This document shows positions 1 through 64,000 of a DNA stretch of 64,000 nt, one piece after another. Within the stretch, counting starts at the first letter, position 1. Each line of letters starts with the position of its first letter. A model generated the notes under the pieces. The model did no database searches and had not been told where the DNA came from. It saw nothing but the letters and a program-made list of their open reading frames with translations. The DNA is from Xestospongia bergquistia (Eukaryota > Porifera > Demospongiae > Haplosclerida > Petrosiidae), in the NCBI GenBank assembly GCA_963965975.1, contig OZ014411.1, positions 7,813,501 through 7,877,500 of the forward strand, read 5' to 3'. The translations under genes were made by a program, and so were the position numbers.

Positions 1-134
1 ACATTTTTGACCTAAATATTTTCGAGTACTAGGACTTGCTGATTGTACAATTGACAGCAACACCTCAGAGATCTCATTGCACAAATGAACACTTCTATTA
101 ATCATTATAATTAATCATTCTATTAATTATTATA

Positions 135-188
<54 letters not shown>

Positions 189-3100
189 ATATATATATAA
201 TTATAACTCTAAAAAGTATTAAACTCACTCTATTGACTTGCAAAGTAATTCAATCATCAAATCCAATACCTGCATGAGGTCATAATATATTTTACTAATA
301 ACAATAACTAATAAACTAACAATAATAAACTAACCATGCAAGATTTTAGTGTTTTCACTAAATAGTTTGAATCTCCTTCTTTTGTCAACTGGTTCAATTC
401 TGTCAGAATACTACTGATTTGTTTTTTGTCAAAATATTTTTGATCACATTTCTACAAAAGTACAAAATAAATATCATTAATACAAAAACAATAATTAAGA
501 CTTAATATGTATTAGATAATTATCTAAATTACTTGTATTTCATCTTGTAAAAATGATTTAATTCCTAACACTATGTACACAGCATGTATGTATTCTGGTT
601 TTACCTATAATGAATGATATAAATATATGTATGTAGTCACATACACCGAAAAAGTTCTTGTTGACACTCACTTTATCAATTTTAAAACAGCAATGCTGAT
701 CATAACTATCTTCATCAACCAGACGTAACTGTGATTAGAACAAATAAAATTTATTAATTTAGGATTGCACATATTTTTTTAAAAAAATAAGTACAAGTAT
801 TAATCCTAATATATTATTATTTTAACTTCTAAATTTTTATATTTTGTCAATGTAATTATCAATAGTGTTATACTCACATGATGCCATGTGTAACCATTAC
901 TGCACTTTTGGCTATTGGGCTGAGCTAAAAATTAAGATTTACATTTAAATGTAAAATATAACTAAACTACCAAAACACATTTATTGTAAAAATAACTGAC
1001 GTATTATTGAAAGAAACATCCTGATTTCTTCTCTGTCGTCATACATTATCGTAATTTTGTTTCCTGACATAATTGGCTTAAAAAGTGAAGACATAATTTA
1101 AAATCAGTTTATGTATGTGCATATTGTATACAAATTAAGATTAAGATGTATAGAGTGCCAGGTATGCTGTACTTTAATGTGAATTTAATACTATACCTTA
1201 AACCCTAAACCATAAACATTGGAACCTAAATGAATTAATTTCACATTAAAGTATGTTGTTCCATCTAGATATTTCCTATATATAATTCTACAAATTCTAA
1301 CATTTTACAAAATAAATATTATCCATAGCCTCTAGTTTGTACAAACTTTTTTTGCAGCAAACTTATACTTCGATATATCTATTGATATTTATATAATCAT
1401 GCATTTAAGCCTGTTATATTATTTATAAATACATATCCATCTATGGTATACAACTAGTCAGTAGATTTCACTAGTCCTGTGCCATTGAACAATTTAAATC
1501 TCTTGGTTATTTAAAATATGTAATGGCTGGGCCCCAAAAAGCCAAAAATGTACTGAAATGACAATAAATGACAATATTAATTTATTTTTTCCAAGTTTAG
1601 AGTTTGAAATGTACAGTTTAATGTTAACTTCTTCTTTAAGTATAAGCATTCTGTTTTGACTCTATAGATATAGATGCTGAGCTATAATTGTATATGCACT
1701 AAAAAAGCTCAATGCTCTTATTCAAAATGAATAGACTATGAATGTAATAACAATTTATATAAGTTATAGATAATATGCACATACATATTATTTCACATGG
1801 AAATATAGCTGCATAATACATTAAAATTACTTATAACCATGAAACTATTCACAACTTAAATTAACTTGAATTTACCTCTTCTTTAGTTTGATCATAGTAG
1901 ACAAGGTAAAAATGAAACTCTTCCTTCTTTGATTCATCAAATGGTAGTAACTAAGAAAACGTATACCACTTACATTATGTTGTAAATGATGGTATGTACC
2001 TCTACAGTAGTGTCTTCTTTATTTATTTTCAAATACTTTTCAGATACAATATGCTTAATATACACCTTTACTGTAGGTAAAATTAGTCTACCTATAGGAC
2101 CAACAAAATGTTATCACAGAGTGAATACAACTTATGTCTTTTATAATATTCTATACAAATAATAATTTAAAATGGAAGACAAACCTAAAAGAGTAATTTA
2201 ATGTACATTATTTACTATATTGTAAGTTGTGACACATTAAAATTATGCATAATATTACCATATCCAGATACGTGGTCAACTGCCTCTATTTGCCACCAAG
2301 AGTTACAAGACACAGGTTGTTTGCATTCTAATTCCATTCCATTTGTCTTTTGTTTAAATGCAACTGTAACAAAATTATTCACTGTAATAGACACTGAAAT
2401 TTGCTTATATATTGTCAGTTTCAACATGAAAATACTATTTAGAATAAACCTTCACTACCCTGTGAAAAAAATTTATCAGATCCTACAACTAGCCCATTTA
2501 TCTCCACACTCTGTATCCAGACTATATTTCCATCCTGTTCAAATAGAATTTGAGTTCAGTTACTGTTAGAATTAATGCTGACCATGATGTCTAAGGTAGT
2601 CGACATACTAATATCAGGCACACATTCTAACTTATAGTCAGAACTTATAGTTGCCATCTCTAACTGAAATCTATAAACAAAAAATAAGTGCAATAAAAAA
2701 AATTAAAATAAAATACACGCAGTATCTAAATTTTATCTACGTTATAAGATATGCTCTTACTATATTATATTAATTACTATACATACAAAAATACCTATTG
2801 ACTGGTTTATCCAAAAAACATAAAACATAGAAGCCCTTTTTAATGACAGATTCCAGCTTAACATTATCACCACTACACACCTATATTAAAAGAGAAAATG
2901 CATTCACCAATAAACTCTATTTATTGCTTGGCTAACACTTTCTCCTTGCGTTTTCATTTGAGAAACAATCTTAAATAGAGTAGAATAGTCTTCACCTGAC
3001 TTCTGTCAGTATAATATTAACATAATATTCAATGTATAATAATAGACATTATTTCATGATCAACTATACCGTTAATTCCAAGGTATTATCATTAACAGCT

Positions 3101-5670
3101 GACAAGAATAATCTTGATGCAACATGACGAAGCTATAAAAAAGAATCAATTACATGTCTTTTTATAAATTTTACCATACTTTAATCTTTTGCCCATACAT
3201 TAGCTCATATCGATCACACTAAATATAAAAATAGAACAACAAACATTATTTTTTCATATATTTTGAGTAGCAAGCCATATATCTTCAAATATTACCATTA
3301 AACTAGCATTACAATTAATAGATCTATAATTACAAAGATTGTTATTTTTAAAATAGAACAATTAAATATAATTTGTACTTCTAACCTTCAATTTAGACAG
3401 AGGAGAAATGTGACTGTAAAAGAATAAAAGTGATAATTACCTAATTTGTTTTGAAAAAATTAATCAAAATAATCTAACATAAGATGGCCTGACATGCCAG
3501 TTGCATATGCCAGCTTGGAAAACAAAATAGTAGTAGTATTTATGGTCTTATCTAACCCTAGTCATTCTGATTTTTTGAAAAAAGGGTTGATTATACAATC
3601 CATGTATTCTTAATGATAAGGATATATTAGGGGTTATTTAGATTTGCTTCAATGATAATACAACATTTAACCAAACAAAGCATATTATAAGCTTTCAAAA
3701 TAATTTTGCCTAGAAAACTAACACACAACATTTCAATTTTGCAGCATATAAATTGCAATATGCTTTACATTGTTTAATAAAATCTTTATAAAGTCCATAT
3801 TAATACTTTGTTAATGGCTACTACCAGCTTATACATATGTGCATATAAATTGCCCAAAATTTAGCTTTTGATGAACAAACATTAATATTTTAGCAAGAAA
3901 AAGCTAAGCAGTAACTCAAATTATATAAATTAATGAATATGTAATAAAACAATGTAATATTGATGCTGATGCATATAGAACTTACTCAAACTTTGAAGAC
4001 TTTTCAGGTAAAAATTGAAATAAAGAAACTAAATTGAGAAAAATAAATATAGTCTGGCTATGTATTTTAAGTCTTGGCCCAGTTCATGAACAACAATTAT
4101 AGTACATGCTAGTCACTTAATCAGTATGTACATGTATGATATATTAAGTCACTCACAATGGTCATATCTACTACAACTTAAGTTGTTTGAACGTATGATG
4201 ACTTGACACTTTGAAAAACTATAAAAATATAAAGTATTGCGATGAGTAACAATTGTCTTGTCATATACCATGGCCCAGGTCCAAATTTTACATGCATAGC
4301 TTTATAACTGTTTGTCAATAACATATTTTTATCTTTTTAATAATTACATTATTTTTATTAATTGTACATTAATAAATTGCAAAAGAGTTATTAAAACAAT
4401 GTGAGTCACCAATATAAGTTAAACTGTTGATCTTTTTTTAAACCTTTTATAATACACGTAAACTCAGGCAAGCAAAATATTTTGGGTATAAATAGTCTTA
4501 AATATTGTGTTCAGTTGCATAGTATATTGGCAATCCCTCCATTCACCCAAACATTGCTACAACCCTATTACCCTATTATGGGTTATAGCAAGTATCTATT
4601 TCTTGGGTTCTTCAATGTAATTGCTTGATGCCTTAGTGCTGTGTCTTGAATCGAACATTTTTGCTGCTTCTCATCATGGTTCTTAGACCATCTTTAGATT
4701 TGAAAGTCAGACCAGACATAAACATTACTTTTTATTATGTTCAAAAATGTTTTGAACCATTTTCTGAATTATGTTCATGTTTGTTTAATAAAGAAAAATT
4801 AAAATTAAAAAAAATGGTCTTAAGATTTTTATAAATGTAGTGCTATTGCTGTAAAGGACTGTTTCTGCTCAGGTTTCAAGAGTTGGGAAAATTATTGTAC
4901 TGCTCTAAGACGCTATTTAGAAGCGTCCATTCACGCCCAATTCGAAGCGTTTAGGCAACAGAATTCATTGGTTGCACCGTTTGTCGGCAGTTACTTTTAT
5001 CAAGGCTTAACCTTTATCAAAAAAACGCACACTACAATACAACGCAATGCTACTAGTGGGCCTACTGTGTTAAAGTTATTACCCTCTTTTCCAATCCTAC
5101 CCTAACCTTCCTATAACCTAATCTGCAATAAACTGCAAGGCTATTACATTTGCATGGCTCACATAAGAAAGCTATACACATCTTACTAATGGCGTAACAT
5201 ACGACAATGTAATAACCCAGATATAAAACGTTCATCTTGATTCTCTAAGCACATTATTAATTGAGAGGATTCAAAAATTAAAACGTGTATCTTGAATTTA
5301 AATTAAAGATAATAAAGTTGGATTAGTAAGAAAGCATAAATAAAGAACTCTTTAATTGGCTAGGCACAACTAATAATAATTATATAAACCAATAGGATAC
5401 TAAATTTGATAAACATTCTGTCATGGATAAAAATGGCTTCATACATACATGAATGATCATTCTATATTACTCTGCAAAAGGTGACCACATACATAGATAC
5501 TTACTAAATATATGTGTATGCGTGCATGTATATTAATGGAGAGTATCACTATGAATAAAAATAGAAAATATGCTTGTGCGTGCAGCTAACCTGGTTGGGT
5601 ACAAGCGCACGTAACCACCCAAATTAGAGTTGAATAAACGAACAGCATCGCCTTCATATATTGTCGCCAT
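1..5670 (-). CDS. IP3R/RyR-type channel, copy A, N-terminal exons (partial)
   Basis: Multi-exon gene on the minus strand that continues past the left edge. Exon 1 is 5,591-5,670 (ATG at 5,670, protein begins MATIYEGDAVRLFNSN; donor GTTAGC). Further exons read as the N-terminal ligand/MIR region: FLPEKSSKF (about 3,990), CDRYELMYGQKIK (about 3,200), LRHVASRLFLSAVNDNTLEL (about 3,070-3,130), and a Trp-rich segment with KQKTNGMELECKQPVSC (2,300-2,360). Every exon aligns with copy B at 47,017-52,412, in the same order and with conserved splice sites. All exons I read are open, so nothing marks this part as dead. The exon linking exon 1 to the FLPEK exon was not found; the phases do not join directly. 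The leftmost exon (about 1-85) matches the RIH-region exon of copy B. The C-terminal half lies outside the window. Confidence 0.85.
138..200. repeat. (TA)n microsatellite
   Basis: Nearly pure TA dinucleotide run inside an intron of channel copy A. The equivalent intron of copy B (about 47,110) lacks it, so it expanded after the duplication. Confidence 0.95.
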
Positions 5671-6890
5671 GATAAACTTTGTAACGACAAAATTTTGCTC
5701 GTTGATTATATAGTAGCAACGTGATTGTTTCTGAAGCTCCACCTATCTCAACGTTGTTTCATTATATTGTTATAGCTTATTTATTGACTCTAAAAGTTAA
5801 TAATATTCAACATACATCACACTGCATTCCACTGTCTTTTTATCTCTACATACTAAAGCGTAGTTAGAAGTTGGAGCAATTTTTGTATAATACCTATTCG
5901 TTTATACTGCATTCCAACATTTTATACATGTCAGAAACAAAGCATAATCTTAAGTACAAATTATACTAGTATTGAGAGGCATATTGATTTTTTCTGTTAA
6001 AGGTTCAGGCATTGTATATACTAATTTTTTTTAATTAAGAGTAAATCCTTTACTATACGTACTAAAGCAAACCATTGAATGACATGACTCATGTTCACAG
6101 ATTTTTGAGTGAATTGTATTGTTGAAACAACATGGGTGATTTTAGAGCTACTTCAATCATTTTGTAGCAGTAAATTGATTAAACAAACTAAGAGGCAAAA
6201 TAATTTTAATTCATTAACAACATATACCTAATATAGATAAGAGCCCTATCTTTAGTTAAAATTCTTTTATTCGTCTTTTTTTTCTACCTTTATAAATTAC
6301 CTGCACAATTACCTATGATCAGTTGATATAAAAGATTTAATTAAAATAATATATATATATATTTACTAAATGTTCACCAGACGAGACAACAAACTACAAG
6401 AATGTTAGAACATTAGATTTTTGTAGACATGCTAGACTATAACTCTAGCTATGTATACATATCTGTAATACATGAAATGAAATAAGGTGTTGTTCAATGA
6501 AAGAAAAACTAATAAGTCAACTATTCATTTGAATGTTTCTGTGTTACCATTTCAGTTTGTTTAAATATATTCTACTACAACAACAGAAACCTCAGTTAGG
6601 CTAACCAGGCTAAGTCTACACAAAATTATTATTTATCAAAAAATGATACTATGAAAATTTACTTTACTATAAGTAAAATGTTTTAAATCTTTTACAGTAC
6701 CGGTCTCTCTGACCTTAATGTTACATCGTAGGCATGATTTATGACTTTTAATACATAATGTAAATATTGTGAGTGAATGTATAATGTATAAGATAAGTTT
6801 AAGTTAGGTGATAATTAATTTAGAACTCTGTGAATAATATTATTCTAACTTTCTTATATAACAAATCAGCTTAGAAAATGAATAATACTT

Positions 6891-6893
<3 letters not shown>

Positions 6894-6965
<72 letters not shown>

Positions 6966-6975
6966 ATATATATAT
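6894..6975. repeat. (TA)n / (TATG)n microsatellite
   Basis: Pure TA run followed by TATG and TATT tetranucleotides. It has no coding content. Confidence 0.95.
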
Positions 6976-7653
6976 TTATTTATTTATTATAAAGTATTTT
7001 TCATCTACCTAGTAATGACTTTTTAGGAGCCAGCAATCAATTTGAAAGTTTAACAGTATTAAGAAATAAATTTCAAAACTATATAGTACAAGGTAACTAC
7101 CTAGTTTACGTATAATAATTTATTTCAAATAACAATTAACAATTGTCAGTATAAATTGAAGTATAAATTACAATATAGTGCTATATGGAATGACAATTAT
7201 TAACTATTTGGAAATTTATGAAATGCTTTTGGCATTTACATATTTATTATGTGTTCTTTGTTCTTGGTTAAACTTACTTGAAAACAATATACTTACCACT
7301 ACATGAATTTTGCTATGCTTAGCTAGTTCTAATTACATTTGCTAGTTATCATTGCTCTAGCCACCCAAAACACATGTTGCATAATAGTAATTGCCAAACC
7401 TTGTAGAATTGTAAAAACAATCACAGGGTATGCTTGCTTTCCAACCTTTGGTAATGAGATGTGATATAGATTTATAATGAGTTTACAATAAGTAATTTCC
7501 CAAAAATTTTGCGTCACAAACAAAGTATAATAATTTGATGGTTTTTTTTTAAATGTCAATGTATTGGAATGCTGTTGTAATTAATTTACAACAGCAAATT
7601 TGACGTAAAAGCAATGTGATTGTAGATGCAACTTTCATTTGTATGTGTGTGTG

Positions 7654-7677
7654 ACTGGTATAATTAATTATACCAGT
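7654..7677. repeat. 24-bp perfect palindrome
   Basis: A 12-bp arm ACTGGTATAATT is followed directly by its reverse complement. It sits in the intergenic flank, about 60 bp from a second near-perfect palindrome (7,571-7,595, arm GCTGTTGTAA). It could form a cruciform or be a transposon end; its function is unknown. Confidence 0.7.
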
Positions 7678-7680
7678 TAT

Positions 7681-10640
7681 GCACACATACACAATATATA
7701 TTAACAGCTTGTCCAATCATTGAAGTTAAGACCTTAATCCACATTATATAAGTGATGACGATTGAAACCGATATAGAATTAGTATTATATACTAAATTCG
7801 AACATATACAGATGTTTGATCACATCCATCAAATTTAAATCTACTCCAATTACACAAACTAAGCACTAAAGGTCACAGTTATCTATGCAATCTATGATAA
7901 TAAAAAATGACTACTAGTACATAATTGGAAGGTCAAAGTACACCAATACTTCATGAATATAATAATACTTATTGTAATTTGGCAGTTTGCTGTATACATG
8001 TAGTGTGTACATTATTGAATGTACACATGGTATACTATATATTATCAACTTCTAATATTGTCTTGTCTTTCTGCACAGGCAAAGTTACCAGCTTGCCTGA
8101 TTTCAGTTTAAAGACAATAGCTGGAACTGATATGTCATCAGTTTTCCACTAGATCAAATAGACTAAAACAATGTTAATAGACTATCAATGTTACTTGTAT
8201 CAGTATTATCTAGAAATATGGTAGATGCAATATCTCACAGTTATGTAATATAAATAAAAGTCCTATCTTACGTTACAACACTCTTATTGTACCTTCTAGC
8301 AAGTAACTTGAACAATTAGCAAAAAAGATGACAATAGTTGATATAAAAGATTTAATAACAACAGAAAAAGAGATGTTCAATTGAAGAAAATATAAGTTTG
8401 TTAAATAAACTGACTATTATTTAATTTGAACTTGATGTTTATGAAGTCCTTTACAAAGAATATTATTTCGATACATCAACAAGTTTAAAATTGGTTAGGC
8501 TGCATCTGCACAATATCATTATTTATCTATAATATGATGCATATATTTATTTGGCAAAAAGAAGGCCAAGTTTTATACAGCACTTATTTTGCCATTCTCA
8601 ATTAGCACATGGTAGGCGTGACTCATAAATTTTAATTAACATTGTAGTGTGACTGCATGAGGTGAAGTTATATGTGATAATTAATCTAACACTCTATGAA
8701 TAATATTATCAATTTACCTGTGTTCTAAACAATCATTTATAGGATAGTTTTTCATCTATGTATATATAAATAGTTTTAATTATGATTAAATTTAAGAGTA
8801 CTGCAAAACCAACCATATTTATAACATTTTAGGTGCTTACAATTTTAGCATATACACTGACAAGAAAAATACTGTAACATTACAGTTTCATTCAATCAAT
8901 TTCAATTTTAAGTAACCTACTGCTTCTTACTTTATTGTTACTAGATTATATATATATATATATATTATATAGACAGATATATCAGGATTTAAAATACATT
9001 TGTATGGACAATGTGCATAATATCTACACACATTGTATGGTTGCCACCCCTGGACCTTTTTATTCCTTGAAATGTTTTTACTTGAATGCATTCTTTGTTA
9101 TTATAAACTATTGTTGAAGTCATGTGATAATAACATGGTACTTAGTTCTTATTACATTAACTAAAATCATTGTTCTAGCCACCCAAAACTTTTACTAAAG
9201 TCATAACTAAGAACATATATTAATAATTCAGTAATTAAATATTTATAATGTGCAATCTCTACATTCAGATGCTCTTCTCTCATCTTTACAATTTATTAGA
9301 AATGTTGTGACGTTAATATTGAGCATAAGAAATTGAAGAAACATAATTGAGAATTTACACATCTAAATAATATTGTATTTATAAAGTAGACATTGCTAGT
9401 AGATAGAAAGACAAAGACTTCAGTTGGTATAATTTTTTTATAAAATTTCAATAGAATAGGACATTGATAGGGCTTCATCAGGTATGTGGGTAAAAGGGTT
9501 GAAACTATGTGTGTTTTTGAAAATATAAAAAAAGATTTTAATGTCACATAAAGTTGTTGTCTTTCGATCTACTAGCAATATCTACTTTATAATCAACAAT
9601 ATTTTTTAATAACAAAGAATGCATTCAAGTAAAAACATTTCAAGGAATAAAAAGGTCCAGGGGTGGCAACCATACAATGTGTGTAGATAGTATGCACATT
9701 GTCCATACAAATGTATTTTAAATCCTGATATATCTGTCTATATAATATATATATATATATATAATCTAGTAACAATAAAGTAAGAAGCAGTAGGTTACTT
9801 AAAATTGAAATTGATTGAATGAAACTGTAATGTTACAGTATTTTTCTTGTCAGTGTATATGCTAAAATTGTAAGCACCTAAAATGTTATAAATATGGTTG
9901 GTTTTGCAGTACTCTTAAATTTAATCATAATTAAAACTATTTATATATACATAGATGAAAAACTATCCTATAAATGATTTGTTTAGAACACAGGTAAATT
10001 GATAATATTATTCATAGAGTGTTAGATTAATTATCACATATAACTTCACCTCATGCAGTCACACTACAATGTTAATTAAAATTTATGAGTCACGCCTACC
10101 ATGTGCTAATTGAGAATGGCAAAATAAGTGCTGTATAAAACTTGGCCTTCTTTTTGCCAAATAAATATATGCATCATATTATAGATAAATAATGATATTG
10201 TGCAGATGCAGCCTAACCAATTTTAAACTTGTTGATGTATCGAAATAATATTCTTTGTAAAGGACTTCATAAACATCAAGTTCAAATTAAATAATAGTCA
10301 GTTTATTTAACAAACTTATATTTTCTTCAATTGAACATCTCTTTTTCTGTTGTTATTAAATCTTTTATATCAACTATTGTCATCTTTTTTGCTAATTGTT
10401 CAAAATACTTGCTGGAATGTAGTAGTCATTTTTATTATCATAGATTACATAGATAACTGTGACCTTTATAGTATTAAGTTTGTGTAATTGGAGTGGATTT
10501 AAATTTGATGAATGTGATCAAATATCTGTAAGTGTTCTAATTTAGTATATAATACTAATTCTATATTGGTTTCAATCGTCATCTCTCTTTGTACATTAAA
10601 GTCTTAACTTCAATGATTGGACAAGCTGTTAATATAACGT
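7681..10640. repeat. Large inverted repeat (palindrome), about 480-bp spacer
   Basis: The left arm (about 7,681-9,117) and right arm (about 9,592-10,640) are near-identical reverse complements. For instance, the stretch with TTGCCACCCCTGGACC near 9,040 recurs inverted at about 9,665. The right arm lacks the part matching about 7,910-8,312, so it is shorter. The left arm is the ancestral position, because it is colinear with 54,400-56,500 next to copy B. The two 60-aa ORFs at 8,935 and 9,593 are the same non-coding sequence seen from both arms. Confidence 0.9.
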
Positions 10641-10660
10641 GTGTGTGTGTGTGTGTGTGT
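10639..10660. repeat. (GT)n microsatellite at palindrome/LINE junction
   Basis: Eleven GT units mark the outer end of the palindrome's right arm. The left arm has only a short CA/GT-rich stretch at its matching end (7,641-7,690). Confidence 0.9.
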
Positions 10661-11160
10661 CCAGTTGAGTAGTACCTCCACTTGGTTGGGGATGGGCAAC
10701 GTCTTGTACAGCTAAAAGTATTTGCACAGGTTTGGACATCTGTGCGTTGAGCGCATGGTGCTACATGATGGCGCCACTTAACACATACCAAGCTTTTACC
10801 CCTGCTGAGGTTTTGCAACCCTCTTAGGGTGAACATCAATTTGCACATACTGTGAGAAAGTTTTTTGAAAATCAGTACTTGGAATGTGCACTTAATGGTA
10901 GAAGTTGAGGGCCCCATTGAAGTGGCTAGTCAAAGAACTGACAGTCAGAGAGGGGGGGACAGAAAGGTGGATCAGATCATGTGTGAGCTGACAAAATATG
11001 ACGTTACAGTGGGGGCACTGCAAGAGACAGAATGGTTAGGTGATGACGTCTATCAAATGAATGCTGACAGATCTTGTAAGTGAAGTGTGGAATGAATCTA
11101 TATTCTGCAAATGTTGTGTAATCTCTGTTATATATCCAGTGGCTACTGTCAGGGTGCTTA
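10661..11160 (+). pseudogene. 5' fragment of an APE-type LINE retrotransposon
   Basis: At 10,865-11,083 the translation contains STWNVHLMVEVEGPIEVA followed by RKVDQIMCELTKYDVTVGAL and QETEWLGDDVY. This is the N-terminus of the exonuclease/endonuclease/phosphatase (APE-like) domain found in many LINE polyproteins; the QETEW glutamate is the family's metal-binding residue. The frame stops at 11,083, after about 70 residues, where a full domain needs over 200. The GC-richer 10,661-10,864 stretch is probably the element's 5' UTR. The matching reverse transcriptase may be the minus-strand piece at 13,021-13,425, but the opposite strand means a rearrangement or a second copy. Confidence 0.8.
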
Positions 11161-11809
11161 CTTACAAGTTAGAAATTTCTAACTTGTGCATGAGTAAGCT
11201 TTAAAGCTTTTCCTTAGTCCTTAAGAGTTTGATTAGTTTGGACATGTTAGAAAGTGTAGAGCCCTTTTTGTTTGGCTCATGTCTAAAAGTTTCTCTAATG
11301 AAGCAATGCCTAAGTCTCCCTGCTTCTTTGCTGTATAAAAAAAGACACATATTGCTTTTTTTTACTGTTTTTCACTATTCGACAAATACACTTTCATGAG
11401 TCATGATATATTTGATAAGGTGTCATTCATGTGATATCTTTGTAGTTTAACAGTAGTTTGGAGGTAGTAATTTCTCTCCTGTGTTGTTTTTTGTTCTGAG
11501 TAGGAGGATTTGGGTGAAGGGTTTCAGAAGATGTTCTTCTTTGGACATCTGATTCTTGTAGTTGTCTTCTTCTTGGTCTCCTTTGCCAATGTGTTGTGGG
11601 ATGTTTGGGTTTTCATGTGGGTAAAGAGTTCTTCATCTATTAAATTGACCAAACATTTGCCATTGGTTTTCTACCAGGATTTTGTTAGTGAAAGGAGTAA
11701 TAATTTTATTGATTTAGTGATACACCCAAAAGGCATAGAGGTTCATTAGTGTTGTTATTAGAAGGCAAAGGATTATTGTGTGGAGTGGAGATTTTGGAGC
11801 TGTTACCGT
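11161..11809. other. Unassigned sequence between LINE and inverted RLE fragment
   Basis: Contains a 24-bp palindrome at about 11,172-11,195 (arm ACAAGTTAGAAA) and T/G-rich sequence. The 79-residue plus-strand ORF at 11,510-11,749 has no recognisable domain. The reverse strand reads Lys/Thr-rich with stops and could be decayed retrotransposon ORF1, but this is not supported well enough to call. Confidence 0.4.
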
Positions 11810-13020
11810 CCATTATGTTTAGCGGGTTTGAGGTACCTTGATTGTTGTCCTTGGATGGTGAAGGATCCTCAGAAGTGATCTGATTAGGTGGACAAGGGGG
11901 TTTGAGTTATTGGTGTTGAGTACACATTGAAAGAGATAAAGGGTATAAAGAGGACTGCATTAATGTTTACAGAACCTTTCTAACAATTATAACTTATGGT
12001 CTCCTCTGAAGGAGGGTTTGTTGGAGTTGGTTTATTGTAATGTCAGAAGGTGTGATAGTTCTTCCTTCTAAAGATAGAGTTTCGTGTTGAGATGGTAGAT
12101 CACATGAGGTAACTTGTGCCTCAGACAGCCAATTTGGGTTGTTTCTTAAAAAGATGATCTTGTGCTACCGACTTGTTTGGCATTTTTTGTGCCAATTATT
12201 TCAGCCAATTTGATGTTGGAGGAGGGACCAAGGTGTTGTAATAATGTTGGGCAGACCAAAGGTTTGATTGGATTATGATGCCTCCTGGTCTCTTTTGTCA
12301 GTGGCTTCAGCTGGATGTTGGGTTCTTATGTGTTGACTGAGACTTCTATTACAAATTCACATTGAGATGAACTAATTGTTAACCTGTCAGATCTGTGTAA
12401 TGTGGCTGTTCCTGTTCCAGGGGTCTTGTGAGATAAATCCCTCGATCACTTCTCAATAAATCAAGTGATTAAACTTGAAGGAACAGTTGAAAACCTTCTT
12501 GTCATTAAAATAGAAAGAGAAAGCTATACAAAATGACAAATATAACGTAGCTGTTGACAGCCTAACCCCCTATAGGAAAACCAGGAGGGAATAACAGTTA
12601 CATAACAAACAAATACAGATAAATTAAGTCTGAGTTTTAGAGGATAATTAATTATATGGTCAGGTGATGGCTCTTCCAGATTGTTTATTTGGTAACACAT
12701 AGCTTTCTAAACAATTTTGTGTAATTAGGACCAATCTTTAGTATTTTTAGTGTGCTTTTTATTTGACAGGTCCCATGACTCAAGCACTCCCACTTTTAAG
12801 CTGATATGCTGAGTAGTCATTGTGCCTTTTTTGTGGAATATACTTCCATTCCTACTTTGGACTCACCATCCACATTTTTATTGAATTGCAACGTATTGAT
12901 CTGCATATATGTCAGTTAAGAGTACACCAGGCATATTATATACAATGCCTGCAATATTTTAGGCTTCCGGATTATCATCATCGACCATATGGAATGTATT
13001 TAGACACAAAAAGTAATTAA
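11810..13020 (-). mobile_element. Inverted 5' part of the RLE non-LTR retrotransposon
   Basis: Reverse-complement match to 26,110-27,310. It covers the finger region (QHIR-type motif region about 12,300-12,350), the 83-bp CTGTTCC...GGAACAG segment (about 12,410-12,490) and the 5' leader with the TCATCGACCATATGG stretch (about 12,975). The copy carries stops and indels and lacks the reverse transcriptase and nuclease parts. Together with 26,110-27,310 it forms an inverted pair about 14 kb apart. Confidence 0.8.
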
Positions 13021-13425
13021 TGCATCTGGGACTCCTAGCTTCCTCAATGCTATCCACATGGCTTGTGGTGGGACAGAATCATAGGCTTTGTGGAGATTTA
13101 CAAAGATGATATATTGTTTTGTTTAATGTTTGATTGCCTTCTCAGCTAACTGTCGAACCATGAAGATCATATCTGTGCAGCCACGTCTCCATCTTAAACC
13201 ATATTGGGACTCTGGCAATTCCCTCTCAGCCAGCCTCTGTAGTCTGCCTTGCACAATCCTTGTCACCAGCTTGTCCACTATGTCCAATAAGGCTATCCCC
13301 CTCCAGTTGTCACACGAGTGCAGATTGCCCTTCTTAGGAATGGGGACAAGAATGGCATTCACCCATTCCTGTGGCACTTGTCTCTCCTTCACAATCAAAG
13401 TAATACTTAATCTGCTACCCACCAA
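13021..13425 (-). pseudogene. LINE reverse-transcriptase fragment
   Basis: Minus-strand translation reads VPQEWVNAILVPIPKKGN, then CDNWRGIALLDIVDKLVTRI, then QYGLRWRRGCTDMIFMVRQL. These are RT fingers/palm motifs of non-LTR elements. After an in-frame TAA at 13,123-13,125 the same frame continues with IIFVNLHKAYDSVP, which contains RT motif A with its catalytic Asp, and LRKLGVPDA. The YADD motif C and thumb are missing. A dead, truncated element. Confidence 0.9.
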
Positions 13426-13439
13426 AAACAGTCATGAAA

Positions 13440-13620
13440 AGAATCGATATATTACAACTAAACACAACTTGCCCAAAATGGAAATCAGTGCCAGAAACTC
13501 TAGGTCATGTACTAAATACATGTACTTCAAATGCAGGATTAATGAGGGAAAAGATATAGTAACATCCTTGCAAGATTAATTAAAGCTACACCATATCAGA
13601 ACTAGGAAACAAATTTAAAT
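13440..13620 (+). pseudogene. Decayed RLE-retrotransposon zinc-knuckle fragment
   Basis: One plus-strand frame reads CPKWKSVPETLGHVLNTCTS followed by NAGLMREKI and a stop. This matches the CCHC-type finger of the RLE ORF at 27,363-28,061 (CRKCKLQPETLRHMLNACTP). The first Cys pair is degraded (CPKW for CRKC). The nuclease region downstream is not recognisable. Confidence 0.75.
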
Positions 13621-13639
13621 TTAAACAAATTTATGTTAT

Positions 13640-15730
13640 AAATCCCATTGTGATAGCTCTTATGCACAGGATCAACATCCATGAAATATATTTTGCCTAA
13701 CATTAGATGAAATTTTTATACACAGACAATAAACTACATGACCATTGTTTGTTACTTTTTAATGTCTTTTGCATTATTATATGTAACCTAAATGACAACA
13801 ACAAACTATTAATATTACGTGCTAAGTCTTTCTGTAGTAAATAACACTTCACGTTTGTAGATTGTAAAAAGTCCTTAATCAATATTAAATTACCTTGTTT
13901 CCATGATCAAATATAAGTTAGCAATATTTTAAAAATATTGACTGTTAAAATGGCTATACAGCAATTATTATGTTAGTGATTACAAATATACATAAGCAAT
14001 ATAGGATGTATGATTTTGACTAGTAAAGATAATAATCCATGAAAATTATTGTGCCTAACTAATCAGATATTAAACAATATCTTCTTAGCTCTTACAATTA
14101 ACTACATGACTACGAAGTGTCAATGAGTATATCATTTACAAAAACAGCAAAAAATTATAACATTGCATGAGCTGAGAAAAATACACTGAAATTTTAATCA
14201 TAATTGAAGGTGACAGTGATCATAATGCATCCTTCATCAACTCATCCTAACTATAACTTATTATGATGTTATAATGACTAGAATATTAATTGTGACCAGT
14301 TTTGCTGAGAGCTTGATGTCCTTACAAAAAGATAAATAAACAGTGAAAGTTGAAGTGTTCCATGTAGTAGTATATATTTGTACACACATACATATATATA
14401 AGTTAATTTCTTCGCCAGTATATATGACAGCCAAAAAATCAGTAGAAAAGCATTGTCATTGTACTATAATCTAAAGTGGTAAACAATATCAATATTTTGA
14501 AATGAAAATACCAAAGGAAATATCAGCTTCCTGACACTACTATAAACAATTAATTAACAGATTCAACTAAACTGATGTCAGTAATAACCTTGATCATATA
14601 GATCATGTGAAAACTAAAATTTGCCACTTTCAGTGAAAACGTCTCAGTAACCCTACAATGATATCATTGTAAGATAATAATGCGATTATTTGACATACAT
14701 GCAATTCCTCATTTGTGCCAAATACATCATACTATTAACAATATCAATGCATAATTATGTAAAGTCTTTAATTCAATGCCCTAAACAAAAATGATGCTAC
14801 ATATTATACGAAATATTGTATTCACTTTTGGCAATATATATATTTGCTTCATTACTCTCCTCTCTTTGGTATTTTAAAAAACTTGAGATATCCATAAACC
14901 ATACATGGTAATACAATATCAGATAGATTTATCTTCAGTAACAAATCATACACCTAACAATCTCATAAAATTAGAATGTTCAACATCTAACATCAAAACG
15001 TCCTCTACTTCTTAAATGTCAGTGAAGCTACATTAATTATAGTTTTACAATAAATTAGAGTTGATTATATCAGTCTAATCTTTTAAAGACTTGATAGCAA
15101 CATCAGTTATTGTATCTTCCTTTATTAATTTACCTTTAAATACTACACCAAAAGGACGTATAATTAAAATAGTAAATTGACAGGTTAAAAAATAAAACAT
15201 CTCCTTAGTCTTCTGTTTTTTAAAGATTAATGAGATTTTCAAAGTTTGCCTTGTAAAGTTTAATAAGCTCATCATGATAATTCTAGATGATAGTATAAAC
15301 TGGTACAAATGATTAATATCATATAAGTTTTTACCTAAAAATAATGATTTATTAGATGGTTAACTAAATCATGACATACAAGAAGAGATGTAAAGATAAT
15401 ATAACAATTGTACGAAAGCTATTACTTAATAAAAACATAGAGTAGTTTTTACTAGACACTGCATAATTACATATTACACACATAAAGAAAGATTCCTATT
15501 TATCATTGCTACACAAACACCACTCCCTATGTATTTGCCACGCTATGTTATACACAATATAAAATGACATGTGTGAATATAAGAATACAACATTGTTATA
15601 ATATTACAAGCATGTGTGTATTCTTCATCAAACAATTCACAAAGCTATTCATTGGAAGCACTACTATTTGTCCCCTAAGAGCAAACTCTATTGTATAACT
15701 ATAAAAACAGCTGTAAAAAATTGGTGAGGC
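13640..15730. repeat. U2-upstream flank, partly duplicated at 24,700-25,868
   Basis: No gene is seen. From about 14,590 to 15,730 the sequence aligns with about 24,730-25,868, both ending at a U2-like sequence. Examples are the CCCTACAATGATA stretch near 14,650 and 24,791 and the CTATAAAAACAGCTG box 20-35 bp before each U2-like start. The 77-aa minus ORF at 15,075 has only a decayed match in the other copy and is not called. Confidence 0.75.
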
Positions 15731-15918
15731 ATCGCTTCTCAGCCTATTGGCTAAGATCAAGTAGAAAGAAACTGTTCTTTCGAGTTTAATAGCTCGAACG
15801 AGGAAAATACATCCTCAAGCTATTAACCCCAATTTTTCTACTAGGAGCTGTGTGTGAAGCTTGCTTCCCTCACTCCACGGGTTGCCCTGGTATTGCACTA
15901 CATCCAGGTGTGGCCCAC
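15731..15918 (+). ncRNA. U2 snRNA-like sequence, copy 1 (full length)
   Basis: Recognisable U2 snRNA. The 5' end ATCGCTTCTCAGCC corresponds to the U6-pairing/stem-I region, followed by TTGGCTAAGATCAAG. Stem-loop IIa has the loop AGTTTAATA, there is an Sm-type site (AATTTTTC), stem III is GAAGCTTGCTTC, and stem-loop IV has the conserved loop CCTGGTATTGCACTACATCC. The branchpoint-recognition segment is not canonical: where U2 normally has GTGTAGTATCTG this copy has GTAGAAAGAAACTG. It may be a pseudogene, a variant U2 or a retroelement-modified copy. TATA-like CTATAAAAACAGCTG lies just upstream. Confidence 0.85.
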
Positions 15919-15935
15919 TTCCCCTTTATAGGGGA

Positions 15936-17767
15936 TTATTTTTCAGAAAGTGATTACAAAATAAAAATTTAAAAAGGCATCTAAACTGAATGGATGAACA
16001 TACTCCTTGTGTACTCGAGTACTTACTATAATTACGGTCAAGGGTGGTAATTTGGTGGAAGCCTAAAATATACAGACAGATATAATTAATGCACAGACAA
16101 GTAAGTAACAAAATTCAATAGATGTACTGATGGTGGAAAAACTAAACTCAAAGAAGGATGGCAGTAATATACTCCACAAAATAGCCAAATATAATGCACA
16201 ATTGTTGAGCAGAAGTTTGAGGCTTAGTCAAAAGGACGTCAGCTAGACAGAAACTTAGGAATGTGCTCACAACTTAGGAAAAATATAGATTTCATTCAAC
16301 TAGCAATGTACTGTAAGTATACCCATTTCTTGATTGGTAGAAGACAAGTCTGACTGCGTTAAGAATCAGGATCTTGTCAACTCTGCTTAGAACAGGCCCT
16401 TTTTGAATGTCATATCTGCAAGATGGACTACTCAGTCTACTCATAATGTTCTTATCATTTTCAGAGAGCACATTCATCTGAGAAAGTTGAAGTGACATTT
16501 AAGTGTGGTATTTGTCAGAAGAAATTCAACAACAAAACATTTATCTCTAATCATTGTATTGAAATTCATGGACCAGTTATGTTCTTCTATATGAATTTCT
16601 ACTCCTACATTAGAAGTCTCAGCCAACATATCAGAAATGAACATCCAGCTGAAACTTGTGAAAAAAGAGATCTAGAAGCATCATAATCCCAATCTAGATA
16701 CTGGTCTGTCTAGGAAGACTTTTTGTGTAGTGGCTCTGAGACAATAATATGGACCCTCCTCAAACATCCAATTAGCTGAAATGATTGGCACATAAAGTGT
16801 CAAACAAGTATATAAAAATACACAAACATCTGTTCCTAAGGGATAACCCAAATGACAAATGCACACTAGAGTGCAAAGTGGAACCTTAGTTGCTAGCTCA
16901 TGTATTAAAAGGATGCATAATGAGTGGTGGTCTGGAGGAATCTTGCCACATGCTATGTTATAGTTGAAAGATATTCTTGGCAAATTACAAAGATTACTCT
17001 TAGATTGCAAAAGAACTTGTGTACATTTTGTATGTGTTCATGAAGCAGAGTAGTCATAGTGGATGCAAGTTTGATAAACATCAAAAACTGCTAAACAAGT
17101 GTGTATACATAAGTGCATCCTCTTCAGAGACCAATTATATATATATCAACTCATTTCTGAGGCCATACAACTATTTCTTCAAAGTAAGTTACAAAGTATA
17201 TTAAAACTCAATAATAGATGATGTTAACATACACTAAATTAAGATGAAGCAATATTGCTTCTTTATATAAACACTCCAATATTCTTAGGAGAGAGAGTAT
17301 TTGCCAAGATAAATGTCATCTGGGTGTCCAAACTTGGTTACTCAGCCAACTGAGTACAAGATGTACATACTCCAAAGTTTAGGAAAAGGTATGGCTACTA
17401 AGTAACATGACAAATGTCACTGATTAAAAGAAACAAATTAGAGAAAAATATGCTAGTGCACTTAATAATAACATATAGTATACACGATTGTAAGATTTTT
17501 TAGTTAATTATCCCAGATTGTAAAAGTACACATCCTTATTGTGTATCATTTAATCCACATTTTAACACTGATCAATGCACTAGATAATGCACTAGATAAA
17601 AACTGTGACTAGTGATTATAGTCAGTGATGCTTTGTTGAAAGAGTGTCTGCATATTGCTTGTGGCTTCAATAATTTGGCAATAAGTCACAAACATTACTT
17701 TTTGGCTTCTTTATTCACTAGTTTCTCTTTGTGATAACTCAGGATTGGGCTGAACATTGTATTGATA
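15936..17767 (+). mobile_element. RLE non-LTR element fragment with C2H2 fingers, copy a
   Basis: Directly follows U2-like copy 1. In the frame of 16,492-16,686 there are two textbook C2H2 fingers: CHIC-x12-H-x4-H (interrupted by a TAA) and CGICQKKFNNKTFISNHCIEIH. They are followed by RSLSQHIRNEHPAETCEKRD. Cys2His2 fingers before a QHIR..HP motif are typical of the N-terminus of R2/NeSL-type retrotransposon proteins. Downstream the frame is broken by stops and no RT is present. 16,330-17,767 is repeated at 19,280-20,713. Confidence 0.75.
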
Positions 17768-18210
17768 TAACATATTGCTTTTTTATTTAGTGATAGATAT
17801 ATAACAGAATCTCTTACTAGCTATAAGTTGTTACTATAGTTTCATTTATAACATAATAAAGAGCTAGTATACACTGTATGTTAATTCTTCATTATAAGCA
17901 TTGGAAAATGTTTTACAGCAAGCAAGTACAAATTATAATGATATCAATATATTATAGTTATGTGCAAATAGTGAGAAAGGATGCATCCACCTATAGCTAT
18001 TTATTCGTCATTTATTTAGGTATTCATTTTTTATCTGTCCATTTATTAATCTATTATAATCTATTCAGTTTCAAAGCAACCACATAATAATAATATAATA
18101 ATAATATATAATATAGCGATAATAAAGAATTTGTCATGTAAAAAAGGAGACCACTACATGTAATAAAGTAACAGCAGCAGATTTAAGAAAATGTTCTACA
18201 AAATCATACA
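17768..18210. repeat. 3' flank of channel gene copy C
   Basis: AT-rich sequence downstream of the channel stop codon. It aligns with 34,260-34,610 (after copy B) and partly with 23,940-24,110. The 69-aa ORF at 17,878 lies in this repeated flank and has no recognised domain. Confidence 0.7.
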
Positions 18211-19279
18211 CTACTGTTTTTGTAACTTCTTTACAATTTTGACTATTTTGTTTAAGTGAATTTTTATTTGAACATCATGTGCCTCTTTCAACTTTTTACG
18301 TGTCATATTAACAGCGTCTGTCAATTTCTTAACAATACTTTCTTCCGACTTCTCTAAACATTGCAATAATTCTTGTTGATTTTCTTCAAATAATGCTTGT
18401 TGTGACTTTTGAGAAGTAGGTACAGCACCACCAAGAGTAATAGCTTTGTGAAGTGGAAAAAATTTAATGGACTTTTTAGTCTTTTTGAACTAAAAAAGGT
18501 ATATTAATATTAATAAGAGTTGATAACTATCCCATAAGAGATAACTACAAAATTACATGAAATTTTCATACACATATAGTACTTACACATTCGAAGACAT
18601 ATTTTTCTATAGCATTGTGATCATTTGGGTCCATTGAATGCAAATACAGGATGTAGTATATATAGTTGTACATGTTATGTTCATTTTGATAATGGTGATA
18701 GAATCCCTTTGAAAACATAGCAATAAACACAACACTTTGTTTGTTTTTACTTTTTCCTCAAAACTGTCACTGTCAATTCCACAAATAAAGCAATAATCTT
18801 TCTGGTCTTTGAGTGCTTTCTCCTAAAAATTTATAAACATAAATAGAATATTACTTATGAATATTTTAATACTTTTTCACTTCTAAGCTCAGAGAAACGA
18901 TCAACTAGAATAGCTACAATGACATTCATTCCAATAACAGTAACGATGACAAAGAATGACAAGTCAATGAAAGAACGCCAGCTGTATATGTGAAATGAAG
19001 GAGAATTCTGTCCTGTATAGCGCACTGGAATCGACTAAAAATTGAAGATAATACCTCCATTAAATTTGAATACAACTAAGACTATGCTATATAACGTATC
19101 TGTATAAGTTGAAAATAAGCAATCAGATTAAAATACTCACGGCTCCAAAGGTGCCCAAAAGCCCCTCTCTTATAACAGTGACATAGCATTCCCAAAGTGT
19201 ATTACAATATAGATTATCATCAGGATTGAAGAAGTTAGACATGAAAGCAAATGAAAGGACAGCATAAATGAGTACAATA
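18211..19279 (-). pseudogene. IP3R/RyR-type channel, copy C, 3' fragment (last exons only)
   Basis: Contains the last five exons of the channel gene: 19,141-19,279 (pore, truncated), 18,873-19,034 (S6), 18,751-18,822 (CFICGIDSDSF), 18,597-18,716 (HYQNEHNMYNYI) and 18,211-18,489 (C-terminal coiled coil, stop TAG at 18,211-18,213). All are open and splice sites match copy B. The pore exon is cut at about 19,279, where RLE element copy b begins, so no start or upstream exons exist. The pore loop reads REGLLGTFGA (copy B has REGLLDTFGA). It is an unexpressed fragment unless fused to something else. Confidence 0.9.
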
Positions 19280-20713
19280 GAAGACAAGTCTGATTGTGTT
19301 AAGAATCAGGATCTGGCCAACCCTTGCTTAGAACAGGCCTTTTTTGAATGTCATATCTGCAAGATAGACTACTCGGTCTACTCATAATGGTCCTATCATC
19401 TTCAGAGATCACGTTCATCTGAGAAAGTTGAAGTGACATTTAAGTGTGGTATTTGTCAGAATAAATTCAACAACAAAACATCTATCTCTAATCATTGTAT
19501 TGAAATTCATGGACCAGTTATGCTATTCTATATGAATTTCTATCCCAACTCTCAGCCAACATATCAGAAATGAACATCCAGCTGAAACTTGTGAAAAAAG
19601 AGTCCTAGAAACATCATAATCCGAATCTAGATATTGGTCTGTCCAGGAAGACTCTTTGTCTAGTTGGTTTGAGACAATATGGAGCCTCCTCAAACATCCA
19701 ATTAGCTGAGATGATTGGCACATAAAGTGACAAACAAGTATATAGGAATACACAAACATCTGTTCCAAAGGGATAACCCAAATTGGCTGATCGAAGCTAA
19801 GATAAATGCACATTACATGTCTAGAGTGCAAAGTGGAACCTTAGTTGTTACCTCATGTATTAAAAGGATGCATAATAAATACTGTTCTGGTGGAATCTTG
19901 CCACAATGTTATAGTTGAAAGATATTCTTGGCAAATTACAGAGATTGCTCTTGATTGCGAAAAAGAACTTGTGTACATTTTGTATGTGTTCGTGAAGCAG
20001 AGTAGTCATAGTGGATGCAAGTTTGATAAAAATCAAAAACTGCTAAACATACAACAAATGCATCTTTCTCAGAGACTAACTATATATATATCAACTCATT
20101 TCTGAGACCATACAACTATTTCTTCAAAGTAAGTGACAAAGTATATTAAAACTCAATAATAGATGATGTTAACACACAAAAAATTAAGATGAAGTAATAT
20201 TGCTTCCTTTATATATAGAGACTCCAATATTCTAGGAGAGAGTATATTTGCCAAGGTAAATATCATCTGGGTGTCCAAACTTGGTTACTCAGCCAACTGA
20301 GTACAAGATGTACATACTCCAAAGTTTAGGTATGGCTACTAAGGTAACATGACAAATGTCACTGATTAAAAGAAACAAATTAGAGGAAAATATACTAGTG
20401 CACTTAATGATAACATGTAATATACAAGATTGTATGATTTTTTAGTTAATTATCCCAGATTGTAAAAGTATACATCCTTATTGTGTATCATTTAATCCAC
20501 ATTTTAATACTGATCAATGCACTAGATAATGCACTAGATAAAAACTGTAACTAGTGGTTATAGTCAGTGATGCTTTGTTGAAAGAGTGTCTGCATATTGC
20601 TTGTGGCTTCAATAATTTGGCAATAAGCCACAAACATTACTTTTTGGCTTCTTTATTTATTAGTTTCTCTTTGTGGTAACTCAGGATTGGGCTGAACATT
20701 GTATTGATAAAAC
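19280..20713 (+). mobile_element. RLE non-LTR element fragment with C2H2 fingers, copy b
   Basis: Near-identical to 16,330-17,767, including the CGIC...HCIEIH finger, the QHI motif region and the long AT-rich tail. Its left edge coincides with the break in channel copy C, suggesting that the element took part in the rearrangement. A deletion relative to copy a shifts the frame near 19,545. No RT or nuclease is present. Confidence 0.8.
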
Positions 20714-20734
20714 TATGGTAACTAAGGCCTCAGT

Positions 20735-21195
20735 GACATACAGAGGGGTAGGAATGAAGTTTAAGTTGGGGGGGGGGGGGGGGGGGGAGGGGGGGCTGAC
20801 CTTATATTTAGTTGCATTATATTATTAAAGATCAAAAATGACCCAAAAAATTAATTCGTCTGTCATTATAGGAAACAAACTCTTTAGCTATTTCTAATAA
20901 GTTTATGTTATCAGTACGGTCCTTATGTGTATGTAACAACATGACATGGTCTAATCGTTCTTTGGTCATAGTACTTTGTAGGTAATTTTTTAGTCGGTGT
21001 AAGGTTGAAAAAGTACATTCCGCTGTAGGAGAAGTCATTGGTACAGTTAGATACAGTCTAACACAATAACCACTTCAGTCAAGCAGTTATTGTGTACATA
21101 GTCTTGAGTACAAATCAGGGGGGGTTAGACCCTTGACTTAAAGTTGAAGGGGGGGTTTCAGCTCCCCCTGCCCCCCCCTTTCCTACCCTATGTCT
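20735..21195 (-). mobile_element. hAT transposon remnant with poly-G tract
   Basis: The minus ORF at 20,832-21,038 reads TAECTFSTLHRLKNYLQSTM followed by TKERLDHVMLLHTHKD. This is the C-terminal dimerisation (hATC) region of hAT transposases. The rest of the transposase is absent. The ends resemble terminal inverted repeats: CAGAGGGGTAGGAA at about 20,740 and its near reverse complement TTCCTACCCTATG at about 21,181. Long G runs (20,768-20,795 and about 21,118-21,160) are unusual in this AT-rich contig. No matching 8-bp target duplication was found. Confidence 0.8.
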
Positions 21196-21765
21196 CCATT
21201 AGCATAAGTAAGCAATACCTTGACGAACATCATTATGCCATTTTCCTATCAATAATACATTTTGTCCTTAACTTTTTAACAGGACGGCTGCTGGATCTAC
21301 GCGATACAACAATACTCGCTCTTCCAATTTAACTTACTAGTTATCTTGAATGGTTGCAACGGCTTATAAAGAGCGTAGGAGCATGTTCCGAGCATGCGTA
21401 TTAGAAATTCACTATGTTAAAAGTAGTAGTGAGGACGTAAAGGGTTAAATTTAGTCTATCACATAATGATCACGAAAATTTTTGTCCTAGGACAAAAACA
21501 ATTCAACCATTCTTTTGAAATTTTTGGTTCTTTGTTGTAAATTTTTGTCCTACCAGACCAAAATGGCTAATTCCAATTGTGCTAACCTTGGAAGAATGCA
21601 GTAGGCTGACAAACAATACTTGTATAATATCCAGGAAAGTAGCAAAGAAAGCTGTTGACTGCAGTAACGTGTTACTTTTGAAAGAAGAGCTAAGAAGAAG
21701 GGCAGTGGCAGGAGAGAGAGATGACTTTGATCTGTTAGATAAAGTTTACCTGTATATTGTGGAAA
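21196..21765. other. No recognisable gene
   Basis: Contains a GC-richer stretch at 21,360-21,440 and a plus ORF starting near 21,579, rich in Lys/Glu/Arg (RKVAKKAVDCSNVLLLKEEL), with no family I recognise. The ORF runs into the repeated Ig/FN3 tail at 21,766, so it is probably fortuitous. Confidence 0.4.
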
Positions 21766-23310
21766 AAACATTTAGAAGAATACACTGGTATTAGAAAAAG
21801 ACAAATAAGGACAAGGACAAGAGCATTACCGCTCACTTCAAACATTAGACGCTTTTTATATTCATCAACCTAATTTATAGTTCTTTTTATTAGTGGTGAA
21901 TTATAGCAGAGCCTAGAGAAAATCCACTTGACTCTAGTATTGTTCAAAAGGATGCTCAGTCTCATCAGCTATAGCAATGGTGATATGTATAGTTATAGTA
22001 ATAGCGCCAACAGCTATAAAGCAAACAAGAAAATACTGGAGGTACTAAAAAATTTTTAAATAATTACCATTTTAACCATAAATAATATTTTTAATATCAT
22101 GTCTTAATTTTTTAAACATAATTATTGTCAATATGAAAATTTGATACATCTAATAAACCAGTCAAACTTTTTAAACCAGTTAAAGAATTATTATCTGATA
22201 AAATTGATGCTATGCTTTGTAATACCAATTGCATGTTTTATGTATACCATACAACTTAAAAGAAGTTTGTGGAATGTTCTCTATAAAACACTGACCAGTT
22301 ATACCAACATTCCTTCCCAATGCTTAGTTAGATTTTATAAAAAAAGTTAAATTTATAAAAAAAACATGTTGTGTTGCCCAAACGATTCCTACTCGCTCAC
22401 CCACTCAGGCTTCCACTTAGGCTCCAGGATTCCCTGCTATTGCTAGCTGGGACCGCCACCTGGCTTGGTAACCCTCGTCCAAAGACGAGGTAATCCTGGC
22501 TGGAGCATCGCCCTAACTTAAAACCAGCCGTACGGGATTCCAGCTCTTAGGGAATTTCGCATTCAGGAACCGGGAACCACAAATACACCAGCCTCTTCTC
22601 GTTTAAAGGGAGACTACCAGCCCTATCCTAGTCGGCCTTTCGGATACTCCGTAGAGTATGCTGGTAACCATCTCAGAGGTCTGATGCATTGCAGAACGCT
22701 GGCCCACAACACAACCTATCCAAGGTTGTTTTCGTTTCCTTTTATATGTACTGCAGATTTTGTCTTCATGCTCTTGTGGGGCGCAACTTTGTTGGTTATG
22801 AATCTCATTAACGGTAACTATGAATATGTTTAATGGCAGACAGCCACTGACGAGCCTAACTAAAACCAACTACTTTTAGTTAAATTTAAATACTTTAAGT
22901 CACACAAAAGCAACTAGAAACCCATAGCTTCACAAGCAACTACATAATGGTTATTGAATTATTGTTTTAAGAGTTTTGCATAATTTGAAGGGACACATCT
23001 ACAATATCCAATATTCACTATCAACAATGGGAAACAGCTTAATGTAATACAAGTGTCATCTTGCATACAAAATCAAAAGTCAACAGAAAACTGCCATCCA
23101 ATAAGAGATGCATATTATTTTATTATGTTGATATATCTTTATCAAATTAATATTATAAATTAATATTAGTACAAACTACACATGCAGTATGACATTTGGA
23201 ATAAATAATTAATGACATACCTTATTATATAAGTCATATACAAATAAAAAAATTTGTGATAACAATAATAATATTCATTGATTGTTGTATGTATCAGTAG
23301 TTAAAGTAAA
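21766..23310. repeat. Duplicated segment 1 (pairs with 32,720-34,253)
   Basis: Near-identical to 32,720-34,253. It starts inside the last exon of the Ig/FN3 receptor (the EEYTGIRKRQIRT tail), which here is a gene-less remnant. It continues through AT-rich sequence and then a GC-richer core at 22,360-22,870 that stands out in composition. An 88-residue minus ORF (22,603-22,869) is kept in both copies (contains KQPWIGCVVGQRSAMHQTSE) but has no known domain. I do not recognise the core; it could be a structured RNA, a SINE or another mobile sequence. Confidence 0.8.
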
Positions 23311-23367
23311 AAACTTCCAATACAATTTCAATAATGAATCACATTGCATGCTTACCTCTATATATAT

Positions 23368-23428
<61 letters not shown>

Positions 23429-24730
23429 CAAATGACTTTGCTCTTTAACTGATATATACCCCCGTCTAAATGTGATGTTATTTCCAACTTCTCACTCAAC
23501 TATGACTTCTGCAAGTCATTGAGGTGACCTTATTGATCAACGCCGAATTTATCAATGTGTGGAACACGTGCTCAAAAGCAACTGCATATATATCAGCAGA
23601 TAAAATTAACGAATTCACTTATTAGCATAGAGGTAGGAAGATAGTAGGGATTAGGGGGGCTAAAATGTTATCAGTAGTAATAACTGTTCCATGAGCAGGG
23701 GGTTGCATTCCCAGAAGTTTTAGTTTGAAAACCTTGTAAAATTATGTTAAATGATAACAGATGATTATGACTGAATTAAAGAAATGATATATATACACAT
23801 GACCTAATAAAATATGTTGATAATGTCCAAAATAGTTTGCACGTCTCTCGTTGCTGGTTACAAAACCTTTGCGATACTTAATAAATTAATGATTATTTTT
23901 TTTAAAAAGAGTAACTTTATGTCACTGACATAACACAATGCTTTTTTAGTGATAGATATATAACAGAATGTCTTACTATACTGTGGTTACTATAGTTTCA
24001 TTTATAACATAATAAAGAGCTAGTATAAACTGTATGTTCTTCATTATAAACAATGGAAAATATTTTACAGCAAGCAAGTACTAATTATATGTCAATATAT
24101 TATCGTTATGTGCTATATTGACTATACTAGTAGTTAATGGAGCTTGTGAGCTATATAGCTATTTTGATGAGAATGATTACAAACAGAAGTATTGCTGAAA
24201 TCAGACTTGAATAACCAAAGATATTATAAAAGTTATGTGGTAACACATTGTGTAAAAAACTTGATCAAAGTCTCTAAAAAGATCTGTTAAGTTGAACCTT
24301 GGATCAGTACATATTATTGTTTGTGGACGTTTTATTATTTTGGTAGTGCTTCATTTATTAACTGTCTGTTGTCTTTGTCCATCATGTCATCGTCAGTGTC
24401 AATGTTGTCATCATTGTCACTATCATCTCCTCAATTATGAATTCTCCTCAATAAATATGTCTTTTTCAAAGTAATCAATTACTACATCCACAAAATGTCT
24501 ACAATAATTCATCCACATGTCAGTTATTGTGTATGTAAATCCATCAGGGGTAAGCCGTTCAATTTCTTATTATGTTTAGCCTTTCACAGAAGCCCATGCT
24601 AACTCGTATTGGATTGAGTTCACAATGGGCTACTGGTAACCTTAAAGCTGTATGTCTGTGTGAATGTGCTGCTTCATCAGTAAGGTACAGAAGTGTTGGT
24701 CTGTGTTGTTTTACTTTCTCTAGTAATGTC
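23311..24730. other. Intergenic, no gene seen
   Basis: Holds a (TA)n tract at 23,358-23,428 and, at 23,940-24,110, a diverged copy of the channel 3' flank (compare 17,780-17,960). Between 24,360 and 24,430 the minus strand reads an Asp-rich run (DDSDNDDNIDTDDD) that could be simple-sequence drift. The 158-aa plus ORF starting at 24,572 is not conserved as a frame in the paralogous 14,5xx-14,9xx sequence. Confidence 0.5.
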
Positions 24731-25868
24731 TTTGATCATAAAGATCATATGAAAAGCAAAATATTACACTTCAGTGAAATGCTTCATCAACCCTACAATG
24801 ATAGCATTGTAAGCATACAATGTCATTATTTGACATACGTGCAATTCCTTGCAGATGAATCTCTGTGTACATATCACATTTGTGCCAAAATCATCATACT
24901 ATTAACAATACCAATATGTAATTATCTAGGGTCTTTATTTCAATGTCCTAAACAAAAATGCTGGTCATACAGAAATATTGTGTTAACTTTTGACAATTAT
25001 ATTTGCTTCATCACTATCTCCTCTCTTTGGTATTTAAAAAAAGCTTGAGATTTCCATACATAGTAATAAAATATCAGGTAGACTGATATTCAGTAACAAA
25101 GAATACTCCTAACAATCTCGTAAAATATGAATGTTCAACATTAAACATCAAAACTTCCTTTATTTCTTCAAAATGAGGTTGATTATATCAGCGTAATGTT
25201 TTTAAAAAATGATTACATCAGTGGTTGTAACATCCTTCATTAGTTTACCATTAAAAACACTACACCAAAAGCTTCTATGATTAAAAAAGAAAATTGACAT
25301 GCTAAAAAAATAAAAGATCTTCTAGTCTTGTTTTTTTCAACTTCAGGAAAAAAGATTAATGAGATTTGCAAAGTTTGGCTTGTAAAGATTAATAAGTTCA
25401 TTGTAATTATTTGTAGATGATAGCACAAAACTGGTACAAGTGATTAATATCATGTAAATCTTTGCCTAAAAATGATTTATTGAATAGTTAAGTAAATCAT
25501 GACATAGAAGAAGAGATGTAAAGATAAAAATTGTACGAAAGCTATTACTTAACAAAAAATAGAGTAGTTACTTACAGGACATTGCAATATTACACATTAC
25601 AAAGATTTCTATTATTGCTCAAATTCCTCCGCAACACACCCCTCTGCTAATTTTTGCCACACCTTTTTCTATGCTATACACAATATAAAACAACATGTGT
25701 GAATATAAGAATACAACATTGTTACAAGCATGTGTGTATATTCTTAATCAAAACAAGACTTGACACATGACAATTCACAAAGCTATTCATTGAAAGCACT
25801 ACTATTTGTCCCCTAAGAGCAAACTGTATTGTATAACTATAAAAACAGCTGAAAAACTTTGTGAAGGC

Positions 25869-26056
25869 ATTGCTTCTCGGCCTATCGGCAAAGATCAAGT
25901 AGAAAGAAACTGTTCTTTCGAGTTTAATAGCTCGAATGAGGATAATGCGTCCTCAAGCTATTAATCCCAATTTTTCGACTAGGAGTTGTGTGTGAAGCTT
26001 GCTTCCCTCACTCCACGGGTTGCCCTGGTATTGTAGTACATCCAGGTGTGGCCCAC
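25869..26056 (+). ncRNA. U2 snRNA-like sequence, copy 2 (full length)
   Basis: Same structure as copy 1, with 5' ATTGCTTCTCGGCC (one change from the usual ATCGC). Stem-loop IIa has the arms CGAG/CTCG around TTTAATAG, the Sm-type site is AATTTTTC, stem III is GAAGCTTGCTTC, and stem-loop IV contains CCTGGTATTG. The branchpoint-recognition segment is again GTAGAAAGAAACTG, identical to copy 1 rather than canonical. An RLE-element leader follows directly. Confidence 0.85.
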
Positions 26057-28262
26057 TTTCCCTTATAGGGGATAATTTTTCAGATAACAATGATAAATTT
26101 TTAAACAATATCTTAAAGTTAGATGAACCTACTCCATATGGTCGATGATGGTAATCTGGAAGCCCAAACTATTGTAGGCATTGCATATAATATGCTTAGT
26201 GTACTCTTAACTGACATATATGCAGATCAATACGTTGCAATTAAACAAAAATGTGGATTGTGGTAGAACGAGTCCAAACTAGGAATGGGAAGTATATTTC
26301 ACAAAATAGCCACAATCACTACTCAGCATATCAGCTTATGAGTGGGAGTGCTTGAGTCATGAGACCTGTCAAGTAAAAAGAACACTAAAAATACTAAAGA
26401 TTGGTCCTAATTACACCAAATTGTTTAAAAAGCTATGTGTTACCAAATAAACAAAATCTGGAAGAGCTATCAGCTGACCATACAATTAAGTATCCTCTAA
26501 AACTCAAGACTTATTTTATCTGTATTTGTTGGTTATGTATCTGTTATTCCCTCCTGGTTTTCCTATAGGGGGTTAGGCTGGCAACAGCTACATTATATTT
26601 TCCATTTTGTATAGCTTTCTCTTTCTATTTTAATGACAAGAAGGTTTTCAACTGTTCCTTCAAGTTTAATCACTTGATTTATTGAGAAGTGATCGAGGGA
26701 TTTATCTCACAAGACCCCTGTAACAGGAACAGCTGACAGCTTAACAATTAGTTCATCTCAATGCGAATTTGTAAGAGAAGTCTCAGTCAACACATAAGAA
26801 CCCAACATCCAGCTGAAGCCGCTGACAAAAGAGACCAGGAGGCATCATAATCCAATCAAACCTTTGGTCTGCCCAACAGCATTACAACACCTTGGTCCCT
26901 CCTCCAACATCAAATTGGCTGAAATAATTGGCACAAAAAATGCCAAACAAGTCGGTAGCACAAGATCATCTTTTTAAGAAACAACCCAAATTGGCTGTCT
27001 GAGGCACAAGTTACCTCATGTGATCTACCATCTCAACACGAAACTCTATCTTTAGAAGGAAGAACTATCACACCTTCTGACATTACAATAAACCAACTCC
27101 AACAAACCCTCCTTCAGAGGAGGCCATAAGTTATAATTGTTAGAAAGGTTCTGTAAACATTAATGCAGTCCTCTTTATACCCTTTATCTCTTTCAATGTA
27201 AACTCAACACCAATAACTCAAACCCCCTTGTCCACCTAATCAGATCACTTCTGGGGATCCTTCACCGTCCAAGGACAACAATCAAGGTACCTCAAACCCA
27301 CTAAACATAATGGACATTAACAGCTCTACCAAGACACAACCCATCAAGCAAGACTCTCCCAGATGCTACAAGCTAAGGACCAAGGCCGTGCTTTCCATCA
27401 TATTAGTAAATCTCCAGTCAGTAACGACTGGATTCAGGATGGGAAGTATTTGTCTTTCGTGGAATACAGGTTTGCCATCAGAGCACGTCTTAACATCTTA
27501 CCAACCAAGATGGTGGCAAGAAGGGCGGGGAAGTCTCAATTGGACACAAAATGTCGAAAGTGCAAACTCCAACCAGAAACTCTGAGACATATGCTAAACG
27601 CCTGTACACCAAATACTGGCCTAATGAGGGAAAGACACAATAAGATCTTGGAGAGACTGATAAAAGCCGTCCCCTATGATCTAGGGGACAAGTTTAAGGA
27701 GCCGTTGGGTTTTCCAGGTGACCTCAGACCGGATCTAGTAGTCCATAATCGTAAATCTGGTGAAGTTACCATAATAGATGTGACGATCCCTTTTGAGAGT
27801 GATAAGGACGCCTCTGATAAAGCTAGGAACGAGAAGGCTCAAAAATATTCTCCCCTGGTGACCTGGTACCAAGAGCAGGAGCACAATAAAAACGTCTACT
27901 ATGAGACTTTTGTAGTAGGTGCACTGGGATCTTGGGACCCTCTAAACAAAACCACCCTATCAAGACTAAAGATTGGTAACAGTTATGCGAAGCTCTTTAA
28001 GAAACTATGTGTTATTGACTCAATCAAAGGATCATACAGAATTTGGATCTCTAGCCGATAATCCAACTTAATATCCTGGAAAATTAAAACTTACCTTATA
28101 CAATATTCTATCATATTTTATTTATTTTGTTTTGTTTCCTATAACTTTTTTGTTTTTTTTTTCCTATTCCATCGAGGGGTTTGGCTGGCGACAGCCACAC
28201 TATACTTTGTTTTCCACTTTGTTTGTGTATAGCCCTGTCTTTATTGTATGAAGAATTGTTTA
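26057..28262 (+). mobile_element. RLE non-LTR retrotransposon, internally deleted, abutting U2 sequence
   Basis: Order on the plus strand: leader (26,057-26,530); an embedded 3'-end-like segment with GGGGGTTAGGCTGGCAACAG and the 83-bp U2-like CTGTTCC piece (26,560-26,736); an N-terminal finger tail (KRSLSQHIRTQHPAEAADKR at about 26,770); stop-rich sequence; the nuclease ORF (27,363-28,061); and a 3' UTR (28,062-28,262) with a GGCTGGCGACAGCCAC hairpin near 28,180. The 3' end runs straight into U2-like copy 3. RT is missing, so the copy cannot be autonomous. R2/NeSL-type RLE elements are known to be target-specific, and the Utopia lineage is known to target U2 genes; placement in that lineage is an inference. 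Confidence 0.75.
27363..28061 (+). pseudogene. C-terminal part of RLE retrotransposon protein (zinc finger + PD-(D/E)xK endonuclease)
   Basis: Open for 232 residues. Near residue 61 it has a CCHC-type finger (CRKCKLQPETLRHMLNACTP, followed by MRERHNKI). Near residue 125 comes the nuclease core LRPDLVVHNRKSGEVTIIDV then TIPFESD, with the PD and the Asp of the IIDV strand, and a conserved KAQKY lysine/tyrosine helix. In R2/NeSL-type elements this domain nicks the target DNA. The frame ends naturally (WISSR, stop). The RT that should precede the finger is absent and the upstream DNA is stop-rich, so this is the tail of a truncated element. The upstream part of the frame (FHHISKSPVSNDWIQDGKYL) may belong to the RT C-terminal region. 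Confidence 0.88.
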
Positions 28263-28412
28263 AAACTGTTCTTTCGAGTTTAATAGCTCGAATGAGGATA
28301 ATGCATCCTCAAGCTATTAACCCCAATTTTTCTACTAGGAGTTGTGTGTGAAGCTTGCTTCCCTCACTCCACGGGTTGCCCTGGTATTGCAGTACATCCA
28401 GGTGTGGCCCAC
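28263..28412 (+). ncRNA. U2 snRNA-like sequence, copy 3 (5' truncated at the branchpoint region)
   Basis: Matches copies 1 and 2 from AACTGTTCTTTCGAG to the end of stem-loop IV but lacks about the first 35 nt. Its left edge is the 3' end of the RLE element. This is the expected picture of a U2 gene interrupted by a retroelement, with the downstream half of U2 retained. It cannot give a functional U2. Confidence 0.85.
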
Positions 28413-28672
28413 TTCCCCTTATAGGGATAATTTTTAGCTTTCTCTTTCTATTTTAATGACAAGAATGTTTTCAACTGTTCCTTCAAGTTTAATCACTTGA
28501 TTTATTGAGAAGTGATCGAGGGATTTATCTCATAAGACCCCTGTAACAGGAACAGTAAAGCTGGATGAACCTACTCTTTGTCTATAAGTACTTTCCACAC
28601 GGTCGATGACGATAATCTAGAAGCCCAAAATATTGTAGGTATTTGTATATAATATGCCTAGTGTACTCTTAA
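28413..28672 (+). mobile_element. RLE element end fragments (3'-end piece, then leader piece)
   Basis: 28,436-28,556 repeats 26,610-26,733 (element 3' tail plus the 83-bp CTGTTCC...GGAACAG U2-like segment). 28,557-28,672 repeats the element leader (compare 26,117-26,213). It contains no coding content. It suggests several rounds of insertion at the same kind of site. Confidence 0.75.
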
Positions 28673-28760
28673 CTCTCCCTCTCCATTGTACCTTCTCTTT
28701 TCAAAGAGGTTAGTTAAAGTAACTAATATGTGTGTTTATTTTATCATGTCATTTTAGCTC

Positions 28761-29528
28761 AAAGATCTACCAATCACTATAAAATGTGATGTATATAGTT
28801 ATATTTAATAAAACATATCTGGTAGAATATTCTATGAACATATCAGATAGTTTGTTAGCTCCTCAACATCAATTCCGTACTCTCTCTATTATCTTCAGTA
28901 ATAGTGTTGGACAGAGTGATCCATGGCTATTTACTTTAAGTAAGATAGAGTGACATCATGAAAGACTATGTCAGTTATTATTATAATAATACTATATCGT
29001 TATTTTAATATATAGATACTACTCCCACTATACAAAGTTATTCTACAATAGTCATACCATCAACTACTAATATAATACAATGTTTGGATCTGAGAGTTTT
29101 CCTAGTATATTAATAATATAATTAAATATTTATATATAGATTTTAAATTTTTGTATAAACTTTCAGTAAGTATTGTTGATCCTTTATCACATCTTCATCT
29201 TCTCCCTTACCAGCTGTTGCTCCCAGAGGAGCTACAAGACCTAGACCAATGTTCAAGATTTTGGATGGCACTCCAACCCCTCATGTAGGTCTAGACAGTT
29301 GAGATGAAAATCGTCCTACCTTACGACTAAAGTCTGATGGACAAGCAATAGTCGAAGATGCTGTGAATCATTGTGATGTTATATGATGTCATCTGATATC
29401 ATTGCTATAGATGTCATTGTGGACGAAGCAAGCTATTGAGAGAGTTTATGATTTATTGGAAAGTTTTATAGGTATCCAAGGCAAAGAATTAGGTAAGGAG
29501 ACATCTCTAGTTTATTTAAAGATCTCTC

Positions 29529-29559
<31 letters not shown>

Positions 29560-29686
29560 CTTCTCTCCTAAATATAACTATAACTATATACATCACATTT
29601 TATAGTGATTCATAGAATATTCTACCGGATATGTTTTATTAAATATAACTATATACATCACATTTTATAGTGATTGGTAGATCTTT
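28761..29686. repeat. 78-bp inverted terminal repeats enclosing about 770 bp
   Basis: 28,761-28,838 and 29,609-29,686 are reverse complements with one mismatch seen; outer ends are AAAGATCTACCAATC and its complement. Part of the right repeat (AAATATAACTATATACATC and following bases) is tandemly duplicated just inside, at about 29,567-29,610. This resembles a non-autonomous DNA transposon, but the interior holds exon-like sequence (29,208-29,380, reading GATRPRPMFKILDGTPTPHV in one frame, ended by a stop) and a CT-rich tract (29,530-29,565). No target-site duplication was recognised. Confidence 0.65.
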
Positions 29687-30420
29687 GATCTTCCTTGTGA
29701 CAAAATGACAGTAGATGATTTTGCTATTGGTATTGATGAAAGCTCTTTAGCAGATTTTGAATTTCCAAATGATTTTATCTTGGATATGTCGACAGCTATT
29801 GACTCCACCCACACAGCTTGTATCTAAAATATACTATCTATTATTTATAATTGATGGCAATCCTAACTTATTTATTTTGCATTTATATTATTAGACAAGT
29901 ATTACAGATTATAATTATCAATTAATAATAATTATTCATAACACGTTATTAACCACACCTCTTACTAAAGTTACAAAACCACACCCATAATAATTGTTTA
30001 TAATTTGACACCAGTGACCCGTGTTTTGTGTACCGGTTGACACCAGATAGCCACGATGGAGTATCCGACTAGGTGTCTGGCCAGCACCTCGAAGGGTCAA
30101 AGTCGGGGATCGGCTGGCCACCGGTTCTAGTGTTGTCGGCTCCTTGCGACGGGAATGTGTAGGACAAGTTCACGATCTGTAATTGCGTGGATGTATGTCT
30201 TGATTCCTCTAGCCTGGAGTTTTGTCTTTTTTTTTAATTTTTAAAAATCTTTTTTTCTTCATTCTTTTGGTGTTTTTTTGTATTTTTTAACTATAAACAA
30301 AATCCATCAAACCAAAGACGTTAAATTGATTAAGTTAAAAAATAAATTTAATATTTTACAGCTCAAACAAAGTGGGTTCAATAAATAGAGGAGCATAAAC
30401 TATATTCTTTCTCTCTCTTT
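29687..30420. other. Possible terminal exon, then unassigned GC-richer sequence
   Basis: 29,681-29,827 reads open to a TAA: IFDLPCDKMTVDDFAIGIDE, then SSLADFEFPNDFILDMSTAI. An acceptor-like TTGGTAG precedes it. No family is recognised and no confident upstream exons were found. 29,990-30,180 is GC-rich for the contig and contains several short inverted motifs (for example around ACCGGTTGACACCAG); I cannot assign it. Confidence 0.35.
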
Positions 30421-30424
30421 CTAG

Positions 30425-30938
30425 TCGGTTGCATAGTTCTTATGAAGTAGCACGACATACAGTTCTATTGTTGAGAGATTTAGTTAGTATCAAAAACCAA
30501 ATGGTCCAATCCTAGGTACACTCCTTATAAAATTACTCAATTAACTAATTAGAGTTGCTATGGTAACAGTGAATTAATAGAACGGCTACAGGTTTATGGG
30601 AAAAGAATTATTGATGCTCAACCAGGAGGTATTCCCTTTATAATTATTTATTAATAAAATTTTATTTTATTATAATGTAGAGAGTACTGTGGGTAATATG
30701 GTCAGAAAAGGTATGTAATTGAATAAGGAAATATTATTATTTTATTTTGTTCAGTATTGAAAATTATCCGGGAAGAATTTGCAAGGCAAGTTCTAATTAG
30801 TGCCTATTTTATCCTATTGATAATGCAGATGTTCAAGAGGATCAGACAAATGACTTTAATGAGGGAGGGTATGAACATGAACAATACAGGATGCAGGGGG
30901 AGTGGCTAGATTATTTTGCTGACAGTGATAACACTTGA
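30425..30938 (+). pseudogene. EIF2B2: eIF2B beta-like gene, N-terminal exons only, broken
   Basis: Successive small exons read RLHSSYEVARHTVLLLRDLV, then GNSELIERLQVYGKRIIDAQ, then ESTVGNMVRK plus VLKIIREEFARQ, then an acidic VQEDQTNDFNEGGYEHEQYR. They follow the N-terminal helical domain of eIF2B beta (human family pattern TTVGNMVRRVLKIIREEY). eIF2B is the guanine-nucleotide exchange factor of eIF2 in translation initiation. Signs of decay: the first exon reads into TAG exactly at its best donor, the donor after EEFARQ appears mutated (CAAG followed by TT, not GT), and the catalytic Rossmann-like C-terminal half is absent before the next gene. Introns are about 40-60 nt. Confidence 0.8.
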
Positions 30939-31207
30939 GTCTTTGGATTTGTATTATCAAAGGTGAGTCTTCTTTAAACTTAATCTTCTGTAAGATATAT
31001 ATAGCACACAAAGACATACTACACATGATTTCAGTCTGTGAGATCATTTTCTGGTCTATTTTTAATCTACATTTTTTACCATAAATAGATTTGCTATGCC
31101 TTTGAAAGTAAGAAAAATTCAATATTTACATTGTAATATTTGTTGTTTATTGCAATTGGGTCAAATATACTAATATATATTTTGTCATTAAAACTTAAAG
31201 TTCATAC

Positions 31208-32830
31208 ATGTTATATAATATGTCAGTACTTTTATTATTTGTTTATAGGTTTGTGTTGTTTATAGTGATCATAACATTCCTACAATTGAAATGTATTATA
31301 AGTCATGATGCTAGTAAGGAGATGACAATATCTAATAGTATTATTACTATCTTGTCTTCTCTCTTAGTGATATTATTCATCCATTATCTGTAATTGTTAC
31401 TGTAAACTCAGGACAAGTTAACTTCACTTGTGAAGCGAGAGCACAATTCATAAACTTTCTTGTCAACAATACACCAGCTGATGATGCTAATATTGCAACT
31501 AAAGAGTTTCATCATCAAGTTACAGAACATGTCAATAATACAATAAGAAGAAGAGTTTTATTAGTTGATCCAATAGAAGGAAACAATAATACTAATGTTT
31601 CTTGTGTTGCCATTACTACATCACCATCATTAACTGATGATACTAGCAACACTGCATTATTATTAATTCAAGGTATATATCATGTACTATATCTATAACT
31701 ACATTTATTTTATTATCTTATTATAGGTTTATTAGATGGTGTTAGAGATCTAACTGTTAATATTACTAGTATAATGCAGTAATATTATCTTGGTCTACTC
31801 CATATACTCTTGATAATACATATATTAATGGCTACAATATTACTATTACTAATACACTAACAAATGGAATAGAGACATATTTCACAGAGTCCCTACAATT
31901 ATCATATCAAAGTGGATCTAATGAAACTAATCCTTTTACTGAAATAATAGTAGATATATTTGCTATTAATACAGCTGGTAATGGTGTCATATCTAATGTA
32001 TCCTTTTATTTCCCAAAAGGTATATTCTTAATTATCTATTATGATATATTATTAATAGTAAACAAAGTATTTATACCTGTATTATATTAATTTTATTTTC
32101 ACTTTCTATTACAGTACCTCAAAACAGTTCATTAATATCTGTGACTATTACTTCAGTAGTATTGGGAAACATGGTCCATATTATTATATCTGTTAATATA
32201 AGATATTATAATGACAATAGATATATTAATAATGTATGTTTATATATGAGTTAAATATATACACAATATAGCTTAATATATAACTCATTTCTACATGTAC
32301 TGGTATACAATAGTCTATATAGTTAACATAGTATGTACTAATAAAAAAAATTATATTACATACATCAGTATATAATAATACACACAATATATAGATAATA
32401 TAAACCTTACTAATTGATAACATTACTGTTATGGTATCTTCAGATGATTTCCGTATATGAGCATTACCACTCACTTCGAACATTTCTATTAGGTAACTCA
32501 CCTTTGTCCTGGAGAATATCCTACTAATGCTATAGTAGATATGATACATGTAATATAATCTAATTATATTATATTATAGAGTGTAATAGTATTGATGATG
32601 ATATAACTATACAACATAATATATCATATGAAGATACTAAACAATATCAGATAACAACGACACAGAATACATCTTATGAACTTGTAACAATAACACCTGA
32701 TTATGTTAATATCAGACCAGAAAAACATTTAGAAGAATACACTGGTATTAGAAAAAGACAAATAAGGACAAAGACAAGAGCATTACCACTCACTTCAAAC
32801 ATTAGACGCTTTTTATATCCATCAACCTAA
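31208..32830 (+). pseudogene. Ig/FN3 single-pass receptor gene with frameshift
   Basis: Exons in order: a hydrophobic leader (MSVLLLFVYRFVLFIVIITF, from 31,208); an Ig-like domain exon (about 31,368-31,672; VTVNSGQVNFTCEARA ... NVSCVAITTSP with the two domain cysteines); an FN3-like exon (about 31,727-32,020; SWSTPYTLDNTYINGYNITI, GNGVISNVSFYF); a hydrophobic exon (about 32,116-32,235; probable membrane segment); and a tail exon (32,581-32,830) ending FLYPST and stop. In the FN3 exon the frame is lost by a one-base deletion around 31,778 (reads IMQ and stop, while NIILVWST/AVILSWST continues one frame over). It would be a cell-surface receptor of unknown ligand. The tail exon is duplicated at 21,766. 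Confidence 0.7.
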
Positions 32831-34253
32831 TTTATAGTTCTTTTTATTAGTGGTGAATTATAGCAGAGCCTAGAGAAAATCCACTTGACTCTAGTATTGT
32901 TCAAAAGGATACTCAGTCTCATCAGCTATAGCAATGGTGATATGTATAGTTATAGTAATAGCACCAACAGCTATTAAGCAAACAAGGAAATACTGGAGGT
33001 ACTCAAATTTTTAAATAATTACCATTTTAACCATAAATAATATATTTTTTATCATGTCTTAATTTTTTAAACATAATTATTGTCAATATGAAAATTTGAA
33101 TACATCTAATAAACCAGTCAAACTTTTTAAACCAGTTAAAGAATTATTATCTGATAAAATTGATGCTATACTTTGTAATACCAATTGCATGTTTTATGTA
33201 TACCATACAACTTAAAAGAAGTTTGTGGAATATAAAACACTGACCAGTTATACCAACATTCCTTCCCAATGCTTAGTTAGATTTTATAAAAAAAGTTAAA
33301 TTTACAAAAAAACATGTTGTGTTGCCCAAACGATTCCTACTCGCTCACCCACTCAGGCTTCCACTTAGGCTCCAGGATTCCCTGCTATTGCTAGCTGGGA
33401 CCGCCACCTGGCTTGGTAACCCTCGTCCAAAGACGAGGTAATCCTGGCTGGAGCATCGCCCTAACTTAAAACCAGCCGTACGGGATTCCAGCTCTTAGGG
33501 AATTTCGCATTCAGGAACCGGGAACCACAAATACACCAGCCTCTTCTCGTTTAAAGGGAGACTACCAGCCCTATCCTAGTCGGCCTTTCGGATACTCCGT
33601 AGAGTATGCTGGTAACCATCTCAGAGGTCTGATGCATTGCAGAACGCTGGCCCACAACACAACCTATCCAAGGTTGTTTTCGTTTCCTTTTATATGTACT
33701 GCAGATTTTGTCTTCATGCTCTTGTGGGGCGCAAACTTGTCGATTATGAATCTCATTAACGGTAACTATGAATATGTTTAATGGCAGACAGCCACTGACG
33801 AGTCTAACTAAAACCAACTACTTTTAGTTAAATTTAAATACTTTAAGTCACACAAAAGCAACTAGAAACCCATAGCTTCACAAGCAACTACATAATGGTT
33901 ATTGAATTATTGTTTTAAGAGTTTTGCATAATTTGAAGGGACACATCTACAATATCCAATATTCACTATCAACAATGGGAAACAGCTTAATGTAATACAA
34001 GTGTCATCTTGCATACAAAATCAAAAGTCAACAGAAAACTGCCATCCAATAAGAGATGCATATTATTTTATTATGTTTATATATCTTTAATAAAATAATG
34101 TTATAAATTAATATTAGTACAAACTACACATGCAGTATGACATTTGGAATAAATAATTAATGACATACCTTACTATATAAGTCATATACAAATAAAAAAA
34201 TTTGTGATAACAATATTGATTGTTGTATGTATCAGTACGTAGTTAAAGTAAAA
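32720..34253. repeat. Duplicated segment 2 (pairs with 21,766-23,310)
   Basis: Same content as segment 1: receptor tail, AT-rich stretch, then the GC-richer core at 33,320-33,840. The core is almost base-for-base identical to 22,360-22,880, including a hairpin-like CCTCGTCCAAAGACGAGG. This shows a recent duplication or gene conversion. It lies directly downstream of channel copy B. Confidence 0.85.
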
Positions 34254-34610
34254 ATTATATATCAAAGTAAAGTACTAATGATATATCAATATGTTATCGT
34301 TATGTGCAAATAGTGAGGAAGATATTAAGGATGCATCCATCTATTTATTCGTCATTTACTTAGCCATTCATTTTTTATCTGTCCATTTTTTAATCTATTA
34401 TAATCTATTCAGTTTCAAAGCAATCATATATAGACAAAATTATATATATTATTTTATTTTTAAACAATATCATAGCTATAATAATAATAATAATATAATA
34501 ATAATATATAATATAGCAATAATAAAGAATTTGTCATGTAAAAAGGGAGACCACTACATGTAATAAAGTAACATCAGGAGGTTTTAAAAAACGTTCAACA
34601 AAATCATACA

Positions 34611-37600
34611 CTACTGTTTTTGCAACTTCTTTACAATTTTGACTATTTTGTTTAAGTGAATTTTTATTTGAACATCATGTGCCTCTTTCAACTTTTTACG
34701 TGTCATATTAACAGCATCTGTCAATTTCTTAACAATACTTTTTTCCGACTTCTCTAAACATGACAATAATTCTTGTTGATTTTCTTTAAATAATGCTTGC
34801 TGTGACTTTTGAGAAGTAGGTACAGCACCACCCAGAGTAATAGCTTTGTGAAGTGGAAAAAATTTAATGGACTTTTTAGTCTTTTTGAACTAAAAAAAGG
34901 TATATTAATATTAATTAGTGTTGATAACTATCCCATAAGAGATAACTACAAAATTACATGAAATTTTCATACACAAATAGTACTTACACATTCAAAGACA
35001 TATTTTTCTATAGCATTGTGATCATTTGGGTCCATTGAATGCAAATACAGGATGTAGTATATATAGTTGTACATGTTGTGTTCATTTTGATAATGGTGAT
35101 AGAATCCCTTTGAAAACATAGCAATAAACACAACACTTTGTTTGTTTTTACTTTTTCCTCAAAACTGTCACTGTCAATTCCACAAATAAAGCAATAATCT
35201 TTCTGGTCTTTGAGTGCTTTCTCCTAAAAATTTATAAACATAAATAGAATATTACTTATGAATATTTTAATACTTTTTCACTTCTAAGCTCAGAGAAACG
35301 ATCAACTAGAATAGCTACGATGACATTCATTCCAATAACAGTAACGATGACAAAGAATGACAAGTCAATGAAAGAACGCCAGCTGTATATGTGAAATGAA
35401 GGAGAATTCTGTCCTGTATAGCGCACTGGAATAGACTAAAAATTGAAGATAATACCTCCATTAAATTTGAATACAACTAAGACTATGCTATATAACGTAT
35501 CTGTATAAGTTGAAAGTAAGCAATCAGATTAAAATACTCACGGCTCCAAAGGTGTCCAAAAGCCCCTCTCTTATAACAGTGACATAGCATTCCCAGAGTG
35601 TATTACAATATAGATTATCATCAGGATTGAAGAAGTTAGACATGAAAGCAAATGAAAGGACAGCATAAATGAGTACAATACTTAGAATGAGCAATCCAAC
35701 AAATATCAGCTCTTTACCTAATAAAGGTTTATAAGCAGTGATTCTTACAACTTTGTATTATTACTGTACAGTGGTACACTTATCATTTACCTTTTCCACC
35801 AACTGCCTTTATAACATGTTGAATGACATCAACATTAATAAATATATATGGTAAGCATAAGCTATAGAAGTAACCAGATAATGTCAGGCCCAACAGTGAA
35901 CAGAAAGCAAACAACATCCTGTACATTGGATAGGTGCTAAAAAGATAAATGTCAAAGTATTGGCTGTCTTCTGGCCTTTCAAACCAAGCACATATTTGTT
36001 CACAGCACCATTTTAATAACTGCAGAACATTTAATGTCAATTTATGGGCCATTGTCTTTCTTTTTTGTTTTAATCTACATTGGTATATAGTTATATTTGT
36101 AGGATTGAACTACTTACAGATTCTCTTCAACTTTTTCAATGTGATTAATGCAGCGATTAAGTGCTCTATAATAATAAGACAATTACTAAAGCTTTTTTAT
36201 AATCAATATAGTCAAGAATGCAATAATTCTACTCTTATTGTTAAAACAAAGCACAAAACACTTGATTAATAAATTCTTAATGGAAACAAAAGTTCTGATA
36301 TAAGTATTACTTGATTAATTTTTGTAGAAATTCTAGTTCTTTAATGAATCTTAAGTTGTAACTATAAAAGTAAAAAAAATAAATGTATGAGAAACACTGA
36401 CTAATTTAACTATATAATATTCTCACAGCTTTTTTTGAATCCATGGAATTTTAAACTTGAAGTTAGGTAACTCCTTAACAAAGTATTCACACATCATCCA
36501 GACAGTGAAGAACAAATGAAGACCTCCAAATATATAATGGAGTTCTTTATACCATTGAGTCACTTCAGGATGTAGTATAAATGTGATACCATTGGTGATG
36601 TTATCTTGAGTTACGACATTACTGTAAAATAAAGGATACAGTATTCAATACTATTTTTATTTTCTTTCCTGTGTATGTAGACAATCATGATTATTGAAAT
36701 TGTTGGTCATTTATTAAAATAGTTCTGCTGTATAATATAAATTTATATTGTAGATAAGAACATATTTAATTTTTTACAGTATTATATAAAATATTATTAT
36801 AATATACAGAGTATTTGACAGTAAATTTTATCACTCAAATTTATCAATATTTTTTCTTTCTTGTTATTTTACCTTATAACTTCATGTAAACAGAGTCATT
36901 GAATTGTTTTGTAAGTATATGTAGATGTCAAAGTCAATATAACTTATTTATACCAAAGTTTACAAACTTTTTGTATCAGAAGAGTCAATTTAATCAATTC
37001 AGTTATTACCTTTGTCTTGGATAGAAATTGTTGGTCACAATATGAGGGAAAAAAACAAGAAACCAGGATTCTTGAGATCTGTAAAATTAATATAGTATTA
37101 AACAGATAAATATTTCAAACTATGCTATGAATATAGGTAAAGAAATAATTATGACTGAAACAAGACTAGCATAATGCTCATAATGTAACTATCATTTTAA
37201 AATAAATTTTGGATAGTTTTTAATAATTTTAAAGACAGTTAACTTACACAGATGGAACTTTAAGTATGGCAAGAAGGAATACATTTAGTAATATTGTCAA
37301 GAATGACAAAATCCAATGACGAAGGTTTCTGTAGAATTATATTATAAATACAAAGTTATGATTGTAGTACTTACGGTGCAAAAAGCAGTACTTCACCAAT
37401 GACCTTTTTTTTAAGTTTCACCTGTGTATGTGAGAAATGAGAACATAACCTATGCTATACAAAGTAACAAGTCTAGTGCTACAAATGTTTATTTCAAGTT
37501 CTTACAGTGTGATCATATTTTTTTAATTTAGAACCAGACCACTCTAGGAGGTCTTTCAATTTGCTCTCAGGAGAGTCACGTTTAATTTCATTTTGAATCT

Positions 37601-40600
37601 TTTCTTTCTCATCTTCTGTAAATTCATACTATAAATGTGAACAAAAATGAGTTACTACTGTTTCCTACTTTGTTGTAAGTTGTTGTATTTTAAAACTAAC
37701 TTACAGTTTCTTTAAAGGGAAAATAGACACGAGAAAGTACTTGGTTCTCATAATTAAGCTCATAATTTACTTCAATACTCCGTGTATTTGAAGAAACATA
37801 ACTCCACACTTCATCATCATTTTTATCAACTTTTAGTAATAAAATAATTTAAAACAAACTTATAATTCATCATACCATGATCATCAAGTCTTTTGAGTAC
37901 ATAATAAGCTCTAAACAGTGCTCGATGAACATCTTTATTTCTAAAACACTTAGAAAAAATGTTGTGATATATAATCAGTATTGGTATTGTGATTTTATGC
38001 ATTTCTTGCATGACAATATCAGATATAGGTTCTTACAGTTATGTATAGAATATGGTACAAGAAAATACAATAAATACATAGAACATAATGTATGGGAGGT
38101 TGCAAGGTTGCAATAGCTAATTTACATAAAAATATATCATTATTTATTTTTTTAGAATGGGTTGCCCAACTATAATAAATTTACTTGTTCATATAGCTCT
38201 TTTGTTATAATTTCCTTTAGTTTTGACTTGTGAAGATCCCTTGCAATAATACCACGTATTTGTTTGTGCTCTTTATCTGTTTCTTCTAGCAACACTTCTA
38301 ATAATTCAATAACTTTACATTTCATTGCCAATATTTCAGCTTTATTATTCTACAAAAATTAGAAAGTTGATTACAAAATTTATGAAAATTTATGAAATCA
38401 AAATATTTCTAGATTAAAATAAACATTATATGCAGGACGTTTTAATACATACATAGGAAATAGTATAACTTTCATTAAAACAGCATGCACAGAAAATATG
38501 AGATATAGATCAGAGATACAAGTGCTGTAGAGACTTAAATAATTAAAGTTGTAACTTGTCAGTACAAAGGCAGTTAGCAACATGATCAAGTATAACCTTT
38601 TTACAAACAATATACATCAAAGGTGTACTAGGTACATGTGTGTGAGTGTGTCAAACTCTTTTTTAAAGTAAAGACAAAGATACATGAATTGATAAATAGC
38701 CATAACAACAGTAATATAACTTTAATAAATGTAATAGAACCTGCATATCTGTTTATTCCTAGTGTAATATTATTTAGTATACATCTAGTCAGATGTAGCT
38801 GAGTGAGACTCCTATGCATATGTTAAAATTACATAGATGCATACACAACTAAAAGTACATTTGGATTTTTAATGTAACTATACTCCTTGATATTATTTTA
38901 TAGTCATCATGATTGCATATTATCATACCTCACTTTTATCTACATCACAATCAGTGGAATATTCAAGGACATTGTTAATAAAATCCAGAACCTGATTGTT
39001 AATGACTTCGATCTGATTTTTATGATTACCAGCACACATCTCAATAAGTGCCTAAATTAAACTTTATAACTATATTGTTCAATATGACTATCATAATATA
39101 CAACTAGCTATAGAAGTACCTGGATTCCATCCTTTGTAAGTAAGATGGTTTCTGAGCTAAGACTTGACGTTTGGAATAGGACTGTAATTGCTTCAACAAT
39201 ATTGATTTGCTAATATCATATAATATAAATTTATAATGCAAAAAATATCTAAAGATTGTCTTGTTAACAAGTAACAGCAATATTAATAAGAGCTTGATAG
39301 AACACTCTTATTCAAATAAGCATATTTAAAAACTAAAATGAGTGACCAGTCATGATTATTGTTGTAGTGTTCATTGCAATGATGAATCTTATAAACTATA
39401 AGTAGTTTTTATTTGTGCAATACTAATAATTATGAGCATGTCTATGACAAAATATACAAGCATGTGTGATTAGCTATGACCAGCTTACCTCAGTTGTAGA
39501 GTGTTCTTGATATCTTAAGAGATTTTGCATATCTCTATGTTGTCCATCACATAATTTAGCTATTAGTTTCAAAACAACTCTGACTTGTTCTGTAGAATTT
39601 GCTAGGCAAGGTTTCTATAGAAGATTAATTGGTATGCACAGTCTTTAAAAAAAACAATAAATTACCAACTGATTAGATGGTAATGAAAAAGTTGAATGTT
39701 TTTCATCATTAAGATCCTGTTGATCATTTGAGCTCTTCTTCTCATCTTCTTGAGCTGATGCCTCACTTGAAGTTGACAATGTCTCAACTTCATCTACAAC
39801 AATTTTCACTATTGCTACTGAGCTGTCTATATCTTCATATTCTTTTGAACTTTTGTCTAATCTGATGAAGTGTTTGCATTACCTAATCAAATAATACTCA
39901 CTACTTTACCTTATGTCATAAGTTGGAGATGGTGTAGCTAATTTAATTGTCTTAAGCATTCTGTCCAATAATGTTATGAGTTCCTCTTTCATAATGCTCT
40001 TCTGAATATCGCATTTGTCATTAGTAAGTAGAACACATAGATATGCCATGATTTGAACTGCATAATAATCATCAGAGTTCTGAAGAAGCAAAAGAGCCTA
40101 CACAAATAAAAAAGAAGCAAAAAAGTACAGGCATGATATTTTAAACAAAATAGATATATCAACTTGCTAGTTGGTGATTTAATACAATTTACCTTAGCAA
40201 GACATTGTTCATGACATTGTGAATCATCACTAAAATAATCATTTTAGCATGTAAAAAAGAAAGTGAATGAATACCTTAAAATTACATAATGAAACAAAAT
40301 TTGTAGTATTGTTAATGAGTATTTAAATTGTCGTTGACTGCTTATCTGACACCAACATTTTCTGTTTAAAGCACTTATAATAGAAAGATAACATAGTTAT
40401 ACAAGTGTAATTGTAGTCACCTAAATACTTGAGTCAAAACATCCCAATGTGCATCCACAATGTTTATTTCACCAGTATCTCTAATAATAAAGCAGACAAA
40501 TAGTTTAAACATAACATGTGAAGTTCTTACAACTTTTTTTGAAATTCCTTGAAGAATGTTATAGCTAAGTTTTGGTGATATTCTGCTTTCATTTCTATAC

Positions 40601-43101
40601 AAGTTAGGTCATCTAAATCTATTAAAGATGATATACGTGACAACATCTTATTTTTTCTCATGCACACACTTTGAAAATTTTTAAATGGACTTTGGTAATT
40701 ACGTGTATACCTTTTCCCATCTCATTTCTTCTTGGAGTCCATTCATAGACCATCTTATAGTTTCTTACAAACAATTGGAGCTTCCCATTGATGTGTACTT
40801 CATCATCAGATGTATCTTTACTAATAGTAGTCATTAAATATCTTCTGAATATCTATATATTACTTTACATTAAAGTTCATTTATTACTAGTGCTAACTTG
40901 TGATGTCGCAATTGTGGTGTGTGGTTCCACCTGGTGAGGTATTAAACTATCATCATGATCTTTATTTACAAGTAAGTTTCTAACAGACTGAGCACATACT
41001 AAAGCCTAAAAAGTTTATTTTGAATTTTATTTTAGCAGTAATTTGTCTTACCTTATCAAAATTTGGAACACATACATGAGAGATTTGTAACTGGCTTTTG
41101 CAAAATACTCGACTAGCAACAGAAGTTATTAGTGGTTCTAAACCATAAGTCATATACACAAACTCAGCTCTAAAAGTAGTCTCTTCATTTTCAACTAAGA
41201 GACTAGACCAGATCTACAATTTTTATAAGTTTTAAATATAACACAAGACATTGTAAATAACTTGTTAATTAAATATGATAAAGACTCTTAATGAATGATT
41301 TGCAATTTCAGAATTTATGTATATAGATTTTTAAAATAAAATTAGCCTTTGTTTTATCTTCAAAGAACAAGTACTCAACAGTATACAACCTTTGTTACAT
41401 ATTTGCACAAACTAACATTTTATCAAGGACACATTGCCATTGGACTGTTAACTTCCATACTTTTTTAACAATTGTGTAGATATAATATTTAAATACAATT
41501 CATCCATTTAACTATGATATACTATCTTAGGTTTTCCATAGCATTACAATTCATATTAAATAATATACTGATACACATAAACTGTACCTATGTATCCTAT
41601 ATCATATGTGTACTTACATGGCAGTTCTTAAAGTATGTTTTAAATTGTAAAATTGAGTTTTCGGCAATACAATCTTCAAATGAGGTCACACACTCATTAA
41701 TATGATCCCAAAGACATCTATAATTTTTTTTATAAAGGCAAACAATAAAATAACTTAATCTTTGATTGAAAATTCCTATAATATTTATAACTTACATGTA
41801 CACTTCAGACATAATTTGAGAAATAATCTGATGACAAGGTCTTTCAGTTGCAACATATGCCCCAGTAAGTAAGCGGACAAATGGTGTTTTATGCTCTAAT
41901 AGGATATCTTTGCTACAGATGATCCTGAAATAATGCAAAAATTAAATTATTGAGTAATAAGGTTGATTATTAAATTTATAGAAAAATTGTTCCAGTTCTG
42001 TTTCAAATGACAATTACTTTTATCTTATTCTAATTTTAGCCTTTATTCCCTTAATAACTAAATATATCATGATAGATATAGCCATGCTAACAACCATAGA
42101 GCTTCATTGCATATCTTTTAGTTTGGAAGAATTGATAAACAGTGCATAATTATATTTCATTATAATCTATCCTACTAACCTGACAAGATCATCAAGTGTA
42201 AAAATATCCTGACATATATCTTCTGCAAACCTGCATTTTCCCTCACAAGCAGTTGCTAGCATGTTACAAATACAAAGGAATCTTAAAACTTCAATGTTCT
42301 CTCCAGGGTTCTTTTTATACTATTATTTTGAAAACATCACAAATTGTACACTTGCAATACTTACTTACTTCTACTAACATTTTAATTTTCTTTTGCATTT
42401 CAACTCTGTTCATTAACTTATGGAGTCTCCTATTCTTATAAAATAAACTTGCTATGATGTTTTGATTATCCTTAATAACAGTTGTTTTGCAAGGCTGTAG
42501 CAAAAAAAACTTCAATTACAAATGTAAACATATGACCTTGTATACCTTCATAATGATTTCCAGTGTACAATAGAATCTTAAATACTGTCTAGACAATTCC
42601 AAATTATTTGCAAGCGAATACATTTGCTGAATATTATGTTCACTTAGACAACGACACAACAGAGAATTACCTTCAAAGACCTTTATATATATTTATATAT
42701 ATATATACATAAGTATATAGTTATCTTTGTAGTGTATGATGCACCTTAGTTAGGAGGTTTGCTACAGAGGAAACACCTTTTGTGGCTTTCAATAACTCTT
42801 CAATGTGAGTGAAAACTTTTTCCTTAACCTACAGACATGAACAATTTTGAACGAAAATTTTTGAATTGTATACAAATATCCATATATTAATTATTAATTA
42901 ACGCTGCTTTACAGTAATCAAACTACAATTCAATAGATATAGTGGATACATGATGACTTTGTGTTACCATGTTATTTTTATAGCACATCATTTCCAGGGT
43001 TTTACAAGCATTGATCAGATGGGTTTCAATAACTGGACTCACATCTTTATTGCAATTATTCAGCACAAACAGTATTAAAACTGTGAATATACCTGAAAAT
43101 G

Positions 43102-43181
<80 letters not shown>

Positions 43182-46100
43182 TTCTTATGTATAAGTATTT
43201 TATCTGATATGGCAATGAATTTAAAACATTCATTGAGTATATATACTGGTATTACTTGTAGTAACATTACATATTAACTCACCGCTAAAATAAGCAACAT
43301 TTTGTGCAGCAGTATTTACTTGCATGCTAGACTCAACACTGAAGAAGTTTTGCAGGTCTTTGAATATGTCTTTATTAAAATAATAGAATGTAATAAAATT
43401 GCGTTAATGTAAAAAATTACTATTAACGTAAAGCTTATAAAGTGTAGTCTAAACATTATGTGTAACTTGATCAAAATAAAGATTTATATAACATTAAATT
43501 ATCACATGGTAACATTTATTATTGCAATTATACACATTTTTAGATTTAAAATTTTTAACACATTTGAGTTTAACTTATTAGTATCTTACCATCTTCAACT
43601 AGAGTGCCTTCTAATAACTTCTTCAAATTCGAGCTCTCATCACAAGAACCTTCTTTAATCATCATATTATACATGTCTTTGGAAGCAGGATTGTGAAGGT
43701 AACAATTTGTCTGAACTTGATCAAATAATATGCACTCTTTCTGGATATATATGTCAACAATGAAATCATTAGCTAGCTATAATATAGTATAGATGTCATT
43801 ACCTGATGAATGTCAAAAAGGAGGACAGCACTGGACAGCTTCAATTCTTCGTCATCATAATACATTAAATCTATTAATAATTTAGTTAGCTTTTCTGCAC
43901 CACTATTAAAGCAAGAATAATGGCGGAATTCAAAGCATTTCTGTATAGAATTTGTTTTGGCTCTTATTTGTTTGTTAGGCAGTCTTCTGTTCATGTGGAT
44001 GAAGGAAATTAACAGTGTTCACATTTAAGTCTTTTGCTTACTTATTTTTCAACATGTCATTAACATCCGCATCTTTTATTAGAAGAAACTCAGGTTCAGT
44101 CACATTATGGTCATAAGAGTCTTTGAACATGCATAAAAAATTCTTGAAAATAATGATAAGATTGTTAAGTTATAAATTTGTTGACTTACTCTCAATGCCA
44201 AAAATGAAAGTTTTCTGAAGTAAATATGTAAAAGTTTGATTAATCTAGAAACACAAAATTATATAGATTATGTAGTTGGTCATTGTAAGCACATTTGTAG
44301 AGAGATTGAAAAATTATGCTTTTTATGTACATTAAAATGTAGTATAACTGAATTTTGTTTTTAAACATTTGACTGTTCGAAAATGTTATAAAAGTTTAAA
44401 CAATTCACTAAGGATGTTTTTGTTTGTAGACCTTACACAACATCCATTTCATACACAATTAATGTTTAAGCTAAGTACTTTATGAGTGCATTATACATAG
44501 GTAGGCAGCATAAGATGTATCTGGTTTTATAAGGCAAAAGTAATGTTTTTGTATTAAATACTTAATAAAGTTTTTGAAATCTGTTACCATTGTGTAGGTA
44601 CATAGTTATCTGCATTATATGTTTATATAGTAAAACATAGGTGATTAAAACACATATTTCTGTGATAGTGAGCATGCAAAAAAACATATTTTTATACCTT
44701 ATTTTCACTTGAAAAAATGTCTTGTGAAATTTTTTTCTAAATCTGTTGACTCCTATTACTAATGTCAATAATACATGTGACATTTGTTTTCATTTACCCT
44801 CTGGATACTTATCAGTACCTCCATTTAACATATTGACAAGAACATCAAGGTCAAGATCAGGGTTTTCACTAATATTCCAAAAATATCCATTCTCCAATAT
44901 TGTTTCTATTGCTGCTAGCATTTGACATAGCAATTCATTTTTGTAATGTTCCTCAGTATCTAGCTCCTGTTTCAATGACTTTTAAAAAGAATAAACAATT
45001 AAAAATGACTTACTTCATTATTTCCTAACATCTTCTTAATTGTTGCAAAAAAGCAAACAACATCATTGTCATCTACATTATCAATAGTAAAATCGTTTTT
45101 TCTAAAATTGACAATGTCAGCAGCATGGATTTTATTCTTAGTAAAAAATTTCTTTGCATTATATCTTTTTAGTGAGTCAAGATCTTGCCACAACTGTCAT
45201 ATAAGATAAATGCAATTGCAATGAGTTAAAAATTACTTTACTTACAAAGCAGTAACATAGGTTTTGAACACCTTTGTCAATATAGGCAGCTGTCACTACC
45301 TCCAAATAGGCTGCTTGGACTAATGGATCAATTTTCTCATCTTTCAATATAAGAACAGCTTGTTTGAAAGACACATGGCATTTGATAATGCCAATACAAT
45401 TCTCATTATTGACTCCCTAATAAAATAAATCAATCATGTTAAAAGATATTTAGTATTTTAATACAACTACCTTGCATAACTGACTGAAAAGTTTAAGCTG
45501 AGCAATTAAAAAATTACATTCCATTTCACATTTACTCTAAATGTGTTTTATGATATAGAAATTAGAATGTGATATTGTCAAGGTAACATTACTTACATCA
45601 ATTGAACAGTAGCGACCTATTGGTCCTTTCATTACATCTGGTTTTACAAATACGACATCCTCTCTTCCATTTTCCATGACAAAAATATCAAGTTGATACA
45701 ATGTTTGCTACAATAAATGATTGAATAATTGTAATTAACTGTTTATATAATTACAGAACCATCACAAACTAAATTAATTTTACCTTTTCAATAATGTCTT
45801 GACAAATGACATCTAGTGATTGCAAAAATTAATGTATCAGAGTAAGACAATTATATTGTTTTATTTTTAAGAAAGTGATAAATGTCTATAATTATACAAA
45901 CCTCTGACTTCTTTCCCTCCAGATTGGCAGAGTGCAGTAAGCAAATCAACAAAAAGAATATCCTAAGTATAAAAACAAAAGATTAATTCTTGAAAGGCTG
46001 TTTCATGCATTTATGTGTTATTAGTATTTTAGCAAAAAGGTCTTATTGTCTCATACCATGTATATTAGCTTTTATATGTACATATAAGTAATCTCATTTT

Positions 46101-48445
46101 CTCTTATTTTATTTTATAAATTAATTCATTCCTATGGTATATAGAAATCAACCAAAGTTAACTTAAACTTTATTGTAGTTTCATGTCCATATCACAAATT
46201 ACATAATACAGAGTATACGTGTATTCTTTACAAACACAAAGAATACAAATATTCAATAGGAAACTTCAATCAAATACCACAAACTATATTACTTGTCTTC
46301 TTTAAAGTTCAAGAGATGGCTCTTATGTTATCATAACAATACCTATAGCTTAAATATGACCGTAACATTTTGTCTAGTAGTTAAGGAAAACCATGAATGT
46401 TATGCTTAAATTAGCAGAATCTAAAACTATCACTTAGAAAGTATTAAATTTATTAAACTACCAATTAAAAATGCATTGTCGTAGGGTAACAAACAGACCA
46501 CATGCACACAGACACATGCATAAACGTGAACAGTATCCTGGCTATTGTGAGTCTTGCCTATATGTTATATGTGACAAGTATAAAAACAACTATGTAGTTG
46601 ACTTTTTGTATATAGCTGATTACACATTACTTACATTCATTGCTAATGTATTAAAAGAAATACATTTTATCAGAGAGTCTCTATTTTGAGCAGTCTCTGA
46701 CTTCAGTTTTTCAAACATCAATTGTCCAATGGAACTAAATGAATATGAAAGTAAATTAGTTCTTAATAGGCATTGATATTGTGTTAGTTAAGTAATGGTA
46801 TTAGCTTTGTAGTAACTATTTAGTATTTACATGATTATTGTTTTTAAAACTATATATTTCATAAGCAAACCTTTCATTTCTAATCAATTCAATGAGCACT
46901 TTCTCAACTCCTTTTTCAAAATAAAACTACAAATGTAAGGAATTATATAATTGTAATGATATATAAAGATGCATGAGTATAACAAACAGTACCTCCTCAT
47001 AATAGATATTCAAAAATTTTTGACCTAAATATTTTCGAGTACTAGGACTTCCTGATTGCACAATTGACAGCAACACTTCAGAAATCTCATTGCATAAATG
47101 AACACTTTATTAATTAATATATACAATTATAACTCTACAAAGTATTAAACTCACTCTTTTGACTTGTTAAGTAATTCAATCATCAAATCCAATACCTGCA
47201 TTATTAGGTAATATTAAACTATACATTGGTCATAAACTAACCATGCAAGATTTTAGCATTTTCACTATATAGTTTGAATCTGTTCTTTTTGTCAGCTCAC
47301 TCAATTCTGTCAGAATACCTCTGATTTGTTTTTTGTCAAATAACTTTTTATCACATTGCTACATAAATCAAAATAAATATAATTAGTGCAAAGACAATAG
47401 TCAAGCCTTAATAAATACAAAACAACTAGCTATAATTACTTGTATTTCCTCTTGTAAAAATGACTTAATACCTAACATTATGTACACAGCATGTATGGTT
47501 TCTGGTTTTATCTATATATAGATATATGTCTGTAAGTCATATACACTGAAAATGTTCTTGTTAAACTCACTTTATCAATTTTAAAACAACAATACTGAGT
47601 ATTGTTAGTTTCATCAACCAAACATAACTGTGATTAGAAAAAATAAAATTTATTAAGTTGGGATTGGAAATCTTTATAATTATTTTAAAAATTAAGTAAA
47701 AGTATAAATCCTAAAACATTGCTAGTTTAATTTTAAATTATTATACTTTATCAGCGTTATTGTCAGCAATGTTATACTTACATGATGCCATGTGCAACCA
47801 TTACTGCTCTTTTGGCTATCAGGCTCAGCTGAAATTAAGATATACATTTAAATGTAAATTATGACTATACTAATCACATCACATTTATTGTAAAAAAACT
47901 AACTTTTTATTGATAGAAACATCTTGTCAAATATGTCCTCATACAATATCTTAATCTTGCTTCCTGCCACAATAGGCTTAAAAAGTGAAGACATAATTAT
48001 AAAACAGATTTTGAGTGTGGATTTTGTACACAATGATGTTAAGAAGTATAGAGTGCAGGTAATAGACAACTGTACTTTAATGTGAATTTAATACTATACA
48101 CTGACCCTGAACAATAAACAGTGGAATCTAAGTGTATAAGTTTTACATTAAAGTATGTTATTCTGTCTAGACATTTCCTATATATAAATAGTAGATTATC
48201 ACTAGTACTTGCCTGATACTATAACATTTAGCACTGTAAATGCCTAAAATATGTAGGTTAGACTTCCATAACACAAAAATTGTACTTTAATGAAAAGTAA
48301 TGTATTTAGTTTCCAAGTTCAGAGTTTGAAATCTACAGTTTTATGTTAATATCTTGTTTAAATAATGGAGCTCTGTTATAAATGTATAGATCCTGCATTA
48401 TAAAAGCTTAATGTTTTTATCAAAAATGAATAGACTATGAATCTC

Positions 48446-48500
<55 letters not shown>

Positions 48501-51500
48501 CTTGCTAACATTGGCATACATATTATAACAAATGGAGGTTTAGCTGCATAATATATCAAAAATACTTATAACAATGAAACCATTCATAACCTAAATTAAC
48601 TTCAGCAAAATTTACCTCATCTTTAGTTTGATCATAATAGACAAGATAAAAGTAATACTCTTTCTTCTTTGATTCATCAAATGGTAGTAACTAAAAAAAT
48701 TATACCACTTACATTATACTGTAAATGATGGTATGTACCTCTACAGTAGTGACTTCTTTGTTTACTTTCAAATACTTTTCAGATACAATATGTTTGATAT
48801 ACACCTTTACTCTTGGTAAAATTGAACTATCTATAGGGCAAACAAAATGCTATCACAAAGTGAATCCAATATATGTCTTTTTACAATATTCTATATAATA
48901 ATAATCTAAAATGGAAGACAAACCTAAAAGAGTAACGTACTTAATGTTATTTACTATATTGTGAAACATTAAAATTATGTATAATATTATTACTATATTC
49001 AGATGCAGATTCAGCTGCCTCTATTTGCCACCAACAGTTACAAGAGACAGATTGCTTCTGTTCCAATTGCATTCCATTTGTCTTTTGTTTAAGTCCAACT
49101 GGAATAAATAATTCACTGTAACCGACACTGAAATTTGTTTGTGCATTGTCAGCTTCAACATAACAATATTATATTAGAATTAACCTTCACTAAACTGTGA
49201 TAAAACTTCATCAGATCCTACAACTAGCCCATTTATCTCTACATTCTGTATCCAGACTATACTTCCATCCTGTTCAAATAGAATTTGAGTTCAATTAGTA
49301 TTAGAATTAATGCTGACCATGATGTCTAAGGTTTTCAACATACTAATATCAGACTCCAATTTTAACTGATACTCAGAACTTATAGTTGCCATTTCTAACT
49401 GAAATCTATAACCAAAAAATAAGTGTGATAATGAAAAAATTTGAAAGAATGTGCATGCAATATATCTAAATTTTATTGATATTATAGTTATACTCTTATT
49501 CATTACTATCTACACAGAAATACCTGTTGACTGATTTATCAAAAAAACACAAAACATAGAAGCCTTTTTTAATGATAGATTCCAGCTTAACATTATCATT
49601 CCTACACACCTATATTAAAAGACAAATATAGTTACCAATAACTTCAATTAATCGGCCTACATTTTCTCCACACTTTTTTATTTGAGAAACAATCTTAAAT
49701 AGAGTAGAATAGTCTTCACCTGACTTCTGTCAGTATAATATTAGTATAATATTCAATGTAAAATAATAGACATTATTTTTTTATCAGCTTACAGTTAATT
49801 CCAAGGTATTTTCATTACCAGCTGACAAGTATAATTTTGATGCAACATGACGAAGCTATAAAAAATAATCAATTGCATGCCTTTTGTAAAAATTTTACCA
49901 TACTTTAATCTTTTGCCCATACATTATCTCATATCGATCACTCTAAATATAATAATATAACAACAAACATAATTTTTGTTATTTTTGAGTAGAATGATAT
50001 GTATCTTCTAAAGTTACTATGAAGCAAGTATTACAATTAACAGGACTATAATTACATTGATAATTATATTGTTAATTTTAAAAATAGAGCAATTGAAAAT
50101 AGGTTTTACTTCTTACCTCCAATTTAAACAGAGGAGAAATGTCACTGAAAAAGAATAAAAGTAATAATTAATTTTTGATTGAAAATTAATCAAAATTGAT
50201 TATTATATATTTTCAAACTTCTCAAAACAACATAATAATCTAAACTAAGATGGCCTGGCATGCCAGGTTGAAAAACCAAATTGTACTAATGCATGTTTAT
50301 GGTCTTGTGTAAACCTAGCCACTTCTGTTTCTTTGAGGAAGGGCTAATTATATAATTCTTTTTCTTAATGTTAATGGGATGTTAGGGGCTATATATAAGT
50401 GTCTGCTTTATTGATAGCACAGTATGTAACCTTATTATCAAAGCAGTTTATGAGCTTTTAAAATTTTGCATATAAAACTAGCAAAAAGTTCAATTTTGAA
50501 GCATGTAAAATTGCAGTATGCTTTATATTTTTAAAATAAACTCTTTAAAAAGTCCATATATTAATACTTTGTCAATAGCCATTACAAGTATATATGTTTG
50601 TGCATAAAACATTGTCCTCAATGCAGCTTTTGATGAACAAACATTGAAAATTTACTATAAAAAGCTAAGCAGTAACCTAAATTATATTAATGAATGAATA
50701 GATAATAAAACAATAATATTATAATAATTGTTGCTGACACAAATAGAACTTACTCAAAATTTGAAGAGTTTTCAGGTAAAATTTGAAATGAAGAAACTAG
50801 ATTAAGAAACATATAACGTGTCTATTTTTACCATTGGTGCAGTTTGTGAGCATCTAATCAGTATTTACATTTCTGATATATTTCTGATATATTAAGTCAC
50901 TTACAATAGCTAGATCTATTATAGCTTAGGTTGTTTGAAGGTATGGTAACTTGCCACTTTGAAAAACTGTAACATAAAAGTATTGCAAAGAATGATAATC
51001 ACATGACATATTCCATGGCATGCAGGGCCCAAGTCCAAACTTTACACACATGGCTTTATAACTGGCTTGTTAATAATATATTTTTTATCTTTTAATTATT
51101 ACATTTTGTAGTTTGTTCATTTGTACATTTAGAAATTGTAAAGGAGCTGTTACTATTAAAACAATGCACAAGTCAACTAATATTAAAAACTGTTGGTCTT
51201 TTTATGAGCCATACATTTACTATACATGTAAACTCAGGCAAACAAAATATTTCAGGTATGAATAGCCTTAAAAATTGTATTCTGCTGCATAGTATATTTG
51301 TAATTCGTCCATGCATTCAAATGTTGCTATGGCCATATATTGTTAAATATGTGCGTTACAACAAGTAGCTAATTTTTGGTTTTACAGTGTAATGGCTTGA
51401 AGCCTTGGTGCTGTTTCTTTGATTCAAATATTTTGCTGCTTCTCATCATTGTTTTTATGCCATCTTTTGTTTTTAAATTAATCAGGCAGACTTTGTTATT

Positions 51501-52412
51501 ACTTATTATGATGTTCAAAACTATTTTAGGATCATTTTCTCAAATATGTTTGTTTAATAATGACAACTTAAAATTGAAAGAAAATGATCCTAAGATTGTT
51601 ATGATTGTACAGCTGTTGTTGCTGTAAGGGCACTGTTTTTTGCTAAGGTGTGTGAAGACTGGTGAGTAAGGAAAACTTTAGCGCTGCTCAAAGACGCTTT
51701 GTTACCGATACCGAGGATAGACATTCCAATTCCTATTTCCTATTTCTTCTGCTCACCTTAATTCATATACTTGAAAATTCCAATTAACAACCTATTTGGT
51801 ATAAGGAAGCCGAGGGCGGATATTACAATATACAACCAAAATAAGGAACCTAACCCAACTGGAAACATGTACATCTCGCTGATGCTCATTTGCAATGCTC
51901 GTCTGCACTTACTTTATGCAGTCTTAATTTTCATCAAAAAGACACATAGTCTACAACAATATAATGCGCCATTATTAGTGGGCCTACAGTGTTGAAGTTA
52001 TTAAAGAGTTCAGCAGGCTTTCAATTGGCTAGGCAGAACTGGCTAAAACTAGTAATAACATGTCATATAGGCCAATACGTTACTAAATTTCATAAACGTC
52101 CTGGCTAGGACAAAAAATGGTTATGTGGCATCCATTTACATGTATACATCAGTGTTCATTCCACATTTTTCTTCATAAAAAGACTACATACATAGTTACG
52201 TATTAAACATATTATATTTATATGTGTTTGTTGTATTCATATAATATTATATATAACATGTACATTATATTATCATGAACATAAATAGAAAATACGAGTG
52301 TGTGTGTATGTGTGTGCGTGTATGTAGCTAACCTGTTTGGGTACAAAAATATGTAATCATCTAAATTAGAGTTGAAGAAACTAACAGCATCGCCTTCACG
52401 TATTGTCTCCAT
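34611..52412 (-). CDS. IP3R/RyR-superfamily intracellular cation channel, copy B (complete-looking)
   Basis: Many-exon gene, ATG at 52,412 (METIREGDAVSFFNSNL), stop TAG at 34,611-34,613. Order of parts: N-terminal beta-trefoil/MIR region (52,412-47,500), RIH helical region (47,350-44,000), acidic linker (about 39,660-39,850), RIH-associated exon (39,490-39,615, LCDGQHRDMQNLLRYQ, as in IP3R NHNRDLQNFLRCQ), TM1 (about 37,260-37,320), further TMs (36,450-36,620, 35,783-36,074), pore and S6 (35,542-35,717; 35,274-35,435), CFICG...H...H zinc motif (35,152-35,223; 34,988-35,107) and a Lys-rich coiled coil (34,611-34,889). It should form a tetrameric ER calcium-release channel. The C-terminus is short and IP3R-like; CFICGI and the pore helix recall RyR. 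All exons read are open. The link from exon 1 to the next exon was not resolved. Confidence 0.9.
35274..35717 (-). other. Pore-loop and S6 exons of channel copy B
   Basis: 35,542-35,717 encodes S5 and the pore: KELIFVGLLILSIVLIYAVL, FMSNFFNPDDNLYCNTLWEC, YVTVIREGLLDTFGA. 35,274-35,435 encodes SIPVRYTGQNSPSFHIYSWR, SFIDLSFFVIVTVIGMNVIV, AILVDRFSELRSEK (S6). Alignment with IP3R (CETLLMCIVTVLSHGLRS before the filter) places TFGASI where IP3R and RyR have the GGGVGD/GGGIGD selectivity filter. The intron between the exons is 106 nt, with consensus GTGAGT and TTTTTAG, and no mini-exon with a glycine motif is visible in it. Confidence 0.85.
43101..43180. repeat. (TG)n microsatellite in an intron
   Basis: Interrupted TG run inside an intron of channel copy B. 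The VCVCV and THTHT ORFs on either strand are artefacts of it. Confidence 0.95.
47150..50144 (-). other. Ligand/MIR-region exons of channel copy B
   Basis: Exons resolved with matching splice sites: 50,117-50,144 (DDISPLFKLE), 49,904-49,942 (SDRYEIMYGQKIK), 49,793-49,855 (LRHVASKLYLSAGNENTLEL), then KSGEDYSTLFKIVSQIKKCG, VKLESIIKKGFYVLCFFDKS, FEQDGSIVWIQNVEINGLVV, NGMQLEQKQSVSC, PRVKVYIKHIVSEKYLKVNK and KPIVAGSKIKILYEDIFDKM. The repeated hydrophobic beta pattern (for example VSEKYLKVNKEVTTVE) is MIR-like. At the place of the IP3R RTTGRQS loop this protein reads LLPFDESKKKEYYFYL. At the place of the IP3R KLMREQNILK helix it reads VLDLMIELLNKSKE. Confidence 0.75.
48448..48498. repeat. (TA)n microsatellite in an intron
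   Basis: Pure AT dinucleotide run within an intron of channel copy B. Copy A lacks it at the same place (about 1,745). Confidence 0.95.
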
Positions 52413-55400
52413 GATAAATTTTATACAAAGACTTAAGTTTTGCTCGTCGATTATATGCTTATATACAAGTAACGCGATTGTTTTCCGGAGCTCCACCCAT
52501 CTAAACGTTATTCATAGTATTGTTAAACTTATTTATTGACTCTAAAAATTTAATAATAGTTTATATATTTCCCAGCTGTATTCTACTGTCTTTTTATCTC
52601 TCATGATGTGTAAAGGGTAGCTAGAAGTTGGACCTATTTTTATACATATAATATCTATTTGTTTATGCTACAGTATATATACATGTAAACTTGTTAATCT
52701 GAACATATCTTTTGTGTAATCTATGCAACTATTAAGGACAAATCTGCAAGTAAGAACTAGCATGTGCCAAACACTGTATATTGTCCGAATATTTCATTTT
52801 CTAAGAAACAAAGCATCATCTTACAAATTATAATAATCCTGTTAAAGGTACAGGCAATTTCGGTATACCATGTATATAGAAATCAACTTTTTAATTATGA
52901 GTAACTTCCTTTACTATATGTGTGATAGAAGCAAACACACTGACGAGCATGAGCCATGTTCATAGACTTTTAAGTGAATTGTATAGTTGAGACAACATGG
53001 GTGATTATAGAGCTATTTCAATGAATATCCTAGTAGTAAATTGGTTAAACAAGCTAAGAACAAAATAATTTAATTCATAAGCAACATATGCAACTTAAAG
53101 TTGCTTAAATTTAAAATTTGAAGTTGTAAAAAGGTCTTAACAAGTTTAGCACTCAATAAAGAGGTAATAACAAATTTAAGATTTATTACTTAGTGATGAT
53201 AAGTCTAGCACACTATGAACACTTTAAAGCTGATTCTAATTACAAGCCTCTGTGTCCCATGTGGATATCGCAGACTAAAAATACATGCAAGCTTTTGTAA
53301 TTCAGATCACACCATTCTTTGAACACAAATGACCTGTCTTTATTCACATTTCTACAAATAAACAACAGAAACAAGCTTTAAAGACAACAGATTATTCTGT
53401 TACTGAATATGCCATCAATTATTATCACAAGATAAAATAGACTGTAGCAATAGTTCTTGACATTTAGATGCAATCTAATATTGATAAGAGTCCTGTCTTC
53501 AGCCAAAAACAGTTTTATTCATCTTTGTACTGCCTTTCTAAATCACTTGCATGATTAACTATGAACATTTGATTCAAAAGACTTAATTGCAAAAATATAT
53601 GTTTAATTATTGAATGTTCATCAGACAAGATAACAAAACAACAAGAATGTTAGAATCTTAGATTTTAGTACACATGCTAGACATTAACTTTAGTTATGTA
53701 TACATATCTGTAATATGTGAAATGAAATAAGGTGTTGTTCAATGGAAGGAAACCTAATAAATCAACTATTTATTGATTATATGAATAGTACAAACAACCT
53801 CGGTTAAGCTAGCTAGGCTATGTCTACACAAAATCATTATTTATCAATCAATAATACAATGCACGTTTATTTACTAAAAGACCAAAGTTTTTTTTCCAGT
53901 ACCAGCCTATCTGACTTTAATCTTACATTGTAGGGATGTTTGATGATTTTTAATGAATAATGCAAAACAATTGTGAATGACTGCATGAGATACATTTAAG
54001 TTAAGTGATAATTAATTAAGAACTTTATGAATAATATTATTCTAACTCTCTTATATAACAAATCAACTATAAATTTGATTAACACCTCTGTCACAATTTT
54101 CCACACAAAAGTAGTTATATATATAAACTTATGAAATGCTTTTGTTCATTTCTATATTTATTGTGTGTTCTTTGTTCTTGGTTAAATTCATTTCAAAACA
54201 ATAAATTTAGCACTTTATGAATTTTGCTGTTCTAGTTCTTATTACATTTGCTAGTTATTATTGCTCTAGCAACCCAAAACACATATCACATAATAGTAAT
54301 TGCCCAGAACTTGTAGAATGGGAAACAAAATGATACTAGTCACACACACATTTATATTATGTTCACAACTTGTCCAATTATTGAACTTAAGACTTTAGTG
54401 CACATTATAAAAGAGAGACGATGATCGAAAGCAACATAGAAACAGTACTATATACTAACTTAGAACACATACAGATGTTTGATCACATCCAATAAATTTA
54501 AATCCATTCCAATTGCAGAACTTAATATTAAAAGGTAACAGTCAGGTATATCATTTTTGATAGTGAAAAATGAATAGTACATGTTATAAATGTGTTAGTA
54601 CATGATTGGAAGTTCAAAGTACTTCAATACTTCATGAATATAATAATCCTTATTGCAATATGACAGCTACCTGTATACATGTAGTGTGTACATTATTGAT
54701 GTACACATGCATGATATACTTTATAATTATCAACTTCTAACATACACAGGCAAAGTTACCAGCCACTCGGATAAATAAATTAATTAATGTTTATAAAATA
54801 CAGATCACTTTATAAAGTGCCAGGTGTATGTCTCAGTAATTTGCAAAGGAAAATACTTAACTTTGCATCGTTGATTTCACAATCAAGAATTGATTTAGAT
54901 AACATCCAGATCACGTTCATAATATGCAGGTACAAACAAAAGCAAGAGCATTTGCTATTATCAGTTACAAAGTATAACAAAGAATAGCTGTAGCCAAAAC
55001 ATACAGTGGATATCATCTTTTTTGAGTTGGAGAAAATGAATTAAATATAGCGTATGAATAATAAATTAACTTAATTTATATCCAGCAACATTTCTGTGTT
55101 TTTTGATATATGTCACTTACTGTCACTATAATTATATAAATAAATGAAAGATCAGGAATTTTAAATTCCTTGTGTCTGTTGTCATTAAGGTTTTAACAGT
55201 CATTGGCAAAAAAGGTAATACAACTTTGAAGAAAAACAAAAGTTTTAAAGACAGTAGATGAACATGTCATCAGTTGTACATATTGCCACTAGATCAAATA
55301 GGTTGAAACAGTGGTGATAGATTGTAAAAATTACTTGTATCAGTATTATCTACAAGCATGGCAGATATAATGTCACAGTTATGTAATATAGATAAGAGTC

Positions 55401-56240
55401 CTCCTATTTTTTGTTACAACGCTCCTCTTGCAAGTCACTTGAACAATTAGTATAAAATAAAAGTAGTTGATATAAAAGATTTAGTAACAACATAAAAAAA
55501 TGTTTAATTGAAGTAAACCTAACTTTGGCTAATAAATTGACTATTCATTTTGACCTGTTGTTTATGAAGTCCTTTTTAAAAATATTATTTCAATACATCA
55601 AGAAACCTCAGATAGGCTGGATCAAGACAATATCATTATTTATGAATAATATGATGCATATACGTTTATTTGACATAAAGCAAATCTTTTAAAGTACTTA
55701 TGTGCTGACTTCATTTAGCACATGGTAGGCGTGACTCATAAATTTTAATGAATATTGTTGTGTGATTGCATGAGGTGCAGTTATGTGTGATAATTGATCT
55801 AACTCTCTATGAATAATATTATTCTTATAATCAAATCAACTTCGAAATAATACCATATCTGTTGTGTTCTATACAAAGGTAGTTATAGGATAGTTTTCAT
55901 CTATGTATAAGTAGTTTTGTGATAGTTTAACAGTATTAGGATTAAATTTAAGAGTATTACAAAACCAACCATATTTATAACATTATAACTGTTTGCAATT
56001 TTAGCATATACAGTGAAAAAGTAATAACATACTGTAACAATATAGTATCATGCAATGCATTAACAGTACTGTTAGTATGTTAGAGGTATTGAGGTGACAA
56101 TCATGATAGTATGTAACAAAGGACATACGCAGTATATTACAATTCAGAATGTGCTTTAATTAAATTTATTTGTAAATAGTCTACTGTAGATTTTCTTACT
56201 TTATTGTTACTAGATTACTTTTATAAATATATATATGTGT
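52413..56240. other. Upstream flank of channel copy B, no gene seen
   Basis: Aligns with 5,671-8,950. Numerous short ORFs exist but none is kept in the paralogous flank. The promoter of copy B should lie just above 52,412; no clear core motif was recognised. Confidence 0.6.
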
Positions 56241-56273
56241 CTATGTATGTATGTATGTATGTATGTAAGTATG

Positions 56274-56307
<34 letters not shown>

Positions 56308-56421
56308 TGCATGTATGTATGTATGTATGTATGTATGAATGTATGTATGTATGTATGTATGTATGTATGTATGTATGTATGTATGTATCTATGCATGTAT
56401 GTATGTATGTATGTATGTATG
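56241..56421. repeat. (ATGT)n tetranucleotide repeat
   Basis: About 45 ATGT units with sparse variants (ATGC, ATCT, ATGA). Long open frames of Met-Tyr-Val-Cys on one strand and Tyr-Ile-His-Thr on the other result only from the repeat. Confidence 0.98.
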
Positions 56422-56668
56422 TGGGGATTTAATATAGATTTGTGTGCACAATGTGTATAATGTGTATAATGTCTTGTATACATTCTTTGTTGTTATAAAC
56501 TATATTGTTAAAGTCATGTGATAATAACATGTTACTTCATGAATTTGTTATTCAGCTCTTATTACATTTACTAACGCCATTGTTCTACCCACCCAAAATC
56601 TTTATTGAAGTCACAACTGAGCACAATATTAATAATTCATTAATTTAATATTCATAATGTGCAAAGTC

Positions 56669-58180
56669 TGTTTCCCAGATCAAGAGGGGTGGAAAACAAC
56701 AGTTGAGAAAGAGATTAATGTTTTGTAAAAAACATTTAGAACGCTTGGAAGTAAGAAATAATTCATTGCCATTAAATATGTTGTAGATTTCAATTGCCAT
56801 AAATCTCTAATTAAAAGAACAATGAGTAATGTACATAAATAAAAACAAAAACCTTAACATTAGGGGAGCTAAAGATTAGGGAAGTATCTAAAATAACTAG
56901 CAGCCATATATTCATTGGAAACTGTAACATCATGATGATTGCATACTTTTTAAAGTAGATGATATATGAAATCTCACTTATAATGAACTAATTAATTTTA
57001 TTTGATAATTAGAAAGCATATCTTCTATTAGCTATGTAGCTTTTTCATGTTTCCAATGTTTTTTACACTAACTAAAATATGATTCCTTTACTAAGTTGAC
57101 TTTGTCAAGTGCAAACATACATTTACAACAATCTCTATTTTTTTAATCTTAATATTTCAATCACCCTCCTATTTCCAGTCAATAATTATCTTCATTATTA
57201 TACACAATTTTTTTCTAAATTCATAATTTTACATTCATATTATCACACATACCAGTAATTTATCATTAAAGTATGGCCTTTCCTGCCAGCCATAGCATAA
57301 AGAATCAGAGTAACATCTGTAAAACTATGTCCTTAATATTTGTATACATATTTACTTTTTTTCCAGTTCGTCAGTTAGAATATGTTTCTACATGTTTACG
57401 GTATTCCTTGCAAGTTGTTATCATAGCAGATAGATGCTGGTAACTTATATGGTGATCAGCCCTTTCTTTGTTAATGTTAAAGCATGTAGCTTGTTTGTAG
57501 ATCACTTAGTTAATTTATAGCTACTACATCAAAGATTAACTAAATATGATAAGTACATTGGAAATGAAAACAGTGTGATGTAAATTTAGTTTATATCAAA
57601 TAATTTTGCTACATACATACAATCTGTATAACCATATATAAAAATCAAAAACCATAATCATGGATCAGTATAATCAGTTGTTCATGATGATAGGTATTAC
57701 TCGTAATATATATATGTTATATATGTCTTTACTTATTTTTAATATATATCGGCTACTAAAACAAAGATTAAAGACCATACCCCAGTTTATTTTGCATTTG
57801 AATTTTACTCAAAATAGTCCCGTGTATGTATTTGTCTTTTTCATGTTGTTTAGATAAAATGACAAATAAATTGATACTGTTGTCTTTAGCATTAATTACA
57901 TGTTTTGTCATGAATATATTTACTAACACCTTGATATTTTATATAAGGCACAGTAGTTGCATGCAGACACAACTTTCAAATCAATTGTTTATCAAAGATC
58001 AAGGAGCAGAAATCTGTGAGTGACTTTATTATTATAGCCATAGAGATTCATTTATGTTTTGTCATGAAGAGTAATAGATTTATTTTGCAAGCATTATATT
58101 TCTAGAGTGCAGATATTTGAAGGTTTTAGATCAATTTATTAATGCAAATAATTGTTTCTTGTAGGATATCATTATAAAGA
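56669..58180. other. Intergenic and probable 5' UTR of the 1,246-aa gene
   Basis: No conserved gene is seen. 57,859-58,023 reads a small hydrophobic peptide (MTNKLILLSLALITCFVMNI) ending just after a donor-like GAAATCT|GTGAGT (58,015). An acceptor-like CTTGTAG at 58,164 lies 18 bp before the main ATG. A spliced 5' leader with an upstream ORF is possible; joining the two does not keep the frame. Confidence 0.4.
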
Positions 58181-61100
58181 ATGGCATCATTTCAGAGTAT
58201 GATATTATTTATACAAGTTATTGCTCTTTTTAACTATATTAAACCACTTTCTACTCATATTGTCCAAATTAATACAAGTAATCAACTTTGGTTCTGGTTA
58301 TGCAGTGATAATATACTGCTGCAAAATAACTTGACATTTCATTTGACACAAAGTAACTATATACTTCACAACATGACCTTCTGTGTTATTGAAAATGTCA
58401 GTAATGTTGCATTAAAAGGAGTGGGATCTGATGGGAAATCATCAATTAAATGTCAATCACAACAAGACTCAACCACTGGATTTGGCTTTGTCAATATATC
58501 CAGTGTTACTTTAGAAAACTTAGAGTTTACTGGATGTGGTGCAACAATAACAAATACAGCTGTGGCATTCTTTAATGATACACACCCATATTTAGGATAT
58601 AAACAGAAAGCATTACTGGTATTTAATCACTGCCTCAAGATAACAATACAACACATTAACATCTTCAATTATATTGGATATGCTATCTTCATGCTAAATC
58701 CTCTTAACTCATCATTAATGAATGATGTTATAGTCACAGCAAGAAGTGGTATTATGTACTGTAATGATTCTGTTACATTTGCTTGTTCTGGTAGTGGTAT
58801 ATTTGTAATGTTTAAAGACACTCAACAAACCTATCCTGATATGGCACCAGTTAACGTTATATTGTTACAGTCTAACCTTCGATCCAACTTCAACATTATA
58901 CCAAATGTACCTCCCTTGACTCTTATAGGACATAACATATGTAGTCTTCCTGTGGTTGGTGCTGGTGGTCTAACAGTACTATTTAATCAATCATTTCTTG
59001 CAAAATTTTCTAGTCAAAGTACAGACATTGGTTATGACTTAAGTAATGGTGGGGCAGTAGCAGGAAATATATTAGTGATATTTTATAATGGTATGGTCAA
59101 CTCTCAACTGTCACTGACAGATACTGATATATTTAGTGGAATACTTTTTCCTTCAACTAATCAAATTGGTGGTGCATGTCTTACTATTATCTCAACTTTG
59201 TGTCAACTATGTCCTTTTAGCAACACAAAAGAATTGCCTGTTTGGACACCAATTTTTTTAAACAACGTCCATATAGTAGGTTGTGGTTCTGGATCTAATA
59301 AACCAACAGAGTTTTCTCGTGTCAAATATGGAGGAGGATTTTATCTAAATATTTTTGAATTTTGTGGAGCTAGATCAATTGTCTTGCTACTTAAAAGAGT
59401 GCAATACAGAAAAAACTATGCTTACAAATCTGGATCTGGTCTTTATGCTTTTGTAACAAACTCTGTCTTAAGAGACAATGATATATCTATAATAATAGAA
59501 GATGTTGAAATAAGATCAAGTCGTCAAGGTGCTGCTAGCTATACACTCTATTCTACAGTTGCAGGTTTAACATTAATTAATTGGAACAATGTAACATTTA
59601 GAGGTAACAGCTATTTTACTGAAAATGACTCCCCAATGATTGCAGCATATAATAGTAATATACACATGACAGGACAACTATTGTTTAGAAAGAATACTGG
59701 TACCATGGGAGCTGCCATACAACTATTTTCTTCATTCCTTATTCTTCACGAACCACTGCTGGCTACATTCCTTAACAATGTTGCTTTATTATATGGTGGA
59801 GCTATATATGCTGATAATGTAGTGATTCCTGGTCATCGTAGATGTGCAATACAAATTAACACCAACAAAACTGACCTACACAAAATACACATCATATTGA
59901 AATTTAAAGGGAACTTAGCAGGACTTGCAGGAAACAATATTTATGCTACTCCTCTCTACAACTGTTCCTTTTTCTACCCACAACATGATAAGTTTGAATT
60001 AGTCCACTTTGACTGGAAATCAATTGCAAATTTTGATACACCAAACTCTCTTAACAATGGACTGGAACCAATGTCTTCTCAAGCAGTCAAAATATGCTCT
60101 TGTCATCTTTACCCCAATACAAATAAAGTCGTCAAACACTGCTCACAATTGTATGCTATTCCTAATATTATTAACACTTATGCTGGTAAGACAGTAACCA
60201 TGTCATTTTGTGCTGTTGATGATTCTGATACCATTGTTTACTCTCCTGCTGTTCTTTTTATCAAAAATGATCATAATAACCAAAATAAATTGTCAGAAAA
60301 TGTATTGTATTTAAATCAAGGACAAACACTTGTACCTTTGTCAGGAAGTAACTGTACTCAAATCCATTACAATGTCCTTAGTAAACTAGATGAACTCAAA
60401 CATGGAAGGCTTAACATTGCAACACCAGGTAGTCCACCATCTTGGTCAGCTGAACTTTATGTACATCCTTGTCCAATGGGATTTATGTTAAAAGGAGATG
60501 AGTGTGTATGTGATAGTTTCATTGCTGACATGTCACCCTCTACAAAATGTAATATTACTACAACAACTATTACAATATATTCTGGTCAATGGTTGGGTCA
60601 TATTTTATTTGGCAATAAAAGTACATTGGGATTTGCGTCAGTTTGTCCTCCTGGTAACTGTAAAACTAACACTCTACTGTTTAATGTGACAGATCCCTTT
60701 TCTCTTTGCGAGTCCAGAAAGGTGGGCATTCTCTGTTCACAATGTCAACATAATATGAGTGTTGTATTTGGTAGCACAGAATGTAGACCATGCTCTGATA
60801 TGTGGTTAATTACGATAGTGGGATATGCTTTATTTGGTCTGCTACTGGTAGCAATAATGCTTGCACTACCTCTCACTATATCAGAAGGACCATTAGCTGG
60901 TATCATAATAGCTATGAATATCACCTCTGTTTCAACTATAGACTATTTGGATAGTAACAATTGGTTTGTGTACACTGCTAGAGTCTTTGTTTCCCTCATG
61001 AATCTTAATCTAGGTTTTCCGATGTGTTTGTACAACGGAATGACACCAACTGTTAAAACTGCTATACAATTTGTTTATCCAGTGTACTTGTGGGTTTTGG

Positions 61101-61921
61101 TAATTGGATTCATCATATTCAGTCATTATTCAACTAGAATCTCAAACAGAACAGCAAGTTATTCTGTCCAAGTCCTGGCTAGTCTCATCCACCTCACTTT
61201 TTCCAAAGTTCTCATCACTTGTATAGACATCATAGCTTACATTCCTGTTCATACAGCACAAGAAGGAACAGTGGTAGTGTGGTATGGTGATGGTAATGTT
61301 GAATATCTCTCCAGCCATGAACATATTGTTCTCTTTATTGTAGCTGTGACAAGTTTGTTGTTGTATATAGTGCCTTACACATTGTTTGTTACTTTAGGCA
61401 GATATTTTATGAGATGGAGATGTGTAAATAAGTACTCACGTCCATTTCTAGAGGCTTTTCAAGGTCCCTACAAACAAGGACAAGGTTACTGGTATGGAGT
61501 GAGGATGATAGTTGTTGTATATGTCTATTCGATGTGGGCATTCTTTAGAGGATATAATTTTAACCTAATGTTGTTCATGCAACTAACACCAGTTATAATA
61601 TTGTGCATCATCCAGGCTTCTCTTAAACCATTTCATAGTTCCAGGTTAAACCATGTTGATATATTTTGTCTTATACTGTCCATAAGCCAACTTCTGTTGG
61701 CTCTTGTGTTTGGTGGTACAAATTACTGGTTGTCCAATGTTATGGCTTCGTTTAACTACATAATTTTTATTTTATTGATGGGTGTGATGGGATGTCAACT
61801 TTGGCAGAAATTGAAATGCAAGTTGAGAAGAGAAAGAAGTCGTGGTCGTGGTCATGTGATTATCCCATCAGATGAAGAGGATGATGAGATGAGACAAGCT
61901 CTTCTATTACTTACTGATTAG
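58181..61921 (+). CDS. Secreted beta-helix / multi-TM membrane protein, single exon
   Basis: 1,246 residues without introns. It begins with a signal peptide (MASFQSMILFIQVIALFNYI). The ectodomain to about residue 840 is Asn-glycosylation-rich and repetitive, with FxxN...GGAI-type repeats (FRKNTGTMGAAIQLF; FLNNVALLYGGAIYADN) as in parallel beta-helix/Pmp-like proteins. Residues about 843-870 form a Cys-rich knot (CESRKVGILCSQCQHNMSVV then CRPC) like the GCC2/GCC3 or ephrin-receptor-like module. From about residue 873 to 1,215 there are roughly nine hydrophobic helices, then a basic-acidic cytoplasmic tail (RRERSRGRGH; DEEDDEMRQ). Family function is unknown; a surface receptor or adhesion role is an inference. 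The start is chosen because the signal peptide follows directly. No disruption is seen; a lone exon suggests possible retrocopy origin or a naturally intronless family. Confidence 0.9.
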   Translation: MASFQSMILFIQVIALFNYIKPLSTHIVQINTSNQLWFWLCSDNILLQNNLTFHLTQSNYILHNMTFCVIENVSNVALKGVGSDGKSSIKCQSQQDSTTGFGFVNISSVTLENLEFTGCGATITNTAVAFFNDTHPYLGYKQKALLVFNHCLKITIQHINIFNYIGYAIFMLNPLNSSLMNDVIVTARSGIMYCNDSVTFACSGSGIFVMFKDTQQTYPDMAPVNVILLQSNLRSNFNIIPNVPPLTLIGHNICSLPVVGAGGLTVLFNQSFLAKFSSQSTDIGYDLSNGGAVAGNILVIFYNGMVNSQLSLTDTDIFSGILFPSTNQIGGACLTIISTLCQLCPFSNTKELPVWTPIFLNNVHIVGCGSGSNKPTEFSRVKYGGGFYLNIFEFCGARSIVLLLKRVQYRKNYAYKSGSGLYAFVTNSVLRDNDISIIIEDVEIRSSRQGAASYTLYSTVAGLTLINWNNVTFRGNSYFTENDSPMIAAYNSNIHMTGQLLFRKNTGTMGAAIQLFSSFLILHEPLLATFLNNVALLYGGAIYADNVVIPGHRRCAIQINTNKTDLHKIHIILKFKGNLAGLAGNNIYATPLYNCSFFYPQHDKFELVHFDWKSIANFDTPNSLNNGLEPMSSQAVKICSCHLYPNTNKVVKHCSQLYAIPNIINTYAGKTVTMSFCAVDDSDTIVYSPAVLFIKNDHNNQNKLSENVLYLNQGQTLVPLSGSNCTQIHYNVLSKLDELKHGRLNIATPGSPPSWSAELYVHPCPMGFMLKGDECVCDSFIADMSPSTKCNITTTTITIYSGQWLGHILFGNKSTLGFASVCPPGNCKTNTLLFNVTDPFSLCESRKVGILCSQCQHNMSVVFGSTECRPCSDMWLITIVGYALFGLLLVAIMLALPLTISEGPLAGIIIAMNITSVSTIDYLDSNNWFVYTARVFVSLMNLNLGFPMCLYNGMTPTVKTAIQFVYPVYLWVLVIGFIIFSHYSTRISNRTASYSVQVLASLIHLTFSKVLITCIDIIAYIPVHTAQEGTVVVWYGDGNVEYLSSHEHIVLFIVAVTSLLLYIVPYTLFVTLGRYFMRWRCVNKYSRPFLEAFQGPYKQGQGYWYGVRMIVVVYVYSMWAFFRGYNFNLMLFMQLTPVIILCIIQASLKPFHSSRLNHVDIFCLILSISQLLLALVFGGTNYWLSNVMASFNYIIFILLMGVMGCQLWQKLKCKLRRERSRGRGHVIIPSDEEDDEMRQALLLLTD

Positions 61922-62642
61922 GTTTAGTCATATCCTCAGTTATATGTATTAGAAACTTTGTATGTAATTTTTTAGTTTAGATATGATTATTCTTTAGAAA
62001 TTTTAGAACACAACTATTGTGGCGGGCAGGACTATGTCAGTTCTATAAAGTTAAACTTGCAAAATCAATATGCTTCATTGGTGATCTGTGCATTCACAGC
62101 CCTCATTACCTTAATTTAAACAATGTTTAGATCATGTTTAACTCAAATATAAAGGCTCAATTATATTATTATAAATACATAGGCTCCATACTCATACCAC
62201 CCCTTTCCGATAACTGTAAGCATGGCAGAGGAAGATCTAGACATAGACACTGTACATGCACTAAGGGTAAACTTAATATTATCTCATTATTGTTGTTGCT
62301 AACAAATTAAAGCAAAACATTAATTAATGACCTAACAAACACTTTGTTCTTTACAAATAAGTTGGCACTTTCATTGCAAATTTATACTAAATCAACTATA
62401 CAGTTTAATCCAGTTATTACTAAACTATGTTTTACTAACATCTTGTACACAATAACTGTCCATTCCTCATTGTATAGTTGTATTGAAGGAGACGATGACA
62501 TTTCTACAAGAAAAAAATTAAAGAAGATATGATTTCAGTTACTTACTATTGTAATCTCAGATAGAAACATTATTTACCAATTATATTTAAGTAACAACAT
62601 AAAAACAAACTACTCATATGCAAGTAAATATTAATGTCTTAC
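61922..62642. other. Intergenic; two weak exon candidates
   Basis: Plus strand 62,222-62,266 reads MAEEDLDIDTVHALR before a donor-like GTAAAC, but no in-frame second exon is clear. Minus strand near 62,460-62,512 reads MSSSPSIQLYNEEW after an acceptor-like CTTGTAG, similar to VMSTPSIYNEEW in the LIM gene (about 63,890-63,925). Neither is strong enough to call as a gene. Confidence 0.3.
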
Positions 62643-64000
62643 CATACATCTGAAACATTGTGAATGCCATATCTTGTATCCTTGTCTTCTAGCTTCTTCT
62701 AGGTCCTCAGCTTTAATAAATTTAAGACATTGGCTACATGTTCCACAATTTTGACATATCCATTTCCCATTTTCAAGACGTCGACATATGCCTTCAGATG
62801 ATGAGGTTGACATTCCTTCATGACAGACGCTACAACGATAACATTTCATATCACTTTTTTTGCCTGCCTTGAGTTGAAAAGCTAATTGATGAACTACTCG
62901 TTTTATTGGTTTATGCACCAAACACTTTGAACAGATTGGGACACCTTCATCATTCACAGTATAATTGCAATCAGCTAAATTATCATAACACAACTAGAAG
63001 GAAAGATTACAAGAGGTTATACATTTCAGTGTGTGTATATATATAGTGTCTGAATTGATGTTTTGTAAAATTGAACTTACTGTGCATTTGAAACAATATG
63101 AATGCCACACGTCATTCCCAATTTTCAACACCAATGCCAAATCATTGGCTTCTATAGATTTTAGACATTGGTTACATGCTCCACATTTCTGACATAACCA
63201 CTGTCCATTTTGTAATAGAGTACCTTTATACTTCCCAGGTAGAGTTGGGGATACACGTAAAGAACACAGACAACACATTCTACATTTGTCATGACAAAAA
63301 CCACCAGATGAGAGCTGTATATGAATCTAAAAGTTACACTCAATGTATAGCATTATAGTTACATGTAGTGTTACCTCTTCATTATGGATTACAGTCTGAC
63401 AGGTGACACATATTTTGACATCAGAAGATATCTTCACTTCAGTGTTAATGTTAAAAGATGGTTTTGTTGTAGACTTAGGCTTGATTACAGGTTTTGGCTT
63501 TGGTTTTGGATTAGTTGGCAGAGAAATAGCTAACATAAAAAGTATTACTATTTTAAATTAAATTTAACTATTAGACATTTACCCTGTGGAGACTTTTCTT
63601 TGTCTTTAATTGTTGGTTTAGAAGGTAGAACAGGTTTCTTTTCTATAATACACAATATCAAGCTCATCTACATGAAGCAACCTTACTTTCTAATGTAACA
63701 GAACCTTTTGTATTAAGCTCAGGCACACAGACACCACTATTACAACTATTTTGTGATGATACATTGCCTACTCGTCCCTTAACAGTGTATTCAATCATAT
63801 CTCCAAAACAAAGGAATGGTCTATAATATATAAGAGGTCTTGTACTATATTGTTCATCATATGTCTGTCTGTTTGGTTCATGCCACTCTTCGTTGTAGAT
63901 ACTTGGAGTGCTCATAACTCCCGGAGGAGTCATAGTTACCATCTTCCATGATAGCTTAAAAGCTGTACTTACTAATGGACTAACTACTGAAAGATAGAGA
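62643..64000 (-). CDS. Tandem LIM-domain protein (partial at the right edge)
   Basis: Exons, all in phase: 63,973-64,000 (partial), 63,687-63,954 (contains MSTPSIYNEEWHEPNRQTYD), 63,583-63,642 and 63,375-63,529 (Pro/Lys linker, then CVTCQTVIHNEE), 63,081-63,314 and 62,643-62,993. LIM zinc-binding patterns in order: CVTC...HDKCRMCCLC...CQKC; CNQC...WHSYCFKCTLC...CSKC; CSKC...CYRCSVC...CQNC; CSQC...WHSQCFRCM, where the fourth domain is cut. LIM domains are protein-binding modules in cytoskeletal and adhesion or nuclear scaffolds. The last exon ends at a good donor (GTAAGA), but no exon completing the fourth LIM is visible before 61,921. The gene either has an unread small exon or is truncated. 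Introns are about 40-90 nt. The specific family was not identified. Confidence 0.85.

Follow-up and report, generated by a model that had tools for sequence, protein, structure and literature searches.

An IP3R/RyR-type gene with a replaced selectivity filter

The window, a 64,000-nucleotide stretch of the Xestospongia bergquistia genome (C1:7813501-7877500), carries on its minus strand one long gene related to the IP3 receptors (IP3R) and ryanodine receptors (RyR), here called copy B, together with two partial copies of it (A and C). As modelled, the entire copy B gene spans 34614-56636 and encodes 2462 amino acids (aa). This is a home-made model without RNA support, built from splice sites, codon use and alignment to copy A; its exons above ~51.3 kb are doubtful and its 5′ end is provisional.

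The pore of copy B is encoded by two exons. The upstream exon (35542-35717) encodes S5, the pore helix and the first half of the selectivity filter and ends in CNTLWECYVTVIREGLLDTFGA; its terminal residues are REGLLDTFGA, and counterparts of it are present in paralogue loci. A phase-0 GT-AG intron of 106 bp (35436-35541) then divides the filter as TFGA/SIPV (here and below, a slash between filter halves marks the intron). The downstream exon (35274-35435) contributes the second filter half, the luminal loop and S6 (SIPVRYTGQN...VAILVDRFSELRSEK); it begins with SIPVRYTGQN and finishes with SELRSEK. In a phmmer comparison with the PDB, the spliced C-terminal 511 aa matched ITPR2 best (E = 1.1e-34; RyR1, E = 4.9e-27), with the copy B filter aligned opposite GGGVGD, and Pfam recognised Ion_trans in the model (E = 4.2e-10). 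Two published accounts describe GGGxGD as a filter conserved in the IP3R and RyR of metazoans (PMC3213138, PMC7399828). The original prediction placed TFGASI between the pore helix and S6 of copy B, where IP3R and RyR have GGGVGD or GGGIGD, and both exons bear this out. At the level of sequence, positions 35717-35274 are confirmed as an IP3R/RyR-type S5, pore helix and S6 with a replaced filter.

Beyond S6, copy B has the C-terminal zinc finger of IP3 receptors, CFICG...H-x4-H. This finger, of the IP3R/RyR C-terminal type, is divided between an exon with its first half (CFICG; 35152-35223) and an exon with its second half (H-x4-H, EHNMYNYIYYIL; 34988-35107). The final coding exon (34614-34889) encodes a charged C-terminal tail and is followed by the stop codon at 34613-34611. 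On the other side of the pore, eight model exons at 35791-37628 cover the S1-S4 region and a linker, and four stretches within them have 15 to 29 matches apiece in paralogue loci. Exons at 38929-39614 encode an RIH_assoc domain (PF08454, E = 5.5e-13; 49.1 bits against a cut-off of 28.5). The N-terminal exons (48616-50821) show a weak Ins145_P3_rec match (24.0 bits against a cut-off of 23) and a MIR match below its cut-off. The Pfam scan covered five pieces amounting to most of the model, from roughly residue 190 onward less a few exons, and in these pieces the RyR-specific domains RyR and SPRY were not found. The N-terminal piece has no significant match in the PDB (best E = 1.9, to RyR2). Because an exon-by-exon genome search with the N-terminal 216 aa retrieved only copies A and B (E ≤ 0.01), the ligand-side N-terminus of the family appears to diverge fast.

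Elsewhere in the window, a single open frame of 1247 aa on the plus strand (58178-61921) has several hydrophobic stretches toward its end and no Pfam family over cut-off (DUF1137, 18.8 bits against 25). An inverted repeat of ~1.2 kb (11797-12993 and 26133-27326, 93.8% identity) lies beside a plus-strand open frame of 246 aa (27321-28061), which we take to be retroelement-like and which has no Pfam match at E = 0.01.

Partial copies of the gene in the window

Copy C (18214-19279, minus strand) is a truncated duplicate that holds only the last five exons of copy B, and its DNA is 97.7% identical to 34484-35680. Its pore exons (19279-19141 and 19034-18873) read LLGTFGA/SIPVRYTGQN, in agreement with the earlier claim that copy C keeps the same filter form with one residue changed; that change, D to G, immediately precedes the filter hexamer. 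Three introns differ from those of copy B by 1 of 106 bp, 0 of 50 and 0 of 44, and the fourth is off by one base in length. Across 256 homologous codons there are 5 nonsynonymous and 9 synonymous differences (dN = 0.008, dS = 0.062). Because copy C is a young fragment, 97.7% identical to the 3′ part of copy B and limited to its last five exons, we ruled it out as independent evidence. Copy C ends at 19279, at the start of a repeat; the two units of this direct repeat (16338-17775 and 19278-20716) are 90% identical, and its edge coincides with the break in copy C.

Copy A (1-9255, minus strand, with ~9.6 kb more to the left of the window) is a gene body in which the pore exons are missing. Its alignment to copy B breaks off at 37567, and the 30 kb beyond the left edge of the window yielded no pore exon. 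Over ~1,700 aligned codons, dN/dS between copies A and B is 0.42 to 0.46, a value biased low because the choice of frame was guided by the same alignment. Both splice dinucleotides are intact in copy A at just 44 of the 56 model exons, some of which may be model faults. At the doubtful model exon 46541-46462, copy A has one stop and two frame-disturbed codons, and it has another frame-disturbed codon at model exon 37829-37705. An inverted repeat of 829 bp (8290-9117 and 9593-10421, 99.0% identity) lies partly within the 5′ part of copy A and partly next to it.

A genome-wide family of altered-filter loci

The pore search of the genome (146 Mb, 21 contigs) gave 90 matches, which resolved into at least 34 family loci (copies B and C counted in), an IP3R gene at C9:3366603 and an RyR-type gene at C7:7905716. 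A match on C14 (E = 0.47) was taken as noise. None of the 34 family loci has a GGGxGD filter. In 31 of them a GT-AG intron divides the filter at the same site as in copy B or at most one or two codons off; the exceptions are L033, L053 and L054, and the boundaries of 10 loci were set by hand. Besides TFGA/SIPV, the family filters read SFGG/SIPV, TFGG/SVPV, TFGA/TIPT, TLGA/TLPL, TLGT/TLPL, TLGA/NLPL, TIGI/KLPL, GFGA/IPTN, GFRA/IPTN, SLRT/IPTN, GFKN/IPVN, TLGT/ALPM, TLGN/GISI, NLGL/LVPF, NIGL/LVPL, SLGT/AILF and TLG/AISL. Two damaged loci have SLGA/TLPL (L044) and ILGV/AIPV (L056), and the filters of L053 and L054 are not cleanly readable.

The region from S5 through the zinc finger is intact in 26 of the 34 loci, where intactness means open pore exons, a GT-AG filter intron and both zinc-finger exons free of stops, with other splice sites outside the criteria. 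The remaining eight (L024, L033, L038, L040, L044, L053, L054 and L056) are truncated, have stops or a splice site that is lost or unclear, or yielded no second zinc-finger exon within 1.1 kb. The zinc finger is stop-free in most family loci. In the 12 kb upstream of the pore, 25 of the 34 loci have a same-strand RIH_assoc-like match, at a distance of 1.8 to 10.3 kb, and these are therefore long genes rather than pore fragments. Two further RIH_assoc-like matches (C5:4361418-4361741 and C1:18857691-18857903) have no family pore nearby and are perhaps more diverged or pore-less members.

In a midpoint-rooted tree of 161 columns, the family is split from IP3R plus RyR with full support (100/100). 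The tree comprised 26 family loci, the C9 and C7 genes, one ITPR2 and one RyR piece, the eight damaged loci being left out; the RyR piece covers just 40% of the columns, and it, C7, C9 and L049 have long branches. These comparisons show the predicted family products to form a third IP3R/RyR-type clade in the genome, apart from IP3R and RyR. The clade, as predicted, retains S5, pore helix, S6 and zinc finger, with the RIH_assoc-like stretch in most loci, and has GGGxGD replaced by an intron-split x-[F/L]-G-x/x-[I/L/V]-P. Among open PMC papers we found no report recognisable as concerning this channel family.

The C9 gene is an ordinary IP3R, with GGGIGD within one exon and a better match to IP3R (3.8e-31) than to RyR (1e-15), and it alone was recovered by a six-frame genome search with PF08709. 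The C7 gene matches RyR (8.7e-23) better than IP3R (1.7e-14) and falls with RyR in the tree, not with the family. Its filter exon finishes with GGGI plus one base and the next exon reads CTGATG, so that the filter, as far as readable, would splice to GGGIAD rather than GGGIGD. The C7 filter intron (L057 5320-5640, C7:7905319-7905639) lies one base from the family intron position; that the two are one intron displaced by a single base would be no more than a guess.

Given that an intron falls exactly within the filter, GGGxGD might be restored by a hidden exon or by splicing at another site, so that the replacement would be a misreading of the splicing. No GGG(V/I/L/M/F/A)(G/A) or GG(V/I/L)GD was found in any frame of the family loci scanned or of the window. 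Among the 59 scanned sequences, a GGG core occurs only in L011 (the IP3R gene, GGGIGD) and L057 (the RyR-type gene). Genome-wide, GGG[VILMF]GD has 16 hits (13 in a backward control), and the sole one at a pore locus is the C9 IP3R. A GGGxGD that is itself split by an intron would evade both motif scans, but the exon ends of copy B read TFGA and SIPV. We therefore rejected a hidden GGGxGD exon for the family loci scanned and within the reach of the genome-wide patterns. The splicing explanation is largely refuted by these searches, and we give it hardly any weight. A GGGMAD match at C1:19472826 is on the opposite strand to the nearest pore locus and ~40 kb away from it.

Constraint on the filter

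In the pore exons, dN/dS between copy B and its nearest full-pore relative, L025, is 0.09 (111 codons, dS = 0.87), and in the other groups of loci it is 0.19 (7 loci), 0.24 (2 loci), 0.26 (6 loci), 0.29 (4 loci) and 0.39 (6 loci); the groups include the damaged L033 and L044, and six loci are ungrouped. Over the pore helix and filter alone (32 codons), copy B and L025 differ by 3 nonsynonymous and 6 synonymous changes. The family is thus mostly under purifying selection. The original prediction had regarded the change as retained rather than as decay, because copies B and C are both open and spliced alike. Retention is supported by the 34 loci without a GGG filter, the filter intron in 31 of them, pore-exon dN/dS of 0.09 to 0.39 and a zinc finger free of stops in most loci, whereas copy C does not serve as its basis.

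Among 17 chosen representatives, the filter has Gly at position 3 in 16, I, L or V at position 6 (the place of the Asp) in all 17 and Pro at position 7 in 14. Neither D nor E occurs in any of the seven filter columns of these representatives, and the column directly before the hexamer has D or E in nine of them. The set contains just one of the five loci with Lys or Arg at position 3; over the 31 loci with listed codons, that position is Gly in 25, Arg in 2 and Lys in 3, and is unclear in L053. Mean entropy rises from the pore helix (0.90 bits) through S6 (0.94), S5 (1.17) and the filter (1.40) to the post-filter loop (1.94). Because the filter lies between the pore helix, S6 and S5 on one side and the post-filter loop on the other, it appears constrained and not freely drifting. 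Specifically, the predicted filter is constrained at three positions, while positions 4 and 5 vary freely. Hand counts of filter codon changes gave 5 synonymous and 2 nonsynonymous in the SFGG clade (L033 omitted), and 2 synonymous and 5 nonsynonymous in the TLGx clade (L044 omitted), where four of the five nonsynonymous changes are at positions 4 and 5. The two clades point in opposite directions, and the nonsynonymous excess in the TLGx clade, like the Arg or Lys that five loci have at the Gly position, complicates a reading of plain constraint.

Arg or Lys replaces the central Gly in one subgroup, with GFKN/IPVN in L046-L048, GFRA in L040 and SLRT in L041. In L038, which is otherwise alike to this subgroup, the codon is GGA (Gly), and the codons GGA, AGA and AAA form a one-base series (Gly, Arg, Lys). 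The loci of this series (L038, L040, L041 and L046-L048) sit at C2:10.1-10.4 Mb. L031 has Lys at filter position 5. After S6, L046-L048 have IVRF, and most other loci have (I/V)D(R/S)F.

Possible functions of the altered pore

We propose that the family members are still channels with changed, probably poorly Ca-selective conduction, a reading that we hold at about even strength. Their proteins would assemble as tetrameric endomembrane channels gated, as in IP3R and RyR, by the large cytosolic domain. The new filter would still shape the pore loop around the retained central Gly, and the Asp ring would be lost with the change of Asp to I, L or V. Lacking that ring, the pore would conduct chiefly monovalents, and its preference for Ca2+ would be slight or absent. 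IP3 is probably not the gating ligand, at least not in its ordinary role, since the N-terminus of the family is strongly diverged. The usual Ca2+ release would stay with the single ordinary IP3R and the RyR-type gene.

A default reading of the Asp loss leads elsewhere. We take D2550 of IP3R1 to be the filter Asp; a gap-free match puts the filter Asp at residue 2551 of chain 3jav_A, within one residue of D2550. The D2550A mutation is reported to block Ca2+ conduction by rat IP3R1 (PMC10406432, PMC6700175), and because it does so, the default reading is a dead pore. Also counting against a conducting pore are the free variation at filter positions 4 and 5, the Arg or Lys at the central Gly position of one subgroup and the Lys at position 5 of L031. 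The same papers report that D2550A IP3R1 still supports store-operated Ca2+ entry (PMC10406432) and ER-mitochondria contacts (PMC6700175); a non-conducting scaffold and a changed pore are thus both live readings. Family members could accordingly be non-conducting scaffolds or dominant subunits, which would fold and assemble alone or with true IP3R without conducting, and would serve at contact sites or modulate the ordinary receptor. Such a role is in keeping with the loss of the filter Asp at all 34 loci and is possible above all for the subgroup with Lys or Arg in its filter. But a filter that transports nothing should drift, and here Gly3, I/L/V6 and Pro7 are conserved over deep divergence. 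Nor need loss of the Asp always be fatal: some oomycete ITPR candidates with GGGLG(G/S) are described, from sequence, as potential cation channels (PMC7399828). A dominant subunit alone would moreover make 30-odd copies needless. We regard this explanation as a serious one that is nevertheless somewhat doubtful. Altered conduction, a scaffold and a dominant regulator are indistinguishable from sequence alone; we favour altered conduction over the other two because the replacement motif is conserved along with S6 and the zinc finger.

If the family were instead one of relaxing pseudogenes, in which the filter was lost as copies decayed, then the eight damaged loci, the truncation of copies A and C, and the imperfect splice dinucleotides, stop and three frame-disturbed codons of copy A would be expected. 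The pore-exon dN/dS values, well under 1, the ratio over the shared body of copies A and B (also under 1, though biased low) and the 26 loci that are apparently intact from S5 to the zinc finger make such decay improbable. The filters GFKN/IPVN, GFRA and SLRT and the stepwise codon series could suggest anion or otherwise reversed selectivity, at least in the Lys/Arg subgroup. This would be confined to one subgroup, whose dN/dS (0.39) exceeds that of each of the other five groups, and for two loci of the codon series, L038 and L040, no second zinc-finger exon was found within 1.1 kb; we consider it very unlikely.

A broader form of the altered-conduction reading can be offered only tentatively. 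The family could be a third class of animal-type giant intracellular channel, next to IP3R and RyR, in which an IP3R-type scaffold convergently gained a TRP-like hydrophobic-Gly-x filter and then radiated into 30-odd genes with several selectivities and non-IP3 ligands. The filter was perhaps changed by way of the intron inside it, the variants being neutral, hydrophobic and even Lys or Arg. With 26 apparently intact pore regions that lack GGGxGD, in a genome whose IP3R is normal and which has an RyR-type gene as well, the family amounts to a natural mutagenesis series. It shows what the IP3R/RyR pore scaffold tolerates, and makes it possible to ask directly if large proteins of the IP3R type also serve functions independent of Ca2+ conduction.

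Comparison with known channels

Copy B shares with IP3 receptors the pore helix, S6, the CFICG...H-x4-H zinc finger and RIH_assoc, and it has a weak match to Ins145_P3_rec. The family differs from them in lacking GGGxGD, in having its filter split by an intron (the filter of the C9 IP3R lies in one exon) and in falling outside IP3R in the tree, and the N-terminus of copy B is hardly recognisable. Ryanodine receptors belong to the same superfamily as copy B, and the RyR-type gene of this genome also has a filter intron. In contrast, the copy B model has ~2,460 aa, compared with ~5,000 in several PDB RyRs, its filter is not GGGIGD, and the pieces scanned contain no RyR-specific domain.

The filters of TRP-type channels resemble those of many family members in having [F/L]-G-x followed closely by I-P; the TRPM filter is FGQIP. 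The PKD2 filter is LGD (PMC7399828). There is no TRP chain among the best 60 of 88 PDB matches to the family pore profile, and on this ground kinship with TRPM was rejected. The likeness to TRP filters, if real, would be local and convergent.

Among the oomycete proteins covered in the same paper, some ITPR candidates are without the filter Asp (GGGLG(G/S)) but, unlike the family, keep GGG (PMC7399828). In the oomycete PKDRR A proteins, as described there, a hydrophobic-Gly-Ala filter (LGA) goes together with R domains like those of RyR and ITPR; the PKDRR channel domain is polycystin-like, whereas that of the family is of the IP3R/RyR type (PMC7399828). Kinship with these polycystin-like proteins is unsupported both by phmmer of the copy B C-terminus and by the search with the family pore profile.

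Lineage-specific expansions are also reported in a survey that compares ER calcium genes and whose main text mentions neither Amphimedon nor sponge (PMC7016017). As described, many IP3R/RyR relatives in the expanded set of Paramecium have a partial filter match or none, and group VI of its calcium-release channels (CRC I-VI) has practically no similarity to the filter (PMC3213138). Those channels belong to a ciliate, and their other groups keep either GGG(V/I)GD or a GG(V/I)G core, intact or varied (PMC3213138), whereas none of the family filters listed above has GG(V/I)G, a comparison made with the CRC by description only. What the two systems have in common, on the same description, is that IP3R/RyR relatives with changed filters have multiplied within one lineage (PMC3213138).
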